The notes beneath the pieces were generated by a model. It saw nothing but the letters and a program-made list of their open reading frames with translations, did not search any database and was not told where the DNA came from. This document shows positions 1 through 64,000 of a stretch of DNA of 64,000 nucleotides, in pieces. Positions within the stretch are counted from its first letter, which is position 1; each line of letters begins with the position of its first letter. Origin of the DNA: Tetracentron sinense (lineage: Eukaryota > Streptophyta > Magnoliopsida > Trochodendrales > Trochodendraceae); assembly GCA_015143295.1 (NCBI GenBank), contig CM026567.1:13286416-13350415 (forward strand). Reading direction: 5' to 3'. Both the position numbers and the translations under genes were made by a program.

Positions 1-810
1 ATTTGTTTGATCTCGTCTTGTAAGGAAGGGATTAGATCTGAGGATGACGGTTGGTCCTGGTGGACGTGTGAGATCTTCGGCTGCTCTTCGTACTGGTCAT
101 ATTCCTCTCCTTCGCCTGTTGCGGGTACGGGATTAGGTATGATAAAGGGGAAATGGCGAGGCTCATGTGTAGGTCTCTCGACTGGTTCTTTGGTTGGGAT
201 CCAGGTGGAGGGTTCTTCGGTCCGGGTGCCAATTAGAATCTTCAGGAATTCCAGAACACTGTCAAGCTTCGCCTACATAGCTGTTATGTCTTTGTCATGT
301 GACTGTAGGATCTCAGTGGTCCGCTGGTGCTGATCTGCAGGTTCTGCCATCAATCCTGTACTGCTTTCCGATTGTACTGTGTAGGAGTTGTTTTCTGATC
401 GGACTGTGAAAGGGGTATCTCTGTGGTTGGTACTTCCGTCAAGACTGCGTTGGCAGCTGCTGCTTCTGTGAGAATCGCAGTCAGAGAACAAGTCATAGGT
501 CGGCTCATACAACTGAAAAGAATGCAACTGCTAATCATGATTATGCATGAGGGCAAAAGGGATATGCTAAAAAAAGATTTTCATTGATGCATGAAGAGTG
601 CAGTGAGTACATTCATAGTGTGACTCAAAGAAGAGGAAAAAGACTCAATCCTAGGCAGGCCCTTCGGGGATCGAAAGTCAAGTGGATGAGGCATGCCCTC
701 AAGATCTATGATCTGTTGCTGGAGAGATGCGACTTCAACCTCCATCCGAGTGAGGGGTTTCGGTAGCGTTGAACATACGGTATCCAAATTGTTGGATACA
801 GGAGGTCATC

Positions 811-3429
811 TATAACGACCCGGAATATTAATATAATAAAATTATGTGTTCATGGGTCCTTAATGGAAGTTAATTAGTTAATTATTTGTTAAATTAATAA
901 AAAGTGGATTTCGCTCGGGATTGAAGTGCACCGAGGAAATCTCAGTATCTTTTGGCGAAAATCACACACAGTGTGCCGGTTGACTGCCGGGACACACCCC
1001 TATCGTATCGGTTCCGTCAGGTACCATTTCACGGGACCGCAGGGCCATTATGTGTGATAAAATTGAGAAAAAGGGGAAATTTTCATATTTCCAGAAATTA
1101 AGTGGGACCCAATATTTGTTGGAGATCCTAATAGAAATCTATGCGGTTGACACTAATGCATGTCAATCAGCCGTGGGGACTAATGTCTGTCGTTTCGGCA
1201 GTTATTTATCTCAAACGAAGAAGCGACAACGTGTTTTGTGTCCGAAATCAGAAAATTAGTGGGTTTTGTAATTTTCTTCCGGATAAAAGTGCAGCTGCCA
1301 AAACTCAATATTTTTCCCCAAATTTTTTACAGTAGGTGTCGGATTGCCCCAAGTTCGGTCACCTACAGTTTCATCAAAATCGGATGTCATTAAGTTGGAC
1401 TATGAAGGCCGTATACACGAGAGAAAGCGGAAAAATAGTCAAACGGTCAAACCATTGATTTGGTCAACGGGACCATTAATTATGGTCATGTGCTATGCAC
1501 ATGACCTTATCTATATAAAATGGAGGCCAACCTCCCCCATTTTCTCATGTTCTATAAATAGGGGAGGTTCTGCCACATAATATTTTAGAGAGAGAAAGTG
1601 AGGAGAGAGAAAGGAAGAGAGAGAAAGAGGAGAGAGAAAGAAGAGAGAAGTGGGTCCCGGACGCATTGGCGGAGTCCCTTTTTTGCACTAGCTACCTCGA
1701 AACGCGTGAAGCAAATAAAACCCCTCTCTTTTCTTCTCTTTTTCCGCTTATTTTGCTATATTATTTCATGTGAAGTATATGCATGTCTTTTGACGTGAAT
1801 GAAAAAGGGTCGGAGACCCCTATGTGATGTTGTGATTTTATGTGGTCCCTCGGGGAGCCCAGATCGGGTCCCGGGTAAATTATATCGCCACTCTAGGGTG
1901 ACGAAAAGTTGTTTTGCATGTCTTGTAAGGCTATGGAGACATCCATTAGCTTGAAAACGTTCCCTAACGAGACGGTATATTAACGGAGTTAGTTCACGGG
2001 CGCGAGGCCCAAGTATTAAGGTTAATCAAGTGAGGCTTGGGTTAATTGGGGTTAACCTGTGGTTAGAAAATCTAACCAGGGTTAAGTATAGTCTGTGGTT
2101 CCTCTTTGACTAGGTCAGGAGAGACGGTGTCCAGTAAGGCCCGGGGTTCCTCCGTGACTGATAGTCGGGAGATGTTGGTCTGTTTGTCTAGGTCATCCGT
2201 GGTGCCTCTTGGACTAGGTCAGGAGTGGTGGTGTCCTGCATGGCCCGTGGTTCCTCCGTGATTGATAGTCAGGAGATGTCGGAGTTTTAGGGAGTTTAAA
2301 GTGGCTGAACATCAGATAGTGTATAGTCTGGGGTTCCTCTCTGGGTGGGTCAGAAGATGTCGACACCGTGCTATCGGGGTCCCTTCTTGGTGGAACGTCA
2401 GGAGATGCCGGCATTGGTATAGATGTCGGGGTTCCTTCGTAAACTAGCCAGAAGATGACGGTAGGCAGGTTGGTCGGGGTTCCTTCATGATTGATACCCA
2501 GGGCAATGGCGGCGAATACATGGTAGATGTGGCCAGTCAATTGAATGGAAAAATAATTCCTTATTGGGCGGATGCCCATGTTGTGAGTGTAAGCTTCGGA
2601 TACGAAGTGGTCTGAGTCGGTATACTCAGGGTTGGTGTATTTGTCTGAGTTGGTGGACTCATGGTTCGATATGGAATCGTCGGATTCCAGGTGAGTTGGG
2701 TTGGTATACCCAAGGTTTGGTCGCGTTCGGGTGAAAGCCAGAACAACTTGTATGAGTCAAAATGACTCAATGTATTATGGTTAGGATTTAAAGACTTTAA
2801 GCTGAACATTTGTGGGCTGTAGCCAATTAATAGAGTCTCAGGACTCGAAATGAAACATGATTGATGATCGAAACGATAACTTGGTAATATAATACATTCA
2901 TAACTGAACTCATAATTGGAAAGTAATGTGAGGTTGGGAACCTCGGTTAAGGTGACGTAACCCTAAGTGACCTTGGGTCACAGTTTATTATATACTGTTC
3001 TATTTTACTGTAACATGCAAATTGAACTGCTTATTGTATCATTTTTGATGTGTGTTATTATGTAGAAAATAGTTTAGAAGGATTGTGGTTTTATTGGGCT
3101 TCATAGCTCACTGAATTTTTGTGTCAGCAGATCTTGAAGCTGCTGACCAGTAAGTGAAAAGTCCAACTGGACATTTTGGAAGCTTGTACAAGTTGTACTC
3201 GGGGTGATAGAAGCGCCTACTTTTGTAAAACAAACTTGATGTAAATAATACAGGTATAGGGTTTGTATGATGGCTATTGTGATGACAGGTATTATTTGCT
3301 TTTTGGAAGCATCTGATAAATGTTTAAATTTCTCGTATTTTCACGGGTAAAGTCTTCCGCTTGCATGATTTAACGAACGAATGCGCGTCTCGGAACTTGA
3401 TTCCCTAGGCGCGGGTTCGGGACGTCACA
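811..3429 (+). mobile_element. Solo LTR (2.6 kb), LTR-retrotransposon family with ends TATAACGACC...GACGTCACA
   Basis: Bounded by a perfect 5-bp target-site duplication, TCATC at 806-810 and 3430-3434. No gag, pol, primer-binding site or polypurine tract lies between the ends, so this is one LTR left after recombination. A TATA box at 1553-1560 followed by a GA-rich tract fixes the plus orientation. It is inserted in the internal region of the Ogre-like element, so it is younger than that element. Confidence 0.88.
1553..1560 (+). promoter_or_regulatory. LTR core promoter TATA box
   Basis: TATAAATA followed by a short GC-rich stretch and then a GAGA-rich tract (about 1585-1650) with transcript-leader character. 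This is the probable U3/R promoter of the solo LTR at 811-3429. Confidence 0.6.
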
Positions 3430-4610
3430 TCATCTCCGCCTTTGCACTATCAAGCTATTCTTGGTGGAAATGAAGCTGGGCCCGGATGACGGCATTTTTC
3501 CTAGCGTTGCCTCTACGTCTCCTATGAAGGGATTGGATTGTCTGCTCCAATTGTTCAACCTATTCTTGTACGACCTGGAGTTCCCGACCTTGTTTTCCTT
3601 CCTACTGCCTGAATGCATGTTGGTCTTTCCATAGCTTCTTCCATTTTTGCTGGATCTGGAGCTGTCTCTCCAGGAAGAAGTCTGTCCAGGGAACCACCAT
3701 CTCTGCTAGGGGTATGGTCCCTTGTGATGGAGCTGTAACTGGTGTGGGCAATTGCCTAGGCGTAAGCATACCGGGTAGAATGTTAGGATTGTCCACCCAT
3801 TGTCTGTATGCCGAGTTGGTTGATGGCCCTGATAAGACCATGAAGTCTGGCCATTGGTCTCATCTGGAACTGCGCCAAGCTGACTGGAAGTGCCGGGTGA
3901 GGTTGTCGGAGTGCACTGTGAAGGTGATCCAATCATTTTCCTGCTGGTCTATCACGAGGATACGCTGAGGGAGTTCAAACTGTCGAAGGATTCGGAGTGG
4001 TGTATAGACTGCGGAGCCTATTAGACCAGCAAGAATCATGCATCATCTGCCGGTGATGATAACACGAGGTAGCCTGTTCAACACAAGCCAATTGCATTGC
4101 CAAGTGATTTCTTCCTTTGACAGGTCTTGGAGGAGCTGGTAGAGCTCTCCAACATCTGAAGTTACTATCGGCCCTTGATTCTGAGAAATCTTCTAAGGCA
4201 GACTGTAAACATCACGTATGCCGTCTGGTACTGAAATGATTGTATGCAAGTGAATTACCAACTAGAGGTGTACTGGCATGGAAGATGCCTTTTCTGCGGT
4301 TTGCAGACTCGTTGAGAGCTCTGAGAAGCTCGGCTAGGATGACTGGTACAACCAAGCAGGAGTTGTGCATGTCCTCAATGATCCCGACCAGAACTGCTTC
4401 GACGAGCGAACGGCACCTTGGGAACACCAACTGAGACATGGTTATCAGTGCAAGGGCATTGAGACCGGAAAGTTCTACTGAAATGGAGTCAAGGTTTCAT
4501 TTATGCTTGTACTTCTTTTCAAGAAAGGACACGGATATTGGATCAAAAGAGCCGTTAGGACCCAGCTACAAGCAGGCAGGCTTGATATGCAAGAACCTAG
4601 ATAGCTTTGC

Positions 4611-5090
4611 CTAGTATGTTGTCTCGTAGCATGGTACTATGGCTTCGTCGTTCATGTTTAATCCCAGAATGCGCTGAATCTCTTCCAGTGTTGGGCAGAG
4701 CTCGTTCTTACCAAAATGAAATACCATGTGAGATGGGCTCCAACGCTGGATAGTAGTGTTCATGAGGCGCGAGTCTGGGTTAACTACAGATAGGTTTAGG
4801 ATATTTCCGATTTTGTAGTACTGAGCCCAAATGAGACGTTGACTCAAGATGAAAGCCCCAATTGAAGCCTGGATGTTGTCATCACAGGTCCCTGAGAAGT
4901 TAGATGCACGGGCCGTGACTGTCGGCCCATTGACTGAGTTATCCCTGAAGGACCTGCCATCTACCTGGACAATGGTACAGACTCTATGAGTGCACTGTGC
5001 ATGAGATGGGATGCAAAAATGATGATGCAAATTTTGATTGGGTGTGACACGGCACACGTGATCCGATAGGGCAAACGAACTGGGATCCAA
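4611..5090 (-). pseudogene. gag-side ORF1 fragment of the Ogre-like element
   Basis: A 159-codon stretch on the coding strand of the element, about 0.7 kb downstream of its 5' LTR. It contains FHFGKNELCPTLEEIQRILG, resembling the 'FG..EL.PTLEE...L' signature of the N-terminal protein carried by many plant Tat/Ogre-type elements. Weaker coding traces on the same strand continue leftward at 4212-4439, 3602-3841, 581-787 and 273-527, on both sides of the nested solo LTR. Assignment rests on the motif and position only. It is a fossil and not expected to be functional. Confidence 0.55.
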
Positions 5091-5806
5091 CGTGCTTTAG
5101 CCTAGGTTGTTGGAAACCGAGGGACCTACCAGATCAAGGTTGGGACAGGCCTAGTGAAGGCTTGTCTGCCTGGGATTTGGACCCCATACGCTATGTCAGG
5201 AAGCAGGGTTGGATGTAGTTTATTACAAGTACATGTTTGGCTCATTATATACCCCTGAGTGGGTGATTATCCTGGTAGAATGTGCCCGGGTAATCAACCA
5301 TGATTGGGGACAGGTATAGGGTGCAAGCAGGTTGGGGTTTGTAGTAACCCTTCCAGAATAGACTGCTTGAAGACTATACCGAAACCTAGACTACATGTAT
5401 GAATGCTGGTTTGATGCAAGGGTGTTCCTAGTAGGATGGGGGGATCACTTAACACCGTATATGCGACTCCCCGGTATAGAACATACTTGAAAAGGGACGA
5501 TTGGTGTAAGCAGGAGCATTCAAAATCCTTCCCTGAGAGATATCACCCAACAGGAGTAACTCCGCGGACCTCCAAGACGCTTAAGTCACTGACACTGAGG
5601 ATGATCATCCAGCAGCCGTTAACGTAATAAGTTTATCTACTGGGTTGAATGAGATTAATTACACTACTATGACATGTATGGATGCACAGTACACAATTAA
5701 TCAAGAGATGTAAAATGATTAGTGTTTAGTTGAACGCTTAAGCATTTTATATAAGATTAAGGTTTAGTTGGCTCAAACCTGGGTTCCTAGTTGAACCCTG
5801 ATTAAA

Positions 5807-5824
5807 TCTCCAACAGAGTCGCCA
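5807..5824 (-). other. Primer-binding site, tRNA-Arg type
   Basis: On the minus strand this reads TGGCGACTCTGTTGGAGA, four bases downstream of the LTR end at 5829. It resembles the tRNA-Arg primer site of Ogre elements, and it fixes the orientation and the LTR boundary. Confidence 0.7.
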
Positions 5825-5828
5825 GAGC

Positions 5829-8224
5829 TGTGAGCACAGGAAATTCACTCCCCCAATATGTTTGTGGCTCACGGGTTTTTGAGAGTCGTCATCTATTCAT
5901 TCAGAAGGGATAAGTCCCCCGAAGTTTTGGATAAGGACTTGGTCCACGAGCGAGATCAGGGTAAGGGGTTCGGTTAAGTCCAAGGAAGGTGTTAGGCACC
6001 CCGAGGCTTCTGTTTTACAACGGTTCTGTATTCCCCGGGTTTAAGCCAAATAAAGTTAATCTTGTTTAGAATGCCAAAATGTTTAAGTGAACACTAATCA
6101 AAGAAAGGAAAAAGCTAACTGGGGTCGGGCCCGTGTTGGGCCTACGTACTCACAGGGTGAGATCAGACCGAGCGTAGTTCTGGCACGTGAGCCTGTACCG
6201 AGGCTAAGGGCGTGTGTGTGTGCACCAAGGGTGGCTAACATGGGCTAGTACGGTAGAGTAGGGTTGGTTGACCGAGGAGGTCAAGTGCAAAGTATTGTAA
6301 GCCCGGTAGGCTTAGGGAGTAGTCCGGTAGACTAAGGAGGAGTCCGACCTGGGTTAGGATTGCTAACCGGGGTTAGGCCAAACTAACTGCAGTTAGGGTT
6401 GTTAACCACAGTAAAAAATAAGTGAGTTGTAGCCCGGTAGGCTAAGACGGGAGCCCGGTAGGCCGAAGTAAGTCCGGTAGACTTGGTTTTTAGGCCCGGT
6501 AGGCCGTAAACCGAAGTTAACTACGATTAGGAATGCTAATCGTGGTTAAGGGGGTCTAACTGTGGCTAGAGTTGTTAACCAGGGTTAGGGAGAGGGCTAA
6601 AGTCAGGATTATGGTCCAATTATAGTTTAAGGAATGTCCGTTTAATTTCCCAAGGTTTGTAGGGTTAAGGGGTGCTTAACCGTGGTTAAATGTTAACCGG
6701 AGGTGCATTTTACCTTGGTTAAGGGTTTGGTACAGTCCAAGGTGGTTCCAGGGGGCTAGGTAGGGCCTAAAGTGGCCTCCTACCAGGTTTGGGCCCCTGT
6801 AAAAGCCCAGAAATAAAACAAAGTTGAATGTCGGTAATGTAATTACCTACATTATGGATAGTGTTTTAAGACTGTGTTTTTGCTAAGGTTAACTAGGGTT
6901 AACGGATAACCCGAGGGGAACCAGAGGCATGGGATTGTAGGGGGGACTCCTGGGAAGAGTTCAGGCCAGGTGTGGACCTCAGAGGATGCCTGGAGTGGGC
7001 CCCACAAGAGTGTAAAGCCACTGTAACAGACAGTGCAAGTTGGCGGTAGTCGTTCTAACACCCATCCCAGATCAGGCAAAAAACAGAATATCGGTAGAGG
7101 TATGACTGACATTCTGGAAAAAGCTTAGAAACCAGGGGTCGGCAGAGGGGTCACCAACAAATGGAAAACAGGCCATTTTCAGAATGACAGTACTGAGGGT
7201 ACCGTCATTCTGGGTTTTCTTTGAAAACTGGATCCGTGGCCACTAGGGCTGGGCACAGAGGTCACTAGGGGTTCCCTCATGGTATGAGGGACCCCCAGAA
7301 GTTTCTGTAATGGCTGTCAAGCCTTGATGGAGATGCTATACTCGAAGGGGTTCACCACACCTATGGTTTAGGTGGGTGAACACCCTGTGTGGGTCTGTAT
7401 ACCTACTAAGCAATAACAAAACAAAGAAAAACGTCCCCTAGAGATGACCAGGGGCTCACATGATGGAGAGAACAAAAGGAAAGTGGGTAGGGGAAGTCCC
7501 TACCCAAGCTCTGTTTCTAGCCAAACAGGGAGTGCCTTCGGGTGTTTGGTGGTGGCGCTCCAGTGGTGCTGCCCGAGCAGGGGGGGAGAGGCAGGTCTAG
7601 GGGAAGCCTAGAACCGAACCAAGGATGAAAAAGGGGTAAGGATTTCGGTTTTGCGACAGGGGTTCTCCTCCAAAAAAATCAGATGCTATGAACTGTGGTG
7701 GCGATGGGTGTTTATAGGGAAGCTCCTAAGGGACCTAAAAGGGATTTAGAAGAAGGGAGAGGAGGGTATTGGACCAAGGTAAGGTCGAATAAGGGCTGAG
7801 GAGGGAGAGACCGAGGTGGAGGTAGAGTGTGCAGGGGTGTTGCAGGCCTGCAACTCGGAACTTGAAGATGTCGGTAGAAGGACTACCGACAGCCTGAAAC
7901 AAGGCCAAATTTAAGACGTCGGTAGAGGGTCTACCGACATCAGGGATTTTAGTTTGAAAATGGGCTGGGCCCTGTACACTCGGGTATATGGGATTATCCT
8001 AAGGGTTTTTGGGCCTTGAGGGCTCGAGGCTGAGGGTAAGGCCCTATAGGCCATGGGTTTAAGGGGTACACTAAGGTCACATAATGCTAGGGTTTAGGAC
8101 ATGGGTTTTTCTAGGGTTTGACTGGAGAGGCTTACCTAGGTTGTGAGGGACTTGGTAGGGGAGGTAACCACAGTCAAGGGATTTTAACTACAGTTAGATG
8201 GGTTGTAAAAATCGGGTGCTTACA
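5829..8224 (-). repeat. 5' LTR of the Ogre-like element (2.4 kb)
   Basis: Plus-strand ends are TGTGAGCACAGG and GGGTGCTTACA. A second member of the same LTR family is the solo LTR at 57993-60310, co-linear over its whole length. The LTR has multiple short inverted repeats with the core GTCGGTA...TACCGAC (7033-7053, 7086-7114, 7182-7210, 7867-7892, 7915-7941). It also has many interspersed 'CCGGTAG(G/A)C' and 'GGTTAA' motifs, giving a low-complexity middle section (6250-6800). Confidence 0.85.
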
Positions 8225-9170
8225 CTGACCTCCATAGAGACGTTTAGGCATTCTTAACATCCATTCTCATGTGAGCCACATGCTTCTTAAATCTAGTGAT
8301 AACCCCCACAATTATCTTGAGACAGTGTCTGCAAAACCTTTCCTTATTCACTCTTTCTCCGTCTCCAACCAATATTGAAGGACCATCTTGGCTTGATTAA
8401 GTACAAAAAATTATTAAAATAATAATGAAACAAATATGACAATGTTAAATACATAAGATTGAGAATGAAAAAAATTGACTAATAATAATCTAAAAGAAAA
8501 ATGAATTTTTTGGTTATTTTAATAAATATAATTATGAATTATTTAAACTAACATAAATAATGATTAGTCTATTGGTCCCATAGACAAGTCTCATATAAAT
8601 ATTTGAAACACAAATAAATAATAAGTAGCTTAAAATCTTTAAAGTTATATTCGAATTATAATTTTTGATATTAAAAAATTAAATAAATAATTTATTATCC
8701 AGAAAAAGGGATTGAGATCTTGTAGATCACCTTTCAAGCACAAGTGAGTGGTATATGTGTATTAAAAAGCATTTGACCGGAATGAGAAAAGGGATAGATA
8801 ATAGGTTGGAAGGCTATAGAGAGTGCTTTTCAAGAGGGTTAACCTCCCACTTTGCAATAGATAGATGGACTTACAACCCTCTAGCCTCTTGATAAACCTA
8901 TAGACCAATGCCTCCCAAATCGATAAAGCTTTGAAGTGAGCCCCTAAAGGAGTAAAGGTAGACCCAAGTATTTGGCTAGAAGGGACACAATTTTGCAACC
9001 TAGACACATGGCTAGCACCTTTAGATTGAGAACCTCTTCTACAACAAAGATTTGACTTATGAGAAAGTTAATTCTCAACCTAGACATTTCCTCAAAACAT
9101 TTAATTAGACAAGGAAGCCCTAAAAACAAGAGGGTGTCATCGACAAATAGGAGATGGGACAGTTGGACAG
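8225..9170 (-). repeat. Dispersed repeat block, copy 1 (LINE 3' region)
   Basis: About 945 bp co-linear with 42016-42975, roughly 95% identical by eye. It comprises an AT-rich half (8225-8755) and a LINE reverse-transcriptase C-terminal half. The AT-rich half could be the LINE 3' UTR, or the whole block could be a small segmental duplication. No poly(A) tract is visible at the left border of either copy. Confidence 0.7.
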
Positions 9171-9430
9171 GAGGACTTTCTATGTGGAATTGTTCCTAAA
9201 CCAACTCCGAGGCCCTAACAATCACCTTTTTTTTTTTGTAATGTCGGGTGTCCCAACCTTGACAAGAAAGGACTAGTACTTTCGGATGCACGCACTCACC
9301 CACAAACACTGCATCAGATAAGCCCGAGAGGAGTTGAGCTCGAGACCGTGGCCTAACAATTATCTTGCTAAGGGCTTATGTGATCATGATGAACAGAAAG
9401 GGTTTGGAGATGGTCATATATTAAAACTCT
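8762..9430 (-). mobile_element. L1-type LINE fragment, reverse transcriptase C-terminal part
   Basis: The minus strand encodes the last part of a plant LINE ORF2 reverse transcriptase. Successive pieces match a 'LSHLLF.DDTLLF' catalytic motif (here FVDD, 9130-9160), then KYLGLPL, then RLEGCKSIYLL and LPTYYLSLFSF from the thumb region. The frame changes at least twice between 9129 and 8762. The upstream part (9170-9430) reads toward a conserved 'EALSKIIVRASELV' region and is split by a SINE at 9227-9351. This copy keeps a segment that the paralogous copy at 42.6-43.3 kb has lost. Confidence 0.7.
9227..9351 (-). mobile_element. 5'-truncated SINE, minus strand
   Basis: Starts with an 11-base T tract (the A tail on the minus strand) and is flanked by the near-repeat CCTAACAAT at 9214-9222 and 9352-9360. 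The minus-strand body shares blocks with the SINE at 47069-47260, including ACTAGTCCT / ATTAGTCCT and GGTTGGGACACC / GGTTGGGGACACC just before the tail. It is inserted in the LINE fragment at 8762-9430. Confidence 0.6.
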
Positions 9431-9686
9431 TGTAATTTTTTTTTTCTAGTATTCAAGTGTACTGTGTCAGTCACCTAAAATACTTATACGTATTGATACG
9501 ATCCATATTTTAGAACATGGTAAAACAAGACATGAATAACACATTTCTTTGTTTTATGCCTATTTTAATTTTTTCATAATTAATAATTAATTAGTTTGCC
9601 TTCAAGTACTTTGGCTATTATTTTTTATGTAGTTTCATGAGAAATAATATTAAACTGGGTTTTGGTTCATCAAACTATAATTGCAG
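9431..9686. other. AT-rich non-coding stretch ending in a splice acceptor
   Basis: No coding signal. It is T-rich and ends with TATAATTGCAG directly before the probable host exon at 9687, so part of it may be an intron. Confidence 0.4.
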
Positions 9687-9919
9687 GTTAGATTGGATCC
9701 TTCTAGGCCATTGAGTAAATGCAAGCATTGGGTTGTTGCTGAAATTTTGAAGAAAGCGCGAATCTATGTTCCACCCTCAACGCAAGGTCCTGCTAATTCA
9801 AGCTGCAAGACTGAAGTACTGAAATTTTGAAGAAAGCGCGAATCTATGTTCCACCCTCAGCGCATGGTCCTGCTAATTCAAGCAGCAAGACTGAAGTAAT
9901 CGCTTCTTCATCCTCTTAA
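9687..9919 (+). pseudogene. Probable terminal exon of an unrecognised host gene, carrying a tandem duplication
   Basis: After the acceptor ATTGCAG (AG at 9685-9686) the frame opens with [20 protein letters not shown] and continues [20 protein letters not shown]. An 80-bp tandem duplication (copies from 9739 and 9819) follows. In the first copy the frame runs into the duplication and stops at LKF*. In the second copy the sequence ends KTEVIASSSS and a TAA at 9917-9919, the likely ancestral C terminus. Since 80 is not a multiple of 3, the duplication truncates the product. I do not recognise the family. No upstream exon is identifiable in the window. Even codon quality and the acceptor support a real host exon, but a chance frame is possible. 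Confidence 0.4.
9739..9898 (+). repeat. 80-bp tandem duplication, two copies
   Basis: The unit beginning CTGAAATTTTGAAG occurs at 9739 and 9819 with only a few differences (AACGCAAGG versus AGCGCATGG; CTGCAAG versus CAGCAAG). It lies inside the probable host exon. Confidence 0.9.
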
Positions 9920-10721
9920 GGTTTGATTACAACTCATCACCTGTGATCTGTACTGATATTCATCTTGCTAGAGTCAAAGCTTATTGGTTACTTCTTATGC
10001 ACTCGTATACTATCTGAGTCTCTTTCGTGAGTAGCTGAATGGATTTCAATTTCTGGAGTTTGAAGGATTTGTGAACTTATATTATCCCTTTAACTTACAT
10101 CAATTTTTTTTTTTAAAGGTAACCATAACCAAACCGAGTGCTGTAGGATGAGTAGTGAAATATTATAAAGAGATTTGTCGAGTATAGTCACACTACTTTT
10201 GTGGAGATGCTAGAGAGGAATTGCACCAAAGTGGCATTGATCATCGAGTGAATACCCAACATTTTGAAACCAAACTAGACTGGAGCGTTGAGCCATTTGA
10301 ACGACTTCATGGGCCTCTTTGAGATGGGGTGACCACTAGACAAGTGTTATGCCAAGAAACTTTTCAGAATAGGGAGAACCATTCAGCCCATAGGCATTCG
10401 AACAGGATGGCTTGCAGTTGACCTGCGTGGTCCATTTTTTTTTCCCACTCTTCAGTCTTCACCCATGGACACCAATTTTAATTAATAGGAAAAGAGAACA
10501 GATTTAGGGATCTATTGCAAGAACCTAAGCTATGTTTGGTTGCCGAGAAAGTAGGAGATGGAAAAGAAAATTGAAAGAAAATTTTACTATCCATTGTTTG
10601 GTTACCGAGAAAATTGAAAAGGGAAAAGAAAAGTGAAAGAACATTTTAAAAAATTTATGTCAAAACCTGGATTTAAAATCATTACAAAAATGATAGATTT
10701 TAGAGAGAAAAGTGAAAGAAA
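9920..10721. other. Non-coding sequence with a purine-rich, repeat-like end
   Basis: No coding region recognised. 10093-10450 is bounded by long T tracts and may be an old unclassified retroposon. 10535-10720 contains TTTGGTTGCCGAGAAA and TTTGGTTACCGAGAAA, followed by GAAA-rich sequence. The reverse complement of the same motif lies at about 37805-37822. Confidence 0.35.
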
Positions 10722-11743
10722 AAAATTGTCGCGGCCCAAAACCCACCCTAGGAGTTAGAGTGAAATCTTGGATAACTTATCATGACCCGCATGACATGCT
10801 TGACAAACCATCCTGCAAAACACACGGAGCATATACGATAGAGGAAAAAATAGCAGAAGCATAACTAACATGGCACAGCGGAAGTCTAACAAAACCCTCT
10901 ATAAATATATGCATGATCTAAGTTTTGTACAAAAGAGTAAACAAAAGAAAGGTGCGGACATGCCCGCCAAAATACATTTATATATAATCTCTCGTTCTCA
11001 CCCACACTCACTTAGAATCTACCACCTAATAGTAACCCTCTACATGAGGCTCCTCCGTAGGGACCTCCTCGAAGTATTCTTCCACCCAAGGACTAGGAGG
11101 ACAAATATCAAACGAAGCAGCAGCTCCCTCAGTACCTGCCGACATGAGACATACGGCTGAGCATGAAATACTCAGTGGGTACCAAATAATATCCAACAGT
11201 CATAGCTTAATAATAACGAAATAAAGCAGGAAGCAGTTCATATAGTAACAGGAAAGTAAACAGTTTATATTTCATGCTTGCATCACATCAAAGCTGGGAA
11301 AACTCTTGAAAACATCGTGTGCTTGACTTAACTTGAAATACTCTTTTTGTGCTTGAAAACTTGTCTTGTCATGTTCTGTCTTGTTTGTCTTGTCATGTTC
11401 TATCTTGTCTTGTCGTGTCATGCATATCATGTCATGAAATGTAAAATGCTCATGCTTGCTTGCTTGAAATTTAAACATGCTCATGCACTTGGGATGTTAG
11501 TGCCCTTGAACAACTTGATGGGAGGGTGGTGTAAACCCCCTCTTTTGCGAAATATGGAATAAAGCAACTTGAAGGGAGGGTAAGTGTAAACCCCCCTCTT
11601 TTACAAAAATGCAATGAAGCAACTTGAAGGGAGGGAAGTGTAAACTCCCTCTTTTGCAAAAATGCCATAAAGTAAACATGCATGCTTGAAGGCACACTAA
11701 CATCTTGCTTGAGGTGTTCTTGTTCTTGTCAAAGTGAGGCAAA

Positions 11744-11761
11744 ACATATCTTAAGATATGT
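11744..11761. repeat. 18-bp palindrome conserved in the LTR family
   Basis: ACATATCTTAAGATATGT is a perfect palindrome. The arms recur at the same LTR position in the other copies (about 18647-18664, 48314-48331, 50581-50598, 60998-61015) while the central four bases differ. Confidence 0.7.
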
Positions 11762-12189
11762 CATACCTCTATTTACCAACCCTTACGTATGGCCTTGTCA
11801 TGGTGTTCGTGAATCGAGACTAAAACCCTTATTCTTGAAAAACCCAATAAATCGTGTCATGCATGTCGTGCTTGTGAAGTCGTGTACAATTAACTCATGA
11901 AATTTAATAACATGGTAGGCTCAAAATCATTCAAGGCAACATTTAATATTAGAGCAATTAAATCTACAAGCATGCGATTCTAGAAAGCGAGTAAATCTAC
12001 AACTATGCTATTCTAGAAATCGAGTAAAGTTCGTTTAATCCAACTTAGCATGTGTGTTTATTATTTGTATAATACCCTTCCCATTTTCCCCATCACATTT
12101 CAACCATATCCATAGAATTCATTCACTAACTCCATCTTATATCATGTGATACAACCATCAATAGCATTCATCCATTCCCTTCCCATTTG

Positions 12190-12935
12190 CCTCCCATGGG
12201 TTTTTTGCTCTCTGGTGGGGTTTTGTTCGCCAGTCATGTCAACTCAGGTGATTCTAAAAATTCGGCTTGGTGAGTTCGTTCCTCATCTCCCTTTTCTCCG
12301 GCCAGTTGGCCAGAGTTCCCTTCCTGCTGGAGTGTTGTGCTCTTAGGCTTTCTTGTTGCTCAGGTTTTCTCTTTTGCTCTCTTTGGATCAAACTCCATTT
12401 TTTCTGGGTTTTCTCCTAGTTCATTGCTGGTGATTCCTTTTTCTTCTTGGATTAAATCTCTCTTCTAGTTGTTATTTATCCTCTTTGCTCGCTTCTATCT
12501 TTTCGTTGTTCTTATGGGTTAGCTAGGTGTTTCCTCTTGTTTATTTCCGGCTTGTTGCCAGAGAAACGACTCTATTTCTTTCTTCTCTTCTTTTCTTTTT
12601 CCTTGGGTTAATTGTCGAGCGCTAGTTCTAGCTGAAGCCAGTAAGCTAGTGGCACTTAGTGATTAGTTTCTCTCATTTTTTCTGTTTTCGTCGAGTGTTC
12701 TGCCAACGGTTACTTTCCGGGCAGTATCATCTTTTCTTGTTCTTTCTTCTTGGAGGGTCTTGTTCGTTAGTCAGTTTTTGGTAGTCATCGGTGCGGAGTT
12801 CTGATGAGCGGGTTAGCTGGCGGTGGTCGTGTTCCGGCTCGAGGTGGTCGGAGCAGTTGCTTTGATGGGCTGTCTTCTTGAGGTGATAAAGATGTAGGTA
12901 GTTCAGATTTCTTCGCATGTAATCTCAACTCTGAT
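12190..12935 (+). promoter_or_regulatory. LINE 5' UTR / internal promoter region
   Basis: Pyrimidine-rich sequence with no long frame, rich in TTCTC, TTGCTC and CTTGTT words. It precedes ORF1 and is expected to hold the LINE's internal promoter. The boundary with the LTR is an estimate. Confidence 0.45.
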
Positions 12936-14507
12936 TTGAGTGTCGGGTTAGGCACGCTCCAAAACCATCATCTTGTTGACTCTGATGGAGGGGTAGGTGA
13001 AAAGGATCAGCCTTTGCAGCTCTTGGGCAGTGAGCTTGACCTCCATTTAATGCATGTTCTTGGTTCTTTGTCACCTAGCATTAATGAGGACAGCTCTCAT
13101 TTGGTGGCCGTGGCAGCAAAGCCTTGCCTTGTGCCTAATGATGAGTGCCCCTCTCAGGCACGTGTGGCACCTGTTGGGTTGGACCTACCTATGGGACAAA
13201 AACCACAAGGGTGTTGTGAGGGCAGATCGGCTACAACTTGTTGGAATACTCTATGGAGGACCCTTTCTGGAAGCACCTCCCTTCCTATTGCTGGGACAAC
13301 TCTTGAATATACCAAGCTAGATATTCGAGATGGTAAGCTATTTATCCAATGGTCTGAAGTGGAACTTGAACAAGACTTGCTCCGTGGAGTAATACCTTGG
13401 TGGGGTTCTTTCTCGGTCCAAAACCATCTTATTATGTCATAAAAAATATAGTAGCCAGGTTGTGGAAACTGAAAGGTGAAGTGCAGGTTATTGGCCTTGA
13501 CTTTGGCTTCTACCTATTCAAGCTTAGCTGTCCGGAGGACAAAGCTATGATTCTAGATGGTGGCCCATGGCGAATCCGTCAAACCATGTTGGTGCTTCGC
13601 GAATGGAATAGAAGTATCAAACTAGATAAGGTTGAATTTTCTGACATCCCTATATGGGTAAAAATTTTCAATCTCCCACTATTCATGTGGAACTCCAAGT
13701 ATCTTGGTTTCATTGCGAGCTTGATAGGCAAACTGCTAACTACGGACCAACCAACTCTTGCATTAAAAAGGCTTAACTATGCTAGACTCTCCATAGAGGT
13801 AACCGCGGATCAAGAACTACTTGACAAACTAACCATCTTCGTCAATGGTAATGAGGACTACGTCCTTAAAGTGGAATACGATTGGAAACCCTCAAGATGT
13901 GCCAAATGCTGTACTTTTGGGCACCTAACGACAAAATGTTGCTCACTGCCAGAGGGTAAGCTTGGAGGACCTGAGGTAAGAAGTAATAATAGAGTGGAGA
14001 TCAGCCTTAGGGGGCATAATAGAAGTAGGAAGAGGCCATACAAGTCTTGGTGGGAATAGACTAGACCCTCCTCTACTGAAATTGGACAACCTAGTAGCAG
14101 AGTCTCACCTATCAGCCGGGGTAGTTCTGTTATGTCTCGTCCCGATAATGGAAATGACCCTAAACTTGTGGAATTTTTTTTTTGGAGGGTAAGCTGGGGT
14201 TAGGCGGACCCCGACCAAATTTAATGTTTTGAATGATGCAGTAGAATTATCTACTAATAGGGCTCTGGTGGACCCTAGTGCAAATGTTGACGAGAATGTT
14301 GAGGATCTTCAAAGGCTGCCAGAAGATGTGCCTCCTACCTCTACACCGTTAGCTCCTCCAAAGTATGCTGCTGGAATTGCTAAAGCCATGGAGCAGCAAT
14401 CGCTCAAAGGGAAATTGTGGATGACTGGGTTGAAACCTCAACGTATTGATAAGGAGACTTCTAGACCCCGCACTGATAAAGGCGGGGGTCTTAAACGTAG
14501 ACATTAG
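12936..14507 (+). pseudogene. LINE ORF1: DUF4283 and CCHC zinc-knuckle nucleic-acid-binding protein
   Basis: This is the LINE's RNA-binding ORF1. A first segment (12936-13442) holds a poorly conserved N-terminal region. The frame then shifts in the overlap 13397-13442. The second segment (13397-14059) has the DUF4283 core, with GLDFGFYLFKLSCPEDKAMI, LDGGPWRI, and then PIWVKIFNLPL. It is followed by the zinc knuckle CAKCCTFGHLTTKC (Cx2Cx4Hx4C, about 13898-13940). An in-frame TAG ends that segment at 14057-14059. A third segment (14229-14507) carries a hydrophilic C-terminal tail. A 41-bp LINE tail is inserted at 14177-14217. Confidence 0.8.
14177..14217 (-). mobile_element. Ultra-short LINE 3'-tail insertion (41 bp)
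   Basis: Starts with a T run and reads, on the minus strand, as the LINE 3' end (GGTCGGGGTCCGCCTAACCC...). It is flanked by AATTT at 14172-14176 and 14218-14222. Removing it restores uninterrupted reading of the surrounding LINE ORF1 tail. It is a retrotransposition event truncated to about 34 bases plus tail. Confidence 0.6.
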
Positions 14508-14569
14508 CAGTGTTAGCTTCTTGGGGTGGTGGTCGGAAATCTTTTTCAGTTATTAATGTTAGTAGGATT

Positions 14570-15290
14570 TTGAAATGTTCACGGCCTTAATAATGGCGCT
14601 CGCCAGCGCGATGTTCGGGACTTCGTTAGGAATAATAAACTATGGTGTGTTGGTTTAGTCGAGACTAAGTTCTGTAGCCTTAATGCGGCTGTTACCATGA
14701 AGGCTATATCAAATGACTAGTGCAGTGTGGATAACTACTCCTCCGCCCTCAATGGACGTATTTGGTTTTGTTGGGACCCTATAAAACTTGATATTACGCC
14801 TGTAAGATCATCTGATCAAGCCATCCACTATCTAGCTAGCTCCAAGGATTTTCCGTCGCCTATTCTCATTTCAACCATATATGGAGCTAATGACTAAAGC
14901 CTAAGGGAATCCCTTTGGCAAGATATTTCATCCTTGTCTAGATTATTCAGCTTGCCTTGGGTCGCTCTTGGGGACTTTTAACTCTGTTCTGTCCCCATCT
15001 GAGAAGCGTGGTGGGGCTCCAGTCAATATAGTTTCTACTCGTGCTATTGAGGACTGTTCTTTTGAAGCGGGGCTCTCTGATCTTCGATGGAGGGGTCCTA
15101 TGTACACCTGGTCTAATGGTATGATTGGTCCTGGGTGCATTGAGTGCAAATTGGATAGGTGTTTGTCAAATATGGAGCTGATTTAAACCTTCCCTAATGC
15201 TGAAGCAATAGTTGGGTGTTCTGCTACTTCAGACCATCGGCAAATCGTTGTCTCTCTAAGGATGCAACCTAGGGGTAAACTTTAATCCTT
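14570..15290 (+). pseudogene. LINE ORF2 endonuclease domain (APE-like)
   Basis: In broken frames the region reads as an AP-endonuclease-like domain, which nicks target DNA in L1 transposition. It has VGLVETK (acidic residue of motif II, about 14650), LGDFNSVLSPSEK (DxN motif, about 14968), LSDLRWRGPMYTWSN (about 15078), and finally ATSDHRQIVVSL with the catalytic SDH (about 15228). Stops lie near 14718 and 14896 and at 15184-15186. The order and spacing match plant L1 elements. Confidence 0.75.
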
Positions 15291-15417
15291 TAAGTTTTTT
15301 AATCACTAGTGTTCTGATCCAGGATTCCTTGATGTTGTTAGGAAAGCATGGACCCCTCAAGGTCGAGGTACTCCTATTTTTCAGCTTATTCTTAAGCTCA
15401 GAAGCACCAAACGAGCA

Positions 15418-17186
15418 TTGAAATCTTGGAGTAGGCAACGATTTGGTAATACGAGTGAGAAGGTGGCTCAAGCTAGAGAAGTCTTACCACATGAGCTTTT
15501 GAACCTTGACTCTGACCCAATGAATACTGAAATTCAACGAAGAGTGAGGTTGGCCAAGATGCAGCTCTCAATAACTCTTGCTAGTGAGGAGGCTGAGCTA
15601 AGGCAGAGATCTCTCATTCAATGGCTTCAGCTTGGTGATAGCAATAATCCATTTTTTCATCGGTCCATCACTGCTAGACGTCATCGAAATTGCATTACAT
15701 CTCTTAAAGGCGATAACAGAGCCCAGGTTAGTGATCAGAATGGCCTGGCAGATCTTGCTCTTGCTTTTTTCACCAACCTTCTATCAGCTAATCCAACCCT
15801 AGAGACTCGCTCATTTTCCCTCCCATGCCCATGTGCTTGGGGAGGAGGATAGCTCTAGGTTATCTGCGGAATTTTCAGTTGCCGATGTCAAAGAGATTGT
15901 TTTTAGCTCGAATGGGGATAAGGCTCCTGGTCCGGATGGCTTTACGGCTAAATTCTTTCAGGTATGTGGGGATATTTTCTCCTTTGATTTAACTAAAGCT
16001 ATCCTCAGCTTCCTTTCTAGCTCCAAGTTGTTGGGTGAGGTTAATCTATGCTAATCTCACTTATTCCTAAAAAAGATAGGCCCGAGACCTTTGAAAATTT
16101 CAGACCTATATCCATTTGCAATGTAATTTATCGGTTCATATCCAAAATGCTTGTCGGCAGAATTCAGCCAATCATGTGTAAGCTCATGAATGGAAATCAG
16201 TCCACCTTTATCAAAGGTCATCGCATCTCGGATAACATACTCCTCTGTCAGGAGCTCCTGCACAATTATCACCTTCAACGTGGCACTCCTAGAATGGCAA
16301 TTAACGTTGATATTAAGAAGGCTTACAACATTGTTTCTTGGAACTTCATAAAGATGGTATTAATTAAACATGGCGTGCTTGTCAGATTTATTGACTGGAT
16401 CATGGCTTGCATCTCAGGTGCCTGGTTTTCCATTATGCTAAATGGGGAACGGGTGGGTTACTTTAATGGCAGCTGTGGCTTGAGGCAAGGGGACCCTATC
16501 TCCCCCTACTTATTTATGCTAGTTATGTAGGTCTTCTCTACCTTGCTAGACAAGGAGGCTCAGGAAGGACGGCTAACTCCCCACCCCTTATGCTTGTCTC
16601 CACTAATCACCCACCTCTGCTTCGCTGATGATCTGGTTATCTTTTCTCGAGCTAATCTTATGTCCATTAAAGCTATTGACTCCACCTTGAAGCTCTTCTT
16701 TAGATCCGGGCTTGAAGTCAATCTGATGAAGTCTTATGTTTTCTTTGCTAATGTGAGCACAAAGAAGCAGATCCAAATTCAAAACAAGTTGGGGTTTAGG
16801 GCGGTACTTTGCCAATTAAATATTTGGGCCTTCCCCTTTCTGCGACAAGACTTACCTTTGGGGATTGTCATGATCTAATTGATAAAATATCGAAACGTAT
16901 TTCTTCTTGGAAAAACAGGTGGCTATCCTATGGAGGGAGAGTGGAGCATTAAGGGGGTTCTCCATAGCTTCCATATGTATTGGTGTAGCATTTTCTTGTT
17001 ACCTAAAGGGGTCATTAAACTCATTGAGCGTCTGCTCACCCAATTCCTTTGGGCAGGGCCAGATCTATATAGCTCAATTCATAAGGTCGCTTGGGAAAAC
17101 GTTTGTCGTCCTCATGCCGAAGGGGGGCTGGATTTGCGAAGAGTGTTGGACTGGAACCATAGCTCCTTATGTAGACGTATTTGGGA
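15418..17186 (+). pseudogene. LINE ORF2 reverse transcriptase
   Basis: Reverse transcriptase in consecutive broken frames (15418-15852, 15833-16054, 16048-16530, 16543-16878, then 16879 onward). Visible signatures in order are NGDKAPGPDGFTAKFFQ, LISLIPKKDRPETFENFRPI, STFIKGHRISDNILL, and motif A VDIKKAYNIVSW (the first aspartate is kept, the second is N). GLRQGDPISPYLF and the catalytic FADD in LCFADDLVIFSRAN (about 16620) follow. In-frame stops lie at 16528-16530 and 16876-16878. The last intact codons before the inserted solo LTR are CRRIW, and the sequence resumes after 19576. Confidence 0.85.
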
Positions 17187-17552
17187 AGTAGAGCTCCAGA
17201 ACTTTTTGCCATGTATTGGGACCTGTGCCAAGGCTTTAGGCCTTTGTAACCTTCCTTTTCTATGTATTGAGAAATTTTAAAGAACTCTAAGTGTTAAAAG
17301 GTGGGATTCCTAAGTAGGATTTGTTGAAAACTCGAGTTACGGAAACTCATTTGCAGATTAGTCAACTTTAAAGGCAATTTGGTCAATAAATAAAGAAGAA
17401 ATTGGAAATTCTAAAATGCCAAGAATGTTCCCCTTCGAAAGACGAATCCAATGCAAGTTGAATTGTCAAAATCAGAAAAACACGAGTCAAAAGTTATGAC
17501 CGAATTACCAAAGTAGGGAAAAATAGGAGAAAACAACAAAATCTGGAGGGTG

Positions 17553-17796
17553 CGATCGATCGCATGCAGGCGAAATGGTTCCCAAACTCTCTGGGCCATA
17601 TGTGATAGATGGATCCCCAGGTACGATAGATCGTAGGGATGTGCGATCGATTGCAAGGATGTGCGATCGATCTCATACAGGTAAAAAAATCTTACCAAAA
17701 ATGTTCGGGTTCATGTGCGATAGATCGCATCTATGTGTGATCGATCGCAAAGACCTGCGATCGATCGCAGATAAGAGTGAGATCGATCGCATGCAG
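17553..17796 (+). repeat. Cluster of TGCGATCGATCGCA-type palindromes in an LTR
   Basis: About eight dispersed occurrences of GCGAT(C/A)GATCGCA variants within 250 bp. They lie just after the conserved LTR anchor AAGTTGAATTGTCAAAATC...AAAAGTTATG (17453-17505). Other LTR copies carry different arrays at the same position. Confidence 0.75.
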
Positions 17797-18829
17797 TAGC
17801 AGATTCCGAATTTGAGGGTCTTAAACCCTTGTCTTGTTAGAGGGTTCTCATTTAGGGCTTTTTTAACCTAGAGGAGAGAAAGAGCAGAGAAAGGAGAAGA
17901 GGATCTTGGGGAAATCCTTCAAAGGAGCTTGGATTAAGAGATCAAGGGAGGTTCAAGCTTGGGAAATTTCAAGCAAGGGTCTTCCCCAAAGCATCTAGAG
18001 TTCCTCAAACCCAAGAGGGGTTCTTCCTCAAGTTGGAACTCCACATCAAGGGATTTCTTCACCCTATTCAAGGTCGGTACCCTATACTACCCTTCTAGTT
18101 CATCTCTTACCTTTTTTTTCTTTCATTTTGTGTTTTCCCTAATTTCTAAGTAAGATAATGAGATGGGATGAATGGATGAAGGAGGATGGTTGTGTGGATG
18201 TGTATGGGCGAATGGATGCCGTGTGTATGTGTTGTGACAAACAAAATGAGAAGGGCATTGTATTAATAATGAACACATATGTATGTTGTGAACATCAAAC
18301 CACCTAGAAATCCAAGATTTAGGTATTAAACATAATACACATACCAAGTGTTTGATGAAATACCACAATGAAGAGAATGAGGATTTGTTCTTAGAAAATG
18401 CATGTGTGAACTTCCTAAATTCCTAAAATGGTATGTTGATAGATTAAATGCTTTTTTAATTGATGTATTGATCATCAAATGCAAATGCTTTATATGCCAT
18501 TGTCATCCTTAATTCTACACGAAACCACGAGCACGGCATGTAGTCCACGAGTAGGGTTTCAAGCATTAAACACCGTGTTTTGTTTTCAAGGTTTCATTCC
18601 CGATTCATGACAAGGCCAAATGAAAGGGTTGGTAAATAGAGGTAGGGCATATCTTAAGATATGTTTTGCCTCGTTCTTTTTGACATGAACAAGAATGTCC
18701 CAAGCATGCATGTTACATTCAATGCATTTCATTAAAGAGGGGTCTCCCATCCTTCACAAGTTGTTTCTCATTTAGGAAGAGGGGCCTCCCCTCCCTCACA
18801 AGTAGCATGAAGATGTTTAATTTCCAAGC

Positions 18830-18960
18830 AAGCGTGATACATGACATGACATGCATGACAAGCATGATACAATCATGATACAAGCATGATATAAGTATGA
18901 CACATGACACGATACGATACGATAAGACTAGACACATGACAAGATGCGTTTTCAAGCACG
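18830..18960 (+). repeat. CATGACA/AAGCATGATA low-complexity tract in an LTR
   Basis: Degenerate short tandem words (CATGACATG, AAGCATGATA, ACGATACGAT). Equivalent CATG-rich tracts occur in the other copies near 11370-11430, 47960-48050, 50780-50930 and 60690-60760. Confidence 0.6.
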
Positions 18961-19576
18961 AAAAAGAATGTTTTCAAGTCAAGACAAGCACACGATGATT
19001 TCAAGAGTTTTATCGGTTTTCTGTGATGCAAGCATGAAATATAATTGCTTTCTTTCCTATATGAGATAAATTGCTTCCTACTTTATATTGTTGTTGCTAT
19101 GTTATGGCTGTTGGTTAGTATTTGGTACCCGTTAAGTATTCCATGCTCAGTCGTATGTCTTACGTCGGCAGGTGATAGTGGAGCGGCTGCTCCTTTCGGC
19201 ATATGTGCTCCTGGCCCTTGGGTGGAGGAGTACATCGAGGAGATCCCTGCTGAGGAGCCTCATGTAAACGGTCACTATTCGGTGGTAGATTCTAAGTGAG
19301 AGATTGTGGGTGAGCTTGAGAGTTATATTCATGTATTTTGGCGGGCATGTCCGCACTTTCTTTTGTGGGTCATTTTGTACAAAAATTGGAACATGTATAT
19401 ATATAGCGGTTTGTTAGACATCCGCTGTGCCATGTTTGAGTATGTTTTTGCTATTTTGTCCTCTATTGTGTATGCTCCTTTTACTTTTGCAGGTTGGTTG
19501 CCAAGCAAGTCATGTAGGTCATGACAAGTCGTCCAAGATTCACTCTAACTCCTAGGGTGGGTTTTGGGTCGCGACA

Positions 19577-21104
19577 TGGGAGATTGCCTCTAAGGATGAT
19601 TCCCTATGGGTTGCTTGGTTTCGGGATAGATACCTTAATTAAGAAGAAGTCTATTTGGACTATGAAAATGCTAGCTTTGCCATCTTGGAGTGTTCGGAGT
19701 ATTTTGAAGACTAGACCACTAGCTGAGGGTGCTATTCAACATTTAGTTGGTGATGGTCTCTCCACTAGGCTTTGGCTTGATCATTGGCATCCTAGAGGTG
19801 TTTTACTAAAGGAATGTAGAGCTCCAGCTTCTTATATTCACGGTATTGATAGAACAGCTTTAGTTGCTTCTATTCGGCAAGATAATGGATGGATTCTCCA
19901 AACCCCTCGCCTTCCTGAGTTGATTGACGTGTGGGAAGAGATCCGCAACATCCAATTGCTGGGTGAGTGTGTCGACTGTATTTTTTGGACACCATCTATT
20001 AATGGCATATTCTCATTAAAATCTGCTTGGAATCGCATCAAGTCATCTAATATCAATGTTCGTTGAGCTAATCTTCTTTGGCATTCCCATGCTATTCCTA
20101 AACATTCGATTATTACTTGGATGGCTATTCACCATGCCCTATCCACTAAGGACAAGCTCTTTCGGTTGGGGATTGTTGGCAATGCCCAATGCATCCTATG
20201 CCGCTCAGCTCTAGAAATCCATGACCATATTTTTGTCTCTAGCCCTTATTCTTCAGTTATCTGGGCTCGAATTGCTAGACACATCCGGATGCCAGTTCGC
20301 CAGTTTCTTGATTGGAATGATATGATTCGCTCTCTGACTAGGTATTGTAAAGTGAACCGTATCAAAGGGCACATTCAAAAATCTTTTTTTTGTGCTTTTA
20401 TCTATCATGTTTGGATCGAGAGGAATAACAGGACCTTTCGCAATGAGTTCCACCCTTCTAGCAAAATACATAGGAAAATCATTGATGATGTTCTGATTCG
20501 GCTTAGTAAGGAAAAGCTGGCTGTTGAAGATAATGCTGATAACAGAGAAACTATTGAATCCTTTGGTATCCAGCCCCATTGGACTTTGGCTCCTGCTCGT
20601 TGGGTCTCTTGGGTCCTGCCAAGGGATGGGCACTTTAAGTTGAATACTGATGGATTAGCTAAACAGGGGCATAGTGGCTATGGTTTTATTCTTCGGGACG
20701 CTATGGGAAGTACGATATATGCTTTAGCTGGTGGGCATCCAGAACAAACCGTTATTTACATCGAGCTATATGCTATTCGACGAGGCCTTGAGATTGCTCG
20801 CAACTTAGGAATTCAGCATATCTGGATTGAATCTGACTCCACCTGGGCCATTATGTGTGTCAAAAGAAAATGTGTTTGGCCATGGGAGTGCTCCTTTATC
20901 CTAGCTGATATAGATAGGATACTTCGAAACTTCGATGCTTGGGATATTAGCCACACTTCGCAGGAAGCAAACAAAGCTGCAGACTTCTTATCTAAATTTT
21001 GTCCCTCCTTGGGGGAAATATCATTAATTCCTCCGGTGTTTCCATTGGGTTTATCTCATATCATGTCTATGGACTCTATGGGTCATAGATATATGCAAAT
21101 GTAA
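19577..21104 (+). pseudogene. LINE ORF2 C-terminal part with RNase H domain
   Basis: It continues the LINE after the nested LTR with WEIASKDDSLWVAWF (19577 onward), WTMKMLALPSWSVRSIL, and a zinc-binding-like connector around CILCRSALEIHDHIF (about 20180). The RNase H domain (about 20635-21000) keeps all four acidic positions expected of RVT_3-type domains: D in LNTDGLA, E in YIELYAI, D in IESDS and D in KAADFLSKF. RNase H removes the RNA strand during reverse transcription. The frame stops at TAA 19639-19641, changes near 20064, then runs open from 20121 to 21104, giving a 327-codon intact stretch. Confidence 0.85.
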
Positions 21105-21539
21105 TTATTTTTTTTTATATATATATTCCATTCTGGTAGGGTCCACCTAACCCCGGCTTTCCTCCCCCCCGAAAAAGAAAAGCAAGGAAATAGAAAATCT
21201 TAATAATAATGGAAAGAAAACATGACAAGAAGGGTAGCATAGGGTATCGACCTTCAATAGATGAGGGAAACCCTCCAAAAACGTGTGTGGAGTCGCTACC
21301 GAGCTTGGAGGAGGTGCTCCTCGCGTGCCTTGCCTTGGATTTGAAGAATCCAAGGATTTGAGGATGATCTCCTCAAGAATGAGAACCCTCACTTGAAATC
21401 CCGTCTTCTTCCTTTCTCAATCTCCTAAGGGCTTTCTTTAGGTTTAAAGTAAACCAAAAACCCCCAATTGGAAGCCCTATTTATAGGCAAAAGGGTAGAA
21501 ACCCTAAAAATCCCAAAAATGCACAAAATCGCGCACCTA

Positions 21540-21720
21540 CGATCGTTTGTAGATTCCTACGATCGATCAGAGAACATCTACGATCGTTCATAGTTTTCTA
21601 CGATCAATCGTAAATCGACCAGAAAGTTTGTACATTTTTGGGGATTTTACGATCGTTCATAGGGATTTACGATTGTTTGTAGGGTGTTTACAATCATTCA
21701 TAAATCCTACAAAAATTTTC
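21540..21720 (-). repeat. Cluster of TACGATCGTTCATAG-type palindromic words in an LTR
   Basis: At least seven TACGATCG(T/A)T-like words within 180 bp, next to the reverse-complement anchor (about 21736-21800) of the solo LTR 10727-22006. It is positionally equivalent to the array at 17553-17796 but with a different flanking sequence. Confidence 0.75.
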
Positions 21721-22011
21721 CAGATTTTTGCGTTTTCGTATTTCGGCCATAACTTTTGACTCGTTTGTCGGATTTTGACGATTCAACTTGCGTTGGATTT
21801 GCTATTCGAAAATGAACATTTCTAGTATGTTAGAATCTTCCAATTCTACTTTATTCATGGAACAAATTTTCCTCAAGGTTGACTGATCTGCAAATGGAGT
21901 TCAGAAGTCCGGATTTTTAATAGATCCAACATTGGAAATCCAACTCTTAATTCAAGAAAATGACATTAAGGCTTTAATATATGTCAAAAATATCCGGGGC
22001 GCTACAAAAAT

Positions 22012-22353
22012 ATTGGGCTCTCTCACAGTCTCACCTTTCTCCATCTCTTCTTCTTCGTCTTCCCTCCTCCTATACTCCGGCGAATGTACTCCGGCGACTT
22101 GAGTTTAGGTGTGTTTCTCTCCCTCTTCCCCTCCTCTGTTCATCTTGAGCTTGCTCCCTCCTTCAGATGCCAACTCTGAATCCACCTTCCCCATCTCTCT
22201 CTCTCTCTCATGGAAATAAAAATCACCAAAACCGATACAAAACGGGTGATATGTATAAGTATCAGTAGACCCCTATATGATATTTAAACTGATACGAACC
22301 GATACATACCATTTATTAGTTATTTATATTTTAATTCATTGTGTAATTCTAAT
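22012..22353. other. Host sequence between two insertions; CT-rich leader-like stretch
   Basis: The CT-rich segment (22012-22220) resembles a plant 5' UTR, but no coding frame is supported. 22220-22350 has repeated ACCGATACA words that recur across the Tat insertion at 37480-37520, showing that the two flanks were once adjacent. Confidence 0.4.
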
Positions 22354-23058
22354 TGTCGACACAAATTTTGTGTCCGAAAATCAAGGATAAGAAATGTATG
22401 ACAAATAATATTTTTATTGATATTGGTGAGGATACAAATCTCTGAGATTTAATCTCTGTAAAATAGAGAAACCTCTGATTCTTTTCTTTACAAAACCTTT
22501 AATCTGAGGGCTGGAAAACAACGTATTCTCAGATCCGAACTTCGAGATCGTAGTCGAAAATATTGCCGAAGTATTTGGATCTTAACGGAGATCTTCGGAG
22601 CTTCAAACTGTAATGAAGATCTACGGAGCTCCAAGCTTTAATGGAGATCTACGGAGCTTTCAACTTTGATTGAGATCTGTGGAGCTTCAGGCTTTAATCG
22701 AGATCAGAGCTTTAGACTTTGGTGGGGATTTTTGGAGCTTCAGGGCTTTTTTTTCTTCTCCTCTTTTCTCTCCTTTTTCATCCCCTTTCTTCTAGAGAAT
22801 GAGCTACCTTTTATAAATTTATGAGTGGTAGAGTCCTCTTTTAACCCAACATCTTGGGAGACTTATCATGATTTGAATTGATAAGTCTTGTGAGGCTAGT
22901 GGATTACATTTGGAGTCTATCCAATTTGTGGGTCCTATTTGGTGAAAGCTAGCCTTTATCTTTAAAGAGTTTTATATTATTTTAACTCTAAATAGGGTCC
23001 ACCTTCTAAGATCTTTCCATGTGGCAATTTTGATCTTATCAAAATTTGCATGCCTACA
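22354..23058 (-). repeat. 3' LTR of the Tat element
   Basis: Plus-strand ends TGTCGACAC and GCCTACA. It contains degenerate tandem units of about 30 bp with the core GGAGATCT(A/T)CGGAGCTT (about 22570-22750). It has one unit fewer than the partner LTR at 36598-37332, which explains most of the length difference (705 versus 735 bp). Confidence 0.92.
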
Positions 23059-23060
23059 AA

Positions 23061-23070
23061 TGCCCCCTCG
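23061..23070 (-). other. Polypurine tract of the Tat element
   Basis: The minus strand reads CGAGGGGGCA two bases before the 3' LTR. This is the expected primer site for plus-strand DNA synthesis. Confidence 0.7.
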
Positions 23071-25179
23071 AGACTTGATTGCACACACAACTATATAGTG
23101 TGTCATGTGAATGGGGCTCGAATTTTGAAGGTGAATGATTGACATCAGCACATCCATTCTTGAGTACAAAGGCCTCTCAACTTGTTTCTCATACTCGTTT
23201 CTTTTTGAGGTGCTTGATGTGGCTTTATGATTGTCTTCTTCAAGGCTTTAAGCTTGGTCCAAAGAAGCAAACAATTTTTTTTTTTAGTCCAACGAGTGGT
23301 GAAGTCTTCAGGCCAGTCATTCATGCCGAATTGGCGTTCTCATAGAATTATGATCCCATCTCTCATGACTCACGTGGCTTTTAGTTCTTCTAGCCACAAC
23401 CAATTTCTTTGAAAGGAAGACTCCTTTTAAGCAAAAGAATTTATTTCTATTTTCTTTATTGGACCCGCCCACCATAAGACTATGAAATCAGTCTTCTTTT
23501 AACACGCAACTATCACCAAAGTACATTGGGTGTTGGGTTATCCACTTTCGGAAAGGAAAAGAAATCCTTTTAAACCTCTAATAGCTTTTGGATAGACTAT
23601 GGTAGAACGTGATGGGTTAGGAGAGTTCATTAGCCTTCTATATAAACCCTTTACTATCACTTTCTTTTTCTTAGTTAGAAAGGCTAAGTCATCTTTTGGG
23701 AAAATGCAAAGCTGCGGTCCTCTCCAAGAAAGGCTGAAGCTGCTGTCCTCTTCAAGAAAGACTGTTTTATTCTTCAATCATCTTCAAGAAAGGTAAGTCC
23801 CTTATTTTCTTCTTCTTTTTGGCATAGGACTGGCCCCTTTTTTGGGCTGTTGTTGTTTCTTTGCATCAAGTAAAAGAGGAATATGGGGGTATCTATCAAC
23901 TTCTCTTGGCTCTGCTCTTTGCTGTCACCAATGGTAAGGGAGTATGCATCATCTCAACCTTAAAGGAGACCTTGATCCTCTTCTTTTGGTATGTCGCTAG
24001 CCATGCCGTAGCCCTTGAGAGTTTCTGAGAGAGAGAGAGAGAGAGAGAGAGTACAGATCTAGATCTCTCCCTAGAATATGCTGAGAGACCCCTATCTCTC
24101 CCTTTTTTTTTTTCTTTTTTTTTTTTTCTGTCCTCTCTCCAAACCATGAGAGATTGAGAGAGAGATCCCTCCTCCTCTCTTTCGGCCTGTACCCTCCTCT
24201 CTTTGATGTCGTCCACCCTTTTTTAGAGTTTATCCGAGAGAGAGAGAGAAGGACCAAAGGTCCAAGAACGGTGATGCACCACACCTTCTCTTGTTGCTGT
24301 CCCCGGAAGAGATGAAGACTAGAGAGAGACCTATGTAGAAAGTCTCTCCCTCTCACCGTCTGCCCTACCAAGAGAGTAAAGAATATAGAGTGAGAATAAA
24401 AATTTCCCCTACCCCTTTTGTTTACTGTGGCCAGAAAGAAGACCCAGAGAGACTTCTAAGAAGTGAGGCGTTGTCACCTCTTTCTTTTTTTTTTAGAAAC
24501 CGGGAGCCTGCCATCTCTTCCCTTTTATCTAGTATTTTTTTTTTTTGTACGTGGAACATCCAGAGTCACAGAGAGGGACCAACTTTCGGCATCATGCTTC
24601 CATCTTGAAAATAAGAGGGAGTTTAGTATGTACAGAAGCACTTACAGGAACCATAACAGGTAAGGGCGTTAATGCAGCCACCATTCCTAGTTAAAGTGTC
24701 ACACTTTCCTTCACAGAGGTACATCGGAGAAATACTCTTGATTCTTGGTTGTTGTACCGAGCTTGAAGAGAACCTTCGTGGTGACACAACTTTGACTGGG
24801 TTAACGCCTCAACTTTGACTGGGGTAACGCCTCAATGCTGATTTGTCTTCATCTGTTGACCCCACTGGTAATTGGGAACTTACCTAATATATTTTAGTGG
24901 TGGCACAATTTGGAATGGGGTAACGCCTCAACTTTGACTGGGGTAACGCCTCAACGCTGATTTGTCTTCATTTGTTGACCCCACTGGTAATTGGGAATTT
25001 GCCTAATATACCTTAGTGGTGGTATGATCAAGAACTTGATGATACATCAACGCAACTTTGCCGAAAAAGAATACATTTTTTTTTTTTTGACAGGTTTTAT
25101 CTTGAACTTTTACAGCAAACTTGGTTGCATATTGCTCTGTTGGTTGGTCTTTTCCCGATCATTCTCTCTTTGAGGACAG
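23071..25179 (+). promoter_or_regulatory. Upstream region of the antisense PMD gene
   Basis: Two kilobases without a supported frame. It contains a GA microsatellite (24027-24050), a long pyrimidine tract (24095-24130), and a 119-bp tandem duplication with the core AACTTTGACTGGGGTAACG (copies starting 24811 and 24930). A polypyrimidine-AG (TTTTTTTGACAG, ending 25093) looks like a splice acceptor. It is probably promoter plus spliced leader of the plus-strand gene. Confidence 0.4.
24790..25025 (+). repeat. 119-bp tandem duplication in the Tat element
   Basis: Two head-to-tail copies containing GGGTAACGCCTCAA, TGATTTGTCTTCAT and GTTGACCCCACTGGTAATTG, about 93% alike. Confidence 0.85.
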
Positions 25180-25251
25180 GTATATATATATATATATATT
25201 TTTGAATCTATATATACCTCAAATAGACCATCATATTTTTTTATTTTATAG
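25180..25251 (+). other. Candidate leader intron of the antisense PMD gene
   Basis: Donor GAGGACAG/GTATAT at 25180 and acceptor TTTTATAG at 25251, AT-rich between. The ATG follows five bases after the acceptor. Inferred from splice-site consensus and base composition only. Confidence 0.45.
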
Positions 25252-25256
25252 GTTTG

Positions 25257-27953
25257 ATGGATAAATTTTCTATTTCTCAAATCCCAAAGCACGAGATAGT
25301 GCGCACATGTCAAGGTGCTCGGGTAGCTATCACTTCTTCTGAAGAGTATCCCTTTTTTTCTAAAGATGAAAGCAAGGAGCAGCCAATTTTATTAATTCGT
25401 GAGGGTGAGCATGAAGAGGAATGTAACGCAACCCGTTGCCATTATCATACAGCAGTCATCGGGTGTTGTGCAAAAGATTGGGTCCTGGATAATGAAAATC
25501 CATATTTCTTGCAGAATTGGACTAAAATGGAGAAACATGACATGATTATCAGCGGGTATCATGATCCTATACGAAAGTCTTTGAGGAAAGTGCTGATGCT
25601 CCAATCCTCCCATCATGAGCAAATTCATAGCTCGGGTGTACTTCCGACATTGGGCCATCGCATCACGAATCAAGAGACTAATTGGAGAGGAGATTTTTCG
25701 CTTCAAGGGAAGATGTTCTTCATCCCAGGATATTGGGAATGGGCTGAACTTATGTTAACCCGAAATAAGGACATTCTAGAAAAATCAGGGGTATATGATG
25801 CAATCCTCGCATCATTATTTTTATATAATCATAATGTTGATTTGATTCGCTCTTTTTGTGAGGCTTGGTGTCCAATCACAAATTCGCTTCATACACCGCA
25901 AGGGGAGATGTCTTTATCCTTATGGGATCTGAAAATTATTGGGGGATTGCCAATCACAGGGGAATTTTATGATGAGGTGGTACCTAGCCTAAAGGAGATA
26001 ACTGACCTTGATGAGAAGCTTACACCCGTCCTTCCCTTCAGTTGCAGATTTCTTTTTCTCGCGTATCATTGGGTTAGGCAGAGCAACCTTTCATCAGGAG
26101 TTACATCTCATCACTCAGTAAGCCTTTCTTCCTGGATAACTTGGTGGTTTCGAGGCGATTTACAATACCATATTTCCAATTCTAAGCAGACATTTTTTAA
26201 GAATGCTAAAGCGAGACAACAATATCCTTCTGGAAAATTTCCTTATCGATGCCGAACATCTAAAGAAGATTCGGTCTTTCACGATCTCGGGGTTTCTTCT
26301 AGAGATGAAGATGAAGTTTTACTTGCAGCCTTCTTATCTACTTGGTTATGTATGTTTGTGATGCCAAACAACCATCGCTCTTGTATCCGCCCTGCTACTT
26401 TCAAAGTAGCGAGTCTTATGACTCAAGGATTAAAATTCAGCCTAGCTATCCCAGTTCTTGCTAGTATTTACAATGGATTGAATATTATAGCGACTCATAA
26501 GGATGGACCTGACTTATGCCATGTGACTTTCCCTTGGCATTATATATTCGCCTGGCTGGGGTTATACTTCAACACTTATAGCATCTCCAAGACTGCTCCA
26601 ATGAAACCATATATGTGTTCTATCAGAGGACCCGCTCGGAAGAGATTTTATACTACAAGTAGTAGTCGTGAAGCACTTCGAAATTGCAAAAACGTGATTT
26701 GGTATTCCACTAGACCAAAATATATTGATAGTGTAATATTCAGGGAGGAACCGAATCGCCTAATGAGTGAATACGACTTTGAATATCTCATAAGTATTCG
26801 TTCTTGTTATTTGACGCTAAGAAGAGAAAGGCACTATATAGTAGAACCTTACAGTCCTCATCGTTTTGCAAGACAGTTTGGATATTGTCAAGACCTACCC
26901 AGCAGGTTGAAAGAAGACATCAGAGAGAAAACTTTGAAAAATCTAGTATATCTTTGGAAATGCAGTGTTTTTAGAGGCTCATCTTCTGAATTCACCATGC
27001 CTCAATGGAAGGGGACTGACAAAGATATCTTTGTGTCTCAAGCTTTTTTCAATTGGTGGGCCAGTAATACTAGTGAGTATTTCAAATACAGTTTGAGTGT
27101 GTTGAACTATATGAACAAGATGGATGTCATCCTTACAGCACCTAGTCAACCGCAAAGTGAGCCAGCATTAGTAATTATTCCAGCCGTTGAGGGTTCGAAT
27201 AGCACGGGACACGAAATTGATGACAATACTTCAGACACACATTCTCAAAACTATACTGCAAATGACATCAAGGGAACACGCATTTCTGGTTCAAATCCGC
27301 TAGGTTCTTCTGACATAGTTGTGAAGACCCTCCTAAGTGTTCTTTTGAGTGGGAGCAAGAGATCAAGTTCCGAGGCAGTAGAAGAGACAAAGGTCGTGAA
27401 GAATGGTGTTGGTAACCATAGTGACCCTGATTCTGATCGTTGTAATTTTAGAAGACAGAAAAAGAATAACAACGATCCTCCTGTAAAGAAGAAGAGAACA
27501 TCCCGTAAGAAAGGCGAATCAACAAAAGTGGCCTTACCAGTTGTAAGAAGCCGAGAACGTCTTCCAGAAATTCGACAGTCTTCTATAATACCACCCACAG
27601 CTCCCAAATTTACTGACGGTCTGTTAGATGAGCCTGTATTGGTTGATATAGTACAATCTGCCAATGAGACTTCTATTGGGGATGAAGGCCAAATCCGTCG
27701 AGGGGCAAGACAGTTGCTTGAGCGTCGAATCTCTACAGAGAAGGTAGTGGTTGCACCGATGCCTATCCCTTTAAAAGCTGACGTAAATACAACTCAATTG
27801 GACATAGGTACTTTTGAGGTAAATATCACATCCCTTTTTTATAGTAAACTATTTTATCCAAAATTTAGTGGACAAATAAGTGATCTTTATTTATGTTTTG
27901 TAGGTTGCCCCATCTCTTCCATACTATCACAGTTCAATTATTGCACAGGCTGA
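25257..27953 (+). CDS. Plant mobile domain (PMD, MAIN/MAIL-like) protein encoded antisense in a Tat retrotransposon
   Basis: An uninterrupted frame of nearly 900 codons on the strand opposite gag-pol. I take ATG at 25257, right after a probable acceptor. Residues about 155-640 resemble the PMD ('aminotransferase-like') domain: WEWAELMLTRNKDILEKSGV (about 160), SLWDLKIIGGLPITG (about 221-235), then FRFLFLAYHWV-type and WYSTRPKYIDSVIF segments. Beyond it is a low-complexity acidic/serine region. A lysine-arginine cluster (VKKKRTSRKKGES, about residue 745) looks like a nuclear signal. In Arabidopsis, PMD proteins MAIN and MAIL1 act in the nucleus in transposon silencing and genome stability; the role here is unknown. 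Antisense extra ORFs are known in Tat elements. The intact frame contrasts with the decayed gag-pol beside it. A plant-like intron probably interrupts its 3' end (27819-27903). Confidence 0.75.
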   Translation: MDKFSISQIPKHEIVRTCQGARVAITSSEEYPFFSKDESKEQPILLIREGEHEEECNATRCHYHTAVIGCCAKDWVLDNENPYFLQNWTKMEKHDMIISGYHDPIRKSLRKVLMLQSSHHEQIHSSGVLPTLGHRITNQETNWRGDFSLQGKMFFIPGYWEWAELMLTRNKDILEKSGVYDAILASLFLYNHNVDLIRSFCEAWCPITNSLHTPQGEMSLSLWDLKIIGGLPITGEFYDEVVPSLKEITDLDEKLTPVLPFSCRFLFLAYHWVRQSNLSSGVTSHHSVSLSSWITWWFRGDLQYHISNSKQTFFKNAKARQQYPSGKFPYRCRTSKEDSVFHDLGVSSRDEDEVLLAAFLSTWLCMFVMPNNHRSCIRPATFKVASLMTQGLKFSLAIPVLASIYNGLNIIATHKDGPDLCHVTFPWHYIFAWLGLYFNTYSISKTAPMKPYMCSIRGPARKRFYTTSSSREALRNCKNVIWYSTRPKYIDSVIFREEPNRLMSEYDFEYLISIRSCYLTLRRERHYIVEPYSPHRFARQFGYCQDLPSRLKEDIREKTLKNLVYLWKCSVFRGSSSEFTMPQWKGTDKDIFVSQAFFNWWASNTSEYFKYSLSVLNYMNKMDVILTAPSQPQSEPALVIIPAVEGSNSTGHEIDDNTSDTHSQNYTANDIKGTRISGSNPLGSSDIVVKTLLSVLLSGSKRSSSEAVEETKVVKNGVGNHSDPDSDRCNFRRQKKNNNDPPVKKKRTSRKKGESTKVALPVVRSRERLPEIRQSSIIPPTAPKFTDGLLDEPVLVDIVQSANETSIGDEGQIRRGARQLLERRISTEKVVVAPMPIPLKADVNTTQLDIGTFEVNITSLFYSKLFYPKFSGQISDLYLCFVGCPISSILSQFNYCTG
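27819..27903 (+). other. Candidate intron near the 3' end of the PMD frame
   Basis: Donor TTTTGAG/GTAAAT and acceptor TTTTGTAG, 85 bp, strongly T/A-rich, typical of plant introns. Coding-like sequence resumes immediately after it. RNA evidence would be needed. Confidence 0.5.
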
Positions 27954-28065
27954 CGAGAGATCCAAATGTGGCTTTCCCACCAAAGAGATTACAGCTACCC
28001 CATCATTTTCAATATATCAAATAGGGAGGATCGCTTCTGATGTTTTTGCTACAGCTGTTAAAAGC

Positions 28066-28647
28066 ATGGGACATGCTTTGTTGACAAAGCTTAAAGCTGC
28101 TCCTTTTGATCGTGTTCTTCGAGTGCAAGATGATGCTTTAGATGTCTATTCTAGTATTACTCATCTCAAAGGTAACTCAGCTCCCCTGAAAGAACTAGTG
28201 GATTCTTATGCAGAGGATGTCAAAGCTTATCTTCAACAAGAGGCTTCTTTATTGAATGGCATCCCTTTGAGTGAGTGGGCCAAATTAAAAGCCAGTACAG
28301 CAAAGAAAATAGATGTTACTTCATCTTATTTGGCTTTGGCACAACAACATCTTACTGATTGTTCGGGAGAGTTGGAGATAGTCATGGCGAGACAGGTCTC
28401 TCTTGAAAATGAGTTGCGAATCATGCAAGAGAAAGAGTCATGCTTGAGAAGAGATGTAGCTACCAAAGAAATAGATGTGCAGGTTGCTGAACTGGAGGTT
28501 AAATCAGCCCAAAAGGCATGCGAAGACATGGAATCAGTGGTACCTGTTTCAACTGCAGAGGTAGAGAATCTTCAAGACCTTCGAAAGATGGTAGAGGATC
28601 GCAGAAACTCAATCAAACCTTCTGACTGGATGGATGAAATACTTTAG
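28066..28647 (+). CDS. Coiled-coil segment downstream of the PMD frame, probably its last exon
   Basis: A 193-codon frame on the same strand as the PMD gene, preceded by about 160 bp of coding-like sequence after the candidate intron acceptor at 27903. It is rich in Leu, Glu, Lys, Gln and Ala, with heptad-like spacing between about residues 85 and 170 (SLENELRIMQEKESCLRRDV), suggesting a coiled coil. It ends with KPSDWMDEIL and a stop. It may be the C-terminal exon of the PMD gene or a separate short gene. No function is assigned beyond possible oligomerisation. Confidence 0.5.
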   Translation: MGHALLTKLKAAPFDRVLRVQDDALDVYSSITHLKGNSAPLKELVDSYAEDVKAYLQQEASLLNGIPLSEWAKLKASTAKKIDVTSSYLALAQQHLTDCSGELEIVMARQVSLENELRIMQEKESCLRRDVATKEIDVQVAELEVKSAQKACEDMESVVPVSTAEVENLQDLRKMVEDRRNSIKPSDWMDEIL

Positions 28648-29060
28648 ATTTTTTTTTTGCAAATAGTTTATACTCTTGATAGAAGGATATTGTTTAAATC
28701 AAATGCTTCAGAATATGCATGCTAAATTTAAACTCATGTGTCAAGAGTATATAATTTTTTTTTTTTTTTATAGACCGAACCTGAGGTAACTTTACAGGCT
28801 GCCTACGTACCCTCATGTGGGATCAGGTCTTTACGTAGTTCGATAGGAGCTCTAAGTTTTTGCCTAGACTACCTTTTCAAGTTTAATCTAGCAAGCGATT
28901 TTCATTACATTTTATACTCGTATCAGGGAGTTAGAATAGATAATTTATGCTCTTATCAAGGAGCAGTGTAGACACTTTAGACTCTTATCAAGGAGTGGTG
29001 TAGACACTTTAGGCTTTTATCAAGGAGCGGGTATAGACGATCTTTAGGCATAATACCTCT
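28648..29060. other. Spacer between antisense gene and integrase, with tandem repeats and a CTACGTA motif
   Basis: Contains the segment GGCTGCCTACGTACCC...CAGGTC...ACGTAGTTC (28798-28842), related to a segment in the Ogre-like LTRs. It also holds three good and one weaker copy of a 32-bp unit with the core TATCAAGGAG.GG.GTAGAC (28911-29048). Confidence 0.6.
28911..29048 (+). repeat. 32-bp tandem repeats (3-4 copies)
   Basis: The unit CTCTTATCAAGGAG(C/T)GGTGTAGACACTTTAGA recurs at about 28950, 28981 and 29013. A diverged copy with GTATCAGGGAG precedes them. Confidence 0.8.
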
Positions 29061-29091
29061 TTAAGAACTTGTCATTGATAGGGGCAAGTCT

Positions 29092-30150
29092 CTAACCATC
29101 TTGAGTAACGAGCTTGTATGCGCCATTGGAGTAGACTTCTTGAACAACATAAGGACCATCCCACTTTGAGATGAACTTTCCTCCGGTACGGTGAGAGATG
29201 ATGATGGGTCTTTGCACGGCCAAGACCAAATCTCCTTGTTGGAAAGAACGTGGACGAACTTTCTTGTTGAAGGCTCTACAAAGGCGAGCATGATAACACT
29301 CTAAGCGTTGCTGTGATTCAAGTCTTTTCTCATCTAGTGACTCCAATTCAGTGAGCCGCAACTGAGCATTTTGATCTTCAGTCAAGCCTTCTTGTATTGC
29401 AATCCGCAGTGATGGAATTTGACTTTCTAGCGGGAGGATGGCCTCCACACCATAAACCAAGGAATATGGAGTAGCCTGAGTCGGCATCCGGTAAGTTGTT
29501 CGGTATGCCCAAAGAGCTTCTCCCATCCTTTCATGCCAATCTTTCTTTGATTTTGAGACAACTTTCTTCAACAATTTACACAGAGTCTTGTTGAATGCTT
29601 CAGCTAAACCATTGGCTGGGGCATTGTACATAGTAGAACGCCGTTGTTTGATATTGAACTTTTCACAGAACTTATCCATAAGACTGTTACAGAAGGGCAT
29701 TCCATTGTCAGTCACAATGCAACGAGGTATGCCATACCTGTATACAATGTGGGTACGTATGAAGTCAACGACAGTTTCTTTCTTCACTTCCTTAAAATAG
29801 CTTCAGCCCACTTGGAGAAGTAGTCGGTAGCCGCCAAAATGTAGAGATGATTTCCTGAAGACTTAGGGGTGAGGGGTCCAACAACATCAAGTCCCCATGC
29901 GTCGAATGGCCAAGATGCCACTGTGGGATGTAGTGGCTCAGGCGGTTGGTGTATGAAATCAGCATGGAACTGACATGCTTGACATCTTTTAGCATATTCC
30001 ATAGAGTCTCGAACCATTGTGGGCCAGTAATACCCCATTCTCTTCACTTGGCAATGGAGTTTGGGTCTTAACTGGTGAGCACCACAGATACCAGAATGAG
30101 CTTTCTCAAGAGCTTCTAGGCCTTCTTGTTCTCCCAAGCATCGGAGGAAT
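29092..30150 (-). pseudogene. Integrase of the Tat element
   Basis: The zinc-binding N-terminal region (AHSGICGAHQ ... CQACQ) is followed by the DDE core beginning DAWGLDVVGPLTP and continuing with DNGMPF and the E-bearing region, then the C-terminal GPYVVQEVYSNGAYKL tail. It lies at the 3' end of pol, as in all Ty3/gypsy elements. Fossil; not intact as part of pol. Confidence 0.85.
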
Positions 30151-31346
30151 AGACCATCGTAAGAACGGTGATATAAAACATTTTTATAATAAATGAACCG
30201 AGGCGCTCGGTGCCGTATTTCCGTTCTATGCCTTAGATCATCAGGTAGCTTTCCATGTTGCAAGAATGCAATCAATGGATCTCGCCAATCTTCCTTTTCC
30301 ACTTCAAAGACTGATATGGAGTTGGCACCTTCGACTTTTTCTGGGAGAATGGATTTTATCACTCGTCTTTGGCAAACAGGTATTGTGATAGACCCTTGTT
30401 TTGGTAGAGCCAAAGTGGATGCAAGATTAGCGAGTGCATCTGCCTGTTTATTATCTTTCCTAGGAACATACTCTAGAGTAATATCATCAAATTGTTTCAT
30501 CAGACTAGTGGCATATTGAGAGTAAGGGATCAAATCCGGCTTTTTGACATCGTAATGTGTCAAGAGTTGGTTGATTATTAACTTGGAATCGCCAAACACA
30601 CTCAACTGTAAGACATTTATGTCAAGGGCAATCTCAAGCCCAATGATTAGAGCTTGGTACTCAGCTACATTATTTGAGTAGAGTTGGGTGAACGCAAAGG
30701 AGTAGGGAAGCACTTCATTTTCTGGTGTGATGAACACAACTCCAGCACCCGCTCCATCATGACGAGCTGCTCCGTCAAAAAACATTCTCCATGGTGGAAC
30801 AACTTCAATGAAAAAAACTTCTTCATCGGGAAAGTCTTCAAATAATTCCCAACTTCTTGGTATAGGGTGATCAACTAAGAAATCAGCTAATGCCTGCCCC
30901 TTAATGGCCTTTTGAGGAACATAGACAATTTCAAATTCTGAAAGTAAGAGAGCCCACTTGGCTAAACGTCCGGAAAGTACCGGTCTAGACATGATATATT
31001 TGATCGGATCCGCCCGTGAGATAAGTCGAACTGTATGGGCAAGTAAGTAGTGCCTAAGCTTCTGGATAGCAAAGATCATGGCTAAACATGTCTTCTCTAT
31101 GGGTGTGTAGTTCAATTCTGCTCCAACCAACGTTCGACTCAAGTAGTATAATGCATTTTCCTTACCATTTTCATTAATCTGGGCAAGTAATGCCCCTAAG
31201 GATCGTTCTTGTGCAGCAATGTAGAGGATTAGCGGTTGTCCCGAAATGGGTGCTGTCAGGACTGGTGGTTTCAAAAGATAGGTCTTGATGCTTTTGAACG
31301 CATTACTACAAGCTTCATCCCACTCGAAAGGAACATCCTTCTTCAT
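30150..31346 (-). pseudogene. RNase H plus archaeal-like RNase H of the Tat element
   Basis: A standard Ty3/gypsy RNase H (PLILYIAAQERSLGALLAQI ... YTPIEKTCLAMIFAIQKLRHY) is followed by a second, distinct RNase H (WRMFFDGAARHDGAGAGVVF ... AEYQALIIGLEIAL ... KQADALANLAS). The tandem arrangement is diagnostic of the Tat lineage. Confidence 0.85.
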
Positions 31347-31349
31347 AAG

Positions 31350-32328
31350 CTGACTAAAGGGCTGACATCGTCCTACTAAGTTGGAGATGAATCTTCGGAT
31401 CTAGGCCAAACGACCTTGTAAACTTTTGAGTTCATGCAAATTCCGAGGTTCTGGCATTTTTTGAATGGCATCAATTTTGGACTGATCGATTTCAATAGCG
31501 CGGTGTCAGACAATAAATCCAAGAAACTTGCCTGAAGTAACCCCAAACGTACACTTCAAAGGGTTCATCTTCAACTAGTATCTTCGAAGTCTGTCAAACA
31601 CCTTCCTTAAATCTTGAAGATGGTCTTCTCTTTTCTTAGTCTTCACCACCAAATCATCAACATAGCATTCTATTAGCTTGTGAAGCATGTCATCAAATAT
31701 TTTCTACATAGCACGTTGATATGTTGCCCCTGCATTTTTTAAACCAAAAGGCATGACTCTATAAGTAGATACCTTTGGGGGTGCGAAAAGCAGTAAGTTT
31801 TTCATCTCTTGGAGCCATTCGAATTTGGTTATAGCCAGACGAGCCATCCATAAAGGACAAGACTTCGTATCCTGTGGTGGCATCAACCATGAGTTCAGTG
31901 ATAGGAAGTGGGAAGTCATCCTTCGGGCATGCCTCATTGAGGTCACGAAAATCTACACAAACTCGAATTTGTCCATTTTTCTTTCTCATGGGGACAATAT
32001 TGGCGAGCCATGTTGGGTATTTGACTTCTCGAATGAATCCAGCTTCAATGAGCTTGTTGACTTCAATTTCAATTTGTGGAACCAATTCGGGCCTGAAACG
32101 ACGCTGAGCTTGCTTTATTGAACGTACACCATGCTTGACAGCCAGATGATGAACTGCTACTTTTGGATCAAGACCCGACATTTCTTTGTAGGACCAGGCA
32201 AAAATATCTTTATACTCAAGTAACAAGTCAAAGTATTTTTTCTCTTCTTCTGGCGTCAAAAATGCACTTACAAAGATGGGGCAAGGGTCTTCTGGTGTAC
32301 CGAGGTTAAGTTCTTTTAATTCATCCAC
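31350..32328 (-). pseudogene. Reverse transcriptase of the Tat element
   Basis: Ty3/gypsy reverse transcriptase with WLANIVPMRKKNGQIRVCVD, FRDLNEACPKDDFPLP, DGSSGYNQIRM and the TFRTPKG-type finger motif, then YRVMPFGLKNAGATYQRAM. It lies between protease and RNase H. The frame is interrupted; the fossil is not described further. Confidence 0.85.
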
Positions 32329-32334
32329 CGTGGC

Positions 32335-33586
32335 CTATCCACCTCCCTCAAATGTAGGTGGAGCATCTTGTATCTCATCCTCAGTAAGATCTTCATCTAA
32401 TAATTCCTTCACTGTTATATGGTTAGTAGAAGCTACACTTTCCTGATCAATAGCATCATGAAGCTCTCGGCTTTGTAAGCTATGCTGATTTGTAAACACA
32501 ATGGTGTGTTGCTTAGCTTTGAGAAAGTTCTCAATTGTTACGACCAAGTTCACTTGTCGTTTCATACGTGACAAAATTATGTCTTTTGACTCTTCAGGGG
32601 CTTTTGAGGCACTATGCTTGTCTCTCCTTTGAACATACTTTATCTTCTTGGAACTACGAATTCTTTGAGAATGTCTCAAATTATTTGACTTGGTGATAAT
32701 TCCATTTGTATTAGTGTCCACTTGAGTTCCTAATCTTTTGAAAACAGAGACTCGTGAAGTTGGTCGACTAATTCGATCAAATACAGATGTTTTTGCAACA
32801 GGGACACAATCTTCATCCACTGATTGTGCAGTGATGTATTGGGTATTGGCCTTTCTTGAAGATATGCGAACTGGTGGGGGTGGGCTATAGCTGACTCCAT
32901 CTTTGAAGCTTTTCACTGCATAACCTTTTCCCTTCAACTTTTGTTGAGTTCTATTTAGCCCGTGAACATTTTCTCCCGTAGTCTCACATGAGAGTTTCCC
33001 TAAAGGAGGTGGATCTTTATAGTCATATCCTGCCTTAGCAAGGAGCTTATAAGCATTAGGATCAAAACCCTCTTCGGTCCTCTGTTAGTAGAGAGTCATG
33101 CTCAATCTCAGGACCCTGTGATGGTCTCACAAACCCTTTAAGAGGTGGTTTGGAGATTGTTGATGAAATAAGCTTAGTGATAGGAAAAGTCAAACCATTT
33201 AATGCTTTCAGATCTGTACTAGTACATCCGATAAAAGGAGATTGCCCTCCTTTTCTTTGTGAACATGGCACATACCGAAGAACTGGCATTGTCTTTGAGA
33301 CTTCAAGGGTACTTTGAGGCTTCTCATCTTTATTTGAGGTGACCTGCTTATTCTCGCTATTATTTTCTTTCTTCTCAGGCTCGATCTCATCACTTAAATC
33401 TTGTACTACTTTTTCATTTTGAGAACTTGATTTCCCAGTTGATGGAATTACTGCAGGTTTAAATTCTTTCACCAAATCAGATTCCACGTAAAACTTAGCA
33501 TCAGCAAAATGAGACTCAACTTCAAAGAATGGCTTTTCATCAGCTATCACTTTTTTCTGTGACCATCTCGAAAAAACTTGAAGCAC
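32335..33586 (-). pseudogene. Protease-RT linker region of the Tat element
   Basis: Hydrophilic, Ser/Lys/Glu-rich coding-like sequence between protease and reverse transcriptase, with no recognised domain. Long linkers at this place are usual in Tat elements. Confidence 0.55.
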
Positions 33587-34062
33587 TGATGGAGTGTAGA
33601 TAGAACTACACCATGTTCATGGAGCCATGGTCTTCCAAGTAACATGTTGTAGGAGGTTTTTGCATCAATGACATGGAAAAGAGCACTCCAACATAAATCT
33701 CCAATCACGAGATCGAGGCGGATCATGCCAATAGCTCTTTGCCCCTCTTGATTGAAGCCTTGAATCATTAGACGACTATGAGATAGCTCGTAATTTGTAA
33801 TCCCAATTTCCTTCATAATTTGAATAGGCATGATATTTACAGCAGACCCACAATCAAGAAGAATACGGTTGACCTTGTGCTCACGAGCATACCCAGCTAC
33901 GAAAAGTGGACGATTATGTGGTTTTGAGCCTAACAATAGATCTTCATCTAAGAAGGCGATTGTCGTCATGCATACAGCACAAGTATTTGTGTAATTTTCT
34001 GACACATTAACTTGTTCAACCTTAGATGTGTAATCTTCCGGATTTGTAAGCGCAAAGGCCAT
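33547..34062 (-). pseudogene. Aspartic protease of the Tat element
   Basis: Retropepsin-like segment around NRILLDCGSAVNIMP with flanking hydrophobic strands (LMIQGFNQEGQRAIGMIRLD) and MLLGRPWLH at the end, the usual layout of plant Ty3/gypsy proteases. Confidence 0.75.
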
Positions 34063-34331
34063 GGCTTGCCGAACTTCTGGTGAAAGTCGTAGCGCATCAT
34101 ATACACTTAGCCAATTTGAGACTTTCTGTAAATGTGCAAGGACATTAGGATGGGCAGGATCTTCGTGACTTTCTTGAAATGTTGTCGATGTAGCATGTAC
34201 TTTACCTGTATCATCTGGACAACCTTTTCATCATGTGTCTCTAGACATGATATTACATGAACATTGACACAATACTTGTTAAGCCATTTTTTGGACATGA
34301 ACTCTTTCAGGGTAACAGGAACACGAGGTTC

Positions 34332-36524
34332 TTATTCAAGCAGGTCATCAAGTATTAGTGGTCTTTCTTTGACAATCTTGCTCTTCCTTCCAGACTTCTT
34401 CTTCTTCTTTGATGCAGCTTTTGGTTGAGCCTTTCTCCGAGTCCTTCTTGACCTAGTAATTTGAGGCTTTGGCAACCGTGGCTTGCGTTGCTTGTGACGA
34501 GTAACAAGGGTCCAACCATCATCCTCAGAGTCTGCATTCTCAGTTAAATCGATGCCCACATACATAATTGTTTGATTTGTCAATCTTGTAGAAGGTTCTG
34601 GAAGACTTAGACTTGGTTTCCTATTCTCTATTATGATTGGATTGAATGACCCAAACTTAAGAGTGTATGTTGGAGAATGCAACAAGACATGAGGAGAAAC
34701 AGTACAGGTCTTTGGCTTACTTATAGGAACCGTAGAGCCAAATGATCCAAAAGCAATGACAGTCTGATTTGAAGCCGCAATATCGTCGTCTCCATCAAGG
34801 ACTATTTTCCCTTGTCGTGCCAGTGCCATAATCTTTTCTTTTAGAACAAAACATTTTTCAATTGGGTGGCTAACCACCCGATGGTATCTGCAGTATTTTG
34901 GATCATCTATCTGGTCAGCCTCTTCTGGGCGTTTCGACTCCGGTAGTTCAATCATCTTACTTGTGAGGAGTTGGTCAAACATTCCTGCGGCATCAGAGTC
35001 AGGGAAAGGGTACTCCTTTTCTTGCATTTCTTTCAAGGTATACCTCTTTCTACCTCGGTTTTCAAAAGACTCATTTTTACTTTCCTTATTGTTGCTTGAT
35101 TTTCCTTTAATTTTTAGAGGAGTAGTATTAACAGCCATAGACTCTTTAGTACCAGATTTAGAAAATGGTTTGCCCCCTTTTCGGTTGTCTGGTTTATCTT
35201 TATTTCTGTGAGAATTATGGGTAGATGGATCCAAATTTCCATTAGCTGCTATGCTCAATTCCATATCATGAGCACGTGTGGCCAATTCTTCAAAAGTTCT
35301 CGGTTTTATCCCTTGTAGGATATATCGAAGTCCCCAGTGCATACCTTGGATACACATTTCGATGGCAGAAGTCTCACAAAGTCTGTCTTTGCAATTGAGA
35401 CTTAAATTTCTCCACCTGTTGATGTAGTCAATAACAGGTTCTTCCTTCCATTGACGGGTATTTGTCAACTCGATCATACTAACTGTACGTCTCGTGCTGT
35501 AAAAATGATTAAGAAATTCTCGTTCCATTTGTTCCCAATTATCAATGGAACCAAGTTCGAGATCAGTGTACCAGTCGAATGCATTTGCTTTCAGAGAGCG
35601 AACAAATTGCTTGACCAAAAGGTCGGCATTAGTACCGGCATTGCTACATGTCTCTACGAAGTGTGCCACATGTTGTTTTGGGTTACCTTTTCCATCAAAT
35701 TGCTGAAACTTTGGTGGATGATAACTGGCAGGCATCTTCATTAGGTCGATCCTCTGAGTGTAAGGCTTGGCATATGCAATGGAGGATTGTGATTGATCTT
35801 CATGCTTACCCCGTATGGCATCTAAGATAAAGCCTCTGAGTTGATCTGCAGGTATGGATCCATCAGAAGATATTCGAATATTTTCATTTGTACTTTGATC
35901 TTTAGTCGGTATCTTAGGATTATCCTCTGGGTCTGTATGACCTTGGCTTGATTCTTCATCATTCTCAAACTTATTCATGAGCATGACTATTTGTTTGTCT
36001 TTTTCATTAAGTGCATTGGTGAGCCCTTCAATGGCTTTAGACATACTCGCAATTTGTTCATCAATGGAGAGGCCTTGTGCCATCATAACTGGAGCAACAG
36101 AATACTCGGTATTAATAGAGTTCGAGTGTCCTGAAGATCCTGAGCTTCTTTGTGGAGATCCAGGTGTAGAGCCTGTGTTCGAACTATAAGCAGACGAAAC
36201 TTTATGCTCGGAGCTTGATTCATGAAATAAAGAAGAGTAAACCATGTTCTTCTTCTTAGAAAAGGAGGCCTCCCTTTTCTCCTTTAGCGAGGCTAAAGTG
36301 ATGACGGGAAGTCTGGATGAGACTGCTCTAGGAACCGACAATGGTTTTGGTGAGAGAGCAGTTGGTTGGGTCGACGAGCCCAGACGAACGGCTAGCGTTT
36401 TACTTCGGGTCGTACATCCCGTATTCTGAGTGTTGAGACTTGATCCAACATTGCTGGCAGCCATAGGGTTAGAACCTATGGGCTTGAGGCTTGGAATGTT
36501 GGACGATTTTTTCTTTGGTGCCAT
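34332..36524 (-). pseudogene. Gag of the Tat element
   Basis: A long frame whose natural start is probably the ATG at 36522-36524 (MAPKKKSSN), just inside the primer-binding site. The retrotransposon gag core lies in the middle: [40 protein letters not shown], then [19 protein letters not shown] and [12 protein letters not shown]. The C-terminal part is basic. Structural protein of the particle in this family. Confidence 0.85.
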
Positions 36525-36573
36525 TGACTTCGAATCTCGAGGAGTTGCAGAAAAGAGATGATAGGTAGAGATA

Positions 36574-36591
36574 GTCCCACCGGGCGTGCCA
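36574..36591 (-). other. Primer-binding site of the Tat element
   Basis: The minus strand reads TGGCACGCCCGGTGGGAC a few bases after the 5' LTR end, a primer-site type common in Tat elements. I do not assign the tRNA. Confidence 0.7.
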
Positions 36592-36597
36592 GAAATT

Positions 36598-37332
36598 TGT
36601 CGACACAAATTTCGTGTCCGAAAATCAAGGATAAGAAATGTATGACAAATAATATTTTTATTGATATTGGTGAGGATACAAATCTCTGAGATTTAATCTC
36701 TGTAAAATAGAGAAACCTCTGATTCTTTTCTTTACAAAACCTTTAATCTGAGGGCTGGAAAACAGCGTATTCTCAAATCCGAACTTCGAGATCGTAGTCG
36801 AAAATATTGCTGAAGTATTTGGATCATAACGGAGATCTTCAGAGCTTTGGTTTTAATGGAGATCTTCGGAGCTTCAAACTATAATGGAGATCTGCGGAGC
36901 TCCAAGCTTTAATGGAGATCTACGGAGCTTTCGACTTTGATTGAGATCTGTGGAGCTTCAGGCTTTAATCGAGATCAGAGCTTTCGACTTTGGTGGAGAT
37001 TTTTGGAGCTTCAGGGCTTTTTTTTCTTCTTCTCCTCTATTCTCTCCTTTTTCATCCCCTTTCTTCTAGAGAATGAGCTACCTTTTATAAATTTATGAGT
37101 GGTAGAGTCCTCTTTTAACACAACATCTTGGGAGACTTATCATGATTTGAATTGATAAGTCTTGTGAGGCTAGTGGATTACATTTGGAGTCTATCCAATT
37201 TGTGGGTCCCATTTGGTGAAAGCTAGCCTTTATCTTTAAAGAGTTTTATATTATTTTAACTCTAAATAGGGTCCACCTTCTAAGATCTTGCCATGTGGCA
37301 ATTTTGATCTTATCAAAATTTGCATGCCTACA
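36598..37332 (-). repeat. 5' LTR of the Tat element
   Basis: Partner of 22354-23058. It differs by roughly 16 substitutions, one 3-bp difference and one extra unit of about 30 bp in the GGAGATCT-type tandem region (36808-37020). Confidence 0.92.
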
Positions 37333-37667
37333 GTAATTGTACGTGTTTACTTATTTTTATCTTTGAGTTGTTTTCCATGACTTTATATTTGGTAAATTTA
37401 GTTCTTATAACTCATTTATTTTAAATCTAATTTGATTTTTGAAAAAAAGAAAAAATTATATGTATCGTTTGAAACCGTTACCGAAACCGATACATAGGTT
37501 TCGGTTGGAACCGATAGATCCTCCAAAATTGTATTTTTAATCCTTGCTCTCTCTCTCTCTCTCTCTCTACTCACTCACTCGCGCCATTAAGACCAACCCA
37601 AGAAGCTATTCTCCAGCTCCTTCAGACTATTCTCTCTCTATTTAATAAGTTCTTCTCCAGAGAGCGA
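37333..37667. other. Host non-coding flank with ACCGATAC words and a CT microsatellite
   Basis: Contains ACCGATACATAGG and AACCGATAGATCC words, matching those at 22225-22310 across the Tat insertion. A CT microsatellite (37547-37570) follows, and then a leader-like CT-rich stretch. Confidence 0.45.
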
Positions 37668-37819
37668 ATGGACTGGGTTTCCGGTGTGAAGTCCGGCAAA
37701 ACTCGCCGGAAATTTGATCAAGATGAACTGCTTGACGAAATGCAAAAGAGAATTGAAATTTCAGAGAGAGAGCGAGGAAAAGGGAGGAGTTTAAGATTTT
37801 CTCAGCAACCAAACACAGT
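37668..37819 (+). other. Possible first exon of an unrecognised host gene
   Basis: The frame MDWVSGVKSGKTRRKFDQDE continues LLDEMQKRIEISERERG and reaches a GTAAAAG donor-like site at about 37819, preceded by a CT-rich leader. Basic, hydrophilic and short; no family recognised. Its end contains TTCTCAGCAACCAAAC, a motif repeated on the other strand at 10535-10550, so it may instead be part of a repeat. Confidence 0.25.
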
Positions 37820-38903
37820 AAAAGAGAGTTTTTTTTTTATGGAAACTTGCTCATATCAACCATATAGACAAAGAGGTTTATTTATTCTTACATTCAATTG
37901 TATCATGGGTTGGCTGGTCCCACTCGGATGGTCAAACCCGATTGCTCCAACCCTGCTCTTTTTACGGATTGGCAAGTTGTCCGGTTTTAAAACATTGTTC
38001 ACACCAATAAATTGGAGATATTTCTCTTCTAAGAAACATGCAATGAGCAGTTTTGAAATAACGTTTCTCAATTATTTGCACTTTTTAAATAAGAGAGTAC
38101 ATGGGATATATATATATATATAGATGTGTAGGACACCATCACTTAGTGTACATGGAATATATATAGATGTACAGGACACCATCCCTTAGTACATCTTACT
38201 TGGATTCGACCAATGACTTTGTAAAACTAACTATATTCCAAAATTAAATACATTTGTAATTCCTCCATACTCTTTAACTTCAAATGTAGACTTTCCTGAA
38301 ACTAATATGACTCAATTAAGAACTTACTATATAGACTACTTGCTAGAATATAAAAGAAACTATTTTAAAGAAAGTGAATCAGACTCCTACTGAAATCTTG
38401 AAATATCATCCTAAACTAATCTAAAAGCCCAAGACATTAGATTTCTTTTCACTTAAACCTAAAGAAAATAAAAAATCAAACTACTATCATCCTGCCATAA
38501 GCTCCCACTTTGTATGTATTTTTTTTTGCCATAACTCAAATCATGTACATACTGCATATTATCTGCTCCTATGGAAAGCTAATCAGATAAGCTTTATATT
38601 GGTATGAATTGAAGGTAGCGAAACACGATAGTCTATTATCTTAAATAAAATGATGAAATTAGACTGCATTATTCTCTTTTCTTGAATTGCTTTTAATTAC
38701 ACTCTTATATTGAGAGGATTGATTTTTGTGCGCTGTTACTGTGTCTTACTTCAGTACACCAAGTTTTACCATGTTCTTTGTCAGTTGGTCTAACCAGAAT
38801 CCTGCCAATATCTTATGCCATTCCTAGGGTTTTAGCTTTAAATGAAATGGATCTCATGGTCTATTTACACAGTCCGCTCTTTGCATGGTCATGTCTAATG
38901 GTG
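37820..38903. other. AT-rich non-coding stretch with a short dinucleotide and tandem repeat
   Basis: No coding region supported. 38105-38190 holds a (TA)n run and two copies of an approximately 50-bp unit containing GGACACCATC.CTTAGT. Confidence 0.5.
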
Positions 38904-39460
38904 TTTTTTTTAATAACCCAACTAAATTTGATAATTAAATATGACAAGTCCGAAGGGCGAAGGCCATTACATAACCCACTAAGGGGTTCGAGAATTAGAG
39001 AACTCTCCATGGGAAGATCATGAATTATGAAAACATCAGTAGCATCTATAGAAGATAGTCTTCCCTTTGTCAGAAGATGTGCTTGATGTATAACAGCTCT
39101 TCCCTACAAACCTAATGCATACTGATTGGAATTCAGAAATGAGACTCTTGATATTGTGTCCATAATAGTCCAAGGATAATTACATTCTGAACTAGAACTC
39201 AGTGCTGAAAATATTTATGCTACCCCAACTTCTAGATTTTGCCAGTTTAAAAGCTTCAAAGATTGCCCAAGCTTCGGCTACAATTGTAGAACCAGCTGGA
39301 TTTAGCTTTGCTACTTTGATAATAGTCAGGCCTTCTTGACTTTTTCCATAAAAGACATAAGCTGATAAACTCCCATTTGTTCTAGCTGCTCCATCACAGA
39401 AAAAATTTACCTCAAATTGGTCCTTTGAAGAATTACTATAACTCTCTCATGGATCTATAG
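38904..39460 (-). mobile_element. LINE 3' fragment with RNase H domain, minus strand
   Basis: The T run at 38904-38911 is the A tail on the minus strand, followed upstream by a LINE-like 3' UTR. The minus strand from about 39425 reads FFCDGAARTNGSLSAYVFYG, then GLTIIKVAKLNPAGSTIVAE and AWAIFEAFKLAKSR, the first half of an RNase H (D in CDGA, E in AEAWAI). Frames change before the second half (YPWTIMDTISRVSFLNSNQY, about 39150). The domain is of the LINE ORF2 C-terminal type. 5'-truncated and dead. Confidence 0.65.
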
Positions 39461-39677
39461 CTTAAGAAGGATTATGGGTGGGTTAGTTTGGAACTGTTTA
39501 CAAAGAGAGGATGAGAGATCCTCCATCACTTGTTCTTTACATCTTGCTGGATGATTGCATCTCTTCTCCTACATGAGGAATGCATCAGGAATCGAAATTA
39601 TGATGCTTCACAGTCAATTCTCAATCATCCTTAATGGAAAATGCTTCAAAGTCAATTCTCAATCATCGTTAACTCAT

Positions 39678-39850
39678 AGTTCCATTTGAAGCTTCGGTGT
39701 TCTAGATTAGAATCACTAAAAAGGCCTAAGCTTCTTTTGTTAGTCTTTGAAAAGAAGAAATCTGAGTTCCATTAGAAGCTTTGGTCTTCTAGATTAAAAT
39801 CACTAAAAAAACTAAGCTTCTTTTGTTAGTCTTTGAAAATAAGAAATCTG
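39678..39850 (+). repeat. 87-bp tandem duplication
   Basis: Units starting AGTTCCATT at 39678 and 39765, about 90% alike, both containing CTTCTTTTGTTAGTCTTTGA. An approximately 36-bp duplication (CAGTCAATTCTCAATCATC / AAGTCAATTCTCAATCATC) lies just upstream at about 39610-39670. Confidence 0.85.
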
Positions 39851-40727
39851 AAAATCTGAGACTGAGCTGGGGGGGAAACCACATGGCTTTTCCTTATCCT
39901 TCTGGCACTAATTGAACTTTTACTGCCATGGGCTCGCATTTTGAAATTCTCACGAGACGTGAAGTTTTGCTTTCATTTTTCTTAAGTTGACAATTTCACT
40001 TGACTTATGTATGTTCAAATGCTTAAGGAGAAAGACTTATTAGAACTTTTAAGTCTTTCCTAAAATAGTTTAGATTGCTCAAATATAAAATAATGTCAGT
40101 TGTATGTATTTATGGGAAAATTACATTTAGAAATCTGGAATTTTGTTGAACGTGAAGAGGATGAATTATTTTTTTATTTTTTCTAGATGATTTGTTATGG
40201 TAACGATATTCATCAAACCTGAGAAGACTTGGACCCAGCAATCAGGTTTTAAGAGTTGGATAATTAATATCATTTTCGGCAAGGCCATGATAAATGAAAG
40301 AAGACCCCTTCTGTGTGGTCTTAAATTTGAATTATCTGCAGTGGAGGAGATGAACCTACTGTTGTTTTAATTAATATACAAAAAGCAAGCCATTTATTTT
40401 TCCAAGTTTGTACTGAATTCGTTGACGAGATGTAGGATAGTTTCTACAAGTGCGCTTTTGTTGACTTAATCGTCGGATTCTCGATTTAGTAGCTTTCTGA
40501 GTATAGAATTCCCACATTTATTTTTGGGTAAGCTGGATTATAAGATGCCTTAAGGGGGGGAACTGCGCAAATGCTTTTGGCTTTTGCCACCTTCTCCCTG
40601 CCACATTCTTGACAGGGAGATCATGGTTATTTTCTAGAAAAGAACAAACACATGGCCAGGGCTTTGATTCGTGGCTTGCTAATCTCTCTTTTTGTGTAGT
40701 TGGAGATTCGGGTGGGCAATGAGTGAC
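39851..40727. other. Non-coding stretch upstream of the AP2/ERF pseudogene
   Basis: I see no gene or repeat here. It is probably old host intergenic or distal promoter sequence. A small inverted repeat, CTCCCTG...CAGGGAG, lies at about 40595-40621. Confidence 0.4.
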
Positions 40728-40818
40728 CACGTGACAGTATCTACATTGTCACGTGCGGTTCATAATTTAGGTGCCACCGTCGTCTAATCTTTACTTGCGC
40801 TCTCCTTGCTATTAAATA
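40728..40818 (+). promoter_or_regulatory. Promoter of the AP2/ERF gene: two G-box/ABRE motifs and a TATA-like box
   Basis: CACGTG occurs at 40728-40733 (CCACGTGAC) and 40750-40755 (TCACGTGCGG), 22 bp apart. TATTAAATA follows at 40810-40818, and a CT-rich leader after that. Paired G-box/ABRE elements are typical of stress- and ABA-responsive plant promoters, which suits a DREB/ERF gene. Inferred from sequence only. Confidence 0.55.
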
Positions 40819-41035
40819 CCCTTTTGGCTCTCTCTCATCATTTCCCCAAAACTTCAAATTCCCCAAAAATTGTCCTGGTGACAAGAATAACCTGCAGTGT
40901 GCCTGTGTTCTCGAATTTTTTTTGTTACTTTGGTTTTTCTCTCTCTGTTATTTAGTTTGTAGTAATTTAATCCTGAACCTTGTAATTTGAAGTTGATACA
41001 TATGGTTTCTATGTAAAAAAAAGGCTCAAAAAGGT

Positions 41036-41284
41036 GAATTTCAGCGAAAGCAAAGTCCAGGACCATACAAGGGTGTCTGAATGAGGAAATGGGGTCGATG
41101 GGTGTTGGAAATACGAGTTCCAAAGAGCCAAACGAGGATATGGTTAGGATCTTATGATGTGCCGGAGAAGGCTGCTCGAGCATATGACACTGCACCATAC
41201 TGTTTATGTGGTGCTAGAGGAAGGTTCAATTTCCCAACAGGTAAATGGTCAGAGCTCCCCAGTGGATCACCGAATTGCTATCAG
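41036..41284 (+). pseudogene. AP2/ERF (DREB-type) transcription factor pseudogene
   Basis: The AP2 DNA-binding domain spans 41066-41236 (57 codons). YKGV is followed by a TGA at 41078-41080 where the family has arginine (CGA in MRKWG-type genes). [40 protein letters not shown] and the closing RFNFP follow. The layout resembles the ERF017/ERF019-like DREB group, which binds DRE/GCC elements in the nucleus. Candidate start ATGs at 41002 and 41011 are out of frame, separated from the domain by an A8 run. Downstream, a LINE fragment is inserted at about 41285, and possible C-terminal sequence (GSPYVLAPLDPDTFF, about 41925) lies beyond it. So: one nonsense change, a probable start-side frame change and an insertion. 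The promoter is still recognisable. Confidence 0.8.
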
Positions 41285-41870
41285 ATAGGTTTTGGGTCTA
41301 GGTGGAGGCTTTGGATGCGGTTGTGTTTATCATCCTTGTCTTTCTCCATTCTCCCAAATGGGAGTCCGGTGGGTTTCTTTCCTAGCTCTAGAGGTCTAAG
41401 GGAGATCCTCTTTCTCCCTTTCTTTTTGTAATAATTTGGAGGCCTTGAGTAGAATGCTATCTCGAGCTGAGGGGAGTGTTTGAAGGGTTTCCGATTGGAT
41501 CCAACGGACTTCGTATTTCTCACATTCAGTTTGCCAATGACACCCTAATCTTTTGTCTGGCCCAGAGGGGTGATTTTTTCAACCTCTTATGTCTTCTTCG
41601 GTGTTTTGAAGCGGTGTCTGACTTACGAGTAAATTTGGGAAAGTCAGAGATCGTGAGTGTGTGGATCCGTATGGTGATGTTGGAGTGGGCGGGTTTAAAT
41701 TTCGATGTGGAAGCTTTGAGGGTGGTGTTAGGTGTGTTTGGGTGTCTGGCTTTATCTTGGTTGAGTTTTTGTGCTTGTAATATTTTCCTTGGTTTTTGCT
41801 CGTTTTTAGCTCGTCCTTGTTCTTCTTTTTTCCTTTATATAAAGTCTATTTACTGATCAAAAAAAAGAAA
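41285..41870 (+). mobile_element. Internally deleted, 5'-truncated LINE inserted in the AP2/ERF pseudogene
   Basis: It opens with a reverse-transcriptase segment ([20 protein letters not shown], then [12 protein letters not shown]) and continues with RISHIQFANDTLIFC, where the catalytic pair reads ND instead of DD. VNLGKSEIVSV follows, and then the sequence jumps to a typical LINE 3' UTR ending TATAAAGTCTATTTACTGATC and an A run at 41859-41866. The short direct repeat ATCAG at 41280-41284 and 41871-41875 may be the target-site duplication. The region between palm and 3' UTR is missing. Confidence 0.7.
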
Positions 41871-41875
41871 ATCAG

Positions 41876-42015
41876 TTCTTCGTTGATCTCCTATTAAACA
41901 CAATCTTCCTTATCAAGGAGATGGGAGTCCATATGTGCTTGCCCCCTTAGATCCAGATACATTTTTCTGTCCCTTTTCTTGTATATGTTTTAGTAATTGC
42001 TTGATCATCAACTTC
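41876..42015 (+). other. Possible 3' remnant of the AP2/ERF gene
   Basis: Between the LINE and the repeat block. One frame reads QGDGSPYVLAPLDPDTFF, which could be the displaced C-terminal coding part, but this is weak. Confidence 0.25.
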
Positions 42016-42975
42016 CTGATCTCCATGGAGACGTTTAGGCTTTCTTAACATCCATTCTCATGTGAGCCACATGCTTCTTAAATCTAGTGATACCCCCACA
42101 ATTATCTTGAGACAGTGTTTGCACAACCTATCCTTATTCAGTCTCTCTCCGTGCTCCAACCAATATTGAAGGACTATCTTGGCTTGATTAAGTACAAAAA
42201 ATTATTAAAATAATAATGAAACAAATGTGACAATGTTAAACACTTAAGATTGAGAATGAAAAAAATTGACTGATAATAATCTAAAAGAAAAATGAATTGT
42301 TTGGTTATTTTAATAAATATAATTATGAATTATTTAAACTAACATAAATAATGATTAGTCTATGGGTCCCATAGACAAGTCTCATATAAATATTTGAAAC
42401 ATAAATAAATAATAAGTAGCTTAAAATCTTTAAAGTTATATTCGAATTATAATTTTTGATATTAAAAAATTAAATAAATAATTTATTATCCAGAAAAAGG
42501 GATTGAGATCTAGTAGATCACCTTTCAAGCACAAGTGAGTGGTATATGTGTATTAAAATGCATTTGACCGGAAGGAGAAAAGGGAAAGATAATAGGTTGG
42601 AAGGCAATAGATAGTGCTTTTCAAGAGGGTTAACGTCCTACCTTGCAATAGATAGATGGACTTACAACCCTCTAGCCTCTTGATAAACCTGTAGACCAAT
42701 GGCTCCCAAATCGAAAAAGCTTTGAAGTGAGCCCCTAAAGGAGTAAAGGTAGACCCAAGTATTTGGCTAGAAGGGACGCAATTTTGCAACCTAGACACAT
42801 GGCTAGCACCTTTAGATTGATAACCTCTTCTATAACAAAGATCTGACTTATGAGAAAGTTAATTCTCAACCTAGACATTTCCTCAAAACATTTAAATAGA
42901 CAAGGAAGCCCTAAAAACAAGAGGGTGTCATCCAAAAATAGGAGATGGGACAGTTGGACAAGAGGACTTTCTTCC
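42016..42975 (-). repeat. Dispersed repeat block, copy 2 (LINE 3' region)
   Basis: Co-linear with 8225-9170, including an AT-rich segment (42190-42540) and the LINE reverse-transcriptase C-terminus. The differences are scattered point changes and single-base indels. Confidence 0.7.
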
Positions 42976-43349
42976 AATTTAATAGCTACTCGTGGAGTCC
43001 CTTTTAAGAGGTGATAATTATGGCACAACAAAATATTGTCCCATATACGTCTACCTTTGATGAAAGTGGACTGGCTTTGGTTTATGATCACAGGCATAAC
43101 CTGTTGAAGCCGAGCAACCATAATGTTGGAAATGAACTGATATACTACATTGCACACGGAGATGGGCCGAAAATCCGAAAAGGAGTTTGAACTTTCTGAT
43201 TTGGGAATAAGCGATATGAGCGTGGTGTGGCGTTCATCTCTCCAAGCATCTAGCCAGGACAAAGAAATTCTTAACCGCCTTAGCGAAATCATTTTTAACA
43301 ATCTCCCAACATTTCTGAAAGAAGAGAGCCGTAAAGCCGTCAGGGCTCG
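42553..43349 (-). mobile_element. L1-type LINE, 3' piece, minus strand
   Basis: Minus-strand reading from 43349: SPDGFTALFFQKCW-like start, then TTLISLIPKSESSNSFSDFR, PISVCNVVYQFISNIMVARL, STFIKGRRIWDNILLC and GTPRVAIKL. It then jumps directly to ESPLVQLSHLLFLDDTLLF, so the stretch holding motif A and GLRQGDP is missing. It continues into the thumb region shared with 8762-9130. Its 5' continuation is at 63634-64000, 20.3 kb away, because a solo LTR and its own inserts lie between. Confidence 0.78.
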
Positions 43350-43524
43350 GATAGAACCCCAAAATCCGAGTTCACTGTGATATGAATAGTACCAGTGAAT
43401 AGTGTCCTTGTATGATGTGTGTAAAGGCCTAAAGCCTTCTATTTTGTTCTTGGTAGTATGGTGAGCCAAGTGAGGGGTTTAGATGTGTGTGTTGAGTCTC
43501 AAAAAGAGAGTATAAATATACTCT

Positions 43525-45653
43525 TTTTTTTTTGGACCGAGGAAAGCCGGGGTTAAGGCTGACCCCCACCAGATTTATTATTAAAAATAAAAATAGAGAA
43601 GGAAACACAGAGCAAGAGATGACCCTGGAGAGATCCGATGGACCCCCATAGACACCCCCCACACACCAAACCCATAAACAAGGGACCAGCCAACCCCAAA
43701 CCAACACCTCAAAACCAAAAGGGAACCTCTACTTCTCATACACCGTCAAATGACACTTGCCCCAAGACACCCGAAGAGACCCGTCATCATGAGGGCTCTT
43801 TATGGCACTCTCCATGTTGTCACGCAAACAATAGTCCCCTAGAATCCACAAGCCTAACGAGTTACACTAACGAAAAGAAAGAGGAGACCTACAAGACGAA
43901 AGCTGCGGGTTTAGAGGAATAGAATTGTCCTCTCCACCCACGGAACCAGCCAACAGATCCTCCTCAACAGCATACTCCACATCCACGGACCCAGCCTCTG
44001 TAGCCACCTCAACAACAGCCTCTACAATACCAGCCACTGACCCTTCAAGCTCTATGCACTCCTGACTAGATGGACTCATCTTTTTTCTATTCTTCTTCTT
44101 TTTGTTTTTGCTTGATCCCGAGCCCTCCTTACGTAACACATCATCATCCCCAATAGTCCCAAACTCGGAAGACTTAGGAAGAGAGGTAGGGATATGAGGC
44201 CCAAATAAAAGATGCCTTGATTCAGCTTGATACCCCTCTCCTGCCTCCAAACAAGTCACATTAACATTGACACGAGCAGGCATGAGCTCTGGAAAAGATG
44301 GCTCGCGTTGCCTATGCAAAGCATCTACAGATCCCATAAAGTCATGAATTTACAGCACTTCCCTAGGCTGCCTCCCAGATCTTTGAGGAGAACCAACCGA
44401 CACCGTAGAGGCAACAAGGGATTGAGAGACCCCATGCATACAGGATTTCTCTGGGGATAATTCACAAACACATGGCGAGGCCACCAAACCACTGACCCCA
44501 CCAAAAAAGGTAGAGACGTTAATATCTTTAGCTAAAGACAAAGAATTCGTTGCAGCCTTACATTGAGCACCTGGTGTGCTATCCTCACAAGGTGTTGGGT
44601 CCTCTTAAAATCCCCTCTGTCCCACTATCGTCCAAGCCTCAGGAGCTTCAACAACATGCTCTAATAAAGATGGGCCATCCTTGAAGGCTGTAGAAGCAGA
44701 CCCCTCAGCTGTCATTCGATTTGCTGCTACCCACACATTTTGCTGGAGCATCGAGCCTCTAAATGCCCAAAGGACTTACATTTGGAGCAGATGATTGGTT
44801 TCCACTCATATTCCACCTTATGGCTAGTCATGCCCCCATCAGGGCCACTAGAAAAAACCTCATTTGGGAGCTCTGAGTCTGCATCTATCTCAATACAAAC
44901 CCATGCGAAAGATAATCTACTCCGTTTGGCTGTAAGTTTATCTATGAACATGGGCTTGCCAATGGTGCTTGCAAGCTTACCAATCACAAGCTCATTCTAT
45001 AGGTGAAGGGTAAGATGTGGAAATTTTACCCAAATCGGAATCTTAAGCACAGAAGATGTAGCCAAATTAAGGGAAGGACTCCAAGGCCTAAGAATCAACA
45101 GCTTGCTAGCCAAACTCCAAGGGCCTTGCTCAGAGCCCGTAACCTGGAGGACTCATCCTCAAATTCAAAAATAAAAACACCCGAATCTATAGAATAGACC
45201 TAGACCGACCCCATATCCTTCCAAGATTTCTGAATAAAACGCTGCATAACGAGGAAAGGGATTTTAGGCCCCATAACGAAACCTACCAGCGCATTCTTCC
45301 ATCGATGGATTTCAGGTTCAATCTCTGGAGCGCCCCACACAGCAACCTTTTTACCGTTGATAATGGAAGGAGAGTGGAAAGGAAGCTCGTGTCCACTAGA
45401 CCGAGCTCTGTTCATGGGGAACAGACTGCGCCAACTCTTAGGAAAAGCTTCTATAGACCGACGGCCTTGGGCTACCGAGGGAGGACCAAAATCACCAAAC
45501 GAATCCTCAGCTGCATCACCGGACGGAGGCCTAAGGGGGGCTTCCGGCGGTTCAACACCATCGGCCATTCGTATCAGCAGATTCTCAAATTTTTTTTCAG
45601 CAAATCCTCAACTAGTTACCAACCAACCTACACTTACCTTTAAAAGTAGTCAC
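43525..45653 (-). mobile_element. ORF1-only LINE copy ('half-LINE')
   Basis: A 13-bp perfect target-site duplication, ATAAATATACTCT, at 43512-43524 and 45654-45666. A T run (A tail on the minus strand) starts at 43525, directly followed by the shared LINE 3' block (minus strand CCTTAACCCCGGCTTTCCTC, 43533-43560). The minus strand carries a short 5' leader, ORF1 and then the 3' tail. No endonuclease or reverse transcriptase is present in the 2.1 kb. The duplication at both ends shows that this is one complete insertion event. Confidence 0.8.
43867..45568 (-). pseudogene. ORF1 of the half-LINE: DUF4283 and zinc-knuckle protein
   Basis: Starts at ATG 45566-45568 (MADGVEPPEAPLRPPSGDAA), about 85 bp from the 5' end. 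Segment 45200-45568 includes the DUF4283 entry KNALVGFVMGPKIPFLVMQR. Segment 44727-44987 has IGKPMFIDKLTAKRSRLSFA, EYEWKPIICSKCKSFGHLEA and the knuckle CSKCKSFGHLEARC (Cx2Cx4Hx4C). Segment 43867-44337 is a Lys- then Glu/Ser-rich tail (KNKKKKNRKKMSPSS) ending NPQLSSCRSPLSFR. Frames change at least twice between the segments. The protein should bind LINE RNA; the C-terminal tail is longer than in the LINE at 12936-14507. Confidence 0.75.
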
Positions 45654-46264
45654 ATAAATATACTCTAAAGGTATATAAAAAACCCTAAGCGCTTAAAGGA
45701 TTGTAAGTGAATAATGTGTGAATAGTATTGTGAATATTATTGTAAATAGTGGATGTGAGGTCCAAGGTTCCCTAGGTGCCTATGGATGATGTGAGGGGTT
45801 TATTATAAGATTTATGGTGTGTGAGGGTACTAAAGAACCTACCTTGATATTTATGGGTGTTAAAAATTAAAAGGGGAAGGATTCTAAGTGTTAAAGGATG
45901 AGGGAGGTCTTAAACACCCTCAACTTGTGGGAATTCTAGTTTCGTCGTCGCTTATCAGAATTGAGTGAGTCATGATCCATTAGAAAGGTATCGAAACCCT
46001 CTTCGATATTCATCCTTATCACTTTTCCCGATTGTGAGTCGAAGCTAGGTGAAATGTGGATTTCCTGAAGATGGGTCTGCTGCAAATTCAGCTGTCATTC
46101 TGGACCAGTCCCCTTGTGGGCCCATTTAGACCACTAAGAACTCATAATTAGGATTTGTATAAATCAGGAAAGTTGTTCCTCTTTTAATGAAGAGTCTAAC
46201 GTAAGTTGAATCGTCAAAATCCGATCACCGAGTGAAAAGTTATGGTCGAAACACCGAGGCAGAC

Positions 46265-46425
46265 AAAATGGGACAGATGACCGTGCGACCAGGGGTCGAC
46301 CCCCCACTACCAGTCGATTGGTCATCACACCGGTCGACCCCTCTCGCACTTTTGTGTATGGGGTTCATTTCCAGAACCCCTAAGTCAACCGGTAGACCGG
46401 TGGACACCTTCGGTCGACCCCTCCA
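46265..46425 (+). repeat. GGTCGACC/ACCGGT palindrome cluster in the outer solo LTR
   Basis: Repeated words GGGGTCGACCCC, ACCGGTCGACC and ACCGGTAGACCGGTGGAC within 160 bp, right after the LTR anchor AAGTTGAATCGTCAAAATCC (46205 onward). It is positionally equivalent to the arrays at 17553, 21540 and 48900-49740. Confidence 0.65.
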
Positions 46426-47068
46426 TGCTTTTTGGTGCCTCCATGCTTCTTGAAGTACGATCTTCACTTCCTCGAGCTTTCTCAAGTTGGAATTGATTCC
46501 ATAAGCTTGCTAAAAGCTCTCTCGCTTCTACAGAGTATTCTAAAGCGATTAAACCATAGGGAATCGGTTTTGGTAAGGTAGAACAATCTACTAACTACTT
46601 TGTTATGATTCATTCATGCGTAGAAATTAGAACTCTCCTTGTTATGATTCATTAATGGTTATAGCTTTTATCGGTATATACTATTGAAAATAATGAAATG
46701 AAAATCAAAGTATAGGATCTTTTTCTTGTAAACTATGATTATGTTTATAATGATGTATGGTTTTTGATGAAAATTAAGGTGCATTACCTTTTATGGTATA
46801 TTATGAATTGAAATAGAATTGAGGTTTAAGGCATCAAATGTGTAGGTGATTTCTACTAGATATCCATGTTAGGATTCACCTATTAAAAAAAAAAAGTAAT
46901 TTGAAGTAAAGAGTGTAAATACACTCTACCTAACCAAAGTGAGTTGTTATGCATAATTCCGATGAAGATAGGCTAAGTAGCCTTGTTCTGCTATGTTGAC
47001 AACATAAATGATAATTCATGAATATAATTCCATGTTTAAATGCTTTCTATTACACTATGATGCTTACA

Positions 47069-47260
47069 GTGGACCAGTGGTTCCTGGGCCTTTCCCCAAG
47101 TGGGAGGTCCTGGGTTCCATTTCTCACTCCCCCTTTGGGGCTAGTCCCGCACGGGTTTACTCGGACCTATCTGGTGTGGCGAGTTGCGGGCTCACGTCTC
47201 ACCCTCAAGGATTAGTCCTGACCCAAAGGGTTGGGGACACCTAGAGTTCCAAAAAAAAAA
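47069..47260 (+). mobile_element. tRNA-derived SINE (192 bp)
   Basis: A 12-bp perfect target-site duplication, ATGATGCTTACA, at 47057-47068 and 47261-47272, and a terminal run of ten A. The 5' part has a box A-like GTGGACCAGTGG and a box B-like GGGTTCCATTTC at tRNA-like spacing, the RNA polymerase III promoter of SINEs. It looks whole. A truncated relative lies at 9227-9351. Confidence 0.88.
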
Positions 47261-49024
47261 ATGATGCTTACAAGTACTCTGCATATGTCTCAATGTTTAA
47301 AGCCTCCCATGATCTCTATGATTGTCGCGACCCAAAACCCACCCTAGGAGTTAGAGTGAATCTTGGATGACTTATCATGACCTACATGAAATGCTTGACC
47401 TACCATCCTGCAAAACACTAGGAGCATATACGATAGAGGGAAAAATAGCGGAAGCATAAATAACTTGGCACAGCAAAAGTCTAACCAAAACCTCTATGTA
47501 TATAAATGATCCAAGTTTGTACAAAAGGGAAAACAAAATAAAGAAGGTGCGGACATGCCTGCCAAAATACATGGGTACAATCTCTCGTGCTCACCCACAC
47601 TCACATAGAATCTACCACCTAGTAGTAGCCCTCTACATGAGGCACCTCAGCAGGGACCTCCTCAACGTACTCCTCTTCCTCCTATGGACCGGGAGCACAT
47701 ATGTCAAAAGGAGTAGCCGCTCCACTATCACTTGCCGACATGAGAAGTACGACTGAGCATGGAATACTCAGCGGGTACTAAATACTAACCAACAGTCATA
47801 GCATAATAATCACCAAATAAAGAAGGAAGCAGTTCATATAATTGACCGGAAAGTAACAGTTTATATTTCATGCTTACATCACATCAAAGTCGGAAAACTC
47901 TTGAAATCATCGTGTGCTTAACTTGACTTAAAATACTCTTTTCGTGCTTGAAAAACTTGTCATGTTCTGTTTTGCTTGACTTGTCATGTCATGCGTGTCT
48001 AGTCATACATGTCATGTCATGTTCTAGCTTATACTCACGCTTGCTTGCTTCGAAACTAAACATGCTCATGTAACTTGTGAGATATACTTGTGAGGGAGGG
48101 TGGTGTAGAACCCCCTATTTCAATGAGATGCTCTTGCGAGGGAGGGGAGACCCCTCATACAATGAGTTGCACTTGCGAGGGAGGGGAGACCCCTCATACA
48201 ATGAGATGCACTTGCGAGGGAGGGTGGTGTAGAACCCCCTCTTTCAATGAAATGCACTTACGAGGGAGGGGAGACCCCTCTTTCAATGGGATGCACTTAT
48301 TCTTGTCAAAAGCGAGGCAAAACATATCGTAAGATATGTCCTACCTCTAATTACCAACCCTTACATTTGGCCTTGTCATGGTGTTCGTGAATCTAGAATA
48401 AAACCCCTATCTTGGAAAACACTGATAACCATGTCATGCATGCTGTGCTCGTGAAGTCGTGTACATGCTTTAGCTTGAAAATAAACATGACATAAGGAAT
48501 TTCATGGTATACAATTTATTTCAATAAGCATTCATTTACCACATGCCGTTCTAGAAAGCAAGGTAACACACTAACATAAAACCCTAGAATTTTTATATAT
48601 CTTAATCATGCTTTTCTTGATTAATGATTCATCCAATCTGTAGAGCCCCGGACCTTTTCACAGTTAATACATCACACTCTCGTTGTCATTTTTGCCCTTT
48701 TAAGAGGTATAATTAATAAATGAGGAAGAAATTAGAAATTTCGAAACGTCAGAAATGTTCCTTTTCGAAGTACGAACACAACGCAAGTTGAATCGTCACA
48801 ATCGAATGAACGAGTCAAAAGATATGGCCAAAACAGTCTGAACCTATAGGAAATCGTAGCTCGGAAGGCACTAAGGACGTGCTCTGACGTCGTACTCTGA
48901 TAACGAAGCACAGACAACGTACTCTGATAACGTATACTGTGTGCATCCATTGTACAGCTCACAACGGGCACGTTGTACAACTCACCACGGGCACGCTGTA
49001 CAAAAGACAACGGACTATTCACAA

Positions 49025-49735
49025 CACCACGAGTTGGCACTATTCACGGACCACGAGTTGACACTATTCACGGACCACGAGTTGACACTATTCACAGCAC
49101 CACGAGTTTGCACTATTCACAACACCACGAGTTGGCACTATTCACAGACCACGAGTTGACACTATTCACAACACCACGAGTTGGCACTATTCACGGACCA
49201 CGAGTTGACACTATTCACAGCACCACGAGTTGACACTATTCACAACACCACGAGTTGACACTATTCACGGACCACGAGTTGACACTATTCACAACACCAC
49301 GAGTTGGCACTATTCACGGACCACGAGTTGACACTATTCACAGCACCACGAGTTGACACTATTCACAACACCACGAGTTGACACTATTCACAACACCACG
49401 AGTTGGCACTATTCACGGACACCACGAGTTGACACTATTCACAACACCACGAGTTGACACTATTCACGGACCACGAGTTGACACTATTCACAACACCACG
49501 AGTTGGCACTATTCACGGACCACGAGTTGACACTCACAGCACCACGAGTTTGCACTATTCACAACACCAACACCACGAGTTGGCACTATTCACAACACCA
49601 ACACCACGAGTTGGCACTATTCACGGACCACGAGTTGACACTATTCACAACACCACGAGTTGGCACTATTCACGGACCACGAGTTGACACTATTCACAGC
49701 ACCACGAGTTGGCACTATTCACAGCACTATTCACA
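49025..49735 (+). repeat. Minisatellite, about 28 units of 24-25 bp
   Basis: The unit CCACGAGTT(G)(A/G)CACTATTCAC is followed by one of a few linkers (GGA, AACA, AGCA). I count 28 CGAGTT occurrences. The two main unit types alternate in higher-order blocks. The long frames it creates in several phases are repeat artefacts. Confidence 0.93.
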
Positions 49736-51186
49736 GAAATCCCAGTAAGGGTATTACGGTCTTTTGGTCAGTTCACTCTTACCTTAAGAGTTTAACCCGA
49801 GCCTTTAGGGCATCATTCGACACTTAGAGAGTTTGAGAGAATAGAAGAAAGAGGAGAAGGCGATTCCAACCTAGGGTTTCCATTTGGGAGAGAAATCAAA
49901 GGGTTTGAAACCCTAGATCAACCTCCAGCCCATTTTTCTTCAAGATCAAGGCACAAACTCGTGAGGAGCATCTCCTCAAACTAGGGCAGCAGCTACACAG
50001 TTGTTTTGGAAAGGGGTTTCTTCCTCATTTCTTCAAGGTCGGTACTTTTTACTACCCTCCTAGTTATAGTTCATCTTCTCCCTCTATTTCTTTTGATTTT
50101 TCTTTCATTGATACATGTGCTATGAGATGGATGAATGGTAAATGGTGAATGGTGAATGGAGATGGAATGGGCGATTGGATGCCAATGGTTGTGTGTGATG
50201 AACAAATGGGGAAGGGCATTGTTCCAATAATGAACATACATGTACGATTTGAGTAAAACCCATCTAGAAAAGCATGTTGTAGGGTAAATCCATAATGAAC
50301 ACACCCTGTTTGATGAAATGCCAAGGTGAATAAAGTGAGCTGAAAATTTGTAAAGGCATGCCTAATAAATTCTGAATATTACTAGGGCCTATGATAGTGT
50401 GTTTCTTGCTTTCCCTAAAGGATATGAATATTACATTGCTCAATCTTTGATGCTACATGTGTTGTGAAATTACCCAAATGTCATCTTTAAATTTAAATGC
50501 AAGCATGTACACGTTTCCCACGAGCACGATATGCATTACATGATTTATCGAGGTTTTCAAGAACATGGTTAGAGGTGGGACATATCCTACGATATGTTTT
50601 ACCTCGCTCTTGGCAAGGACAAGTCAATCATGCATTATCAGAAGAAGGGTTTCCCTTCCCTCGCAAGTACATACATATCATAAGAAGGGTTCCCCTTCCC
50701 TCGCAAGTACATCTCACAAGTGAAAGGACATGACATGAGCATTTAGGAAGAAGGGTCTCCCTTCCCTCACAAGTAGTTTACTGTTCCAAGCATGACATGG
50801 CACGGCAGGACAAGCATGGGCATTTAGGAAGAAGGGTCTCCCTTCCCTCACAAGTAGTTTACTTTCCCAAGCAAGCATGACATGGCATGACACACATGAC
50901 ACGCATGATACGATAAGGTAAGACAAACATGACAAGTTTTCAAGCAAGGAAATGGTATTTTCAGTCAAGTCAAGTGCACAGTGTTTTCAAGAGTTTTATC
51001 GGCTTTTATGAATTCAAGCATGATTATATACTCCTTTACTTTATTGTCATGATATGAATTATTCCTGCTTTATATGCTTGAATTGTTTCCTGCTTTATAT
51101 ATGCTATCTGTATGCTATGACTGTTGGTTAGTGCTTAGTACCCGCTGAGTATTCCATGCTCAGCCGTACTTCTTATGTCGGCAGGT

Positions 51187-51291
51187 TCTGAGGGAGCTGC
51201 TGCTCCATTTGATGTTTGTGCTCCTGGTCCATGGGTGGAAGAGGAGTACGTTGAGGAGCTTTTGGAGGAACCTCCTGTGGAGGGTTATTAG
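51187..51291 (+). other. Conserved small acidic reading frame in an LTR
   Basis: It reads SEGAAAPFDVCAPGPWVEEE and then YVEELLEEPPVEGY, stop. It follows TGTCGGCAG/GT, which looks like a splice acceptor. Equivalent peptides occur at 19167-19299 (plus strand) and, on the minus strand, at about 11020-11140, 47625-47740 and 60365-60470, always next to the GAGTATTC(C)ATGCTCAGCC block. Not tied to gag-pol. Function unknown. Confidence 0.5.
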
Positions 51292-52553
51292 TAGGTGGTG
51301 TTAGATTCTGAGTGGATTAGCTGTGGGTGAGATGAGAGTCAAATTTATGTATTTTGGTGGGCATGTCCACACTTTCTTTTGGATTCTTTTTGTATAAATT
51401 TGGATTGATTATGTATATACATAGAGGTTTGGTAGAATTCCGCTATACCATGTTAGAGTATGTTTCCGCTGTTTTGCCCTCTCTTGTATATGTTCTGTGG
51501 GTTTTGCAGGTTAGTCGTCAAGCAAGTCATGATTAGTCGTCCAAAGTTCACTCTAACTCCTAGGGTGGGTTTCGGGTCGCGACACAATCCATCCATCATC
51601 CATTGTGTGTTCATTATTTGGTGAAATACCCTTCCTATTTCATTCATCACAAGACACTGACGGCATCCATCGCCTATACACAACCATCCATCTCCATCCA
51701 TGTACCCCATTACATTATCATGTTTAAAATTTGGGGAAAAATCAAGAAAAGAAGGAGAATATGAACTAGAAGGGTAGTATAGGGTACCAGCCTTGAATAG
51801 ATGAGAAAAAACCCTCCAAAACATGCGTGGGGTTGCTGTTGCGCTTAGAGAACGCGCTCCTCACGTGCTTTGCATTGGATTTTAAGAATCCAAGCCTTTG
51901 GGGTGATCTTGGGTTCTCAAACCCTTGATTTCTCTCAATGTGAAACCCTAGGTTAAAAACCCCTTTCTCCTCTCTCACTCTCTCTCAAAATATGCTGCCT
52001 TAGGGTTTATGAACCCTTATGGCACGAGCAAGCCTTTATAGGCAAGGGTGTAACGCCCAAAAGATGAAAAAGCCCTTAATGAAATTCTGCAAAAATGCGA
52101 AAGACCGAGCGATCGATGGTTAGAACCAAACGATTGGTAGCCTGCCGAGTGACCGATGTTTTTGATTGAGTGATCGGTTAAAAACACCCTCTCTGGAAAA
52201 ATTCCCCATACAAATTAGTACACTAGTCGATAGATACCGATTGATCGGTTGTGGACCGATCGATCGCTAATATGGACCGAGCGATCGGTGTTTTGCAAAT
52301 TTTGACACTGAGTCCATTTCTCACTCAATCTCATTACTTGGACTTATTCCACTTCCATTCTAACCTCTTCTAAACATGACTAGGACCTTTTTAAGGCTAT
52401 GGCATATTATTAATTATTTTATTTAATTATTTTATACTACTCATGCAAAATTCTCAAAGGTTCCAATTTCTCATTTCTTGAAAATTGGAGGTTACAACGC
52501 ATCCTGCCTTGACATGCATTCCAAGACATATACAAAAGTTTCGGGGTTCTACA

Positions 52554-52566
52554 TCCTCCCAACCCC
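52554..52566 (-). other. Polypurine tract of the chromovirus
   Basis: The minus strand reads GGGGTTGGGAGGA, directly before the 3' LTR. Confidence 0.75.
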
Positions 52567-52649
52567 TTATAAAAATTGTCCCCGAAATTTGGACAATACT
52601 TGCATTACAAAACCAAAACAAAATTATATGGCACAACCAAAAGCTTATT

Positions 52650-53814
52650 CGAACAACTCTGGGTACTTCGCTTTGACTTCGGCCTCACGCTCCCATGTGG
52701 CCTCTTCTCGAGCATGATCTTCCCATTACACGAGAACCAATAGGATAGTCTTGTTGTGAAGCACTTGATCTCTCCGATCCAATATCTGAACCGACTTTTC
52801 AACCAAAGTGAGATCCTCTCAGATTTCCAACGGTTCTAAGTCTATGACATGGGAAAGGTCTGAAATGTACTTCCGAAGCATATACACATGGAAAATGTTG
52901 TGAATCGCTGCCATATGAGCTAGAAGAACTACCTTATAAGTAACTTCACCAACTTGCATGATAATCTCAAATAGCCCAACATACCGAGGACTAAGTTTGC
53001 ATCTCTTGCCGAACCTCATGATTCCCTTGCTAGGAGATATCTTCACAAAAACTTGATCCCCTACCTAAAATTCCAAGTCCCTGCGGCAAGTGTCCGCATA
53101 GCTCATTTGACGATCTTGAGTAATTTTCAACCGATCTCGGATGATCTTGACCTTATCCGCGGTCTGCTCAATCAACTCAGGACCTAACATTTTTCTCTCT
53201 CCTACTTCATCCCAGTAGAGAGGAGACCTGCAACTTCGCCCATACAAGGCCTCAAATGATGCCATCTGGATGCTCGCCTGGTAGCTATTGTTATAGGCGA
53301 ATTCAACCAAAGGTAAGTGCTCTTCCCAGCTGCCCTTAAGGTCTAACATACGTACCCGAAGCAAGTCCTCAATGATTTGGTTTACCCTCTCGGTTTGTCC
53401 ATCCATCTGTGAATGAAAGGTGGTGCTAAAGTCTAGTCGGGTACCCATGGCACTCTGAAAGCTCTTCCAAAACCTGAATGTGAATCTTAGATTCCGATCT
53501 GACGCAATGCTAACTGGCACCCCGTGCAACTGAACCACTTTCTTTATATACAATGCTGCTAACTGGTTCGAGTTAAACGTAGTCCGATAGGGCAAGAAAT
53601 GTGCAGACTTCATTAAACGATCTTCCACAACCCATATTGCATCAGAGTTCTTTACCATCTTTGGCAAGCCAACAATGAAATCCATGGAGTTGTGCTCCCA
53701 TTTCCACTCGGGACTAGGGAGAGGTTGTAATAGACCCGTCGGTCTCATGTGCTCTACCTTCACCTGTTGGCACACCAAGTACTGTGCCACATATTCTGCA
53801 ACATCTCTCTTCAT
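52650..53814 (-). pseudogene. Integrase with chromodomain-like C-terminus
   Basis: The integrase core shows WEHNSMDFIVGLP, SIASDRNLRFTFRFWKSFQ and FHSQMDGQTERVNQ, then PLVEFAYNNSYQASI. The C-terminal domain follows (SPRYVGLFEIIMQVGEVTYK, NIFHVYMLRKY). The final part resembles a chromodomain: RDQVLHNKTI ... EEATWEREAEVKAKYPELF. A chromodomain on the integrase defines chromoviruses and is thought to guide integration to heterochromatin. Confidence 0.8.
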
Positions 53815-53975
53815 ATTTCACCACCAAAAATGCCCCTTGAGGTTCTGGTACATCTTAGTACCCCCAGGATGTACCGTATACTTCGAATGATGGGCTTCAT
53901 CCATAATCTCCCACCTCAACTCCAGATCGGTAGGAACACACAGTCTTCCCCTAAATGTGATGGCACATCGGCTAG

Positions 53976-55611
53976 TCAGAGAAAAGTCTTCACTACCCTT
54001 GGCAACTTCCTTGTCCCGAAAAGCCAATCAGCATCCGAGGTCTGTAACTTTCGGATTTGATCTATGATGTACGACCGAACCGTGATATTCACCAACACTG
54101 GACTGCGGACGGAAGCATTGACACTGATGTCTAGATTTGCCAAATCTTTCAATAGTTTCCATTCCCGCACCAACATGTGACCCAACAACCCCGGAGGTCT
54201 TCTACTCAAAGCGTCAGCCACTACATTTGCTTTTGCTGGGTGGTATTGGATGGTGCATTCGTAGTCTTTCAAAAACTCCATCCACCGCCGTTGCCGTAAA
54301 TTCAGCTCCTTTTAGGAAAAGAGGTACTTGAGGCTCTTGTGGTCCGTGAACACATAAAACTCTTCCCCGTCGTAAAGGCAATGGCGCTAAATCTTAAGTG
54401 CAAACATGACCACAGCAAGCTCCAAGTCTTGGTGTGGTAATTCTTTTCATGCTCCTTTAATTGCCTTGATGCATAAACAATGACTTCTTGTGCTGTATGA
54501 GAACACACCCAAGCCCGACGTGCGAGGCATCACTGTACACCTCATAACCACCACACCCTGATGGCACTGTAAGGAGGGGGGCTATGGTAAGCCTCTTCTT
54601 CAGCTCCTTGAAGTTGATCTTGCACTTATCGCTCCATGTAAACTTGGCATTCTTCCTGGTCAGATAAGTGAGTGACGCTGCAAGGCTGGAGAATCCCTCA
54701 ACGAATCTCTGGTAGTAACCTGCCTAATCTAGGAAGCTGCAGATCTCTGTGACACTCTTAGGCCTCGCCCAACTCATGACTGCCTTTATCTTCTTCGGAT
54801 CTACTAAGATGCCTTCCGTAGAAACAACGTGGCCTAGGAATGCCACTTCCTCTAACCAAAACTCACACTTGCTTAGTTTGGCATACAGCTTGTGCTCTCT
54901 CAGCATTTCCAAAGCAAGGTGAAGGTCTCGCATGTGATCTTCTAGTGTCTGGGAATAAACCAGGATGTCATCAATAAACACTATCAAGCATCGATCCAGG
55001 TATGGTTAGATTACCCGGTTCATTAAATCCATAAAGGCTGCCGGCGCGTTCCTGAGACCAAAAGGCATCACTAAGAACTCATAATGCCTATACCGAGTCC
55101 TGAATGTAGTTTTGGGAATATCTTCAGCTTTGATCTTCAACTGGTGGTAACCGGACCGAAGATCAATCTGAGAGAAAAATTTTGCTCCCTTTAACTGATC
55201 GAATAAGTCATCAATCCTAGGCAATGGATACCTATTCTTTATCGTGACTTTGTTCAACTGCTTGTAATCGACACACATCCGCATCGAGCCATCCTTCTTC
55301 TTGACAAATAGCACCGGGGTACCCCACAGTGAGACGCTTGGCTGAATGAAACCAAGGCCTTGCATCTCCACTAATTGAGCCTTCAACTCCTTGAGTTCAA
55401 TCAGGGCCATTCTGTACAGAGCCCGGGAGATGGGAGTTGTGCCTGGTGCAAGCTCGATCATAAACTCAATCTCCCTATCTGAGGGAAACCCTGGCAACTC
55501 CTCTGGAAATACATCTAGGAATTCACTCACAACCGGAATAGTTGAAGAGTTCTTTGCCTCGGGGTTCGATAGGCTCAACGCCGTAAAGCGGGCAATCTCT
55601 TTACTTCTCAA
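53976..55611 (-). pseudogene. Reverse transcriptase and RNase H of the chromovirus
   Basis: Reverse transcriptase with [71 protein letters not shown] and the catalytic segment [12 protein letters not shown], then [16 protein letters not shown]. The RNase H region contains VIVYASRQLKEHEKNYHT. Ty3/gypsy type, in the usual pol order. Confidence 0.85.
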
Positions 55612-55637
55612 CCCCCGAAAATGAAATGGCTTTCCTT

Positions 55638-55943
55638 CTATGGCTTAAAGAGTACCATCTTCTTGAAGCATGCCACCTGACCATGGTGAGCTACTAACCA
55701 ATAAATCCCCAAGATGACGTCGAAATCCTGGAATCCAAGGACGATGAGATTAGCTGCCAATTCGTGGCTTCCAACTTGAATTGTACTGCCTCTAAAAATG
55801 TTATCTGCTACCACTGTCTTGCAAAGAGGAGTCGAAATGAATAACTCCGGTTCTAGTTGACTAGGTTCTGTAGAAAAGCCTTGGGAAAAATTCGGTGAGA
55901 CAAATGAATGAGTAGACCCGGTGTCAATCAATACTCGAGCCAA
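55638..55943 (-). pseudogene. Aspartic protease of the chromovirus
   Basis: ARVLIDTGSTHSFVSPNF carries the DTG active-site motif. The segment ending VILGIYWLVAHHG resembles the usual 'ILGMDWL' of plant Ty3/gypsy proteases. Confidence 0.8.
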
Positions 55944-56289
55944 ACATTCATTGACTAATAAGGTTCTTGAAATTATAACTAATTAAGTCAATCCATGCAT
56001 CAACATCATATGTATAGATATATAGATATATAACATGCCATATACGTACACAAGGAATAAGGCATAACATGAAAATCATGGACAATTGAATAACTCTGAA
56101 CGCGTACCTTGCACTACATCATCTAATATAAGTGCATCTCCCTCTGTCAAGGCGAATACTCATCTCTGGTTCACCTGGCGAGGCGGAGGTGCAGACCGTG
56201 TAGGTTGGGAGGACGCTTGATATGATCCTGCTGGACAAACTGGGGGCCTAATCCCCTGAGACTGGCCTAGCAAGTGCCGACTGGTGCAA

Positions 56290-57378
56290 TCCTTGATCAG
56301 GTGGCCCTGACAACCACAATGGAAACATCCACCCGATGCCTTCCGGTAATCTCCTGCCGGATGCCTTCGGCCACAAGACGTGTAGACCTCATATGTGTAG
56401 GTCAGAGGGGCCTGAGGTGGAGCATACCTCGCTACCTAAGGTGCAACGAGCCATGGGACCGGAAGAGCCTGAGGTCGTGGTGCCTGAGGCACATACTTTC
56501 GTGGGGCTGGAGGTGCATAAGATGGCCTCTACGGTGGTGCTGGCCATGCATACTGAGGTGGTGCTGGCCAAGTGTACTGATAAGGGACAGTCTGGGCCTG
56601 CCTCTCCGGAGGTGCTGAACTGTTGGATTGGCCTCTCGCAAAATCCCTCTTCTTAGACACGGCCTCCGAGTTGGTCTAGATTAACAAGGCCTTGTCTACC
56701 ACTTCCGGATAAGTGGCGTGCCTGAAGGCCGAGACTTTCTCCAAAATCATGTCTCTGAGCCCTTGCTTAAACCTTCTTGCCTTCATCGCCTCAATGGCGA
56801 TCATGTGAGGCGCGAAGCGTGATAGCTTCGAGAAATTGGCCTCATACTAGGCCACAGACAAGAACCCTACTCGAGGTTGATGAACTACCTCTCTTTCTTT
56901 TCCTGAGCTCCAACCGGGAAGTACTTCTTGTAGAAACATCCTTGAACTTGTCCCAAGTCCATGGTTGACCTTGCCTGGTCAACTATTGAGTCCTCAAGGC
57001 GGACAACCACCAATGGTGTGCCTCATCCTCTAGCATAAAAACAGCCCATGCCACTCTTTCTTCTTCTGTGGGCGAGAGGACTGCAAAGATCTTCTCAAAC
57101 TGGAGAATCTAAGCTTCTACAGCAAGAGGGTCCACACTCCCATGGAATGATGGAGGCCTCATTCTCCGAAATGCTTGAACCCCAGCTGTGCGATGTACTC
57201 GAGCTGTAGGCGGTGGAGTAGGTGCTTCCGATGATGGAATAACCTGCCTAGCCACCAGTATGGCTAGTGTCTTAGCAATAGAGCCTAAGACCTGAGAGAG
57301 GTCCGGCTGCTCATCCTCATCTCGAGAAGAGGAAGAAGCTCTAGTGTGTGGTCTGCGACCCCGTGTGCCCTGCCTCAT
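56290..57378 (-). pseudogene. Gag of the chromovirus
   Basis: The N-terminal part (57109-57378) ends FRRMRPPSFHGSVDPLAVEA, the typical start of the gag core. A zinc knuckle, CFHCGCQGHLIKDC (Cx2Cx4Hx4C), lies at about 56290-56330. The central part is degraded. Confidence 0.75.
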
Positions 57379-57720
57379 GACTAAAGTCCTGAGAACATTA
57401 GCACCACATGAGTCTAACTTGGAACCACAATTTATCTCATTTATTCAATTTTCACAATAGAGCAATCATTAATAGTATAGTACCATCATATTCATCACAT
57501 CAAGTCATCAGAGTATTTATAATATTATACTTTGGTGTTCTAGCGTTCCTAAGACCCGTACTTGGTTGAAACAACCCTTTTTGACTAAGACTAAAGTTTA
57601 GTCTTACACTTGGAACATGACTCGCTTCCGACTTACTTCCTTCCGAACTAGCTTCCTGACATATGCTCTTGTCAAGCCGTGGTACCAGATTCTAAGTGAC
57701 CCTAAAGACCTAAAGCCTAA

Positions 57721-57732
57721 GCTCTGATACCA
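57721..57732 (-). other. Primer-binding site, initiator methionine tRNA
   Basis: The minus strand reads TGGTATCAGAGC, four bases after the 5' LTR end at 57737. This is the standard primer site of plant chromoviruses. Confidence 0.9.
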
Positions 57733-57736
57733 CTTC

Positions 57737-60700
57737 TGTCGTGACCCAAAACCCACTCTAAGAGTTAGAGTGAATCTTGGATGACTTATCATGACCTACA
57801 TGACATGCTTGACCAACCATCCTGTAAAACACTAGGAGCATATATGATAGAGGACAAAATAGCGGAAGCATAAATAACATGGCACAACGGAAGTCTAATC
57901 AAAACCTCTATGTATATACATGATCCAAGTTTGTACAAAAGGAAAAACAAAATAAAGAAGGTGCGGACATGCCCCCCAAAATACATGGGTACTGTGAGTG
58001 CGGGAAATTCACTCCCCCCAATTGTTTGTGGCTCACGGGTTTTTGAGAGTCGCCACCTATTCATTCAGAAGGGATAAGTCCCCCAAAGTTTTGGATAAGG
58101 TCTTTGGTCCACGAGAGAGATTAGGGTAAGGAGTTCAGTTAAGTCCGGGGAAGGTGTTAGGCACCCCGAGGCTTCCGTTTTACAACGGTTCCGTACTCCC
58201 CGGGTTTAAGCCAAATAAAGTTAATCTTATTTAGAATACCGAAATGTTTAAGTGAACACTAATCCAAGAAGGGAAAAGCTAACTGGGGTCGGGATGTGTT
58301 GAGCTGCCTACGTACTCACAGGGTGAGATCAGACCGAGCGTAGTTCTGGCACGTGAGCCTGTGCCGAGGCTAGGGGCGTGTGTGAGTGCACCAAGGGTGG
58401 CTAACATGGGCTAGTCCGGTAGACTAGGGTTGGTTGACCGAGGAGGTCAAGTACAGGGTATTGTAAGCCTGGTAGGCTTAGGAGGGGGGGTAGTCCGGTA
58501 GACTAAGGAGGAGTCCGGTAGACTTGGTTTTTAGGCCCGGTAGGCCGTAAACCGAAGTTAACTACGATTAGGGTTACTAACCGCGGTTAAGGGGCTCTAA
58601 CTGTGGTTAGGGTTGCTAACCAGGGTTATGGAGAGGACCAAAGTCAGGATTATGGTCCAAAGTTTGTTTTAGGAATTTCTGTTTAATTTCCCAAGATTTG
58701 TAGGGTTAAGGGGTGCTTAACCGCGGTTAAATATTAACCGGAAGTGCATTTTACCGTGGTTAAGAGTCTGATATAGTCCAAGGTGGGCCCAGGGGGCTAG
58801 GCAGGGCCTAAAGTGGCCTCCTACCAGGCCTGGGCCCCTGTAAAAGCCTAGAAATAAAACAAAGTTTTAATGCCGGTAATGTAATTACCTACATTATGGA
58901 CTGTGTTTTAAGACTGTGTTTTGCCATTGTTAACTAGGGTTAACGGATAACCCGAGGTGAACCAGAGGCATGAGAGTGTAGGGGGGACTCCTGGGAAGAG
59001 CTCAGGCCAGGTGTGGACCCTAGGGGATGCCTGGAGTGGGCCCTACAAGAGTGTAAAGCCACTGTAGCAGACAGTACAAGTTGGCGGTAGTCGTTCTACC
59101 GCCCATCCAGATCAGGCGAAAAACAGAATGTCGGTAGTGGTATGACCGACATTCTGGAGAAAGATCAGAAACCAGGGGTCGGCAGAGGGATCACCGATAA
59201 AATGAAAATCAGACCATTTCAGGAATGACGGTACTGAGAGTACCGCCATTCCTGGATTTCTGTAAAATCAGGTCTGTGGCTACTGGGGTTGTACACCAAT
59301 GCTACTAGGGGTTCCCTCATGATCTGAGGGAGCCCCAGAAGCTTCATGGTGGTCTGTGATGTGCTCAAGGGAGAGGCTATAACCGTAGGGGTTCACTACG
59401 CCTATGGGCGAGGCGGGTGAACACCCTGTTTGAGCTTAGACTGTTAACTAGACACCGAAAAAAGCATAGAACGTCCCCAAGAGATGACCAGGGGCTCACA
59501 AAGATTGAAACAAGAAATAAAAGGGAGGGGAACAGACCCCTTCACCAATGCTCTGTTTTGCCTCGATGGTGTAACTGTCTGCACGATGATGATGGGCCAG
59601 TGGAGGTGCTGCCAATGCAAAGGGGAGAACTGGGATGTTTCCTGTGGTCTTAGTATTACAACCAAGGTGTTGGAGAGACTGAGGGGGATGATTTTTGACA
59701 AAGTTTTACCTTTGGAGATTTCTGTCCACCTTTTTACAGTAGAGGTGATTGGGGTTTTATAGGGAAGAACCTAAGGGACCTAAGAGGGTTTTAAAAAAAG
59801 GGGTAGAACCTGTATGGACCAAGGGGAGGTCGACTAAGAGGAGTTGAAGGGAGAGTTGAGGTGAAGGTTGAGTGTGCAGGGTGATCGCAGACTGCAAACT
59901 CGGAACTTGATGATGTCGGTAGAAGTTCTACCGACATCAGGAAACCAAGGCAAAAATTAATGTCGGTAGAACTTTGACCGACATTCTGGAATTAATTGAA
60001 GTGGGCCTGGGCCCTGCACACTCGGGTATAGGGGGTTGTCCTAAGGCATTTTTGGGTTTTTAAGGGGCCTAGATAATGGGGTAAGGCCTTATGGGCCATG
60101 GGATTTGCTAGGGTCACCTACGGCTAAGGGTTTAGGACATGGTTTTGATTCCTAAGATTAACTAAGGGTTTAACTAGTGTTCACCTAGGGTTTAGTCCTA
60201 AGGGTATGACTGGAGAGGCTTACCTAGGTTGTGAGAGATTTGGCAAGGTGTAACCATAGTCAAGGGATTTTAACTACAGTTAGATGGGGTGTAAAAATTG
60301 GGTGCTTACAGGTACAATCTCTCATGCTCATCCACACTCACCTAGAATCTACCACCTAGTAGTAGCCCTCTACATGAGGCTCCTCAGCAGGGGCTTCCTC
60401 AACGTATTCCTCTTCCTCCCATGGACCAGGAGCACATATGTCAAAAGGAGCAGCCGATCCACTATCATCTACCAACATGAGAAGTATGGCTAAGCATAGA
60501 ATACTCAGCGGGTACTAAATACTAACCAACAGTCATAGCATAATAATCACCAAATAAAGAAGGAAGCAGTTCATATAATTGACAAAAAAGTAACAGTTTA
60601 TATTTCATGCTTGCATTACATCAAAGTCGGAAAACTCTTGAAATCATCGTGTGCTTGACTTGACTTAAGATACTCTTTTCGTGTTTGAAAAACTTGTCAT

Positions 60701-62281
60701 GTTCTGTCTTGCTTACTTGTCGTGTCATGCGTGTCTAGTCATTCTGTCATGTCATGTTCTTGCTTGTTTGGAAACTAAACATGCTCATGTAACTTGTGAG
60801 ATGCACTTGTGAGGGAGGGTGGTGTAGAATCCCCTCTTTCAATGAGATGCACTTGTGAGGGAGGGGAGACCCCTCATTCAATGAGATGCACTTGCGAGGG
60901 AGGGTGGTGTAGAGCCCCCTCTTTCAATAAAATGCACTTACGAGGGAGGGGAGACCTCTCTTTCAATGGGATGCACTCGTTCTTGTCAAAAGTGAGGCAA
61001 AACATATCATAAGATATCTCCTACCTCTAATTACTAACCCTTACGTTTGGCCTTGTCATGGTGTTTGTGAATCGAGAATAAAACCCTTGTCTTGGAAAAC
61101 ACCGATAAACCATGTTATGAATGCCCTGCTCGTAAAGTCGTGTACATGCTTTAGCTTGAAAATAAACATGACATAAGGAATTTCATAGTATACAATTCAT
61201 TTCAATAGGCATTCATTTACCACATGCCGTTCTAGAAAGCAAGGTAACACACTAACATAAAACCCTAGAATTTCCATATCTTAATCATGCTTTTCTTGAT
61301 TAATGATTAATCAAATCCATTAATCATCCAATATGTATTCATTATTTAGTGAAATACCCTTCCCATTTCATTCATCATAAGACATACACACCGCATCCAT
61401 CGCCCATACACAACCATCCATCTCCATCCATGTACCCCATTACATTATCATGTTTAAAATTTGGGGAAAAACCAAGAAAAGAAGGAGAATATGAACTAGA
61501 AGGGTTGTATAGGGTACCGACCTTGAATAGATGAGGAAAAACCCTCCAGAATGGGCTTGGGGTTGCTGTCGAGCTTGGAGAACCCGCTCCTGACGTGCTT
61601 TGCCTTGGATTTGAAGAATCCAAGCCTTTGGGGTGATCTTGGGTTCTCAAACCTTTGATTTCTCTCAAGGTGAAACCCTAGGTTAAAAACCCCTTTCTCC
61701 TCTCTCACTCTCTCTCAAAATATGTTGCCTTAGGGTTTATGAACCCTTATGGCACGAGCAAGCCTTTATAGGCAAGAGTGTAACACCCAAAAGATGAAAA
61801 AGCCCTTAATGAAATTATGCAAAAACACGAAAGACCGAGCGATTGGTGGTCAAAACCGAGCGATCGGTAGCCTACCGTGCAACCGGTGTTTTTGATTGAG
61901 TGATCGATTGAAAACACCCTCTCTAGAAAAATTCCCCATACAAATTAGTGCACCAGTCGTGAGATACCGATCGATCGGTTGTGGACCGATCGATCGCTAA
62001 TATGGACCGAGCGATCGGTGTTCTGCAAATTTTGACAATGAGTCCATTTCTCACTCAATCTCATTACTTGGACTTATTCCACTTCCATTCTAACCTCTTC
62101 TAAATATGACTAGGACCTTTTTAAGGCTATGACATATTATTAATTATTTTATTTTATTATTTTATACTACTCATGCAAAATTCTCAAAGGTTCCAATTTC
62201 TCATTTGCTGAAAATTAGAGGTTACAACGCATCATGCCTTGACACGCATTCCAAGACATACAAAAGTTTCGGGGTTCTACA
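57737..62281 (-). repeat. 5' LTR of the chromovirus (split by solo LTR 57993-60310)
   Basis: Plus-strand ends TGTCGTGACCC and CGGGGTTCTACA. Net length is about 2.22 kb. It contains GATC-palindrome words (61835-62015), matching those at 52105-52285 in the partner LTR. Confidence 0.9.
57993..60310 (-). mobile_element. Solo LTR of the Ogre-like family nested in the chromovirus 5' LTR
   Basis: Perfect duplication GGTAC at 57988-57992 and 60311-60315. Ends TGTGAGTGCGGG and TTGGGTGCTTACA. Co-linear with the Ogre-like LTR at 5829-8224, same orientation, including five hairpins (59083-59103, 59126-59154, 59222-59252, 59912-59938, 59959-59985). 2318 bp, no internal region. Confidence 0.92.
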
Positions 62282-62286
62282 ATGAT

Positions 62287-63010
62287 GCTCATAAGCACTC
62301 TATGCATTCTATAATTCTAAGTACTCTAAGGCTTACATGTCTCGCATGACTCTATGGTTTGTCATAAGCATGGTTTATCGAAGCATTCATTAGAAAATTC
62401 TAAGAACTCATAAGCTACCAAGCTTATAAGCATTGATAAAGCCAAATATTGGGTTGGTCAAGGATAGGGCATATCTAAGACATCTCATAAGACAATTGGA
62501 TAAAGCCAAGGGGAAGTTGGTCAAGGATCTTGGCAGCTCACTTCTATATGTTCAATGAAGGGTATTTATATACCCAACTCTAAGTCTTCTTACGGGTGCT
62601 AAGATCTGGCTCTAAGTTATGCTCATAAGAATCTCACAAGCTCAGAAGTGAATCTCAAAAGGCTCTAAGTGGATCTCATAAATGCTCTAAGTCTCTAAGG
62701 ATCTCATAAGAACTCAAGGAGGTTGATAAGCCCAGGGTTTTGCGGGAACTAACCTCTTGCTCACAAGAAAGTCTCATAAGAAATCTCACAAGAAAGTATC
62801 ATACGAAATCTCACAAGAACTCTAAGGACTCTAAGAACTCTAAGGATCTCATAAGAACTCTAAGGATCTCATAATGACTCTAAGAACTCTAAGGATCTCA
62901 AAGAACTCATAAGACTTGATTCTCATACGCTCATAAGACTCATACGGTTTTGTATTCATAAGGAACTCATAAGTAAAGGCTCATAAGAGACTTGTAAGAC
63001 TCATAAGACA
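62287..63010 (+). repeat. CTCATAAG/CTCTAAGG low-complexity tract in the outer solo LTR
   Basis: More than 30 degenerate copies of CTCATAAGA and CTCTAAGGA words within 700 bp. The tract precedes the conserved GAGTATTCAATGCTCAGCC block at about 63193. Confidence 0.8.
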
Positions 63011-63633
63011 TTGAAATATGGTTTGTGAAAGTACGAACTCAAAGTAGGATTTAAAGTATGCTTGTCGAGAATATGCAATTGTTATATCGTTTTAAACTTC
63101 CGCACTCTGATTATGCACTTGTTATGATGAACTGTACTTTGTATGGCATGTTAATGTTTTATAACATTATCCGTTAGTAGTTTGTATACACTGAGTATTC
63201 AATGCTCAGCCGAACTGTTATGTCGGTAGGTTCCAGGTTGAACGATCATGCACCGGAACTGAGAGTCAGTCAGGAGCTTGCTTAGGATCATCATGCTGAG
63301 GATAGGGGCCTGGACATGTGGCCTTATGGTTGAGGGAGAGAGAGTGACATGTAATTGGGGTTTAATTTTAGGGGTTTTGCATCGGACTTGAGTTGGTAAC
63401 CCAGGTGATGGATTTTGTTTACAGGGTTAGTTTTTATTTATATAGAAGCTTAGTTGGGTTTCAGTGGACATTGTTACATAAAGAAGAAATTTTCAGGCTC
63501 ACTATTTAAGTAAGCCTTGTATTCTCTCTTGCAGGATGGTATGTACGCCTTATGTGTCATAACCGGATGGTATGACACGACGGTCATGAGCTAAAGTATC
63601 CCTAACTCTTAGGGCGTATTTTGGGTCATGACA

Positions 63634-64000
63634 GACTGGGGCTTTATCACCATTAGAACTGAAGACTGCGTTCTTAATTTCCTCCATGGTTACAGGGCTG
63701 GAAAGCATGTCTTATATCTCTTCTCCAAGTGAAGCCAAGGGAGGCAAAACTTGTAGGTCTATCTCGGAATCACCATTACCTTCCAACAACTCAGAGAAGT
63801 AATGAACAACATCGCTCGCAATCAGCTTTGGGTCCTTAATCAATTTCCCCTCCGTATCGAGAATAGAGTCTGTTCTGTTATGGTTACTTTTTAGTACTTT
63901 GAAACTTAGGCAACTTATGAATCTCGTTGCCCAAATTAGCAGACGAGGTTTAAACTGAACGATACCAATTCCAAAAGTTAGGATAGATTGAAACAAATGC
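63634..64000 (-). mobile_element. L1-type LINE, 5' continuation of 42553-43349, cut by window edge
   Basis: The minus strand reads FQSILTFGIGIVQFKPRLLI, then DSILDTEGKLIKDPKLIASD, VVHYFSELLEGNGDSEIDLQ and, after a TAA at 63709-63711, MEEIKNAVFSSNGDKAP. This is the region just before the reverse-transcriptase fingers. It joins in sense with PDGFTALFFQ at 43349, showing that the 20-kb block between was inserted. Confidence 0.78.

Follow-up and report, generated by a model that had tools for sequence, protein, structure and literature searches.

The plant mobile domain (PMD, PF10536) was the commonest non-canonical domain in a survey of consensus sequences of plant LTR elements. Two of its clades, PMD-A1 and PMD-A2, occur throughout the angiosperms and are encoded by Gypsy elements only (Ikeda et al. 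2017, PMC5418596; cited, like PMC6317226 and PMC7264820 below, for part of its text). Within the Tat clade, PMD is reported in 57% of Ogre elements, and so is not universal there (Neumann et al. 2019, PMC6317226). Retand elements carry antisense TRP28 ORFs (Vicient 2025, PMC11963269), an antisense Transposase_28 ORF being published for 61 of 63 Retand clusters. A third counterpart is gene23 of the maize Grande element, an antisense gene between pol and the 3′ LTR with its own promoter and a nuclear product (PMC7264820). The host relatives MAIN and MAIL1 (PMD-C) are involved in transposon silencing, as the earlier note on this DNA stated. This role runs partly through MORC1 expression, and there is a MORC1-independent fraction that may involve their complex directly (PMC9899485). 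The gene described here most probably belongs with the element-borne forms, as an antisense accessory gene typical of its lineage, the Ty3/gypsy retrotransposons of the Tat clade (Ogre/Retand group) in angiosperms.

Structure and classification of the element

The window, meaning the whole 64,000-nt stretch of Tetracentron sinense DNA analysed, contains a Tat-type Ty3/gypsy element at 22354-37332 with gag-pol on the minus strand (Table 1). It has the features of an LTR retrotransposon: LTRs ending in TG...CA, a probable primer binding site, a polypurine-tract-like stretch and a 5-bp target-site duplication matching at four of five bases (CTAAT left of 22354, GTAAT right of 37332). Between the LTRs there are 16 substitutions in 705 aligned positions, and indels of 27 and 3 bp (K2P 0.023), so that the element, previously called young, is of only moderate age. 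No second copy was found in the window (tblastn with the PMD protein, E up to 1, returned only itself). Among the 60 longest self-matches listed, those touching the inside of the element or its LTRs were the LTR pair and the 119-bp repeat only. Scans of the whole window for tRNAs and Rfam families gave 0 and 0 matches.

Table 1. Positions in the window of the parts of the element and of its antisense gene.
Feature	Positions	Strand	Remarks
3′ LTR	22354..23058	-	705 bp; pairs with 36598-37332
Polypurine-tract-like stretch	23059..23072	-	CTCGAGGGGGCATT; adjoins 3′ LTR
Candidate TATA box for antisense gene	23639..23645	+	CTATATAAACC
Tandem duplication	24772..25022	.	119-bp unit, 2.1 copies; upstream of PMD start
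PMD gene, exon 1	25257..27818	+	854 codons: N-terminal region, PMD, polar linker with basic cluster
Predicted intron	27819..27903	+	85 nt, phase 0, GAG/GTAAAT ... TTTTGTAG/GT; consensus sites
PMD gene, predicted exon 2	27904..28647	+	247 codons and stop; possibly coiled coil
Tandem array	28907..29028	.	32-bp unit, 3.8 copies; between PMD stop and pol end
pol	29092..34227	-	protease, RT, RNase H, second RNase H-like domain, integrase; several broken frames
gag frame	34332..36524	-	open, 730 codons; Retrotrans_gag E 2.6e-11
Probable primer binding site	36574..36591	-	TGGCACGCCCGGTGGGAC; 6 nt inside 5′ LTR
5′ LTR	36598..37332	-	735 bp

Profile matches in pol comprised RVT_1, RT_RNaseH, RVT_3 and Integrase_H2C2, with gag-asp_proteas and rve below cut-off. 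RT_RNaseH, RVT_3 and Integrase_H2C2 occur in that order in a single frame. If RVT_3 is read as standing for the archaeal-type RNase H, the element has that domain besides RNase H, as Tat-clade elements do, and Ogre and Retand show the same sequence of RNase H, archaeal RNase H and integrase (Neumann et al. 2019, PMC6317226). On domain order, the element would be placed in the Ogre/Retand group. Below that level the signals appear to diverge. With PMD-bearing Ogre elements (PMC6317226; PMD-A1/A2, PMC5418596) it has in common an additional RNase H placed before integrase and an extra PF10536 ORF, and the PMD points to Ogre. However, LTRs of only about 0.7 kb set the element apart from the Ogre group and fit Retand (published range 315-1194 bp). 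The parts of PMC6317226 and PMC5418596 drawn on here give no orientation for the Ogre PMD ORFs; here the ORF is antisense. With the Retand elements of Vicient 2025 (PMC11963269) it shares an antisense ORF, tandem repeats, LTR size and a pol-3′ LTR region of comparable length (6.0 kb, against 2.9-6.6 kb), but a PMD stands in place of their Transposase_28. No antisense Transposase_28 ORF was found in the frames scanned: PF04195 matched neither the PMD exons nor any of 10 further spacer frames, out of 20 with at least 60 aa, the 10 frames outside that scan being 60-92 aa long. The terms 'PMD' and 'mobile domain' are absent from the main text of Vicient 2025 (PMC11963269).

The antisense PMD gene

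A plus-strand frame opposite gag-pol runs from an ATG at 25257 to a stop ending at 27953, 898 codons without interruption, in agreement with the frame of nearly 900 codons described earlier. A chance origin was rejected: in 300 sequences simulated to match the 6-kb pol-LTR region in dinucleotide composition, the longest six-frame ORF had a median of 113 and a maximum of 191 codons. The PMD-like signatures of the earlier note proved to be a nearly complete domain, with PF10536 matching residues 178-601 over profile positions 1-346 of 347 (E 2.9e-31, 109.4 bits against a Pfam gathering cut-off of 34.9). The basic, nuclear-signal-like cluster was also recovered, at about residues 732-752 in the polar linker after the PMD. 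An AlphaFold2 model of residues 1-628, made without an alignment, reached a mean pLDDT of 32.5, too low to be of use, and a search of solved structures gave three matches (E 0.36-0.98) that were taken as chance.

A second plus-strand frame, listed as 28066-28647, is open from exactly past the predicted acceptor. The two frames are most simply read as two exons of one gene of 1101 residues joined across a predicted GT-AG intron; under this model, the 898-codon frame would end in 44 codons made up of intron and of exon 2 read out of frame. There are 287 GT-AG pairs that keep the frame (donors 27600-27952, introns 60-599 nt), and among them this intron ranked joint first by a simple score with two others using the same donor, and it yields the longest protein among 14 pairs listed. 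A separate coiled-coil gene in place of exon 2 would be less simple. The Pfam match of the second frame, to a coiled-coil family (ATG16, E 0.01-0.02), stayed below threshold. It holds two of the five best heptad windows of 75 (P 0.004 and 0.019), but the best of all (P 0.001) lies inside the PMD. Heptad periodicity in exon 2 is suggestive at best. The downstream coiled-coil segment proposed earlier is best taken as a second exon of the PMD gene. Consensus sites suggest that the gene may have its own promoter near the 3′ LTR, where the candidate TATA box lies and a donor-like AAG/GTAAGT starts at 23790 on the plus strand. The other eight TATA-type matches of the leader fall within 25181-25215, in a TA repeat and the AT-rich sequence beside it.

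Decay of gag-pol and integrity of the PMD frame

Over its 7430 bp, gag-pol (36524-29095) is disrupted by stops or frameshifts 11 times, a count that holds at each of three cost settings; it is decayed, as had been claimed. Subtracting those that may be natural (the gag/pol boundary stop and two in the protease-RT interval) leaves eight. The PMD gene has none in 3303 bp (P 0.0175, or 0.053 with eight counted). The contrast with an intact PMD frame therefore holds, but it is weak (P about 0.02-0.05), post hoc and drawn from a single copy. Since insertion, 1.3-1.7 nonsense changes would be expected in the PMD gene, with a probability of 0.19-0.27 of seeing none. With frameshifts included at the rate found for gag-pol, the expectation rises to 3.5-3.9 disruptions against none observed (P 0.02-0.03), a mild hint of extra constraint on the gene. 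Inheritance from a working source predicts something close to this, an intact PMD frame in a single copy of moderate age. The frame would be intact here because that of the source was intact and too little time has elapsed, with selection acting across successful copies and not on this insertion.

Two other histories could produce the same contrast. The source may already have had a broken gag-pol and been moved by the enzymes of relatives, with the PMD gene kept. Up to six of the gag-pol disruptions are stops against 2.8-3.7 expected since insertion, and 10 of 63 published Retand clusters are defective among recently active ones. However, the excess is not significant (P for at least six, 0.06-0.17), one cost setting gives four stops, and the gag and RNase H-integrase frames remain long, so that a non-autonomous line is unlikely. 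Less likely still is that the PMD gene of this copy is selected now, whether co-opted by the host where it stands or shielded in some other way during the decay of gag-pol. The disruption counts and the combined nonsense and frameshift shortfall would fit this, but they come from a single copy picked out for being intact, nonsense changes alone give P of about 0.2, and both LTRs remain.

Possible role and origin

Returning to an accessory gene inherited from a working source, known relatives suggest that its product would enter the nucleus and might act on transcription or chromatin as MAIN and MAIL1 do, in the element's favour. What the protein does is the least supported step of this explanation. 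The PMD is common to MAIN/MAIL1 and this gene, although the former are genic and the latter is element-borne. Grande gene23 offers the nearest parallel in layout; its expression has been shown, whereas promoter and nuclear signal of the present gene are candidates, and the parts of PMC7264820 drawn on here mention no PMD for gene23. An element gene that counters silencing has a precedent in the VANC proteins of VANDAL elements, as far as the portion of that literature used here goes; for the present gene the idea is a hypothesis. VANDAL elements are DNA transposons, a different class from this Ty3/gypsy element. Alternatively, the antisense transcript rather than the protein may matter, pairing with genomic RNA into dsRNA and leading to siRNA production. 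The antisense layout speaks for this, as do the 175 PHAS loci that PMD genes contribute in tea (PMC10673657), and the part of PMC7264820 cited brings up such a mechanism for antisense ORFs. However, it does not account for an open gene that spans about 1100 codons and encodes a conserved domain, and we consider it improbable, though it may hold in addition. In its fullest form, the protein reading has a putative spliced, nuclear PMD protein of 1101 residues, made from its own antisense promoter, interfering with host MAIN/MAIL1-PP7L-MORC1 on behalf of the element family, even from copies with dead gag-pol acting as helpers in trans. All of this together is a somewhat longer shot than the dsRNA reading.

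The earlier note had proposed that the cargo is a modified host silencing factor, and this was not supported. PMD in extra ORFs is published for Ogre and Gypsy elements, therefore a recently taken host factor is unlikely; PMD homology and a predicted intron of the kind a host gene could have would suit a recent capture of a MAIN/MAIL-type gene, but the Gypsy-specific PMD-A clades already spread across angiosperms (PMC5418596) and the Ogre share (PMC6317226) make it the least credible of the readings considered. In the parts cited, Ikeda et al. 2017 (PMC5418596) favour, without settling it, the reverse path of host genes domesticated from Gypsy PMD. The clade of this element's PMD is inferred. 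Origin from a nested MULE was rejected: three inverted pairs of at least 18 nt were found, none enclosing the PMD gene, a search that shorter or poorer repeats would escape. No transposase match occurred in the frames scanned (PMD exons, element frames and 10 of 20 further spacer frames). Relatives of the PMD protein, the RNase H-integrase frame, the RT frame and the PMD motif pattern were absent from viral contigs, as were those of the PMD protein and motif pattern from prokaryote contigs; these collections, being viruses and prokaryotes, are silent about plants.

As a probable lineage-typical accessory gene, then, it adds a well-described member to the known PMD-bearing Gypsy elements and no new kind. 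PMD genes are widespread in such elements, and the related host proteins contribute to transposon silencing. This copy, for which there is a full gene model along with candidates for promoter and nuclear signal, offers a concrete construct with which to test whether element-borne PMD proteins help or hinder silencing.

The PMD gene and its predicted structure

The Tat-type Ty3/gypsy retrotransposon in this window carries a plant mobile domain (PMD) gene. Its open frame runs on the + strand from an ATG at 25257 to 27953, between the integrase and the 3′ LTR and antisense to gag-pol. The frame is far longer than expected by chance (191 codons at most in 300 simulated sequences of the region's dinucleotide content). 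The translated frame matched Pfam PF10536 (E 2.9e-31, 346/347 profile positions), bearing out the PMD identity proposed in the earlier note, and the intact antisense frame reported there has been refined into a two-exon gene model. A second open frame opens at 27904, the base directly after the predicted acceptor, and what had been described as a separate coiled-coil segment is better read as exon 2. The earlier interpretation is supported in part: the PMD identity, the antisense position and the intact frame stand, and the idea of a modified host silencing factor taken up as cargo is not supported.

Keeping the frame is by itself no proof of the intron, because 287 GT-AG pairs do so. By a simple donor plus acceptor score the chosen intron shares the top place with two longer ones that use its donor, and the splice is offered as a prediction. 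The joined predicted protein has 1101 residues. Heptad periodicity was scored in 75 windows, of which about one or two would be expected at P 0.02 by chance; 925-980 (P 0.004) and 1037-1092 (P 0.019) were among the best five and the top window (P 0.001) sits inside the PMD, giving weak evidence for a possible coiled coil in exon 2. Six scans of viral and prokaryote collections gave no relative, a result with no bearing on plants.

Features of the element, the PMD gene leader and the predicted PMD protein
Feature	Position	Strand	Details
Ty3/gypsy LTR retrotransposon	22354-37332	-	LTRs, PBS-like stretch, polypurine-like tract, flanking duplication
3′ LTR	22354-23058	-	LTR pair alignment
5′ LTR	36598-37332	-	LTR pair alignment
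TATA-type site, leader	23639		CTATATAAACC
Donor-like sites, leader	23790, 24657		
Acceptor-like sites, leader	ending near 23827, 25093, 25179, 25251		
119-bp tandem duplication, leader	24772-25022		
Predicted intron	27819-27903	+	85 nt, GT-AG, phase 0, GAG/GTAAAT...TTTTGTAG/GT
N-terminal region, predicted protein	residues 1-177		
PMD, predicted protein	residues 178-601		PF10536 match
Polar linker, predicted protein			basic cluster ~732-752
Exon 2, predicted protein	residues 855-1101		

Structure and age of the element

CTAAT and GTAAT on the two sides of the element form a 5-bp duplication in which a single base differs. Inward of the 5′ LTR, at a distance of 6 nt, is a PBS-like TGG... stretch; a polypurine-like tract adjoins the 3′ LTR. 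Pfam matches follow the order gag, protease (below the Pfam cut-off), reverse transcriptase, RNase H, RVT_3 (a second RNase H-like domain) and integrase. RVT_3 is read as an archaeal-type RNase H, and its position between RNase H and integrase is the one described for Ogre and Retand, angiosperm lineages within the Tat clade (Neumann et al. 2019, PMC6317226). The element types point to an angiosperm host.

The LTR pair differs by 16 substitutions over 705 aligned sites (K2P 0.023) and by two indels of 27 and 3 bp. At substitution rates of 6.5e-9 to 1.3e-8 per site and year, this places insertion roughly 0.9-1.8 million years ago; in a slow-evolving tree the age would be greater. Units of 28 bp are repeated in tandem within each LTR (22582-22749 and 36831-37020). 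The 27-bp length difference falls within this array, indicating that its size varies by roughly one unit.

Decay of gag-pol and of the PMD gene

A codon-scored path through gag-pol (36524-29095) met 11 stops or frameshifts at each of three cost settings (two settings gave 6 stops with 5 frameshifts, the third 4 with 7). The PMD gene contained none over 3303 bp. The codon scores had themselves been derived from these frames, including the PMD exons. Under random placement over both genes, the probability that all 11 miss the PMD gene is 0.0175; it is 0.053 when only 8 are counted, to allow for disruptions at the gag/pol boundary and in the protease-RT interval that could be natural. The LTR divergence predicts 1.3-1.7 nonsense changes for the PMD gene, with a probability of 0.19-0.27 of seeing none. 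With frameshifts added at the gag-pol rate, the expectation rises to 3.5-3.9 disruptions (P 0.02-0.03). The LTR indels yield no independent frameshift rate, because both are multiples of three. All these P values overstate the evidence, since the frame drew notice through being intact; they hint at constraint after insertion but do not demonstrate it. The gag-pol stops (at most 6 versus 2.8-3.7 expected since insertion, P 0.06-0.17) are compatible with decay since insertion and do not show that gag-pol was already dead beforehand.

A candidate promoter in the leader

The leader from the 3′ LTR to the ATG spans 2.2 kb. It holds nine TATA-type matches against 0.44 expected, an excess of little meaning because eight of the nine cluster in a TA repeat and the sequence next to it (25181-25215). 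Grande gene23, an antisense gene of the maize Grande element, is reported to have its own promoter and a nuclear product (PMC7264820). Together, this precedent and the leader layout suggest that the PMD gene may have a promoter of its own.

Other repeats in the window

A tandem array of ~0.7 kb (49014-49727) has self-matches offset by multiples of ~24.5 bp (73 bp and up). A ~958-bp repeat is present in two copies, 96% identical (8225-9181 and 42016-42972), the second overlapping the C-terminal end of a - strand frame (42735-43469) that matches reverse transcriptase (RVT_1, E 5.6e-8). Frames 13397-14059 (DUF4283, E 8.9e-29) and 20121-21104 (zf-RVT, E 2.8e-7; RVT_3, E 9.4e-17) have a plant non-LTR (LINE-type) look; the intervening frame, 19521-20066, gave no Pfam match at 0.01. 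On the - strand, 55006-55611 matches reverse transcriptase (RVT_1, E 6.6e-20), and 53065-53814 resembles a gypsy integrase on visual inspection but gave no Pfam match at 0.01. These two are probably another decayed Ty3/gypsy element.

PMD genes of plant elements and a possible role

PMD genes have been described in related elements. In Ikeda et al. (2017, PMC5418596), Gypsy elements are the sole encoders of PMD-A1 and PMD-A2, host domestication of a Gypsy PMD is favoured while the question is called fully open, and anti-silencing by MULE-captured PMD is a speculation. PMD occurs in 57% of Ogre, and Transposase_28 in 23% of Retand elements (Neumann et al. 2019, PMC6317226). Among non-canonical domains PMD was the commonest; 10 species carried it in their consensuses, or 40 without the n5 filter (Alvarado-Marchena et al. 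2022, PMC9289625). Transposase_28 was found in 61/63 Retand clusters by Vicient (2025, PMC11963269), whose main text does not mention PMD. An antisense layout is already published for extra ORFs of the Ogre/Retand group; the cited passages do not state how PMD ORFs are oriented in Ogre, so the precedent is claimed for extra ORFs only.

Among host PMD proteins, MAIN and MAIL1 are required for MORC1 expression, and restoring MORC1 returns silencing at a subset of transposons; a significant fraction needs a MORC1-independent route, in which the complex itself might take a direct part (Jarry et al. 2023, PMC9899485). The basic cluster, the relation to MAIN and MAIL1 and the Grande precedent point to a product that is probably nuclear. 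Its probable targets are transcription or chromatin. An additional role at the RNA level is possible; in tea, 175 phased-siRNA loci derive from PMD genes (PMC10673657).

On the simplest account, this would be an accessory gene maintained by selection among the elements themselves. Copies with a working PMD gene would leave more descendants, and every new copy would start intact and then decay. The product might aid expression of the element, blunt host silencing or limit copy number. The first two seem likelier to us, because a gene that so many elements have kept ought to bring them some benefit.
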